Made by a program: the position numbers and the translations under genes
Virus record (IMG/VR): IMGVR_UViG_3300040801_000816
Coordinates: 1 to 30,121 of that record
Source of the DNA: a virus
DNA length: 30,121 nucleotides
Strand: one strand, 5' to 3'
The notes under the pieces: model-generated
What the model was told of the DNA's origin: nothing
Databases searched by the model: none
The model's input: the letters and a program-made list of their open reading frames with translations, nothing else
Part shown: positions 1 through 30,121 of the stretch, in pieces
Numbering within the stretch: the first letter of the stretch is position 1
How the letters are laid out: every line of letters begins with the position of its first letter

Positions 1-710
1 TCAGTTATAATTATTTTCTTTTTACTTTTACGTTCAAAAACCCCAATAGTCTTCCAAGTTCTATCATCAACCCTTTCGATCTCACCTTTAAATCCTTCAT
101 AATATGGCTTTGGCTCTCTGAAGCCTTTACCATTAAGATGCTGAGTCTGACAATGGGTAATGTCAGATAACTTTCTTGGTAAAATGTTACATGCAAATCC
201 GACTGCGATACCTTGAGTTGGGTTAAGCAAGATGGTAGGAACTATGGGTAAGAAATACTCTGGTTCTTTTTCTGTATCGTCATAGTTTTGCTTCATGCTT
301 ATCAAATCACGATCAACATCTAAAAGATTGTAGAACTGTTCTGAAAGCTTAACAGAGACGTATCTGGCAGCACCAATACCATTACCTGGACCTGTAATAC
401 GAGAACCAAATGCACCTTTACCTTCAAACCAACACACATTGTTCGCACCAGCAAAAGGTTGAGCACATCCGGATATAGTTTGCTCCAAGGATGTATTTCC
501 ATGAGGATGTAACGCCATTGTAACGCCTGCTAACTTTGAAACCTTTATCCATTCATTTTGCTTCGATTTGGTTGCACACCATAAGGATCTTCTAAGACTA
601 GGTTTCATCCCATCTATAACTGATGGGATTGCACGATGTTCTAAAACATAAAAAGAATAATCTCTATATTGGGTGTTTATTATTTCTTTTATGGATTTGT
701 GTTGGGACAT
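1..710 (-). CDS. 52: Type II DNA topoisomerase medium subunit (T4 gp52-like), 3' end cut by window edge
   Basis: The first 236 residues of a GyrA/ParC-type subunit are visible; the frame is open through base 1, so the C-terminal half lies outside. This subunit carries the DNA-breaking tyrosine of the phage type II topoisomerase and works with the ATPase subunit (gp39, at 8191-10113) in replication. The GyrA-like signature is clear: IPSVIDGMKPSLRR at about 28-41, LHPHGNTSLEQ at 67-77, and ARYVSVKL around Tyr117, which aligns with the active-site tyrosine (Tyr116 in T4 gp52). The ATG at 710 follows a GAGG Shine-Dalgarno five bases away. It is separated from the rest of the minus-strand genes by the opposite-strand homing endonuclease at 780-1850. 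The assignment is firm; only the length is unknown. Confidence 0.93.
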   Translation of the reverse strand, partial: MSQHKSIKEIINTQYRDYSFYVLEHRAIPSVIDGMKPSLRRSLWCATKSKQNEWIKVSKLAGVTMALHPHGNTSLEQTISGCAQPFAGANNVCWFEGKGAFGSRITGPGNGIGAARYVSVKLSEQFYNLLDVDRDLISMKQNYDDTEKEPEYFLPIVPTILLNPTQGIAVGFACNILPRKLSDITHCQTQHLNGKGFREPKPYYEGFKGEIERVDDRTWKTIGVFERKSKKKIIIT

Positions 711-722
711 TATAACCTCATA

Positions 723-730
723 TATAAATA
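723..730 (+). promoter_or_regulatory. T4-type late promoter for the homing endonuclease
   Basis: The octamer TATAAATA matches the T4 late promoter -10 consensus exactly and lies about 50 bases upstream of the GTG start at 780, on the same strand. T4 late promoters need gp55, gp33 and the clamp; gp33 and gp45 are encoded in this window. A late promoter is a usual way for T4-type homing endonucleases to be expressed. Function is inferred from the match and its position. Confidence 0.6.
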
Positions 731-779
731 CCATGTAGATGAAGATACATATTATATATCAACTTGAAGGAGTTATCAA

Positions 780-1850
780 GTGAGAAAATTAGACGAAAGA
801 ACTGTCACAGAAAAATTAGAAAAATTAAATATAAAACTTTTAGAGCCGTATGTTAGAGCAAGTCGATACAAAACAAAATTATTACATGTACCATCAAATA
901 CAGAATTCAGAGAGAATATAACATCAGTTTTATCCATATCATTCAGAGAAAAACTAATTCAAAAATGCAAAGAAAAGAAAATAAATTTGTTGACTCATAT
1001 AGAAGATATAATTTATGGGTTAAAATTTAAAGTTCAGTGTCAAATAGATGGCTATCAATGGTATACTACTGTACATCAATTATTATACAGAAACAAAGGG
1101 TGTCATCAATGTGGAGGGTCTTTAAAATTAACAAATGAAAAAGTAGATCAAAAATTAAAAGAAAATAATAGAAAAATAAAAAGAATAGAAAATTATATTA
1201 ATGCAGATACAAAAATTCAATGGGAATGTTTAGTAGATGGATATAGATGGAAAGCTAAACCGACTGATGTATTAAACTATAACAATGGATGTCCAAAATG
1301 TGCAAATAAGCATCCATTAACAAATAAAGAAATTGATATGAGGCTTCAAAATACTGATTTAGTAAGAATCGATACCATTACTGAATCATCTTTGCCTATA
1401 AACTTTAAATGCAAACGACATAAACATAAAATTTATAAGTCCCCCCGAGAAATATACAATAAACCAATATGCCCATATTGTAAAAATAAAAAAGAATATG
1501 AAATAAAAACATTCTTAGAAAATAATATAGCATATTCGTTATTCGTACATCAATATATGATAAAAGAATCATATATACCAAATTATTATTTAATAGATTT
1601 TTATTTGGAATTGGAAGATGAAAAATATTTTATAGAATATAATGGACCCCACCACTATAGACCCGTTAGATATAATTCAGAACCATTGTCAAAAGCACAA
1701 ATTAATCATAAAAAGCAAAAAATTAGAGATTCTCATGTTAGGCGTTATTGCTCAGAAAATAATATAAAATTATTGGAAATTCCATATTGGTTAACAGACA
1801 ATGATATTTATTCATTAATAAAAGAAAAAATATCAATTATGGTACTATAA
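780..1850 (+). CDS. Homing endonuclease, Vsr-like (EDxHD type) with zinc-finger repeats
   Basis: A 356-residue protein. About residues 80-235 contain three repeats of a treble-clef-like zinc unit: C87...C108/C111, C150...C171/C174 and C211...C231/C234, the first two sharing a C-x3-DGY-x-W core. The C-terminal 120 residues look like the Vsr/PD-(D/E)XK fold used by EDxHD homing endonucleases such as I-Bth0305I: IDFYL with Asp273, FIEYNGPHHY with Glu286 and His291/292, then RDSH with Asp317. The start is GTG at 780, chosen because GAAGGAG lies seven bases upstream. The gene is visibly richer in A and T than its neighbours and runs against them, as expected for a recently arrived mobile gene. It overlaps the convergent gene at 1837-2049 by 14 bases. 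The nuclease family is recognised from motifs; the target site is not known. Confidence 0.8.
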   Translation: MRKLDERTVTEKLEKLNIKLLEPYVRASRYKTKLLHVPSNTEFRENITSVLSISFREKLIQKCKEKKINLLTHIEDIIYGLKFKVQCQIDGYQWYTTVHQLLYRNKGCHQCGGSLKLTNEKVDQKLKENNRKIKRIENYINADTKIQWECLVDGYRWKAKPTDVLNYNNGCPKCANKHPLTNKEIDMRLQNTDLVRIDTITESSLPINFKCKRHKHKIYKSPREIYNKPICPYCKNKKEYEIKTFLENNIAYSLFVHQYMIKESYIPNYYLIDFYLELEDEKYFIEYNGPHHYRPVRYNSEPLSKAQINHKKQKIRDSHVRRYCSENNIKLLEIPYWLTDNDIYSLIKEKISIMVL

Positions 1851-2049
1851 ATCCTCCTGGTAAAGAAGTATTACACTCTCCACCTAAACTAAAATTTGGC
1901 AGATCAAAGTCTTCGACCCTCTCAGATCTTGGGGGTGGCAGTAGACCTTTCTTTATGCAATGTTTCTTCCACATTTCATTGAGTGTTGGTTCTCTTACTT
2001 TCATAGGATGCCATCTTTCAAGAAGGTCTTGTACGATACCATTACTCAT
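1837..2049 (-). CDS. Hypothetical 70-residue protein, coupled to the QueE-like gene
   Basis: No family is recognised. The start ATG overlaps the stop of the QueE-like gene (ATGA), which suggests translational coupling and supports that it is real. The N-terminal half is amphipathic and charged; a Pro-rich stretch (GLLPPPRSERVEDFDLP) follows, and the protein ends in a Gly-rich tail GGFIVP. Its last five codons overlap the end of the convergent homing endonuclease gene, so the original C-terminus may have been altered when that element arrived. Confidence 0.55.
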   Translation of the reverse strand: MSNGIVQDLLERWHPMKVREPTLNEMWKKHCIKKGLLPPPRSERVEDFDLPNFSLGGECNTSLPGGFIVP

Positions 2050-2843
2050 AACAACTCCAGTGATGGTGAATGCCTATATCCATTTTGGATACAAACAGAT
2101 ATACATTCTAATGGATTTTCTTTAGATTCCAAGAAGATTTTGTCTTTTGATAGCTTATATCGTTCTACAAACTCATCAATTTGTTCAATATTATCATTGT
2201 AATCAAATATAACAACCCAACTTTTGTGTTCAAAATGAGTCCATTCAACACCTTTCTGTCGTGAACTACGATGATTTGTCAATTGTGCAACTAAAGGGAA
2301 ACCTTTGACTACTTCAAGATTGGGACGAATATTAATATGAGAACGTTTGATCCAATCTGATATCTCTGGTTCAACTGGCATGGTTCCATTTGTTTCAATT
2401 TCATACGTTAAAGATCGTTGATCAAACTGCTCACTACTCAAACGTATAGCTTTAGCAACCTCAAGCTGCCAGAGTAATGGCTCACCTCCACAAAAGATAA
2501 CATTATTAAATTCACGATGTTCATTAAGCTTAAAAACTTTTGTAAAAAATTGTTCAGTATCTTTGAACGTTACTCTATTAGGTTTTTCTGGTAGATTGTT
2601 ATTCTTTCTCCTCGCTGCCATTTTAAGTTCATGGCTTGTATAATAATATTCACTGAATTTTTCTGCTGATAAAAGGTTGTTCCCAAAGTATCTGATATTC
2701 AAAGATACTTTTCCAACATTTGGACCACCAGTTTGAATCGTTATACGAGGCATCTCAGCCAAATAAATAGATTTGTCCCCAACTTCTGATTGAGGACCAA
2801 ATTGTCGTTTCATTAATTCGTCACTAAGCAAGTGTTCTAACAT
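2046..2843 (-). CDS. QueE-like protein lacking the radical-SAM cysteines
   Basis: This 265-residue protein resembles 7-carboxy-7-deazaguanine synthase (QueE), which converts carboxytetrahydropterin to CDG in the queuosine/preQ0 pathway. The family signs are FCGGEPLL at 117-124 (SAM-binding GGE) and YEIETNGT at 147-154. Where QueE has G-C-N-L-x-C-x-x-C, this protein reads GNNLLSAEK at 54-62, so all three [4Fe-4S] ligands are replaced (Asn55, Ser59, Lys62). The DNA there is in frame and uninterrupted, so a simple frameshift does not explain it. As it stands it cannot be a normal radical-SAM enzyme: it may be a substrate-binding or regulatory relic, or have another activity. It overlaps primase by seven bases upstream and the 70-residue gene by four downstream. 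Confidence 0.7.
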   Translation of the reverse strand: MLEHLLSDELMKRQFGPQSEVGDKSIYLAEMPRITIQTGGPNVGKVSLNIRYFGNNLLSAEKFSEYYYTSHELKMAARRKNNNLPEKPNRVTFKDTEQFFTKVFKLNEHREFNNVIFCGGEPLLWQLEVAKAIRLSSEQFDQRSLTYEIETNGTMPVEPEISDWIKRSHINIRPNLEVVKGFPLVAQLTNHRSSRQKGVEWTHFEHKSWVVIFDYNDNIEQIDEFVERYKLSKDKIFLESKENPLECISVCIQNGYRHSPSLELL

Positions 2844-3931
2844 CCTGACCCCATTTTTGATACTTTCAATTTTGTTAATCCAATCTTTCCACTAAGAAGA
2901 TTTTCATTTATTATCTCCAATGGAATTGTTTTTACACCAAGAAGTAATGCTAAATCATTGATATCTTTAGGATATTCACCATTCTCAAATCTGTATTTCT
3001 TTGGCATGATAAAGCAAGTTTCACCTTCTTCAAGAAGTCTGCAAGCCCTTTCATACCCAGTTTTATCAACCCATGGAGAATCAAGAACCCACACTCTATC
3101 TTCGTATGTCTCTTTTATGAAATCTGCTTTCTCTCCAGAGACATTTGCGTTGCAAAGAGCAATAGCATTTTCAATAAAAAGACAATCTAATATACCTTCA
3201 CACACATAGACAGTTCTATTTGGGCTAACTTGATGGACACGATATATTTTTTCGTCTGGCAACTCAAAGTTTTCAAACGTGGCAAAGAGATATTTAGTAT
3301 CTAATCTTTGTTGATCTGGTTCTGGGTGTATGTCACGAGATTGAAAATTATAATACTTCCCATCTTTGGTTTTGAATGGGATAATTACACGCCAAATATA
3401 CGCTTTCAGCTTTCCAGAACCACGATAGCAGAAAAGAAATTCATTGATGAAGTGGTCTGGAATATTACGCTTCTTCATTTTGTTATAAGCATAACGTCTA
3501 AACTTTTCTTTCTTTGGATCTTCTTGAACTTCTCCCAATGGAAAACAATTTTCTTTAAAATACTCCTCTAAATACTCATGGATTTCATCTGAAGGCTCAC
3601 GTTTCTTTCTTTCGCTCGTAGATTTTTTAAATATCGAACCAGATTTTATCTGATCAAAACATAACATTTTTAAATTTTGAGCTTCTTCTGGAAAGAACTC
3701 TTCCAACATCTTTTCAAAATTTGTATTGTATCCACAATTATGACAATGGACTGCCCAATGGCTTGTATTTTCTAAACAATACAGTCTAGCTTTAGATTTC
3801 TTTCTCTGGCTATCACCACACTTAGGACAACGCCCACGCAAGACCATTCGACCTGGATTCTTGGTGGGCGTTGTCGCATTGAGAATAACCGATTTAAATA
3901 TACCTTCGACTAAATGTGCTGGATATTTCAT
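2837..3931 (-). CDS. 61: DNA primase (T4 gp61-like)
   Basis: This 364-residue primase would make RNA primers for lagging-strand synthesis together with helicase gp41. It has the N-terminal zinc-binding domain (CPKCGD with Cys35/Cys38, and HCHNCGY with Cys63/Cys66) and a TOPRIM core (VYVCEGILDCLF at about 241-252, catalytic Glu245). T4 gp61 is of similar size with the same order. A TGTTATAAT extended -10 element ends nine bases before the ATG, so a transcript from it would have almost no leader. In T4, DNA polymerase follows regA; here primase does, which is a rearrangement. Identification is secure. Confidence 0.93.
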   Translation of the reverse strand: MKYPAHLVEGIFKSVILNATTPTKNPGRMVLRGRCPKCGDSQRKKSKARLYCLENTSHWAVHCHNCGYNTNFEKMLEEFFPEEAQNLKMLCFDQIKSGSIFKKSTSERKKREPSDEIHEYLEEYFKENCFPLGEVQEDPKKEKFRRYAYNKMKKRNIPDHFINEFLFCYRGSGKLKAYIWRVIIPFKTKDGKYYNFQSRDIHPEPDQQRLDTKYLFATFENFELPDEKIYRVHQVSPNRTVYVCEGILDCLFIENAIALCNANVSGEKADFIKETYEDRVWVLDSPWVDKTGYERACRLLEEGETCFIMPKKYRFENGEYPKDINDLALLLGVKTIPLEIINENLLSGKIGLTKLKVSKMGSGC

Positions 3932-3940
3932 AGCTTATCC

Positions 3941-3946
3941 ATTATA
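3941..3946 (-). promoter_or_regulatory. Extended -10 promoter for primase
   Basis: On the minus strand the sequence reads TGTTATAAT, an extended -10. It lies between the regA stop and the primase ATG. No good -35 is seen (CTAGAC at 17 bases). Only nine bases separate the hexamer from the ATG, so the message would be nearly leaderless. Confidence 0.5.
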
Positions 3947-3960
3947 ACACAAATTTAATA

Positions 3961-4341
3961 TCAGTCTAGGATGATCTTTTTAGAGAATTTAAATTTATGT
4001 ACTATATTATAATCTTTCTTTTCACCATGTTTAAGAACTGAGATTTTCTCAGACATGATTTCATCGATTTCTTCTAGAGGTTCTATTAGATCCCAATTTT
4101 TTAGAAGCTGAACAATAGTCTTGAGTCGAAGTCTATCGACATTATCAAAATTTGTTTCTCTATCAAACAATGGAAACAATTCTTTAAAGTGTACTATTGT
4201 ATAGACTCCTTCTTGACTAGTTTCAATACAATAACACGATGGATAAAAATTCTTGGTTTTTGAATTCTTAATTCCAATTCTTTCTAGAGTCTCTCGGACT
4301 ACAGAAAAATCTTCTTTTAAACGAACTTTAATACCGGACAT
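3961..4341 (-). CDS. regA: RegA translational repressor
   Basis: RegA is the T4 early-gene translational repressor that binds mRNA at ribosome-binding sites. This 126-residue protein matches T4 RegA (122 residues) through the N-terminal KEDF-x5-ETLERIGI block, NFYPSCYCIET, YTIVHFKELF, and the NWDLIEP segment. The start at 4341 was chosen because GAGGA lies five bases upstream and T4 RegA begins at the same place; a longer frame to 4413 would overlap gene 62 heavily. It directly follows gene 62, as in T4 (44-62-regA). Likely targets are the early genes of this phage, but no specific RegA site was identified. Confidence 0.9.
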   Translation of the reverse strand: MSGIKVRLKEDFSVVRETLERIGIKNSKTKNFYPSCYCIETSQEGVYTIVHFKELFPLFDRETNFDNVDRLRLKTIVQLLKNWDLIEPLEEIDEIMSEKISVLKHGEKKDYNIVHKFKFSKKIILD

Positions 4342-4348
4342 ATTTTCC

Positions 4349-4882
4349 TCACTTCTTTTTCTTGGATACCATTCCACCAAATTTATCTTTGATAGATTCT
4401 GCCCATTCTTCACCCATCACATGTATATACTCAATGGCTTGAGTTTGGGAGCATTCAAAATATTCAGCAACAAAAGAGCTAAGCTCATGCTTTACTTCAG
4501 ATTTATTTTTAATCCACTTATAAAAACGCTTATCAGTTGGAACTAAGTATATAAGAGCAGTGTATAGTTGCTTCTTTGTCATAGTCCCTTGATACTTATT
4601 AAAAAAGTTTGCAATTGGAACGTCAGCTTCTTTCATTGAAAGTGTTTGCAATATCATATAAGAATTCCATGAAGATTGATTCTCTTCTGAATCCAAAAGC
4701 GTTCCAGTTTTATGCTTTCTAATATCATCTACAAAATCAAACAGTGACAAAGATTTCTTTGGAGTTTCAACCTTATCATCTTGTTCATCAAGATCAAAGA
4801 CAACTTCTTTACCTCTAAAAGCTGAAACAATATCTGTTTGTTTGAAATCACTCTTCTTTGTTGTCTTCTTGCGTTTCGCCAT
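4349..4882 (-). CDS. 62: Clamp loader small subunit (T4 gp62-like)
   Basis: T4 gp62 joins four gp44 subunits to form the loader that opens clamp gp45. The similarity is modest but real: VPTDKRFYKWIKNKSEV here corresponds to VPRGKRYGKWAK of T4 gp62, followed by the AIEY helix (T4 AINY). Its place just before regA is the T4 order. The start at 4882 (177 residues, beginning MAKRKKTTKK) has GGAG nine bases upstream; a longer frame to 4915 is possible. The N-terminus is Lys-rich with an acidic linker before the conserved part, and the protein ends in four lysines. It overlaps the preceding unknown gene by 35 bases. Confidence 0.8.
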   Translation of the reverse strand: MAKRKKTTKKSDFKQTDIVSAFRGKEVVFDLDEQDDKVETPKKSLSLFDFVDDIRKHKTGTLLDSEENQSSWNSYMILQTLSMKEADVPIANFFNKYQGTMTKKQLYTALIYLVPTDKRFYKWIKNKSEVKHELSSFVAEYFECSQTQAIEYIHVMGEEWAESIKDKFGGMVSKKKK

Positions 4883-5270
4883 TTTCACTTTCTCCACGAA
4901 TAATTGGCTTTCCATCAGGCCCGCTCAATATTTTCTTATCATTAACGTTGGCGACATTACCAGACCCATCAAGTATACCAGGCTTTGGCTTTTCTTCTGG
5001 AGGCTCAACTTCTGGGATATGTTGTCTGATACTTTCCATAATCTTACCAGGAGTATCAGTGAAAATTGGACCGTCCATAACATAATGTTTGAACTCTTCA
5101 TCAGACATTCCATCAGTCATCATTGGAATCAATCGATACCAGACTTCCCATTCCATGAGTGTAGCTTCCATAGCAACCATTAATGCTGCCATGTCATCCA
5201 TTCTCTGCTGGATCATTTTTCTTGTCAAGTTCTTTTCATTTGGCTTTTTGCGAAATGCACTATTACCCAT
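4848..5270 (-). CDS. Hypothetical protein between genes 44 and 62
   Basis: No family is recognised in this 140-residue protein. The first 75 residues look helical and Met-rich (RMDDMAALMVAMEATLMEWE), and the rest is a Pro/Gly/Asp-rich, probably disordered tail. It overlaps its upstream neighbour by eight bases and gene 62 by 35. Its position inside the clamp-loader cluster suggests a role in replication or late transcription, but that is inference from context only. Confidence 0.7.
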   Translation of the reverse strand: MGNSAFRKKPNEKNLTRKMIQQRMDDMAALMVAMEATLMEWEVWYRLIPMMTDGMSDEEFKHYVMDGPIFTDTPGKIMESIRQHIPEVEPPEEKPKPGILDGSGNVANVNDKKILSGPDGKPIIRGESENGETQEDNKEE

Positions 5271-6324
5271 TAATTTCTCCTTCTTGAGACTTCAATTTGA
5301 TTCCAGCATCAATGTTAGATTCGCCCATTCTCAATGATACGTCAGGATTTGCTGCTTGTGGTTTTGAATCTTCCACTTCAATACCAGTTTCAGCTACTGT
5401 CTGCTTAAATTCTTCTTGCATCTGAGCAATCTGTTCTGCTGTTAATACATCACCTTCAATTTGACTGAGATCATCTTCTGGAACCCATGCAGCATCTCCA
5501 GCCGCTTCTTCATATATTGATGCTTCAGAATTTCCACCAACTACTTGAGTATCTTCAGTTACTGCACCAACTTTTTGTATTAATTCAAGTTGTTCAGCAC
5601 TTAGCTGGTTTGTGGGGCCTTCTGGACCAATAGCTCTTGTTTGATTTAAGTTTTGTCCTGTAGCTGCGTTAACTCTAGGATTAGCTCCTTCGTCAGCCCC
5701 ATGACGGGTTGGATGTGCCCCGAGGGCAGAAACAATCTGAGCTTGTTCAGAAGTGAGAGTATCATCAACTTGACCTTGCGGAGTATAGTCATTTTGTTGA
5801 AACGCGGCAGTACGCACCGCCCTGGCGTCATTTGGATTAATTGGCTGACGTTGAACTGGTCTTGGCTGTGCAGGAGGGGTTTGTTGCACCGGAGCTTGGG
5901 CTTGAGCACTCTCATTTAAAGGTTTAGCTGGTTGTTGGGGTTGCTGTTCTTGAGCAGTTGGGGCTTCAACCATTGACGAAACATCAGTAACTTCATTTGG
6001 TGTCATGTCAATTGGGCGTCTTGGAAGTGAGATATTTCTGGCAGGACGACCACCATTCATTGGCATGAAAGAATACAATGGCAATGCACGCTTAGTCTGC
6101 CAAGCAATATCAATATTGTACATAAGCATATCAAGATCATATACATATAGAGAATGCTGAATTTGGTTTGCAACCTGAGGATTCATGGTCCTCAGAATAA
6201 TCTGGCGTGCATGATTTTCATCAAGTGCCTTGATTATATAAGTATTCATAATTCCACGAGGTAAACTTCTTACTGTCGTGGAGTCTGTTGTGTCAATAAC
6301 TACAAAAAAGAATCTAGGTTCCAT
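5263..6324 (-). CDS. Hypothetical protein with long Gln/Pro-rich linker
   Basis: No family is recognised. The roughly 353-residue protein has a compact N-terminal 95 residues (EPRFFFVVIDTTDS..., mixed alpha/beta in look), then about 250 residues dominated by Gln, Pro, Ala and acidic residues. Two short similar segments, LTSEQAQIVSALGA and LSAEQLELIQKVGA, with a third looser copy LTAEQIAQMQEEF, suggest repeated helical units in the linker. The start at 6324 (MEPRFF) was chosen because AGGAG lies seven bases upstream; the ATG at 6327 is also possible. An extended -10 promoter lies 34 bases upstream. It follows gene 44, where T4 has gene 62. Confidence 0.7.
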   Translation of the reverse strand: MEPRFFFVVIDTTDSTTVRSLPRGIMNTYIIKALDENHARQIILRTMNPQVANQIQHSLYVYDLDMLMYNIDIAWQTKRALPLYSFMPMNGGRPARNISLPRRPIDMTPNEVTDVSSMVEAPTAQEQQPQQPAKPLNESAQAQAPVQQTPPAQPRPVQRQPINPNDARAVRTAAFQQNDYTPQGQVDDTLTSEQAQIVSALGAHPTRHGADEGANPRVNAATGQNLNQTRAIGPEGPTNQLSAEQLELIQKVGAVTEDTQVVGGNSEASIYEEAAGDAAWVPEDDLSQIEGDVLTAEQIAQMQEEFKQTVAETGIEVEDSKPQAANPDVSLRMGESNIDAGIKLKSQEGEING

Positions 6325-6358
6325 CATTTTGCTCCTAAGCCATATTTTAATACGTTCT

Positions 6359-6364
6359 ATTATA
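6359..6364 (-). promoter_or_regulatory. Extended -10 promoter before the Gln/Pro-rich protein gene
   Basis: The minus strand reads TTTGGTATAATAG, a TGnTATAAT extended -10, in the 87-base gap between gene 44 and the gene ending at 5263. No convincing -35 is present. It would drive the downstream 62-regA genes as well. Confidence 0.55.
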
Positions 6365-6411
6365 CCAAAGTTTCTAAAATATATTCTATCATTTTTAAAT
6401 TGCACACGAAC

Positions 6412-7338
6412 TTACCCCCTTAGCGTCTGAATAATCTCAATCAAACATGCTACAAAATTAAGTTCACGATTAGCGTGACTGGAATTTTGATACTGATAAT
6501 TCGCCAATAGAACGATAATTTCTCCGCCCTTCTCAGCATTTGTCGTCAAAGTTTTAATATTTTCATATAATGCATTATATAGACTATCATAATCTATACC
6601 TGCACTTAAGATTTCTTCACGAATTTTTCTTACAGAATGCTCTTTAACATAAGTTAAGAATTTTTCTAGGGTCTTCTTTTCTGCTCCAGACTCAACGAAA
6701 GAGAAAGTTCCATCTCTACAGCAACGCTGGAGATTATTAATTGTTGATCGAATATCAGGATAATATGTTTTAACTAGAATTCCAAGATCTTCTTTTGCTT
6801 TTGCATCTAGCTGAATTCCCTTTGAACTCATAATCTGCCAACAACGTTTAGCAATATCATTCTTGCTTGCACCTTTGAATTTGAAAGTTTGAAAACGAGA
6901 ACGAACTGGTTCTAATAACTTAGTCTCATAGTTTGCAGTCAATATAAATCGACATGTTTTTGCATATTGTTCCGTGACTGCACGCAAAATTTTCTGAGCG
7001 TCCAACGTAAGACCATCAGCCTCATCAAGAATAACAATCTTTAAATCAGCAAATGATGCCACAGAGCAGAAATCTTGAACTTTATTTCTGATAGTATCCA
7101 TACCACGTTCATCAGAAGCGTTGATATAAAGATATCCATCTTCTCCAGCAATATCTTTAGCTAAAATTTTTGCAGTTGTGGTCTTTCCAGTACCTGCAGT
7201 ACCTAGAAATAGAAGATGGGGAATAGAACGAGAATCAATATACTCGTTCATCTTCCCAACTAAATCTTCTGCACCAATTACGTCTTCTACTTTCTGGGGG
7301 CGATATTCTTCAACCCATGGGTAGTTTAAATCTTCCAT
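6412..7338 (-). CDS. 44: Clamp loader ATPase subunit (T4 gp44-like)
   Basis: A 308-residue AAA+ ATPase of the RFC type that, with gp62, loads clamp gp45 at primer ends. Motifs in order: the RFC N-terminal box WVEEYRPQKVEDVIG at 8-22, Walker A GTAGTGKTTT at about 46-55, Walker B LDEADGL, sensor 1 ILTANYE, and the arginine-finger SRF in EPVRSRFQTF. T4 gp44 is 319 residues. It lies directly downstream of gene 45, as in T4, with a 23-base gap. The assignment is secure. Confidence 0.95.
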   Translation of the reverse strand: MEDLNYPWVEEYRPQKVEDVIGAEDLVGKMNEYIDSRSIPHLLFLGTAGTGKTTTAKILAKDIAGEDGYLYINASDERGMDTIRNKVQDFCSVASFADLKIVILDEADGLTLDAQKILRAVTEQYAKTCRFILTANYETKLLEPVRSRFQTFKFKGASKNDIAKRCWQIMSSKGIQLDAKAKEDLGILVKTYYPDIRSTINNLQRCCRDGTFSFVESGAEKKTLEKFLTYVKEHSVRKIREEILSAGIDYDSLYNALYENIKTLTTNAEKGGEIIVLLANYQYQNSSHANRELNFVACLIEIIQTLRG

Positions 7339-7361
7339 AACTTAACGAACTCCATTTTTTA

Positions 7362-8123
7362 TCATGATGATTTGATCATCTTAGAGATATAGTATACAGT
7401 AGAATTGAACTTATCTTCAGTTTCTACCATACATACTCTATCACCAAAACTTAGCTTCACTGATTCGTGCTTTGGACTTAACACCATCTGCATAATTTCC
7501 TTCTTGTAAGGAATATTAAAATCTTCAGACACTGTTGTATCAAGCTCAACTTGATAGCTATTTACTGCAACACTCTTATTACGAATAGTTGCACGAACAG
7601 TATTTGCAGTTTGATCACCTTCAACAATGATACATTCTTCATTGCTCAAAACGCTCATTGCTTTGGTAAACTTAGTGAACTTATCGTCATAATCAAAGCT
7701 TGCGAACCAATTAGAACCAGAGAATGGTTTATTGAATTCTTTAATCAAATCTGGATCAGCAGTCTGATAAATGATTTTTGATTTTCCTTGGGAAAGCTTG
7801 AGTTCTTTCGTCTCTTCATCAAACTCAAAGACTACTTCTCCATCATCAAAGAGCGAGAACAGATTTACAAATTCTCCAATTCTTAAAATTCCAATCTTGC
7901 AGCCATCATCAGAATCTACAGTGAAATCTTTGAATAATTCTTTGTAGTCTGATTTAATAACAGTTCCTACACTATTATTAATTGCATTAATTTTAGCCCC
8001 AACAGTATCATCTTCTACTGTAATGTTTAAGACAATACCATTTTCACCCATAATTAGTCCAAAGTTCTTAAGTGGATTTACAAAATTATCCAACTCAGAC
8101 TTACTAGCAAACTTACCTTTCAT
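7362..8123 (-). CDS. 45: Sliding clamp (T4 gp45-like)
   Basis: This 253-residue protein sits immediately upstream of gene 44, as in T4, and fits the gp45 clamp (228 residues in T4), the trimeric ring that tethers the polymerase and activates late transcription. Sequence evidence is the position plus the clamp-like pattern of beta strands, including IGILRIGEFVNLFSLFDDGEVVFEF and a C-terminal VETEDKFNSTVYYISKM. It has its own extended -10 promoter and a GGGAG ribosome site. It is the presumed partner of the IEDMFG/IEDLFG tails found on four other proteins here. Confidence 0.88.
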   Translation of the reverse strand: MKGKFASKSELDNFVNPLKNFGLIMGENGIVLNITVEDDTVGAKINAINNSVGTVIKSDYKELFKDFTVDSDDGCKIGILRIGEFVNLFSLFDDGEVVFEFDEETKELKLSQGKSKIIYQTADPDLIKEFNKPFSGSNWFASFDYDDKFTKFTKAMSVLSNEECIIVEGDQTANTVRATIRNKSVAVNSYQVELDTTVSEDFNIPYKKEIMQMVLSPKHESVKLSFGDRVCMVETEDKFNSTVYYISKMIKSS

Positions 8124-8157
8124 AATTTAAACTCCCAATAACGTGGTTTCGACTTCT

Positions 8158-8163
8158 ATTATA
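8158..8163 (-). promoter_or_regulatory. Extended -10 promoter for the sliding clamp gene
   Basis: The minus strand reads TATGCTATAATAG, a TGnTATAAT extended -10, with TTGGAA 16 bases upstream as a fair -35. It lies 34 bases before the clamp ATG, which has GGGAG in the leader. Confidence 0.65.
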
Positions 8164-8190
8164 GCATAGAACTTTTTGATTCCAAGAAGT

Positions 8191-10113
8191 TTATTGCTCC
8201 TTAAGCCATTCTTTTCTTGCATTACTATCATCACCAAAAATTAAATGTAATATTTCTTTTGACTCTTTACCTTTGTCAGTTTTTATTTTTACTAAGTTTG
8301 GGTTTTCATTAATCATATAATCCCAAGCTTCGCGTCCACAAGAACCAAGTCCCTTAAAATAAGAAATCTCATATCCTCCAAGTTGTTTACCCTTCGCCCA
8401 TTCTTCAAATTGGGCTTTATCATAAAAATATTCAGTTTTCTTTGTTTTCTTATGAATGGATTCATAAAGAGGAGTTTCCAAAATATATACAGAACCTTCA
8501 TCAAATAACTCAGGCCAATATTTGTAAAAGAAATTAATCAACAAACAACGAATAGAATATCCATCCATATCTTGGTCAGTTGCAATGATAATCTTACCAT
8601 AAGATAATGTACTATTAACAACTTTTCCTTGTGCATTTCTCTTGAATGGGCTCTCTCCTAGTTTCAATCCAAGTGCGGCAATAATTGACTGCAATTCTTT
8701 ATTATCAATAACTGATTTGATATTGGCACCTTGAACATTCATGATCTTACCACGAAGAGGGAGACCTGCCATTGTTTTGGCATCACGAACCGTAGCTAAG
8801 TTTGAAATTGCTGAGTCACCTTCAGTAATGTAAATACTACATTTACTTCTATCTTTTGACGAACATTCAATTAGCTTTGGTATACGCTTCTTGTCTAACG
8901 TCTTTTGCTTCTTTCTAATATCAGCCATAAGCTTTTTATCAAGACGTTCAGATACAATCTCTATCGTTGCTTCTTTTAACTTTGTAAGAGAATTGGATAT
9001 TATTCCAATTTTCCTTTGTGTCAGTTTATTTTCAAAAAATGCTGCTACTTCTTTTTTATCATTAACAAATTTTTCTTTTGTTTGACCTTCAAACTGAGGA
9101 GCATTCCAATTTAAGAACATTATAACAAACATGTTTTTAGCAACATCTGCTGGGTTTACGTCAATCTTACTTTCTTTCTTGATGCGATCACGAATGTCGT
9201 ATGTGAAAGTTTCTTTAATGAAATCAATATGGCTTCCACCACGCCATGTGTCAGCACCATTGACATTGCTGTATTGTTCGAATTGTTCAGTGTGTTCGTT
9301 GTAGCAGACTGCTAAACGAACTCCATTCTTGGAATCTTCAAAAATATTGTATTCGTGGCTAAATTTCTTAACAAATTCTTCAAAGTCAGTTCCTTTATAG
9401 ACTTTCTCTGAGTCTCCAGCAAATGGATCATCTGATGCAATTGCCAGATGAATCTCTAACTTGGGGAACATATATGCCAATTCCATACAACGCTTACGAA
9501 TGAGATCAATTGGAATCGTAATACTGAAGATATTTGGATCAGTTTGAAACGACACTGAAGTTCCAGTGATCTTAGTAGGTTTTTTAGTAACTGATGGCTT
9601 TCCAATTTTTGACATATTATCAGTAAAAGCTTGTTTATATAACTTATTGTTGCGATAAACTTCAACCATAAGTTTAATGGAGAATACTGTTGCTAATGAT
9701 GCTCCAACTCCATTCATACCAATAGTCATACGATCTTCGTCATTAAAGTTACTACCAGCACGAAGTTGAGTATAGACTACTTGTGGTGTTGGCACTCCAG
9801 CTTCTTTATGCTTTTCTAGTGGAATTCCTCGACCATAATCTCTGATAGTGATAATATTATCAGATTGATCTACATGTACATCAATTCTATTACCATATCC
9901 ACGAACATGCTCATCAATAGCATTATCCAAAACTTCACAGAATAGCTTGAACTGCCCTGGAATATATTCAATTTCTTTCTTTACCATTTTATCATTTTCG
10001 TCCATAACCCAGAACTCTTGAATTTCAGGTCTAGTACTACCGATGTACATGCCAGGACGCTTGAGACAATGCTCTACATCGGTTAAAATTTTGATATCTT
10101 GGTCTTTTGACAT
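8191..10113 (-). CDS. 39: Type II DNA topoisomerase large subunit (T4 gp39/gp60-like, unsplit)
   Basis: The 640-residue ATPase subunit of the phage topoisomerase, partner of gp52. It has the GHKL ATPase fold (EVLDNAIDEH, IRDYGRGIPLE, GMNGVGASLATVFS), the transducer region, and a TOPRIM domain with ITEGDSAISNL and ATDQDMDG. In T4 this protein is split into gp39 and gp60, and gene 60 carries a ribosomal bypass; here both parts are in one uninterrupted frame of comparable combined length. It starts at an ATG preceded by GGAG. It is the last gene of the group that begins at rmlB. Confidence 0.95.
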   Translation of the reverse strand: MSKDQDIKILTDVEHCLKRPGMYIGSTRPEIQEFWVMDENDKMVKKEIEYIPGQFKLFCEVLDNAIDEHVRGYGNRIDVHVDQSDNIITIRDYGRGIPLEKHKEAGVPTPQVVYTQLRAGSNFNDEDRMTIGMNGVGASLATVFSIKLMVEVYRNNKLYKQAFTDNMSKIGKPSVTKKPTKITGTSVSFQTDPNIFSITIPIDLIRKRCMELAYMFPKLEIHLAIASDDPFAGDSEKVYKGTDFEEFVKKFSHEYNIFEDSKNGVRLAVCYNEHTEQFEQYSNVNGADTWRGGSHIDFIKETFTYDIRDRIKKESKIDVNPADVAKNMFVIMFLNWNAPQFEGQTKEKFVNDKKEVAAFFENKLTQRKIGIISNSLTKLKEATIEIVSERLDKKLMADIRKKQKTLDKKRIPKLIECSSKDRSKCSIYITEGDSAISNLATVRDAKTMAGLPLRGKIMNVQGANIKSVIDNKELQSIIAALGLKLGESPFKRNAQGKVVNSTLSYGKIIIATDQDMDGYSIRCLLINFFYKYWPELFDEGSVYILETPLYESIHKKTKKTEYFYDKAQFEEWAKGKQLGGYEISYFKGLGSCGREAWDYMINENPNLVKIKTDKGKESKEILHLIFGDDSNARKEWLKEQ

Positions 10114-10164
10114 TTACGTTTCTCCAAAATCTGTCTACCAATCATATTACAATTGGAGCAAGAT

Positions 10165-10974
10165 TCAACCAATTTCTTTTAACGCTTGATCTCTAGCGTC
10201 TATCAAATCTTGGAATTCGTTATCAGACCCACCATGATCTGGGTGGACTTTCATAACTTTCTTTCTAAATGCCTTAACCAATTCAGCTTTAGTAACAGTA
10301 GCAGAATCATCAAATCCAAGAATAGACTTCCAGCTTTTCTTTTTGTCGGGCTCGACAGTCTTTTGACTTTGTTGATAATATCTTTGTTGTTGTTCATATC
10401 TAACATATTCTGCTTGTTTTCTAGCGTATTCAGCACGAGCTTTAGCCTCTTGTTCACGCTTTAACTTATCATCAGCCATTCTCATGGCTTGCTGAAAAAT
10501 ACTCTCGCTACCTACATGCCCAGTTGGATCTTTAGATACAATGTTGGGGAGATCTGGTGGTCTTGGAGGTATATTCCATGGAGATGAACTTCTTGTTGGA
10601 ACAGAATTATATGATCCACCCCAAGACATATCAATAGCGTCTTGATTATTAATTCTATTTAAATCAGGATCATATGAGAGACCTCTCCCAAACCTTCCTC
10701 TTGTTTGTATCGTTACGCCAAGGGCATCTCTCTGTTCTTGGTGAGCTTTTTTAAAAGTTTTTAATATTTCTAATTTTTCTAGCTCATTCTTTTGAGCCAT
10801 TTCTCTGACGATCTGATGTGCTATGGCATATCGGGCCTGATCACCACTATCTGGATTCAAAAATTGTCGTCTTACTTCCCAAGAAGCAGTTTCCCACCAT
10901 TCTTCAATCTCAAATAATGTGATTGGAACACCATCAACTTCATATATTTTCTCAAATCTGTCTGGAGTGTCCAT
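10165..10974 (-). CDS. Protein with a C-terminal J domain
   Basis: A 269-residue protein whose last 60 or so residues form a DnaJ J domain: SWKSILGFDDSATVTKAEL, then RKKVMKVHPDHGGSD with the HPD triad that stimulates DnaK, then the terminal helix. The middle (about 165-200) is a Lys/Glu/Gln/Tyr-rich probable coiled coil, and the N-terminal 70 residues (FEIEEWWETASWEVRRQFL) form a separate helical region. Unlike DnaJ, the J domain is at the C-terminus and there are no zinc-finger repeats, so it probably recruits host DnaK to a phage target. It overlaps the RmlC-RmlD fusion by 23 bases. The target is not known. Confidence 0.8.
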   Translation of the reverse strand: MDTPDRFEKIYEVDGVPITLFEIEEWWETASWEVRRQFLNPDSGDQARYAIAHQIVREMAQKNELEKLEILKTFKKAHQEQRDALGVTIQTRGRFGRGLSYDPDLNRINNQDAIDMSWGGSYNSVPTRSSSPWNIPPRPPDLPNIVSKDPTGHVGSESIFQQAMRMADDKLKREQEAKARAEYARKQAEYVRYEQQQRYYQQSQKTVEPDKKKSWKSILGFDDSATVTKAELVKAFRKKVMKVHPDHGGSDNEFQDLIDARDQALKEIG

Positions 10975-12355
10975 TTTTAATCGTTTGAACCTTCTGTCGA
11001 ATCATTTCATCACAATCTAATCTATAAAAACAGCTTCTATTGAAAAATGCTTTTGGATTATTAATCGCTCTTGGATTTTCGACATAATTAAAATCTACTT
11101 CTTCTTCAAAAAACATTTCAAAAAGATATTCAACTGTGTATGGGGTTCCAGAAAGATTAATAAATTGTTCATATGAATCTAGATGAAATAGGTATTTATC
11201 AGTTAAAAACTCTGAAATTGCAGAAACATCAGTTGGCATAATTATCAAGTTTTCTGGTATACAAACAGGACCAGATTCTTTTGCATTCCAAAGTTTATAT
11301 AACGCATTATGAACATCATCTTCATCTTGTGAAAATAGATTAGCCAAACGAATTATATGTACATATTTTTGCATTGATAATATATTAGTTCCAATTAAAT
11401 TAGACTCGTTATAAAACGTCTCCAGCCAATCTTCATATTTCTTTTTAGACTCTGTATAAGGACTTAGTTGTCCCGTTTGAAAAACATAATCAGTCGAAAA
11501 GTTAATAAAATGAAATTTATGTCGAACTGCGAATTCTGTTAAATATTTTGGCAATTGGAAATTTGAAAAAGTAAAGCTATCAGAATCTTCTTGCACATTG
11601 GTTTTTGCAATACAGTTAATTATAACATCTGAAGAAGTTCTATTTTCTTCGTCTAATACATTATCCAAAAATCTATTTAACTTTCCCATTCCTTCAGATG
11701 TATTATCGAATTTTTCATATACTGGAATTACATTATATTTATGAATGCCCATTTCATCCAATAACTTTTTGGTTAAAGCTTTTCCGAGTCTTCCTCCAGC
11801 ACCTAGAATATAGAAATTTTGATTCTCTTCTACTTTTGGTTCATGGCGAATCTCATCAATATCATCTTCTTTAGCCACGCCCATAAACAGAGAACTTGGA
11901 AAATTCGCAGTCACTGCAATATCATCGATAGATAAATTTCTATATGAATGGATTATTCCGGGTTCCACTTTGATTCGATACATTTTATCTGGGTCTGTTA
12001 CAAAGTGAGCAACATTACCTTCTTCATCGACCAACATATAGATCATCTTGGATTTTATAGTAATAAACCAGTCAGTTTGATCTTCATGTTCGTGAGGTCC
12101 ACGCATAACCAATGGCTCAGTGTGGGAGAAGTAGCACATTTGAGGTTCATTTTCTTTGACTTTTGGATTACGACTTTGATGCCAGCCAGATTTATTTGGA
12201 ACTTCTTGGACATAAGATGAATTCATCTGTTCATCATCAGTTCTCCACAACTCACAAACGAATCCTCTAGAGTCACTAAATTGCTTAAGTTCATCAATTG
12301 TGACTCTACCATCAAAATATTCTGCTATTCTTGTATGTACAACAGTATCAAGCAT
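10952..12355 (-). CDS. RmlC-RmlD fusion: cupin epimerase plus dTDP-sugar reductase domain
   Basis: About 467 residues. The N-terminal half (to about 170) is a cupin resembling dTDP-4-keto-6-deoxyglucose 3,5-epimerase (RmlC), with RGPHEHEDQTDWF around the expected catalytic histidine and GIIHSYRNLS later. The C-terminal half is an NAD(P)-binding reductase like RmlD: FYILGAGGRLGKALTKKLL, NCIAKTNVQED, and STDYVF. The normal RmlD YxxxK appears as YTESKKKYEDWLE. Together with RmlB at 12631-13632 this suggests synthesis of a dTDP-6-deoxy sugar such as rhamnose; an RmlA is not in the window. The start at 12355 has AAGGAG five bases upstream; the adjacent ATG at 12358 is nearly equivalent. Exact substrate is uncertain. 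Confidence 0.75.
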   Translation of the reverse strand: MLDTVVHTRIAEYFDGRVTIDELKQFSDSRGFVCELWRTDDEQMNSSYVQEVPNKSGWHQSRNPKVKENEPQMCYFSHTEPLVMRGPHEHEDQTDWFITIKSKMIYMLVDEEGNVAHFVTDPDKMYRIKVEPGIIHSYRNLSIDDIAVTANFPSSLFMGVAKEDDIDEIRHEPKVEENQNFYILGAGGRLGKALTKKLLDEMGIHKYNVIPVYEKFDNTSEGMGKLNRFLDNVLDEENRTSSDVIINCIAKTNVQEDSDSFTFSNFQLPKYLTEFAVRHKFHFINFSTDYVFQTGQLSPYTESKKKYEDWLETFYNESNLIGTNILSMQKYVHIIRLANLFSQDEDDVHNALYKLWNAKESGPVCIPENLIIMPTDVSAISEFLTDKYLFHLDSYEQFINLSGTPYTVEYLFEMFFEEEVDFNYVENPRAINNPKAFFNRSCFYRLDCDEMIRQKVQTIKNGHSRQI

Positions 12356-12647
12356 CATTTCTCCTTCTGCTACCATGATATTCAGCTTCCCAGTTTGTAT
12401 ATTCTTCTAATCCATCTGGGGTCCAAACCATAAAATAAAGATAATGGTTAGCATGAGCCGATAATCGGTAAGTATTATCATATTTTCTTAAGTGCCATCT
12501 AAAATCTTTCATCTTCTTGCTTATTGTATCAGCGATTTGATTTAACTCTTCTTCTGTCTCTGGGAGGTCGTCTTTTAACAAAGGAACTACATGATTATCA
12601 AAGAAATCATATACACGTTTTCTATTCTGCTCAACTAAATTTGCCAT
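12348..12647 (-). CDS. Hypothetical 99-residue protein in the sugar cluster
   Basis: No family is recognised. The start at 12647 (MANLVEQNRK) was chosen because AAGGA lies seven bases upstream; a frame starting at 12665 lacks a ribosome site. The protein is mostly helical with a Trp/Tyr-rich second half (FRWHLRKYDNTYRLSAHANH, YLYFMVWTPDGLEEY). It overlaps rmlB upstream by 17 bases and the fusion gene downstream by eight, so it belongs to the same transcript. Confidence 0.65.
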   Translation of the reverse strand: MANLVEQNRKRVYDFFDNHVVPLLKDDLPETEEELNQIADTISKKMKDFRWHLRKYDNTYRLSAHANHYLYFMVWTPDGLEEYTNWEAEYHGSRRRNDA

Positions 12648-13632
12648 CTTTGAATCCTTCCACATAAAAATCTACAGTTCTATCCAAAGACTCATTAAAG
12701 CTTTCAGTATATGATGATGCCACAGTCATTGGAACTTTCAAAGCATAAGCTCTATCATGCCCTGGTCGATCTTTAATGTATTCAATTTCAGCATTAACAT
12801 CATGACGCTTTAAACTTTCTGCTATTTTATTTGCAATAAAGTTATTGTCGAAAAGATTTTTTGGATCTGCCAAATGAGTAATATAGTCATTGGTTCCATG
12901 CTGAAGAAGATTATCAATCAGTTTTACAGTATCTTCAACATACGTCCATTGTCTGATATTTTTTCCTTCACCATAAACTTTAATAGTTTCACCATTCAAT
13001 GCTCGTAGAATAGACGCTGGAATCATTTTTTCTTTATGTTGATTTGGTCCAAATTGGTTAGCCATTCTAATGAACTTTACATTTAGTCCAAACGTATGAG
13101 CTTGTGCTGCGAGATATGCATCCTGAGCCACTTTAGATGCAGAATATGGATTACTTGGTTTATATTGATGATTGATATCAAACCAATCTTCAGGAGAAAC
13201 GTCTAATGGTAAATCACCATAAACTTCATCAGTTGAGATATGCCAATATGTATCAATTTCCACATCTTTTAAAACTTGCAAAAGAATAACAGGAATTAAT
13301 GAGTTCTCAGCAAATATTTCTGCTGGAGCATCAATGGAATTATCAACATGAGATTCAGATGCAAAATCTAAGACATCAACAATAGTACCTTTAGGCAACC
13401 ACTTTTCAACAGCATAACTATTCAGACTAACAATATTGGCACATATACCTATCATATTATCATTTTCTAAAAATATTTCTTCATAGTTTTCTCTATTGTA
13501 GAGAGTGGCATATCCCATTTTATCAATTGAAACGACCATTTTATAATCATTGACTCTTCCAGAATCTACAAATCGTTTCAAAAAATTATAACCAATAAAT
13601 CCCCCACAACCAGTTAACACTAAACTCTTCAT
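12631..13632 (-). CDS. rmlB: dTDP-glucose 4,6-dehydratase (RmlB-like)
   Basis: A 333-residue extended short-chain dehydrogenase that would turn dTDP-glucose into dTDP-4-keto-6-deoxyglucose. It has the NAD-binding glycine motif TGCGGFIGYNF at 7-17, ASESHVDNSI at about 92-101, the active-site STDEVYGDL, and the catalytic YSASK. E. coli RmlB is 361 residues with the same motifs. The ribosome site is GGAG. A promoter sits inside the terminator hairpin just upstream. Products may feed the RmlC-RmlD fusion and, by inference, the glycosyltransferase at 23464-24228. Confidence 0.9.
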   Translation of the reverse strand: MKSLVLTGCGGFIGYNFLKRFVDSGRVNDYKMVVSIDKMGYATLYNRENYEEIFLENDNMIGICANIVSLNSYAVEKWLPKGTIVDVLDFASESHVDNSIDAPAEIFAENSLIPVILLQVLKDVEIDTYWHISTDEVYGDLPLDVSPEDWFDINHQYKPSNPYSASKVAQDAYLAAQAHTFGLNVKFIRMANQFGPNQHKEKMIPASILRALNGETIKVYGEGKNIRQWTYVEDTVKLIDNLLQHGTNDYITHLADPKNLFDNNFIANKIAESLKRHDVNAEIEYIKDRPGHDRAYALKVPMTVASSYTESFNESLDRTVDFYVEGFKDGKFS

Positions 13633-13649
13633 CCTGTTACTCCATAAAA

Positions 13650-13681
13650 AAGTGGCTGCGATAATTATACCACAGCCACTT
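13650..13681 (-). terminator. Intrinsic terminator after gene 32, with a promoter in its loop
   Basis: The minus strand forms a nine-pair stem, AAGTGGCTG with CAGCCACTT, followed by a T run; the loop is 14 bases. It ends the gene 32 transcript. The loop itself contains an extended -10 promoter element for the next gene. Confidence 0.8.
13664..13669 (-). promoter_or_regulatory. Extended -10 promoter for rmlB, within the terminator loop
   Basis: The minus strand reads TGTGGTATAAT, a TGnTATAAT extended -10, 32 bases upstream of the rmlB ATG. No strong -35 is seen. A transcript would begin in the right arm of the terminator stem. Confidence 0.55.
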
Positions 13682-13708
13682 TCATTTTACATGTATTTTA
13701 GTTATCTA

Positions 13709-14677
13709 TCAGTCAAGATTGAAATCAGTGTCACTGAAATCGACATCAAGATCACCAATATCAGCAGTCACTTCATCACCAGAATCTTCTGACTCAGCTT
13801 CTGCTTTCTTAGGTGTTGATTTCTTTGGCTCTTCGACTTCTCCAAAATCTGGATCATCATCAGAATCAATATCAACACTATCACCACTGGTTAAATCTTC
13901 TGCTGGCTCTTCACGACGAGTTCTCTTCTCGCCACCAGTTAGACCACCTTCCATCATTTCACGAAGTTCATCGCCACTCTTGATTCCATCACGGTCGATG
14001 ATGAGCTTCTTGATGTCATACTTCTCGACTTGCTCAGAAATTCTTTCCATCTCTTCTTCGTCATCAACGATTGGACCATCTTTGCGAACGAAGTCAGACT
14101 CAAGATAGCTAGGCCACTTACGCTTGGCATTGCCAGTTTCCTTGAGAGTAAGTAAGAAGTCAGTACCTTCAAACGGATCCCAGAAACACATATCAAGCTT
14201 GTTGATTGCTGCTTCCATCTTTCTGAATACTTGAACACCAGCTTCATAAATCAAAACCTTACCTTCGTATTGCTTCTGATTTTCTGGTGCTTCTTTGACA
14301 TAGACGAGAGTAAAATAGCGTGCTTTGGAACGCATGTTACCTGCTTGCTCTTGATCAAGTGAATTATCACTTGCGTAGAGTTTCTTGACTAAATCTGAAA
14401 TTGGATTTGCTGCATTCTTATCGAATGAGCGTGGATCGATTGCTTTAACGTATTGGTTATCGCCTTCTCTTTCGAACATATGGTAGCGTACTTCTACCCA
14501 TGGCTTACCCGAAGTTGATTCTGGAATTGGCAAGAATCTGATTTTGAACACAGTCTCTTCTTCACCTTGAACCATCTGTGGTTTAAACGCCCAATCTGGA
14601 CCACCACCCTTGCTCTTCTCTTCTTCCATTTGTTCTTTTACTTTGTTGAACTGTTTTTTTACACTTTTAAATGCCAT
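13709..14677 (-). CDS. 32: Single-stranded DNA-binding protein (T4 gp32-like), without zinc ligands
   Basis: This 322-residue protein coats single-stranded DNA in replication, recombination and repair. It has a basic N-terminal region, an OB-fold core (FKIRFLPIPESTSGKPWVEV, later CFWDPFEGTDFLL, like T4 CPWEGANFVL), and a long acidic Asp/Glu/Ser-rich C-terminal tail of the type T4 gp32 uses to contact gp59 and gp43. The segment aligning with T4's zinc site (His64, Cys77, Cys87, Cys90) has no cysteines, so the zinc subdomain appears lost. It follows gene 59 as in T4 (33-59-32), and its leader carries five tandem octamers that may mediate autoregulation. Confidence 0.88.
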   Translation of the reverse strand: MAFKSVKKQFNKVKEQMEEEKSKGGGPDWAFKPQMVQGEEETVFKIRFLPIPESTSGKPWVEVRYHMFEREGDNQYVKAIDPRSFDKNAANPISDLVKKLYASDNSLDQEQAGNMRSKARYFTLVYVKEAPENQKQYEGKVLIYEAGVQVFRKMEAAINKLDMCFWDPFEGTDFLLTLKETGNAKRKWPSYLESDFVRKDGPIVDDEEEMERISEQVEKYDIKKLIIDRDGIKSGDELREMMEGGLTGGEKRTRREEPAEDLTSGDSVDIDSDDDPDFGEVEEPKKSTPKKAEAESEDSGDEVTADIGDLDVDFSDTDFNLD

Positions 14678-14686
14678 TTGATTTCT

Positions 14687-14728
14687 CCTACTTGTTTACT
14701 TGGTTACTTGTTTACTTGGCTACTTATT
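14687..14728 (-). promoter_or_regulatory. Five tandem octamer repeats in the gene 32 leader; candidate gp32 translational operator
   Basis: On the minus strand AAGTA recurs at an exact eight-base period five times, mostly as AAGTAAAC, AAGTAACC or AAGTAGCC. The repeats span the last codons of gene 59 and run into the AGGAG ribosome site of gene 32. T4 gp32 represses its own mRNA by cooperative binding to a repetitive unstructured leader, and its site size is about seven to eight nucleotides, which matches the period. The role is inferred. Confidence 0.55.
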
Positions 14729-15309
14729 TCTTGTAATAACTCTTTCATTTCCAAGATTCTTTCATCAATTAAGTTTGCTAAATCTTGGTTATTTAAACGT
14801 CTCAGTATAATATTATACTGGTCGATGTAGTTTTTCAACAACATCTTTTCGACTCTTTTCAATCTTGAAATGTCAATGAAATCACAGCGTACAGCGATTG
14901 CCCAATCGAAGCGTTTTTCGCGTACATGTTTCATTGAGTATTTATATCGGTAAGTGTCAAAATCTATTGAGTTTTTTATACAGAAGTTCTCTATAAAGCT
15001 AATGCCAGCAAGCACTTCTGAGAAATAGTTTGCCTTCGTTGAACGAGTTTTTTTCCACTCATGATAAACGTTTTTACACTCTTCGCTCATCAAAATATAT
15101 GGGTCAAACGCTTGTGGATTTACGTTATTATTAGCCCTAATATAATTCTTAATATCATGATCTTCAAGCTTCATAACATTCTTAAAATGGTCTGCAAGCA
15201 TATGAAAATACCCTGCTTCCCCAGAAGCTTGAAAAGTTTCAAACTTTGGTCTGTTTCTTCCCATTGTAGTTCTACAATAACAATACAGATCGTATGGTTC
15301 CATTTCCAT
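14704..15309 (-). CDS. 59: Helicase loader (T4 gp59-like)
   Basis: A 201-residue protein that lies between gene 33 and gene 32 exactly as T4 gene 59 does. T4 gp59 loads helicase gp41 onto gp32-coated forks. Sequence similarity is weak but compatible: an all-helical basic protein with YFHMLADHF near residue 34, where T4 has YFFQKLSEKY, and a similar helix pattern after it. The start codon overlaps the gene 33 stop (TAATG). Its last codons form part of the repeat operator of gene 32. Identification rests mainly on gene order. Confidence 0.75.
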   Translation of the reverse strand: MEMEPYDLYCYCRTTMGRNRPKFETFQASGEAGYFHMLADHFKNVMKLEDHDIKNYIRANNNVNPQAFDPYILMSEECKNVYHEWKKTRSTKANYFSEVLAGISFIENFCIKNSIDFDTYRYKYSMKHVREKRFDWAIAVRCDFIDISRLKRVEKMLLKNYIDQYNIILRRLNNQDLANLIDERILEMKELLQEISSQVNK

Positions 15310-15635
15310 TATCCAAATAAATCTTCGATTGAATCTACATCTACATCCTTGAAGCCAGGTACACTCATTCCATATTCATTTTGTACAAATCTTAACAAAA
15401 TCGCTTTATTACTTTCATCTAATTTCTTATATATTTGATCAGGGTTAACCCCAAAATATTCACACACTCCCGTTGTTATTTCTACGGGTGTATAGTTTGT
15501 ACAATCAAATAGTCTTTTAAATAATTTATTAATAGCTTCTTTTTCAATTTTATGAACTTGTTGAGGAGATATTGATAATTTTGTCCCTATTTCCTCATAA
15601 GTCAAGTTCTTTTGTATTTTCAGATTCTTCGACAT
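15309..15635 (-). CDS. 33: Late transcription coactivator (T4 gp33-like) with sigma region 4-type helix-turn-helix
   Basis: A 108-residue protein in the T4 position upstream of gene 59. T4 gp33 (112 residues) binds the RNA polymerase beta flap like sigma region 4 and binds clamp gp45 by its C-terminus. Here residues 10-38 read like a genuine sigma region 4 helix-turn-helix (LTYEEIGTKLSISPQQVHKI, then EKEAINKL), which is stronger sigma likeness than expected for gp33. The C-terminus ends DSIEDLFG, close to the tails of the DNA polymerase and two modification enzymes. It overlaps the end of gene 41 by 41 bases. Alternatively it could be a divergent sigma factor; gene order favours gp33. Confidence 0.8.
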   Translation of the reverse strand: MSKNLKIQKNLTYEEIGTKLSISPQQVHKIEKEAINKLFKRLFDCTNYTPVEITTGVCEYFGVNPDQIYKKLDESNKAILLRFVQNEYGMSVPGFKDVDVDSIEDLFG

Positions 15636-17037
15636 TATTCACATTCTCCTTGGACGATTTCTTCCCAGTATTTTTCTTTCCAAATTTAGTATCAATCTTT
15701 TCATTAGAATCGTCACGGTTATTCATGTGATTAACAAATTGTGAACCATTCGATATATCAACAAGTCTCATATAATTATAATCGACTTTCACTGGGAAAC
15801 AACCACCATTTTTACTAAATCTTGATTTAGCAATGGTGATAAGCATTTCATTATCTTCTTCCATTTCTTTTGGACGAGCTAACGTAATAAGAACATCAGC
15901 AGTCTGAGCGATACCAATCGAATCAGAGATATCTTCCATACCAATAGTTTTCTGACCATATGATTGTCTGCCAGTCTGAGATGCTGTTAATACACATGCA
16001 TCAAACTCAAAAGATAATGCACGAAGTTCTTCACAAACAGTAACAATCTTACCATAAGCATTGTCTGAAAAAACTTTACCATTTGGGCGAACTAATTTTA
16101 GATAGTCAACAATAATGAAATCTGGTTTAAAATCTTTTTTCATTTCAAGATTTTTCAATAATGCACGAATGTCATTACTTGATATTTCATTTGGTGCATA
16201 TTCTTTGTAGATAAGTTTTCCTAGCTTATCTTTCTTCTTCAAAATATCACGCTTAGCAATGGCCTTCTTAATTGCATCTTGAGGTCTGATATTGATTTCT
16301 GTGATTGGAACATCAGCAAACTTTGCGTCAGTTCGTTGAGTAATATAATCTTCCCCCAATTCTAATGTTAAATATAAAACATTATAACCTTGAAGTGCTA
16401 AGGTTGAAGCTGCATCATTCAAACACAAAGTCTTACCAGTATTGGCTGGACCTGCATATACGAATAATGATTTTCTTCTATAGCCGCCACCAGTATATTC
16501 ATCTAGTGTTGGAAGACCAGTTGAGAATTTCTCAATAGAAATCTCGCAACGAGCCATACGTTCTTCTAGATCTTCAAAATAATCCAACCCAAGAGAATCA
16601 TCAAAGTTAACTTTGAATGCATTCTCCATAATTGAAACTACTTCTTCATGCTGATGACTTTCAATCTTTTCAACACATTGAATGATTGCATTCATAATTG
16701 TTCTAGTTTTGATAAACTTTTTAGTCTCATCATAAACCCAGTCATGAATTTCAGCCTCATCAATGTTAATGCTTAATGCAGCATCAAGAGTATCTTGAGC
16801 TTTCTTTTCTTCTTTATCGTCTCTACACACTTGTGCCAGACCTTTATCAGCCAAAACTTGTGCTGGTGGTGCTTTCATATATCGTCTATAATAGGCTATA
16901 ATAGCTTGTACCACTTTCTGGGTATTAACTGAAAATAAATTTGGGTTCAGTTTACCTGCGAAAGTTCTTATATAAACGTCTGATCTAAGTAAGTTTTGAA
17001 TAATATAAAATTCAATTTTATCTGCGTCAAAATCCAA
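15595..17037 (-). CDS. 41: Replicative DNA helicase (T4 gp41-like)
   Basis: A RecA-fold hexameric helicase of the DnaB type that unwinds DNA at the fork and joins primase gp61. Motifs: Walker A GPANTGKT, Walker B DFIIVDYL, and the ASQTG switch. The N-terminal IEFYIIQNLLRSDVY matches the start of T4 gp41 (475 residues). The start is a TTG at 17037 (480 residues), chosen because GGGAG lies nine bases upstream and a TTGCAT-N16-TATAAT promoter lies just before it. Upstream ATGs at 17079, 17082 and 17100 have no ribosome site, and a frame from 17151 would read through the uvsX terminator. The start is inferred; the identity is firm. Confidence 0.9.
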   Translation of the reverse strand: MDFDADKIEFYIIQNLLRSDVYIRTFAGKLNPNLFSVNTQKVVQAIIAYYRRYMKAPPAQVLADKGLAQVCRDDKEEKKAQDTLDAALSINIDEAEIHDWVYDETKKFIKTRTIMNAIIQCVEKIESHQHEEVVSIMENAFKVNFDDSLGLDYFEDLEERMARCEISIEKFSTGLPTLDEYTGGGYRRKSLFVYAGPANTGKTLCLNDAASTLALQGYNVLYLTLELGEDYITQRTDAKFADVPITEINIRPQDAIKKAIAKRDILKKKDKLGKLIYKEYAPNEISSNDIRALLKNLEMKKDFKPDFIIVDYLKLVRPNGKVFSDNAYGKIVTVCEELRALSFEFDACVLTASQTGRQSYGQKTIGMEDISDSIGIAQTADVLITLARPKEMEEDNEMLITIAKSRFSKNGGCFPVKVDYNYMRLVDISNGSQFVNHMNNRDDSNEKIDTKFGKKNTGKKSSKENVNNVEESENTKELDL

Positions 17038-17064
17038 TTTTGTGTTCTCCCATTTAACATAACC

Positions 17065-17091
17065 ATTATATCTTAACATCATTACGATGCA
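17065..17091 (-). promoter_or_regulatory. Promoter for the 41-33-59-32 group
   Basis: On the minus strand TTGCAT and TATAAT are separated by 16 bases, directly after the uvsX terminator. Predicted transcripts would begin just before the GGGAG ribosome site of the gene 41 TTG start. Confidence 0.5.
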
Positions 17092-17106
17092 AGAGTTCAT
17101 TATAAA

Positions 17107-17137
17107 GATTAAAAAACCCAGTCTTTTTAGACTGGGT
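17107..17137 (-). terminator. Intrinsic terminator after uvsX
   Basis: The minus strand carries a stem of about 12 pairs, AAAACCCAGTCT with AGACTGGGTTTT and a short A-rich loop, followed by more T. It begins a few bases after the uvsX stop codon. Confidence 0.88.
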
Positions 17138-17143
17138 TTTATC

Positions 17144-18328
17144 TTACTCAACAGTTTCTAATTCTTTTTCAACCTCTTCACCTGCACTCTCCTCTTCTTC
17201 ATCTAAGAGATAAAGTGATTCGTCTTCACCAGTGAATGTTGAATATTGATAAGATTCTTCAACTCTCTCATTGAGAGGTTTGATGATTGCTTTCCATATA
17301 TCTTTCGTATATAGATTCTTTTTCTGAACTTTCTTGATCTCATTACCATCATCATCTTTAATGGTATACCAAGCACCCTTCTGCTCTATGAATCCATGCT
17401 GTAATGCATCATCTAACATACCATAGAGAGGATTTACACCCCTCTTGAAGTCAATATACATATAACCACGATTTCCAAGAGGTACAAGTCGATTCTTGTC
17501 TGATGTTGCGATCACAATACTTGCCTCTTTCTTAACAATAGTTCTACCTTCAGAATCCTTACCATCAGTTTCTTTCAGAACTTTGTTCTGTAAGATAATG
17601 ATACCACTCGTTGCGTATACGAAACCTTCACCACCAGACATCTTAATTGTTGGAGCACCCATCATATTTTGGATTTCATATGTGTGATTGGTAACAATAA
17701 GTGGAATCTCATGCTCTGCACATTCCATTGTCAATACACGAGCACATGCTCTAAGCTCTTTAGCACGCTGACCCATATCTGCTGCTGACTTTTCGCTTTC
17801 AGTATCAGCCAATTCTTTTGTACCAACAAGCCCACCGATTGAGTCGCAAAACATAATCACTGGGATGTCTTTTGTGTCAGGGTCAGAACGCCATTCACGC
17901 ATAAACTTGACTGCTTGGTTTCTGAAATCTGAAATAGATTTAATTGGAATATGCATCATGATGTCAGGATCGACACCGAGATTACGAGCAAAGTTTGAAT
18001 CGATTGCATTTTCTGAATCGAAATAAACAACCTGCCAACCCTTCTTCTGGGCTTCTCTGGCAGTACTCATACAAATAAACGACTTACCAACACCAGATGG
18101 TCCAGCAAGTGCCATGATTCTATTGTTTGGAAATCCTTTAAAATAAGAGCCACTAATAACTCGGTTCAACGCATACGAACCTGTACTAATATAGTCACTA
18201 ATATTTGAAAGACGAGATTCAGTTAAAACTGATGCTAGTTTATTTGTTTGTTGAAACTTTTTAATGAACTTAGATGCTCTATCTTTTTGTTGATCTAATT
18301 CATTTACCTCTTTTTTACTTTTTGCCAT
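17144..18328 (-). CDS. uvsX: Recombinase UvsX (RecA-like)
   Basis: A 394-residue RecA-family strand-exchange protein; T4 UvsX is 391 residues. It shows Walker A GPSGVGKS at 76-83, FDSENAIDSNFARNLG after it, the Walker B-like VIMFCDSIGGLVG, and the TNHTYEIQ segment resembling the RecA L2 region, with a strongly acidic C-terminal tail. It supports recombination-dependent replication and repair in T4-type phages. It ends at a clear intrinsic terminator and is preceded by a 57-residue gene in the same transcript. Confidence 0.94.
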   Translation of the reverse strand: MAKSKKEVNELDQQKDRASKFIKKFQQTNKLASVLTESRLSNISDYISTGSYALNRVISGSYFKGFPNNRIMALAGPSGVGKSFICMSTAREAQKKGWQVVYFDSENAIDSNFARNLGVDPDIMMHIPIKSISDFRNQAVKFMREWRSDPDTKDIPVIMFCDSIGGLVGTKELADTESEKSAADMGQRAKELRACARVLTMECAEHEIPLIVTNHTYEIQNMMGAPTIKMSGGEGFVYATSGIIILQNKVLKETDGKDSEGRTIVKKEASIVIATSDKNRLVPLGNRGYMYIDFKRGVNPLYGMLDDALQHGFIEQKGAWYTIKDDDGNEIKKVQKKNLYTKDIWKAIIKPLNERVEESYQYSTFTGEDESLYLLDEEEESAGEEVEKELETVE

Positions 18329-18333
18329 TTGAA

Positions 18334-18507
18334 TTACTCCTTACTTGCATTACTTTGTAGATACTGTGATATTACTTCATCTAAAAATATTACTAAACTT
18401 TCATCATCGATTTTGGAACTGTCACTATCTAAAATAACTTTTCCTTCTTCGATTCTGATTACACCTAAAACTTGTGGATACTTATGAAAAATCTCTTGCG
18501 AGTCCAT
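18334..18507 (-). CDS. Small 57-residue protein ahead of uvsX
   Basis: Starts MDSQEIFHKYPQVLG and ends SNASKE; no family is recognised. The ATG follows AGGAG at a normal distance and lies 25 bases after an extended -10 promoter, so expression is likely. It is acidic and amphipathic. It ends five bases before the uvsX start, and its last codons supply the uvsX GGAG ribosome site, which suggests coupling. Confidence 0.7.
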   Translation of the reverse strand: MDSQEIFHKYPQVLGVIRIEEGKVILDSDSSKIDDESLVIFLDEVISQYLQSNASKE

Positions 18508-18532
18508 TATATTTATCTCCTATTTAGCCTTT

Positions 18533-18538
18533 ATTATA
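18533..18538 (-). promoter_or_regulatory. Extended -10 promoter for the uvsX group
   Basis: The minus strand reads TTTGTGGTATAATAA, a TGnTATAAT extended -10, just after the DNA polymerase stop and 25 bases before the small gene. No clear -35 is present. Confidence 0.6.
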
Positions 18539-18556
18539 CCACAAAGTTCAGCAAGT

Positions 18557-21175
18557 TCACCCAAACATATCTTCAATATCTTCAGTGTCAAAACTTGGCA
18601 ATTGCCAGTTCAAAATACTATAAAACACCTTTAGTGGCTCTACCCAAACTTTCTGTGCCATTTTGTCAACATCAATTATGACACCAAATTCTTTAGGCAA
18701 CGTACCTTTCCAAGATATGACATCATGTGCATAATCCATGAAGCTTTGACAATTTTTAATATACACGACTTTTACTTTGTCACCTTCATAAATGGATTCA
18801 TAATCATTTTCAATCCCTGCACGCTTTAATAATGCATTGTATCCAATACACCCTTTAATATGGAATGGAGTTCCTTTAATTGGTTCGCCATCTAATCCAG
18901 TCCATTTGGCAATATTGTTCGCACTACTATTTTTAGCAATATCATTCGCTTCACTGCTTACCATCTCAGTGTAAATAGCCTTTACATAATCATTGGTTTT
19001 CTTCTTATCTTGTGTCTGAAGTAATACTTTATAGAATTCAATCAATTTCTCACGAGTCTTTTCTGGAGTGCTTGATCGAACTGCTTCTAAACCTTTGACT
19101 TCAATTTCATGATCACTTCCAGGATGCACTGGACCATCTTCCCCAATAATCACCCACGCCACATAACGCTTCTTGGCAATGAATATGCCACGGCGAGCAA
19201 CCATTTCACGCTTAAACACAATCATGCATTCTGGACAATTCATGGCTTTAAGAGCTAGCTTCTTTTCAGCAGCATCAATTACTTTCACGAAGATTGGAGA
19301 AATCTTTTCATCCAAGAACTTCGCAGCTTTCTGTGTATCATCAAAATCTTTGTACCCAAAGCTTTCAAGCACTGCACCAGCATGAGTATATAGTGAGTCA
19401 GTATCACCGTAGACGACTGTATTAGGAATAGGTTTAGCACCAACCTTAGTTCCAGGTCCAGATTCAGCCCATTTTTCCCTAAAGAAATCATCAACTGAAT
19501 CCATGGCAGTCTTAATTACTTCTTGTCCAGTTGCAGTTACAGCTAATGCATTATCTTTATCGTAGAAACGAGAATAGATGGTCCCAACATACCCATAAAC
19601 TGAGTTAATCAAGATCTTATAGTTTTGTTGAAGCATCTTGTTAAGACGCTCACCATCAACATCACCTTCTTCGTGACACTTAAACTGAAGTTTCTTATGT
19701 GTCTGACGATTATCAAACCATTCTTTAACGAAACGAGAAATAATTCCAGGTTTATCATGTCGATATACTGCCCCATTAGAGGCAATCGAATAATTATTAT
19801 CTTTGATTTCAGTTACCATGTCAGAAACAGTCATACCATCGTCAGTAGCTTCAACATTCTTTTCCCATGTCTCAACTTCTTCACCAGACAAGATTAATTT
19901 AATAATCTCTGTTGCTTTTCTGTTGCACTTATAAACTTTTGTTTCTGGAGAAATGTTGTGTTGCATCATAATCGATGGATATAGAGACGTTGCATCGTAA
20001 GAAATAATCCAATCCCAACAACCAACTCTCGGATCTTTAACAAATGCACCATCATATTCTGAGTCCTCACTTGGATCTGAGTCAGGAACGATAATTTTAT
20101 CCAACATCAAGCGAGATATAAATGCTCCATCAAGAACACGCACTGTTTTCTGGAATTGTTCAAATGGAACACGACAGTTATAGCAAATACCAAACATCAT
20201 ATCCATAAAACCAAGCTTCTGATCCAAGCGAACCAGAAGACCAACGTCTTGGATGTTATATTCAACATAACGTTGCCAGTTATTATTATACAATTCTTTT
20301 ATTGAACCTGTATACGCTAGCTTCTTTTCATCAATTTCAACTTTAGCGATATAATCAAGCTTGTATGATGATTGTTCAACTGGTCGATATTTCTTATACA
20401 AATCAATATAATCAATTAAGTTAATACCTGCAATTTCATATACTTCTTGTTCACGACCAAATCGAAGTTTCTTGGTAACAGATTTGATAAACCCAATTGG
20501 AGACAATTGATTAGTTTTCTTTTCTCCTAAAAGTTTATATCCACGATTAATGATATATGGAATATCGAATAAATTACTATTCCAACCAGAAATCACATCT
20601 GGATGTGTTTTCTTGACAAAACCAATAAAAGTTTCAATGAGTTCTTCTTCTGTATCAAAGCATTTCACCCAGTCTTTATCAGAAAGAACTTGATTTCCAT
20701 CTTCATCAACATAATTTCTATCAAATTCTTTCTCTGCAAAAACAAAATAACGTTGATACTTAGTCGAGTATACTGTAATTACAGTAATAGGCCAAGCAGC
20801 GTCTTCTGCTTTTGGGAACCCTTTCTCAGAGTGAACTTCAATATCCAAAAAGTGAATATCAAATTTTGGCTTTTCAAAATCTACACCAGACCATTTATCA
20901 AGTAAATATCTATTTTCAACATCAATATCAGATTCATATAAGTTTCTACCTGCAGCTTTATACATCTCTTTAGCTTCACGCATTTTCCCATACGTCTCAA
21001 AAGTCTTTCTTTTAACATTATTTCCAAATATACTCTTGTACTCAGATTCTTCATCAGTTGGGATATAGAAATAAAGTGGTGCAGAGTCTTTAATATAGAC
21101 CTTTTCACCATTTTCATTATATTCCCAACAATGAATCGTATTACTGTTTCTTGAATAATAAGTAGAACTATACAT
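18557..21175 (-). CDS. 43: DNA polymerase (T4 gp43-like, family B)
   Basis: The 872-residue replicative polymerase (T4 gp43, 898). Exonuclease motifs: FLDIEVHSE with Asp111/Glu113 (T4 Asp112/Glu114), WNSNLFDIPYI, and YNIQDVGLL. Polymerase motifs: A, DATSLYPSIM; B, KILINSVYGYVG; C, YGDTDSLY. The last eight residues, EDIEDMFG, correspond to the C-terminal peptide with which T4/RB69 polymerase binds clamp gp45, and recur at the end of two modification enzymes in this window. It lies downstream of dut; no promoter was seen in its short leader, which has a GGAG ribosome site. Confidence 0.97.
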   Translation of the reverse strand: MYSSTYYSRNSNTIHCWEYNENGEKVYIKDSAPLYFYIPTDEESEYKSIFGNNVKRKTFETYGKMREAKEMYKAAGRNLYESDIDVENRYLLDKWSGVDFEKPKFDIHFLDIEVHSEKGFPKAEDAAWPITVITVYSTKYQRYFVFAEKEFDRNYVDEDGNQVLSDKDWVKCFDTEEELIETFIGFVKKTHPDVISGWNSNLFDIPYIINRGYKLLGEKKTNQLSPIGFIKSVTKKLRFGREQEVYEIAGINLIDYIDLYKKYRPVEQSSYKLDYIAKVEIDEKKLAYTGSIKELYNNNWQRYVEYNIQDVGLLVRLDQKLGFMDMMFGICYNCRVPFEQFQKTVRVLDGAFISRLMLDKIIVPDSDPSEDSEYDGAFVKDPRVGCWDWIISYDATSLYPSIMMQHNISPETKVYKCNRKATEIIKLILSGEEVETWEKNVEATDDGMTVSDMVTEIKDNNYSIASNGAVYRHDKPGIISRFVKEWFDNRQTHKKLQFKCHEEGDVDGERLNKMLQQNYKILINSVYGYVGTIYSRFYDKDNALAVTATGQEVIKTAMDSVDDFFREKWAESGPGTKVGAKPIPNTVVYGDTDSLYTHAGAVLESFGYKDFDDTQKAAKFLDEKISPIFVKVIDAAEKKLALKAMNCPECMIVFKREMVARRGIFIAKKRYVAWVIIGEDGPVHPGSDHEIEVKGLEAVRSSTPEKTREKLIEFYKVLLQTQDKKKTNDYVKAIYTEMVSSEANDIAKNSSANNIAKWTGLDGEPIKGTPFHIKGCIGYNALLKRAGIENDYESIYEGDKVKVVYIKNCQSFMDYAHDVISWKGTLPKEFGVIIDVDKMAQKVWVEPLKVFYSILNWQLPSFDTEDIEDMFG

Positions 21176-21197
21176 TAAATCTCTTCTCCGTTATATT

Positions 21198-21674
21198 TTA
21201 CTGTCCTGTTGATCCAAGTCCAGCATCGCCTCTAATTTCATTTGTTGGCTTGTTTTCCAATTGAACTAAAGAAGTAATTGGAACTTCTTTTAGCACCATC
21301 TGTGCAATCTTATCACCCTCTTCAAGTGTAACAGGCTCTTTGGATGAGTTGTATAGAATTACCATAATTTCACCCGTATAGTCTGCATCGATTGTTCCAG
21401 GGGTATTCAATACAGTTAGACCTTTCTTAGCAGCATTTCCAGATCGTGGTCGAATCTGTGCTTCCCATCCAGGCATCAACTTTAAGTGAACCCCAGTGTG
21501 ACAAATCCATCGATCCCCAGGCCCAATAACAAGCCCACATGGCTTGACGAGGTCTGTCTCAGCATCGAATGCTAAAAACAAATCAAATCCAGCATCATAA
21601 ACATGAGCTTTTTCTGGGAGCCTTGCTTTTGGATAGTCTATAATATTAAGCCAACATCCGAATTCTCTGATCAT
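21198..21674 (-). CDS. dut: dUTP diphosphatase
   Basis: A 158-residue trimeric-type dUTPase that hydrolyses dUTP to dUMP, keeping uracil out of DNA and supplying thymidylate synthesis. All five family motifs are present: AGFDLFLAF, RPRSGNAAKKG, NTPGTIDADYTGEI, GDKIAQMVL, and the C-terminal RGDAGLGSTG. Its ATG overlaps the preceding stop by one base (TGATG). T4 itself uses a different enzyme (gp56), so this is a common but non-T4 solution. Confidence 0.95.
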   Translation of the reverse strand: MIREFGCWLNIIDYPKARLPEKAHVYDAGFDLFLAFDAETDLVKPCGLVIGPGDRWICHTGVHLKLMPGWEAQIRPRSGNAAKKGLTVLNTPGTIDADYTGEIMVILYNSSKEPVTLEEGDKIAQMVLKEVPITSLVQLENKPTNEIRGDAGLGSTGQ

Positions 21675-22096
21675 CAGTCAATCTCCAAGTCTGAAAAATC
21701 TGGAACTTCTTCTGATAAATCAGAGTCTGGCTCAAGATCATCGTCATGAGTATGAACTTCTCTTCTAACGTCAAGAAGTTCATCTTCAACATCATCATCA
21801 TCAGGGGTCATAATAGAAGATGACATTGGTGTAGTTTCATCTTCTTCACTTGGCTCTTGGATACCAATTTCTTCAGCGAGTGCTTCACAAACCCCATCTG
21901 GACTCAGTGACATAAGCTTCAAATACTTCTTAAACTCATCTGGACTTAATGGACCACAGAGAGACGGAGCACCGCGACCCGTTCCAAGCTTACGGAACTC
22001 TCGGATATCAACGTCAACTTCACCATCGTCCCAGACTACAGCTTTAATTTGAAATGCTTTCTTTGGCTTTTCTTCTTTATCTTCATCACTCATCAT
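21674..22096 (-). CDS. Hypothetical acidic protein
   Basis: No family is recognised in this 140-residue protein. The first 70 residues look folded (FQIKAVVWDDGEVDVDIREF, then GPLSPDEFKKYLKLMSLSPD), and the remainder is a long Asp/Glu/Ser-rich tail ending SDLEID. The ATG pair at 22096/22093 follows AAAGGAG; either may be used. It has its own extended -10 promoter and is coupled to dut. Confidence 0.7.
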   Translation of the reverse strand: MMSDEDKEEKPKKAFQIKAVVWDDGEVDVDIREFRKLGTGRGAPSLCGPLSPDEFKKYLKLMSLSPDGVCEALAEEIGIQEPSEEDETTPMSSSIMTPDDDDVEDELLDVRREVHTHDDDLEPDSDLSEEVPDFSDLEID

Positions 22097-22131
22097 TTAC
22101 TCCTTTAAAATGATATCATTTGTGACCAACT

Positions 22132-22137
22132 ATTATA
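22132..22137 (-). promoter_or_regulatory. Extended -10 promoter for the acidic protein, dut and polymerase
   Basis: The minus strand reads CTTGTTATAATAG (TGnTATAAT), with TTGCAC 17 bases upstream as a partial -35. It lies about 35 bases before the ATG. A short inverted repeat, ACAAG with CTTGT, overlaps the spacer. Confidence 0.6.
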
Positions 22138-22161
22138 ACAAGCTACTTGTTGAGGTGCAAT

Positions 22162-22446
22162 TTATTTTTGTTTGGATACCCACTTAGAATGTTTCATAAT
22201 TGCAGGATCATTTATAATTTTTTCAGATGTATTAAATTCTTTTCCAAGGGTTTTTTCATCATATAGATCGTGTATTCCGCTATGACACATTCTGCAAATA
22301 TTCATTCCATCATTTAATTGATCTTTTGTGAAGTTTTTCTTATACCATTTTTTACTATGTAAAGTTTTTGGTATTAAATGATGAAATGTTAATTTAATTT
22401 CTCTTTTGCATAATGGACAGACTCCATATTTTTCACGACAACCCAT
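22162..22446 (-). CDS. HNH endonuclease-like protein
   Basis: A 94-residue protein with the HNH layout: CPLC near residue 10, the catalytic FHHLIPK with paired histidines at about 22-23, then NICRMCHSGIHDLYD with the second cysteine pair and a C-terminal histidine. HNH proteins cut DNA with one metal ion. The start at 22446 has GAGAGG seven bases upstream; a TTG at 22452 is less likely. It overlaps the PD-(D/E)XK gene by 14 bases and is on the same strand as its neighbours, unlike the two homing genes. It may be part of a two-nuclease module, or a free-standing HNH element. Confidence 0.8.
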   Translation of the reverse strand: MGCREKYGVCPLCKREIKLTFHHLIPKTLHSKKWYKKNFTKDQLNDGMNICRMCHSGIHDLYDEKTLGKEFNTSEKIINDPAIMKHSKWVSKQK

Positions 22447-23104
22447 TATCAAGCCTCTCTTTTATAATTTTACGCAAATTTTTTGCATGATTAGAATCTA
22501 TACGAATCCAGTCTTTGTAATATTCTTTTGGTATCTTTGGATTATTCAAAGACGCACCACGATAAAGATAAGTTCTATTATGTTCTTTGAACATTTCTAA
22601 CATTCTATTACATGTATATCCATTTGGGTGGTCTTTTAATTCTTCATATTGTTTGACAGAATAAAGCTTTTTCATAACAAAACGTGCTTCTTCCATGGTG
22701 TAGTATTTCTTTCTTCCAAATGTAGCATGGACCATCTTTTTATCGATTCGATCAACCAGCATATCTGATATACTTAAACCCCTTCGAATATCATTCTCCC
22801 AAAAATCTAACCAGTCTTTCATTTGTTCAGGAGAACCATATACACAATGATTCAAAGTGGCATCTTTATTATAAATTCCTATAATCCAATGTTGATGTCG
22901 CCATTTATTAATATGATCTAATGCTAAAGGAGATGCTGAAGATACTGAACCAGTAGTGGTGGATTTAATTTCAAAATCAAACACATTTTTTCTATATCGA
23001 AGTCGGGCATCTATCCCAATACGATTATGATTCGTTTTTTTCAGACGAAATAATTTAGTAAGTTCAGCTTCACGTTCGTTATCTTGAATCTCTACTATGT
23101 CCAT
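22433..23104 (-). CDS. Restriction-type PD-(D/E)XK nuclease
   Basis: A 223-residue protein whose first 80 residues carry a PD-(D/E)XK core like that of type II restriction enzymes: Asp32 in GIDARLRY, then 12 residues on FEIKSTTTGSVSSAS with Glu45 and Lys47, then HINKWRHQHWIIGIY. The C-terminal half (about 100-223) is a basic, helical region that may recognise DNA. No methyltransferase is encoded in the window. In a phage whose own DNA carries modified bases, such an enzyme could degrade unmodified host DNA; that is inference. A TGnTATAAT element ends seven bases before the ATG, with no clear ribosome site, so the transcript may be leaderless. Confidence 0.72.
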   Translation of the reverse strand: MDIVEIQDNEREAELTKLFRLKKTNHNRIGIDARLRYRKNVFDFEIKSTTTGSVSSASPLALDHINKWRHQHWIIGIYNKDATLNHCVYGSPEQMKDWLDFWENDIRRGLSISDMLVDRIDKKMVHATFGRKKYYTMEEARFVMKKLYSVKQYEELKDHPNGYTCNRMLEMFKEHNRTYLYRGASLNNPKIPKEYYKDWIRIDSNHAKNLRKIIKERLDNGLS

Positions 23105-23111
23105 CCATAGT

Positions 23112-23117
23112 ATTATA
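23112..23117 (-). promoter_or_regulatory. Extended -10 promoter for the PD-(D/E)XK gene
   Basis: The minus strand reads CTTGCTATAATAC, a TGnTATAAT extended -10, in the 27-base gap before the nuclease gene. The ATG is seven bases beyond the hexamer, so any transcript would start at or next to the start codon. Confidence 0.5.
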
Positions 23118-23131
23118 GCAAGCCGTAAAGT

Positions 23132-23461
23132 TTATCCAGCTACTTTTTCTTTTGCCTTTTTGAAGTCTTCCATTTTTTCTCTTTGTTTTTGATCTTCAAT
23201 GACTTCTTTGGCTACTTCTTCTCTCATAATTCCAGCAGCTTTCAATGCTTTTTGTTTCTTTCTTTCTAAATGTTCTTGGAGTACAACTCTACGTCTTACT
23301 TCTGGAATGGATCGAACAATTCTTGCAATTTCAACAAAACACTGAGCAGATTGCTCATGTTTTTCTTTCCCTAAGCGTCTTAATGCTTCAGTTAAAGTTT
23401 TTTCAATTGCATCATTGCAATCAGTCTCAGTCCAATTTCTTGGTACTTTATGGTAAGCCAT
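23132..23461 (-). CDS. Hypothetical helical protein
   Basis: No family is recognised. This 109-residue protein is Lys/Glu/Arg-rich and probably forms long helices, with a likely coiled coil in the C-terminal half (VVLQEHLERKKQKALKAAG). It begins two bases after the glycosyltransferase stop and so belongs to the same operon. Confidence 0.7.
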   Translation of the reverse strand: MAYHKVPRNWTETDCNDAIEKTLTEALRRLGKEKHEQSAQCFVEIARIVRSIPEVRRRVVLQEHLERKKQKALKAAGIMREEVAKEVIEDQKQREKMEDFKKAKEKVAG

Positions 23462-23463
23462 GG

Positions 23464-24228
23464 TTAATCTCCAAACATATCTTCAATATTGTCCAGCGAC
23501 TCGTCTTTCTTTTTTGTTGGACGAGTCTGCATGTGGAATGGTAGGGTTTTTCTACCATACCAATTTCTTAAACATTTCACATCATCTCCGAGATCATGAC
23601 GATGATGTGGGAGGTGAATCACATGTGTAATGTAAGTGTCCAAGAAAATCATTTCATCAGACATTTCCCCCCATTTTTCAGCCCATCTACTTCTGAACTT
23701 AATATCAGCTAGAGCAGAGGTGATTTCTTCTGGATAGATCGCATCACGATCAGTTATCCTAGAACTACCAATGTTAAACAGTTGGAAGAATCCACTCGCA
23801 TAACATGGATCTTTTTTGGACATTTTGATATCTATTCCTTTTTCCCATAACAAGAAATCATCATAGTATCTAATTTTTAATCGTTTTGTACCGTGAATAC
23901 ATTCTGGATTTAATTCTTCTTTTTCAATTAAATCTCTGAAATTATCTTGCAGTATAATGTCTGCATCAAATGTACATAACCAATCTGAACGAGACATAGT
24001 ATTCCACCCATCATTCAGAGCTTTACCTTTATTAAATTTAGCATCATCTTCGTATAAGCGATCAGATATAACATATCGTACACCATTGTCATCACAAACT
24101 TTTTTAGTTTCTTCATCACGATCTACAGTGACAATTGCGATATCATCGAAATAATCTTTATTTCGTGGAAGAGTGTGCTCAAGATAATCTGCATAATCTA
24201 CACATACAAGACATGCTTCTATTTTCAT
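23464..24228 (-). CDS. Family-2 (GT-A) glycosyltransferase with clamp-binding-like tail
   Basis: A 254-residue GT-A fold enzyme that would move a sugar from a nucleotide sugar to an acceptor. The N-terminal half shows the usual pattern: IEACLVCVDYADYLEHTL, then IAIVTVDRDEE, NKGKALNDGW, and a metal-binding DxD at Asp88-Ala-Asp90 in CTFDADIIL. The C-terminal region is His/Arg-rich (HVIHLPHHRHDLGDD) and the protein ends SLDNIEDMFGD, nearly the tail of DNA polymerase. T4 alpha-glucosyltransferase, which modifies phage DNA, is reported to bind clamp gp45, so a DNA-directed role is plausible. It sits in the deazaguanine operon. Donor sugar is unknown; dTDP-sugars from the Rml genes are a candidate. 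Confidence 0.82.
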   Translation of the reverse strand: MKIEACLVCVDYADYLEHTLPRNKDYFDDIAIVTVDRDEETKKVCDDNGVRYVISDRLYEDDAKFNKGKALNDGWNTMSRSDWLCTFDADIILQDNFRDLIEKEELNPECIHGTKRLKIRYYDDFLLWEKGIDIKMSKKDPCYASGFFQLFNIGSSRITDRDAIYPEEITSALADIKFRSRWAEKWGEMSDEMIFLDTYITHVIHLPHHRHDLGDDVKCLRNWYGRKTLPFHMQTRPTKKKDESLDNIEDMFGD

Positions 24229-24240
24229 TTTAGCCCCCTT

Positions 24241-25083
24241 TCAGAAGACTACATTAGTATTTAAAACATCAGAGTAGTAATTTCCAAAATCTTTTTTAAT
24301 GTTGTTCTTTCTATTAAGTATCATTTTAACAAATTCTTGCTTAGTTGGCAATGATTTCTTTGGTTTTAATTCTTCATAATGATCTATAAAGTTTTTGTAA
24401 ATATTTAAAAACTTATCGTCTGGCATAGACTCTATTTTATCTAATAAAGGACTAATCACATTTGGATCAAGAGTGATCTCCCCATCCATATGTGCATCTG
24501 CAATATCCGAATAAACAGTCTTAACATTTTCATATGGTTGATAATCTGGATCTAATTCATCATCCCCAAAAAATTGAAACCCAAGATTCCTGTCAATAGC
24601 CAGTGTTTTATTTTCCTTGTCATCTTCATGATCGACGCTAATAAACTGATCAGAGTGAATGTCATAATTGCTTATTAACCAGTCAATGACTTGCTCTTTC
24701 TGATACTGTTCAACCATTTCTGAAGTCATCTCTTTTGACGTAGACGACGCAGTATCAATAAATGGTTTAAAAGACCCTAACTTTTCTTCACCATTGATTT
24801 CTAACGTGGTGGCTATAGTTGGCACATAATCACCATCAGGCATAAGAGTTCTTTGTAGACGACTTGCTAATTCTTCTACGTAAGGTGACCAGTCATCTGC
24901 TGGTTTGAACAAATATTTTTTATTATTTAATTTTGATACGAAGAAATGTTTTGGGAATGCACCACCAAGATCTTTTTTGGCACTCCCTTCGTATTCAAGA
25001 TCTGATGATAAAACATCATTTAATTCTGTGTCATCCCACCAATCTTCATTGAAAACATCAATTATTCTTCTTTTCAATTTCAT
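24241..25083 (-). CDS. Atypical kinase-like protein (HipA/PI3K-like fold)
   Basis: A 280-residue protein with the order of motifs seen in atypical kinases of the HipA/PI3-kinase type: KKYLFKP with a candidate ATP-binding Lys near residue 60, EELASRLQRTL with a pairing Glu, a catalytic-loop-like NYDIHSDQF, and a metal-binding-like AIDRNLGFQFFG. Related domains occur in phage minor head proteins. The substrate could be a protein or a small molecule. It starts 26 bases inside the end of queC, so it is translated with the modification operon. Kinase activity is inferred from motifs only. Confidence 0.6.
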   Translation of the reverse strand: MKLKRRIIDVFNEDWWDDTELNDVLSSDLEYEGSAKKDLGGAFPKHFFVSKLNNKKYLFKPADDWSPYVEELASRLQRTLMPDGDYVPTIATTLEINGEEKLGSFKPFIDTASSTSKEMTSEMVEQYQKEQVIDWLISNYDIHSDQFISVDHEDDKENKTLAIDRNLGFQFFGDDELDPDYQPYENVKTVYSDIADAHMDGEITLDPNVISPLLDKIESMPDDKFLNIYKNFIDHYEELKPKKSLPTKQEFVKMILNRKNNIKKDFGNYYSDVLNTNVVF

Positions 25084-25885
25084 AACTTACTTCCAACTTA
25101 CCACTAATTATCATATCGTAAAGCTTAAAATGCTCAGCAATTCGCTTTGATGTAAATCTAGTAGTGTCATTGGTTTCAGCAGCTTTAGGTATCTCTCTAC
25201 GCATCTCTTCTGCATAATCAGTAGACAATGGATTGGTTTCGTAACCTTCTTCCACTATACCATTTAACAAGAAGGCAGTATAACGTTTGTAGCAAGTTAA
25301 ACATTCTCCACACTTTTCTTTCTCTCCATGATAACATGAGCTAGTTTGGAACAATAAATCTAAAGGCATACCATTGTCTAATGCCCAAGTGATAGTTTCA
25401 GCTTTGGTCATTTTGGCAAATGGAGATTCAATAATGGTTTTATCTTGGAAAAAAGAATTTGTGAATGTTAGTAGTTCACTAGTATCATCAAAGAAGCGAA
25501 CACTCTTATCGTGTTCTTTTCCATTTTGTTCTCCATCCAATGCATTGATCCACACTCTGGGTGCAAACATAGAACCAATAGTCGCCAACATAACGTTGCG
25601 ACTTGGTATAATTTGGTTTGATAATCGTGATTGAATTAACGGAATCAGACCATTTATACGAAGTTCTCTAACATTGGGGACAAACCTTAACCAGTCTTCA
25701 TTATTGGTATATGCTTGAGAGACGATATTATGCATAGCATTAAGTTCTTTGTGTGCATATTCATGATCCATATCTACAAATAAACATAATGGCTTTATGC
25801 CAAGTTGATGTTTTGCGTAGCTATAAGCAATCAGACTATCAAGCCCACCGCTATACATAATTGTTACATCATATTTATTTTCCAT
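25058..25885 (-). CDS. queC: 7-cyano-7-deazaguanine (preQ0) synthase QueC
   Basis: QueC uses ATP and ammonia to turn 7-carboxy-7-deazaguanine into preQ0. The 275-residue protein has the PP-loop SGGLDS at 12-17, the family PSRN motif in IIPSRNVML at about 92-100, and the zinc site Cys184, Cys192, Cys195, Cys198 (CGECLTC). The start at 25885 (MENKYDVTIMYSGG) is chosen because GGGAG lies eight bases upstream; a longer frame to 25900 would place that site inside the gene. It is slightly longer than E. coli QueC (231). Together with folE and the DpdA-like gene it points to a deazaguanine base in the phage DNA. Confidence 0.93.
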   Translation of the reverse strand: MENKYDVTIMYSGGLDSLIAYSYAKHQLGIKPLCLFVDMDHEYAHKELNAMHNIVSQAYTNNEDWLRFVPNVRELRINGLIPLIQSRLSNQIIPSRNVMLATIGSMFAPRVWINALDGEQNGKEHDKSVRFFDDTSELLTFTNSFFQDKTIIESPFAKMTKAETITWALDNGMPLDLLFQTSSCYHGEKEKCGECLTCYKRYTAFLLNGIVEEGYETNPLSTDYAEEMRREIPKAAETNDTTRFTSKRIAEHFKLYDMIISGKLEVSYEIEKKNN

Positions 25886-26363
25886 ATTGATCACTCCCAT
25901 CTCTGTTTAGCCCACGATCCCCTTCGATCATTTTCTCGTCTTCTTCATATGGCATCACAATCCAATGTTGTGTTTTAATACCATATGTTATAAGTTTCTC
26001 TTTAAAAGTATCAGTTTCTTGATACTTTCCATCAATAAGAACTGGTGCGAATTTCCAATCAAATTGATATTGAATCCCAAATCCAGAATACTCATTATAA
26101 ATCAATTCAAAAGTTCTTCCTTCTGCGACGAGATCCTCTACAAAAACAACACGAGATAAATATTCATTCGTATTCATCAATATCTTGGAAGTTTTAGGAG
26201 AATACATTCCAATTGGAATGTTAAGATGTTTAGCAATAATATGTGAAGCTGAAAGACCTCCACGAGAAACTGCAATAATCTCATGAGGATCATATTCTTT
26301 CATATTATCTGCCATAGATAAACAGATATTTTTGAATGTTTTATAATCCAACATCGTTTTCAT
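25875..26363 (-). CDS. Phosphoribosyltransferase, purine type
   Basis: A 162-residue type I PRTase. The PRPP-binding signature is VVFVEDLVAEGRTFE, and EIIAVSRGGLSASHIIAKHL resembles the beta-strand and loop of xanthine/guanine-type enzymes. It would attach PRPP ribose phosphate to a free base. Because a DpdA-type exchange releases guanine from DNA, recapture of that guanine is an attractive role; salvage of a deazaguanine base is an alternative. It overlaps the HAD gene by four bases and queC by 11. The base used is not shown by the sequence. Confidence 0.8.
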   Translation of the reverse strand: MKTMLDYKTFKNICLSMADNMKEYDPHEIIAVSRGGLSASHIIAKHLNIPIGMYSPKTSKILMNTNEYLSRVVFVEDLVAEGRTFELIYNEYSGFGIQYQFDWKFAPVLIDGKYQETDTFKEKLITYGIKTQHWIVMPYEEDEKMIEGDRGLNRDGSDQYGK

Positions 26364-26809
26364 AATCTAAACTCTTCAAAATAAAGATTAAGTTGGGTTC
26401 CAAAATGATAGACTGGAATTGGACATAATTTTTTCAATTCTACAACTTGATTCCAATCGCTTTCTATAAAACACACCATTCTTAAATCTTCATCTTGGGA
26501 AGCATAATGACTTATCCAACGTGCTTTATGGTATATGACATGATCAATACCCCAATCTTTTCCAGATTTGGTAGCCATGTGTAAACGATGGGGTCCAATT
26601 TCATATTTGTTTAACCATTTCCAAGTTGGAGATTCGTCTTCTTCTGGACGACCTGTAATAATAACAAAATCTCCACTAGGATAAAATGTTGGATACATTT
26701 GATCTCTTAGCTGATGTAATTTATCAATTGCTTCTTTACTGACATCACCATCCCATTGAACGTCGGCACATATTACACCATCTAAATCATATCCTATAAC
26801 AGTTCTCAT
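26360..26809 (-). CDS. HAD-superfamily phosphatase
   Basis: A 149-residue HAD-like protein. Motif I is GYDLDGVI with the Asp-x-Asp pair near residues 7-9, motif II-type IITGRP follows, and FIESD near the C-terminal third may supply the last acidic motif. Likely a nucleotidase or small-molecule phosphatase. The start at 26809 was chosen because GGGAG lies five bases upstream and the upstream stop ends three bases before it; the in-frame ATG at 26821 overlaps that ribosome site. It lies between the radical-SAM and PRTase genes, so a nucleotide substrate fits. Confidence 0.78.
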   Translation of the reverse strand: MRTVIGYDLDGVICADVQWDGDVSKEAIDKLHQLRDQMYPTFYPSGDFVIITGRPEEDESPTWKWLNKYEIGPHRLHMATKSGKDWGIDHVIYHKARWISHYASQDEDLRMVCFIESDWNQVVELKKLCPIPVYHFGTQLNLYFEEFRL

Positions 26810-26811
26810 AT

Positions 26812-27459
26812 TTACTCCCATGTTTGGGGTGCAACATTACATGTCTTACAAAGTGGGATTCTTTCAGATTTATACTCATGCCCATTAAGAAGATCATCGA
26901 CTGTTAATTGTAACTGCTTTTCTGCTTCAATGCAACAAGTATTAATATATCCATCCCAGAGAACTACATACGTATTCTCATCAAGATAAACACATTTTTG
27001 TCCATATTCGACATTTGTTCCACCTTTACCCCAATCATGATTCTCTTCTGGAGTTCTTCCATAGACAGTAACTTTAGGTAATACATCACTCGCTAACCAA
27101 ATGATTTCTTCATCTACAGGTTTATGGAGAGAAATAACTAATTCATCTAATCCAGTTTCTTTGAGTTGGTGGATCCTTTTCTCATTTAACATAACTGCAT
27201 TAGTTGACATTCTAGTATATGGAAGCCTAGAAGAAGCAATCGTTAAGAATTCCATAATTTTTGGATGCATTAATGGCTCTCCAAAATTATGGAAAGCAAC
27301 AGGTTTCTTTTCTGGTGCTCTCTCGCAGAGTTCCATAACTTTCATGAAAGTTTCTGGAGACATAAACCCTTTTGGTCGCTCCATAGTTGGTTGAGGACAA
27401 TATGAACATTTCAGATTACAATGTCCCACTAACTCTACTTGAAATGGGTGCTGATTCAT
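26812..27459 (-). CDS. Radical SAM protein with short SPASM-like C-terminus
   Basis: A 215-residue radical-SAM enzyme with an intact cluster motif: GHCNLKCSYC near residues 12-21 (CxxxCxxC), and HNFGEPLMHP in place of GGEP. The C-terminal part has further cysteines in a SPASM-like order (GQKCVYL, then DGYINTCC, then PLCKTC), which may bind a second cluster. It is short for the class. Its ATG overlaps the DpdA-like stop by four bases. It may modify the deazaguanine base or a precursor; no substrate can be read from the sequence. It could also stand in for the degenerate QueE, but it does not resemble QueE outside the core. Confidence 0.85.
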   Translation of the reverse strand: MNQHPFQVELVGHCNLKCSYCPQPTMERPKGFMSPETFMKVMELCERAPEKKPVAFHNFGEPLMHPKIMEFLTIASSRLPYTRMSTNAVMLNEKRIHQLKETGLDELVISLHKPVDEEIIWLASDVLPKVTVYGRTPEENHDWGKGGTNVEYGQKCVYLDENTYVVLWDGYINTCCIEAEKQLQLTVDDLLNGHEYKSERIPLCKTCNVAPQTWE

Positions 27460-28697
27460 CCGAACATATCCTCAATAGATTCGCTTTCCTGTTCACTCTT
27501 ATGAGGATTCCCCAGCAGACCGATGTTCTTTTCGATAACATGATGTGCAGTTCCCTGTGGAGCATCAAACATCTTATCGATGACTTTGAACGTTTTAAGC
27601 TGTTCTGTCTTAAAACAAGTCTCCCAAAGCTCAGGACAACCAGTGTAAATAAGACTATGAAGCATGCTTACATATTCAACTAACATATACACATTATGAC
27701 TCTGAACGACATTATAAAAAAGCGATTCGCTACTACTCTTGAGAGCGTCTTCATTCAGAATATCCAAATGAGTATAACCATCACATACAGGACACTTACA
27801 TGGAAGAGGAGTATCATCAAATTGTCCAATTAGACGATTCGACAAGTGATAGCTCATAAATCCAGTTGAGCTTGGATAAAGAAGATATTTTCCCCAGCCA
27901 CCATTCTGAGTAGCATATGAACTATCAAAACTTACATTGATCTTATATCCACGTTGATTCATTTTATATTTCAAGTAAATCATAATTGGCATAAAGCGTG
28001 TTGATGATAAACCAAAGAAGTGAATTAGTTTGCAGCGTTCTTCATTACTGAATTCATCATTATCCATAAGAACTGAAAATGCAATCAAAACAACATACAT
28101 GTTCTTACGAAGAGATCCAAGTGCCCAACCATTATGGACATCAAGATCTTTAATGTTATTATACCAATAATCGCGTTGATCAAACGAGTGACCGTGAAGA
28201 ACATTCAACCAATCAAATTCAGATTTGAATCCACGCTTCTGTAGATATCCCACATTTTCTTTTGTTTTCTTAATAGCTTCATCCATGTCAGCATGAGTAA
28301 GATTATTTGTATCACTACGAATACTCCATGGTGGAACGTCAATGATTGGTGCTACAGTTGAGTTCCCTTCCATCCAAGTATAAAGTTTTTCAAGAGTTTC
28401 ATCATCACATTTCAGTTCTCCAGTACCAATCTGGAACCCACCAGAGTCACCGAATACAATGTCAGTATCCTTTTCTAGATCATTGATACCAATGCTCTTC
28501 ATGAAATCGACATCCTTGTAGTTGTGACCTGCAGAAGTCAAAATATATGGGTGATGAAAACACTGTTCTTCTGGAGTCATTCCATTTAAATAGAATCTTG
28601 GACTCTTCCCATTCACTTTCCAATTATTTTTCATAATGGATGTGTGTGTAGCAATCGAAATTGCTGGGAAGAAAATGGCTTTTTCGTCGTATTTCAT
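27456..28697 (-). CDS. dpdA: DpdA-like transglycosylase (TGT family) with clamp-binding-like tail
   Basis: A 413-residue tRNA-guanine transglycosylase-like protein of the kind that exchanges guanine for a 7-deazaguanine base in DNA. Signs: FGDSGGFQIGTG with Asp84 (TGT has DSGGFQ), VSFDSS with Asp258 where TGT carries its nucleophile Asp, and a complete zinc site CKCPVC (Cys300, 302, 305) plus SHNVYMLVEY (His334). The C-terminus ends SESIEDMFG, the same six residues as DNA polymerase, suggesting clamp binding. It lies in an operon with folE and queC. Family and zinc site are clear; that DNA is its target is inferred from context. Confidence 0.87.
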   Translation of the reverse strand: MKYDEKAIFFPAISIATHTSIMKNNWKVNGKSPRFYLNGMTPEEQCFHHPYILTSAGHNYKDVDFMKSIGINDLEKDTDIVFGDSGGFQIGTGELKCDDETLEKLYTWMEGNSTVAPIIDVPPWSIRSDTNNLTHADMDEAIKKTKENVGYLQKRGFKSEFDWLNVLHGHSFDQRDYWYNNIKDLDVHNGWALGSLRKNMYVVLIAFSVLMDNDEFSNEERCKLIHFFGLSSTRFMPIMIYLKYKMNQRGYKINVSFDSSYATQNGGWGKYLLYPSSTGFMSYHLSNRLIGQFDDTPLPCKCPVCDGYTHLDILNEDALKSSSESLFYNVVQSHNVYMLVEYVSMLHSLIYTGCPELWETCFKTEQLKTFKVIDKMFDAPQGTAHHVIEKNIGLLGNPHKSEQESESIEDMFG

Positions 28698-28703
28698 ATT
28701 AAA

Positions 28704-28895
28704 TTATTCACTCACTTTCTTCAAATCTGCATAGATATTAGCAGCTTCACGCATATCAACATTATTGTCGTCAATCATAACTTTTAGTCTATTGGCTATA
28801 GAATCAATTCTTTTTTTAGCAATTCTTTTTTGGATTTCTTCTGACCAATTATTATCTGGAGAATGATTCCAAGGTATACTAAATTCAAAGTCCAT
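28704..28895 (-). CDS. Hypothetical 63-residue protein
   Basis: No family is recognised. The ATG region overlaps the folE stop by one base, and the gene ends six bases before the DpdA-like start, so it is part of the operon. It is a basic, helical protein (KRIAKKRIDSIANRLKVMID) and could be a small accessory to its neighbours. Confidence 0.65.
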   Translation of the reverse strand: MDFEFSIPWNHSPDNNWSEEIQKRIAKKRIDSIANRLKVMIDDNNVDMREAANIYADLKKVSE

Positions 28896-29524
28896 CAGTT
28901 CGCCTTTATATTACATACGTCAAAGAATTCTTTACGAGTTTCTGGATTTTCTGCAAATGCCCCACGAACAGAACTAGTATACATCCATGAATTAGGTTCT
29001 TCAACACCACGAATGGTCATACAATGATGCTGAGAACGAATAACAACGATAACACCTTTTGGATTCAAAAGGTCTTGAATATAATTTGCAATTTGTTGAT
29101 TCAATTCTTCTTGAATTTGTGGTCGTCTCATGAAGAATTGTGTTATTCTAGCCAACTTTGATAGACCAACAACTTCTTTATCAGGAATATATCCAACCCA
29201 AGCATGACCAATGAAAGGACAATAATGATGAGAACACATAGATTTCACTGAAATTGGTCCAGAGATGATCATTTCATCATAATCTTTAGTGTTTGGGAAT
29301 TTTGTAATGTTTGGTGGTTCTGAATAACAACCAACTAATAGCTCATCCATGTACATTTTAGCCATACGTTTAGGAGTTTCTCTTTGATTTGGGTCATTTT
29401 CCCAATCGAACCCCAATTCACTAAGCATATTCTGGAATATTTTTTCCAATTTTTCTTTTTTCTCTTGTTTTTCTTCTTTTGATAGGATTAAATTACCATT
29501 AGATAATATTTTTTTATCGCACAT
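28895..29524 (-). CDS. folE: GTP cyclohydrolase I (FolE)
   Basis: A 209-residue FolE that turns GTP into dihydroneopterin triphosphate, the first step both of folate and of 7-deazaguanine synthesis. The active-site zinc ligands are Cys97 and His100 in SMCSHHYCPF and Cys168 in QHHCMTIRG; GHAWVGYIPDKEVVGLSKLARI (about 107-127, shown in part) and RTPKR-like RETPKRMAKMY are also typical. It is the first gene after a perfect promoter, with GGAG five bases before the ATG. Context with queC and dpdA favours DNA modification rather than folate. Confidence 0.95.
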   Translation of the reverse strand: MCDKKILSNGNLILSKEEKQEKKEKLEKIFQNMLSELGFDWENDPNQRETPKRMAKMYMDELLVGCYSEPPNITKFPNTKDYDEMIISGPISVKSMCSHHYCPFIGHAWVGYIPDKEVVGLSKLARITQFFMRRPQIQEELNQQIANYIQDLLNPKGVIVVIRSQHHCMTIRGVEEPNSWMYTSSVRGAFAENPETRKEFFDVCNIKAN

Positions 29525-29572
29525 AAGATCTCCATTATAATTACCAACGTATGGTACAAAGTGATTAATCAG

Positions 29573-29600
29573 ATTATATCAAAGGATTCTATTATGTCAA
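29573..29600 (-). promoter_or_regulatory. Strong sigma-70 promoter for the folE operon
   Basis: On the minus strand a perfect TTGACA -35 (29595-29600) and a perfect TATAAT -10 (29573-29578) are 16 bases apart, with TGA just before the -10 (extended -10). It is the strongest promoter seen here and lies about 50 bases before folE. It overlaps the ribosome site and first codons of the opposite-strand GIY-YIG gene. Confidence 0.85.
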
Positions 29601-30121
29601 TCCCTTTATTTTATGTATATGCATTGATCCAAGAAAACCAGGACATTATGATTATAACCTAGATTTTTGTTTTTTATACGAACCATTTTATATAGGTATG
29701 GGTAAAGGCTATCGTTGCTTCGCTCACTGCAATCCTGGGCAGATTAAAAGAGAATCCAATAAATTTAAAAAGAACAAAATAAACAAAATAAGAAGAGAGA
29801 CTCAGGATAAACCTAAAATAATAAAATTATACGAAAATTTAACAATAGAAGATGCTGAAAACATAGAAATACAATTAACAAAAGCTATAGGGAGAAAAGA
29901 TTTAGATTTAGGACCATTAACCAATTTAACATATGGAGGTAGAGGTCCAAATGGGGTCGTCCAATCAAAAGAAACAAGAGAAAAGAAATCAAAAGCTTTA
30001 ATTGGAAGATTAAGGCCGGACTTCAAATTAACAGATGAAGGTTTAAAAAGAAAACAAAAATCATTATCTTCATTTTGGAGAGGAAAACCAAAACCCCCAG
30101 AGCAAAGAGAAAAAATACGAA
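29594..30121 (+). pseudogene. GIY-YIG homing endonuclease, frameshifted and cut by the window edge
   Basis: The gene starts with an ATG at 29594 after AAAGGA, and reads MSIPLFYVYALI, the first half of a GIY-YIG domain. It then meets a stop at 29660-29662. A second frame continues DPRKPGHYDYN, then LYEPFYIGMGKGYR, the rest of the domain, with NLTYGGRGPNG and NUMOD3-like repeats such as GKPKPPEQREKIR. The junction is TTGATCC near 29623-29629; restoring a duplicated four bases (TTGATCGATCC) would join the frames exactly. So a four-base loss, or a sequence error, has broken it. It is A+T-rich and opposite to its neighbours, like the other homing gene. Confidence 0.75.

Follow-up and report, generated by a model that had tools for sequence, protein, structure and literature searches.

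A QueE-related phage protein without the iron-sulfur cluster cysteines: a possible pseudoenzyme with a non-catalytic role

QueE is an iron-sulfur enzyme, the 7-carboxy-7-deazaguanine (CDG) synthase, which takes part in the making of a DNA-protecting base. Solved structures of the enzyme are available for E. coli (6NHL), B. subtilis (5TGS/5TH5) and B. multivorans (4NJG). The QueE of E. coli also moonlights as a division inhibitor, and its block of septation at the Z-ring does not depend on CDG synthesis. With regard to phages, Hutinet et al. (PMC6884629) considered that DpdA phages without synthesis genes could depend on host-made preQ0. No paper was found on 'pseudo-rSAM', and among the papers listed on phage QueE together with cysteine and on radical SAM pseudoenzymes, no title or abstract describes a Cys-less QueE.

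The analysed material was a 30,121-nt stretch of viral DNA (IMG/VR record IMGVR_UViG_3300040801_000816, positions 1–30,121), referred to below as the window. The ORF under study, called here pseudo-QueE (2046–2843, minus strand), runs uninterrupted from ATG to TGA and encodes 265 amino acids. The protein sequence (...TIQTGGPNVGKVSLNIRYFGNNLLSAEKFSEYYY...FCGGEPLLW...EIETNGTM...) contains Cys only at residues 118, 247 and 251, none of which is a cluster position. The protein is related to QueE well beyond chance, as indicated by its profile match, a syntenic orthologue and the predicted structure. It matched the phrog_2076 family 'QueE-like radical SAM' with an E-value of 2e-7 and 32 bits, compared with 155 bits for its closest relative among the matches listed in the viral contig scan, the QueE of G001 (L007:4995-5831, an 89-kb contig). 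The top NCBIfam match was a QueE model with 28.2 bits, far under the equivalog cut-off of 240; as the G001 QueE is likewise under the NCBIfam cut-offs (best 73.8 of 260), this low score is weak evidence. Nor does the radical SAM model PF04055 discriminate, because pseudo-QueE scored 23.9 bits, under the Pfam cut-off of 29.5, and the Cys-bearing G001 QueE just 20.9. A phmmer comparison of pseudo-QueE with the PDB sequences gave no match. The structural model, predicted from an alignment of QueE homologues, had a pTM of 0.80 and resembled the solved QueEs of B. subtilis, E. coli and B. multivorans with Z values of 17.5, 16.9 and 16.1, respectively. The QueE barrel fold is predicted to be retained.

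The original prediction, made from the sequence of the window, held that all three radical SAM cysteines are replaced in an intact frame in which the GGE and ETNGT motifs remain, and the alignment with G001 and the family bore this out in every part. The cluster loop NNLLSAEKF (residues 55–63; 2655–2681) replaces CxxxCxxC, and the three cluster positions correspond to N55, S59 and a gap. A frameshift or assembly error masking the cysteines was excluded: the other two same-strand frames are stop-rich and encode no Cys motif in the loop region, and the loss is therefore not accounted for by a simple compensated frameshift. Both SAM-site motifs are present, GGEP at residues 119–122 (2478–2489) and ETNGT at residues 150–154 (2382–2396).

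The changes reach further than was originally noted, as much of the remaining catalytic site is altered and the C-terminus is shortened. QTGG (residues 37–40; 2724–2735) replaces QGEG, RPN (residues 173–175; 2319–2327) replaces SPK, the K of KFV is also absent, and the short and rearranged C-terminus (residues 239–265; 2049–2129) has neither MPxG nor RLHxxxW; all of these segments are encoded on the minus strand. Residue equivalents were taken from an alignment to the E. coli QueE structure and residue roles from PMC11142719. On this basis, pseudo-QueE keeps the equivalents of Q13, R27 and G94 and lacks those of E15, C31, C35, C38, T40, S136 and Q189. Within the substrate and Mg set (Q13, E15, R27 and T40), the E15 equivalent is G39 and the T40 position is not conserved, while approximately half of the SAM-pocket residues are missing (e.g., the equivalents of S136 and Q189). 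The loss of the cluster site and the changes in much of the remaining catalytic site support the earlier inference that the protein is not a working QueE, and pseudo-QueE would be expected to make no CDG. Of the three candidate roles originally suggested (binding of CDG-pathway intermediates, inhibition of host QueE and regulation of preQ0 supply), the first appears less likely, as most substrate and Mg residues (the equivalents of E15, T40 and SPK) are lost, although the Q13 and R27 equivalents persist.

The QueE of G001 is 44% identical to pseudo-QueE over its length, a level at which saturation of synonymous sites is to be expected, and 59% identical over the first 37 residues. It retains QGEG, the three Cys, CD, TGGEP, ETNGT, SPK, MPEG and RLHVLIW, and its catalytic set is apparently complete as judged from these motifs. 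The spacing of its cysteines is C-x5-C-x4-C, whereas nearly all other homologues start with C-x3-C. Both phages share the gene order clamp, clamp loader, three small genes, RegA-like gene, primase and queE, and in G001 queE is directly followed by the topoisomerase A-subunit gene (we assigned the names RegA and topoisomerase A subunit from our own reading of the sequences). In the window, the first 7 bases of pseudo-queE are shared with the DNA primase gene (2837–3931, minus strand), and the start of orf70 (1837–2049, minus strand), which has no family match and no G001 homologue, overlaps its stop as ATGA. The topoisomerase A-subunit gene (3–734, minus strand) is cut by the contig end, and between it and orf70 lies a gene for a homing-type HNH endonuclease on the opposite strand (780–1850, plus strand), which is absent between queE and the topoisomerase gene in G001. 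The location next to the primase, which the original prediction pointed out, does not indicate a new role, since the active-looking queE of G001 also adjoins the primase gene. The replication cluster of the window contains sugar-nucleotide genes (10952–13632, minus strand) that are also present in G001, encoding an RmlD-like reductase, extended at its N-terminus, and a GDP-mannose-dehydratase-like epimerase. No known RNA family or tRNA was detected in the 30,121-nt stretch.

Relatives were collected by scans of viral contigs (with QueE alone, QueE alignments, RegA, primase, DpdA and the N-terminal segment) and by one genome-contig scan. The resulting census comprised approximately 103 further QueE homologues among the matches listed, mostly found with patterns based on GGEPL, on ETNGT and on the N-terminus and not on the cysteines. 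The first cluster Cys was present in all 102 rows reaching the position and the second in all 103. The third was present in 102 rows out of 103, and the exception (L035) is aberrant at other sites too; the dashes at these positions are rows ended by contig ends. Pseudo-QueE was the sole row that covers the region and has none of the three cysteines. The idea that the Cys loss might be conserved in related phages was not substantiated, as the scans gave no second Cys-less sequence among the matches listed, nor any close QueE but that of G001. Pseudo-QueE is so far the single case, among the matches listed, of a putative Cys-less QueE pseudoenzyme. Conservation in at least 80% of the family was found for 44 columns, of which the G001 QueE keeps 40 and pseudo-QueE 22. 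The 22 include every one of the 12 conserved positions in GGEPLL and E-ETNGT, for which the chance given 22 of 44 kept is ~3e-5 (hypergeometric, calculated by hand, with the grouping chosen post hoc). The contigs nearest by replication genes (L142 and L143) have neither queE nor DpdA, and no queE was found in the 21-kb contig of L162, whose DpdA is 84% identical; QueE and DpdA co-occur in the small phage set compared.

The window also encodes other proteins of the 7-deazaguanine pathway, all on the minus strand: FolE, a GTP cyclohydrolase I (28895–29524), a DpdA-like TGT-family transglycosylase (27456–28697) and a QueC-like protein (25058–25900). The phage is best read as a T4-like, DNA-modifying phage of the DpdA type. 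The divergence of DpdA and FolE from their G001 counterparts (54% and 51%, respectively) resembles that of the polymerase, which agrees with a vertical inheritance of the pathway. The pathway genes of G001 encode FolE, DpdA, QueE, a QueC-like protein and a small protein labelled QueD-like from its HRH motif and gene context only, no named family being matched. The candidate (L075:12739-13092) carries the HRH motif, belongs to phrog_17812 (function unknown) and is encoded close to FolE and DpdA in G001. ORFs resembling it adjoin QueE and FolE in L003 and L004, and these small proteins may form a QueD-like family. Neither QueD nor a QueD-like protein of the G001 type was found in the 30-kb record, and a second, active QueE, or a QueD, may lie beyond this contig fragment.

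A second radical SAM protein (26812–27459, minus strand) is encoded in the folE-dpdA operon, roughly where G001 has the small QueD-like gene. It is compact, with an intact CNLKCSYC motif and further cysteines at the C-terminus, its nearest solved relative is BtrN, and it is 74% identical to a protein in L162 (L162:3449-4096). Its role as a substitute CDG synthase would be speculation, since the family match is MoaA/BtrN-like and not QueE-like.

The explanation that we favour, and to which we give roughly an even chance, is that the ORF encodes a QueE-derived pseudoenzyme with a non-catalytic job, possibly under weakening constraint. On the assumption of a host with a queuosine pathway, CDG or preQ0 would probably be supplied to the phage, which keeps FolE, QueC and DpdA, and its own QueE chemistry would no longer be needed. 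Pseudo-QueE would then have been retained for a non-catalytic role, most likely the binding of SAM or of a protein partner in 7-deazaguanine supply. The loss of QueE chemistry fits the proposal that DpdA phages could draw on preQ0 from the host.

The original claim that the protein must do something else was too strong. The close relative has the cysteines and pseudo-QueE shows many inactivating changes, which is half of the picture that the original prediction had named as its own refutation and which makes a relic a serious rival. The gene would be a dispensable queE decaying under little or no constraint, stop-free by chance so far; we consider this possible, but it is not the explanation that we favour. 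A tree that included 38 other QueEs placed pseudo-QueE and the G001 QueE as sisters, with branch lengths of 1.25 and 0.43, an approximately threefold difference. The distances of the neighbouring genes show no matching acceleration in this phage lineage, so the change is specific to queE. This fast branch and the loss of half of the conserved positions also suit a relic and count against a retained role; the short C-terminus and the homing-type endonuclease inserted nearby are also in line with decay. However, when neutral replacements were simulated on the coding sequence of pseudo-queE, 50, 100 and 150 of them produced about 4, 8 and 12 stops, respectively, and neither stops nor frameshifts are observed. 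As the excess branch corresponds to about 200 replacements, full neutrality over its whole length is difficult to square with the open frame, and wholly neutral decay is unlikely, while a recent end of constraint is possible. Moreover, the coding composition is normal (GC of 0.46, 0.32 and 0.23 by codon position, resembling the neighbours), the overlaps with both neighbours are intact, and the losses are uneven, with GGEP and ETNGT untouched. The open frame, the composition and the overlaps favour retained constraint on a non-catalytic protein. On selection after the catalytic loss, the open frame, the stop simulation and the composition are set against the fast branch, all of them in one Cys-less sequence.

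Another reading is that pseudo-QueE acts as a functional, cluster-free regulator or scaffold of 7-deazaguanine DNA modification; it might, for example, sense SAM, or direct CDG or preQ0 towards DpdA by pairing with host QueE, QueD or QueC. In this particular form we find the proposal rather unlikely.

Co-option outside the 7-deazaguanine pathway, for instance in the replication cluster through the barrel and the N-terminal segment common to G001, seems improbable. It would agree with the position of the gene between primase and orf70 and with the higher identity of the first 37 residues than of the whole protein, but the active-looking G001 orthologue stands in an equal place, so the location is no evidence, and QueE and DpdA occur together in the phages compared.

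It is highly improbable that the protein is still a CDG synthase whose cluster is held by other residues or by a partner protein. The Q13, R27 and G94 equivalents are kept, and E. coli QueE with a single C31A or C35A replacement still yielded Q-tRNA in vivo (PMC11142719). In pseudo-QueE, however, the three Cys are lost jointly with most residues for substrate, Mg and SAM (the equivalents of E15, T40, S136 and Q189, and the KFV K), and C38A alone abolished Q-tRNA in E. coli QueE (PMC11142719). Least probable of all is a host division inhibitor like the moonlighting E. coli QueE: the two roles are separable, as R27A abolishes Q-tRNA yet still causes filamentation, but the effect requires C31, C35 and the E45–W67 region (PMC11142719), both cysteines are missing here (N55 and S59), so that division inhibition of this type is not supported, and no such effect is seen with the distantly related P. 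aeruginosa and B. subtilis proteins.

If pseudo-QueE has a function, it would represent a QueE pseudoenzyme that lacks the cluster, and the supply of a base that phages use to hide their DNA from restriction would then seem to be under non-catalytic control. As a relic, it would still indicate that a DpdA phage has lost one step of the pathway, and it would suggest reliance on host CDG or preQ0. In both cases it is a warning for annotation, as assignment from the fold or from the GGE/ETNGT motifs would credit this phage with a working QueE.

Among named families, the NCBIfam model TIGR04347 'pseudo-SAM/SPASM', weakly matched by the second radical SAM protein of the window, provides, by its name only, a precedent for a radical SAM relative classed as 'pseudo-SAM'; it is a SPASM-type family and not QueE. 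Compared with known QueE, as represented by 6NHL, 5TGS/5TH5, 4NJG and phrog_2076, pseudo-QueE is alike in its predicted fold, GGEP, ETNGT, the Q13 and R27 equivalents and the gene position shared with G001. It differs in having none of the cluster Cys, the QGEG Glu, SPK, the KFV Lys, MPxG and RLHxxxW, and CDG synthesis is not expected. The G001 QueE is alike in gene order, place, N-terminal segment and overall identity, and differs from pseudo-QueE in its retained catalytic set and slower branch.

Follow-up and report, generated by a model that had tools for sequence, protein, structure and literature searches.

Polymerase-type C-terminal peptides suggest clamp-tethered DNA modification in a T4-like phage

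In the window, the whole 30,121-nt stretch of viral DNA analysed here, a DpdA-like transglycosylase and a GT2-like protein carry the same short C-terminal peptide as the phage DNA polymerase. This shared tail is best read as a clamp-binding peptide of the gp43, gp33 and gp55 kind; judged from sequence comparison, the DpdA-like enzyme, and probably the GT2-like protein too, would be tethered to the gp45 ring of the phage, a reading assigned a probability of roughly 0.8. In T4, gp43, gp55 and gp33 each bind gp45 through a C-terminal motif carried on a flexible linker, and the motifs can be exchanged for one another (PMC2988020, PMC7892883). These motifs are short, hydrophobic-acidic and common to the polymerase and the late-transcription proteins, and the window tails are alike; unlike the T4 set, however, the window phage has the same peptide on candidate base-modifying enzymes as well. 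No clamp-binding tail or clamp linkage of DpdA was found described in the literature searched.

Four matching C-termini in the window

A degenerate scan of the window for IED[ML]FG or IEDxFG returned four matches, each at a C-terminus encoded on the minus strand, belonging to the DNA polymerase (...DTEDIEDMFG), a gp33-like protein (...DVDSIEDLFG), the DpdA-like enzyme (...ESESIEDMFG) and the GT2-like protein (...DNIEDMFGD); the reversed IEDxFG pattern gave none in the same window. The first-pass annotation had claimed these four tails, and all are found at the ends it named, although the gp33-like gene lies outside the interval 18557-28697 to which it assigned the set, and the GT2-like end reads IEDMFGD. 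The search of other phage proteins that it proposed finds the motif confined, within the window, to the same four C-termini. About 9e-6 such C-termini are expected by chance (35 proteins, with the composition taken from 15 window proteins), and across 2.9 million viral contigs, DNA coding for precisely IEDMFG followed by a stop turned up at one place, where no protein end is recognisable. The gp33-like candidate is assigned from its sigma region 4 match together with its IEDLFG end, a direct gp33 match being absent.

Table 1. Positions of the tails, their proteins and associated genes in the window
Feature	Positions	Strand	Evidence
QueE-like radical SAM enzyme	2046..2843	-	TIGR04508 E=1.5e-6, below cut-off
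Clamp loader small subunit (gp62)	4349..4915	-	phrog_225 E=1e-21
Clamp loader large subunit (gp44)	6412..7338	-	AAA 1.5e-13; Gp44_lid 9.8e-6
gp45-type sliding clamp, presumed docking partner	7362..8123	-	phrog_223 E=1.4e-14; iterative clamp profile E=1e-43
gp33-like late-transcription coactivator candidate, 108 aa	15309..15635	-	Sigma70_r4 E=2e-6
IEDLFG C-terminus of gp33-like protein	15312..15329	-	motif scan
T4-type family B DNA polymerase (gp43), 872 aa	18557..21175	-	phrog_262 E=2e-216; PDB matches to RB69 and T4 polymerases
IEDMFG C-terminus of polymerase	18560..18577	-	position of the known gp43 clamp-binding peptide (T4 ...SLDFLFG)
GT2-like glycosyltransferase candidate, 254 aa	23464..24228	-	weak Pfam GT2-family matches, E=0.005-0.016, below cut-offs
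IEDMFG tail of GT2-like protein, then D	23470..23487	-	motif scan; IEEIFG in orthologue L006:6181-6942
QueC (preQ0 synthesis)	25058..25900	-	PF06508 E=6e-19
Second radical SAM enzyme, adjoining dpdA	26812..27459	-	maturase-type radical SAM matches, best 6.5e-24, below cut-offs
DpdA-like (TGT-fold) base-exchange enzyme candidate, 413 aa	27456..28697	-	Pfam TGT E=8.5e-6, just below cut-off; NCBIfam TgtA 1.5e-5
IEDMFG clamp-type tail of DpdA-like enzyme	27459..27476	-	motif scan; IEDMFGV in relative L005
FolE (GTP cyclohydrolase I)	28895..29524	-	TIGR00063 E=4e-56, above cut-off

The DpdA-like enzyme and its tail

The DpdA-like enzyme matched no PHROGs family, and its identity is drawn from its predicted fold and motifs. 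Its AlphaFold model (pLDDT 87, pTM 0.90) matches TGTs and DpdA (7UI4) in the PDB, and the sequence carries DSGGFQ, FDSS and CxCxxC...H, consistent with a TGT fold retaining its catalytic motifs. Phage DpdA and DpdA2 of 9g, CAjan, Rosebush and nt-1 are likewise TGT-fold enzymes that insert 7-deazaguanines and occur with FolE, QueC and QueE-type genes (Hutinet 2019, PMC6884629); the window enzyme, though far in sequence from 9g DpdA, is accompanied by FolE, QueC and a QueE-like gene, and no QueD was seen in this fragment. The enzyme could alternatively be a tRNA transglycosylase, its clamp tail then being irrelevant to DNA modification, as archaeosine and queuine tRNA transglycosylases are closer folds than DpdA 7UI4 and a search for QueC left it undetected in most related T4-type genomes tested. 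This is quite improbable given the three preQ0-type genes of the window, the gene linkage and tail that point to the replication clamp, and the related arrangement in 9g and CAjan, whose DNA has been shown to carry 7-deazaguanine (PMC6884629) and in which the enzyme next to the clamp gene is DpdA.

As for the tail itself, residues 404-413 are disordered in the model (pLDDT<50) and lie beyond the folded TGT domain, comparable to the T4 gp55 motif on its linker. This C-terminal peptide is of the clamp type and matches that of the phage's own polymerase: the two are identical in the window (IEDMFG), and in relatives the DpdA tail follows the polymerase tail. The single close relative, at 77-84% identity, keeps the tails: its DpdA retains IEDMFG, while the polymerase and GT2-like tails both read IEEIFG, encoded by different codons, so this parallel change is not gene conversion. 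The observations that would have counted against tethering, tails missing from close relatives or common among other phage proteins, were looked for, and neither was found.

DpdA tails, polymerase tails and clamp genes across phages

Among T4-type phages, polymerase-type ends are present in 12 of 17 DpdA clusters (made at 60% identity) against 49 of 891 other ORFs (p=1.4e-11), and in 35 of 37 polymerases by the same test. An earlier regular expression, in which a hydrophobic residue had to stand three positions before the LF/FF pair, was too strict (7/17 clusters, p=4e-5) and was replaced by the simpler one; as both expressions were chosen after the tails had been seen, these p-values are optimistic and indicative. 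DpdA tails also resemble the polymerase tail of their own phage more than permuted pairs do (p=0.0005-0.002, 14 representatives), as seen for the polymerase and DpdA of Vibrio phage 2.275 (NNTDLFDW and NNNDLFGW) and of two further genomes, G012 (IESFFEF and IETFFDF) and G008 (NKFFKF in both). In a plain comparison of the last nine residues, DpdA ranked top of its locus in 18 of 29 genomes. Against tethering, a strictly terminal motif is absent from at least five DpdA clusters (PA5oct, G029/G032, G025, G007 and G005), some of which have a similar motif 8-35 residues inside, which counts as weaker. Vibrio phage nt-1, whose polymerase is T4-type and which makes dPreQ0 (PMC6884629), likewise counts against it, as its DpdA2 was inspected and has no tail.

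In gene order, the gene immediately downstream of dpdA encodes the clamp in 50 of 73 loci, as identified by the iterative clamp profile; against tethering, the two genes are 20 kb apart in the window clade. No clamp gene was found in loci L021-L023. The DpdA of Phosso has a suggestive end, IVEGLF, but its neighbour is no recognisable clamp.

A parallel set is provided by the 9g-type phages, in which all 84 complete DpdAs end in LF/LY-type tails (4 of 640 background tails) and, in 82 of 83 cases, dpdA shares its strand with a DnaN-type clamp gene no more than 1 kb away. Their ends, such as QELF, QQLF and MELF, are similar to the QL(S/D)LF motifs of bacterial beta-clamp clients (review PMC9690074); in most, however, Q is one position nearer LF than in the bacterial consensus, and the clamp motif is putative. 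In those phages of Mycobacterium, Arthrobacter, Bacteroides and P. putida for which a phage-clamp profile detects no clamp, the DpdAs have no tail. This profile was used for detection because the Pfam beta-clamp domain, rejected as a detector, misses even the clamps of 9g, CAjan and MS1.

Two other explanations of the tails bear on this distribution. The LF and FF ends could be structural remnants of the TGT fold, kept for folding and only accidentally clamp-like, as the 9g-type motif sits close behind the last helix and is nearly invariant. This is very improbable, since the linker ahead of the DpdA motif varies in length and sequence, the last ten residues of the window enzyme are predicted to be unstructured and beyond the fold, DpdAs from phages in which no clamp was detected show the fold and lack the motif, and the tails track the variant of the polymerase itself. 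It is also improbable that the tails are a C-terminal signal for a partner other than the clamp, such as the replication compartment, SSB or a helicase; clamp binding is itself a prediction, and a peptide this short, hydrophobic and acidic could have other binding partners, but the tails sit where gp43, gp55 and gp33 carry their established clamp motif (PMC2988020, PMC7892883), phages with a gp45-type clamp have another tail type than those with a DnaN-type clamp, linkage of dpdA to the clamp gene is seen in either group, and the tail is missing where no clamp was detected.

Clamp tethering of the DpdA, as proposed in the first-pass annotation, thus draws strong comparative support from the tails of relatives, their match to their own polymerase, clamp-gene adjacency, the DnaN-type parallel set and the absence of tails where no clamp was detected. 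The further suggestion that the polymerase's peptide had been gained by these enzymes holds as to the sharing, but not as to a local event, as such tails recur across phage DpdAs; from their distribution, clamp-type tails look like an old, recurrent trait of these enzymes.

The glycosyltransferase candidate and replication-coupled modification

Tethering of the GT2-like protein, the other half of the earlier proposal, has real but thinner support. Together with its orthologue it matches Pfam GT2 families at E=0.005-0.03, all under cut-off, and a PDB sequence search gave no match; relatives number none in INPHARED, one in IMG/VR and none in 25 further related genomes, so that conservation of the tail is read from two sequences on two contigs. 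It is conceivable, though unlikely, that the DpdA tail binds the clamp while the GT2-like protein does not act on DNA, instead glycosylating virion or other targets with its tail incidental or otherwise used; the sub-threshold family matches and the lack of an orthologue beyond the two contigs would fit this, as would the dTDP-sugar genes also encoded in the window, which could serve surface glycans. In favour of a DNA-acting enzyme, its tail equals the polymerase tail, the two changed in parallel, and GT4-type enzymes near dpdA in other phages, unrelated to the GT2-like protein, in some cases also bear polymerase-like tails. A GT4 gene is the immediate upstream neighbour of dpdA in 58 of 77 loci.

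T4 alpha-glucosyltransferase, cited in the first-pass annotation as a precedent, binds gp45 (Sommer 2004; pull-down, PMC13216743) and so resembles the role proposed for the GT2-like protein, that of a DNA-modifying glycosyltransferase on the phage clamp. The peptide basis of this precedent falls away: a gp43-like tail was looked for in T4 alpha-GT, beta-GT, gp42, uvsX, gp41 and others and is absent, so gp45 binding by alpha-GT does not rest on an IEDMFG-type peptide. In addition, its substrate is hydroxymethylcytosine, and its share of glucosylation is reportedly not due mainly to gp45 binding (PMC13216743). A further parallel is Dnmt1 with PCNA, in which a base-modifying enzyme is carried to new DNA by a clamp (review PMC9690074), as proposed for DpdA, although Dnmt1 is a eukaryotic methyltransferase and unrelated in both protein and modification.

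In the tethering model, the tail would dock the DpdA-like enzyme on the gp45 ring, which would bring it to newly replicated phage DNA; as the ring delivers the enzyme there, exchange of guanine for 7-deazaguanine would follow the fork, and as the clamp is the phage's own, phage DNA would be favoured over host DNA. The GT2-like glycosyltransferase would act on the same DNA. Tentatively, and with more doubt than confidence, uncultured T4-like phages may share a glycosyltransferase-transglycosylase-clamp cassette that places glycosylated 7-deazaguanine-type bases directly behind the fork, with both enzymes on the clamp, coupling hypermodification to replication and limiting it to phage DNA.

The dpdA tails and frequent clamp-gene adjacency suggest that the enzymes modifying phage DNA ride on the phage's replication ring, which offers a simple answer to how base-exchange enzymes may reach fresh phage DNA and spare that of the host: by docking on the phage clamp. 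As two clamp types show the same arrangement, phage DNA hypermodification seems to follow a general design rule, and the tail sequence can be used to look for more DNA-modifying enzymes coupled to replication.

C-terminal tails in the window and its close relative

The 30 kb T4-like phage fragment carries genes for the polymerase, the clamp, the clamp loader (gp44/gp62) and RegA, and IED[ML]FG forms the C-terminus of four of its proteins: the polymerase, a 108-aa sigma-region-4-like (gp33-like) protein, a TGT-fold DpdA-like enzyme and a GT2-like protein. These are the only four coding places in a degenerate DNA scan of the window, where amino-acid composition predicts ~9e-6 such ends among 35 proteins; the IEDMFG/IEDLFG ends reported in the first-pass annotation are thus confirmed. 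The 254-aa protein named there as a GT2 glycosyltransferase carries the tail, and its family likeness to GT2 is weak. With its match to sigma-70 region 4 (Pfam 2e-6), the gp33-like protein lets the sigma-4-like character proposed for gp33 be seen in the sequence itself. RmlB-like and RmlD-like dTDP-sugar genes are also present, and could supply a deoxysugar donor to the GT2-like enzyme.

The 413-aa DpdA-like protein scores slightly below the Pfam TGT cut-off (E=8.5e-6); its AlphaFold model (alignment of 36 sequences; pLDDT 87, pTM 0.90) has structural matches in tRNA transglycosylases of the archaeosine and queuine types and in DpdA structure 7UI4. The final ten residues have pLDDT <50, which places the tail outside the modeled fold. 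FolE, QueC and QueE-like genes are present in the window, and the dpdA-QueC cluster includes a phosphoribosyltransferase-like gene and an unassigned 153-aa gene; base salvage or activation is a possible role.

Both enzymes recur on one IMG/VR contig of a close relative (DpdA-like 84%, GT2-like 77% identity), where both keep their tails (IEDMFGV and IEEIFGE) and the polymerase ends IEEIFGC. The D to E and M to I changes are shared by the relative's polymerase and GT2 through different codons, indicating parallel change rather than DNA copying. The relative's polymerase frame is split by an intein-like insertion that carries an endonuclease-like ORF.

Coordinates of the features discussed (L handles, virus loci compared; L006, piece of the close relative's contig)
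Feature	Source	Position	Strand
Clamp, gp45-type	window	7362-8123	-
RmlB-like	window	10952-12376	-
RmlD-like	window	12631-13632	-
gp33-like	window	15309-15635	-
Polymerase gp43	window	18557-21175	-
GT2-like	window	23464-24228	-
Phosphoribosyltransferase-like	window	25875-26363	-
153-aa gene	window	26360-26821	-
DpdA-like	window	27456-28697	-
Polymerase frame with intein-like insertion	L006	9879-14443	
GT-dpdA-clamp order	L057	8770-11959	
GT4 overlapping dpdA start	L082	7967-9232	
GT4 overlapping dpdA start	L085	1849-3087	
GT4 overlapping dpdA start	L086	8721-9986	
ArcS-like ORF388, Vibrio phage nt-1	L144	3416-4096	

DpdA tails and clamp genes in other phages

A scan based on an alignment yielded 80 loci of DpdA-like enzymes in uncultured phages, and the C-ends of these enzymes are strikingly like those of polymerases. 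Polymerase/DpdA tails read NKFFKF/NKFFKF, IESFFEF/IETFFDF and NIDDLFG/ITDLWQ in the uncultured phages G008, G012 and G004, and NNTDLFDW/NNNDLFGW in Vibrio phage 2.275. With the T4-type tail defined as a hydrophobic-aromatic pair followed by at most four residues, and DpdA clusters cut at 60% identity, the pair was found in 12 of 17 DpdA clusters versus 49/891 other ORFs of the same loci (p=1.4e-11), and in 35/37 polymerases. DpdA tails resemble the polymerase tail of their own genome more than permuted pairings do (14 representatives, p=0.0005-0.002). Exceptions to the terminal pair are PA5oct, G029/G032, G025, G007 and G005, where the DpdA motif is internal, shifted or degenerate.

A clamp profile seeded with T4 gp45, the window clamp, Vibrio 2.275 and PA5oct was used to place the clamp gene: it is the next gene downstream of dpdA in 50 of the 73 loci long enough to tell. 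It lies between polymerase and dpdA in PA5oct and Vibrio 2.275 and 20 kb from dpdA in the window clade; the profile found none in loci L021-L023.

Phage 9g, source of the family's founding phage DpdA (PMC6884629), has its dpdA next to a gene for a beta-type clamp. All 84 complete 9g-type sequences have an LF- or LY-type end (exactly LF in 71), mostly QELF, QQLF, RELF or MELF, and a same-strand clamp gene lies within 1 kb of dpdA in 82/83. Such ends occur in 11/11 9g-type clusters versus 4/640 other ORFs (p=7e-21). The bacterial clamp motif is a C-terminal QL(S/D)LF (PMC9690074), whereas the 9g-type Q is usually one position nearer LF. An LF/LY-type ending is missing from DpdA in phages of Mycobacterium, Arthrobacter, Bacteroides and P. 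putida, and a phage-clamp profile that detects the clamps of 9g, CAjan and MS1 found none in these genomes; for the P. putida phage the negative covers this profile alone, and no T4-type polymerase was found there.

Tails on other putative modifying enzymes

Some of the remaining polymerase-like ends in dpdA loci belong to GT4-type glycosyltransferases: that of L021 ends SITDLFS (own polymerase NIDDLFC), and those of L075, L079, L080 and L083 end SFFE/Q (polymerase ADFFSF in L075 and L083). The tail-bearing family also has a member, in L024, with no such end. Most loci place a gene of a different GT4 family immediately upstream of dpdA; the majority of these glycosyltransferases have no tail. 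The GT-dpdA-clamp order (GT4 type) occurs in 43 of the 67 IMG/VR dpdA loci with both flanks, such as L057. QueC was undetected in most tested genomes with this cassette, so the inserted base may be host-derived or different. GT4 enzymes overlapping the dpdA start (L082, L085, L086) have QLELF or QMELF as their ends, which comes close to the bacterial beta-clamp consensus; the phages that carry them have relatives with a gp45-type clamp. In Vibrio phage nt-1, an ArcS-like modifying enzyme has a polymerase-like end, NSLANFF beside TLESFFG in the polymerase, found in one lineage only; nt-1 DpdA2 has no tail.

Proposed clamp docking and DNA modification

T4 gp43, gp55 and gp33 each end in a clamp-binding motif on a flexible linker, and these motifs can be exchanged for one another (PMC2988020, PMC7892883). 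Of the T4 glucosyltransferases, alpha-GT co-purifies with gp45 and beta-GT does not (PMC13216743). For clamp binding in T4, both precedents put forward in the first-pass annotation hold, gp43/gp33 and alpha-GT with gp45; the alpha-GT C-terminus has no motif of this kind. The simplest account is that DpdA would dock at the clamp site used by these motifs, and the glycosyltransferase probably uses the same site; the binding itself, any competition with the polymerase and the chemistry of the product are inferred. Clamp-tethered modification and DpdA are each already known. The putative clamp tethering of DpdA, which recurs with both types of clamp and goes along with clamp-gene linkage, did not turn up in the literature searched, which covered few subscription papers. 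The T4 study cautions that binding to the clamp may not be the main determinant of how much modification occurs in vivo (PMC13216743). Docking at the clamp would have modification follow replication, on phage DNA.
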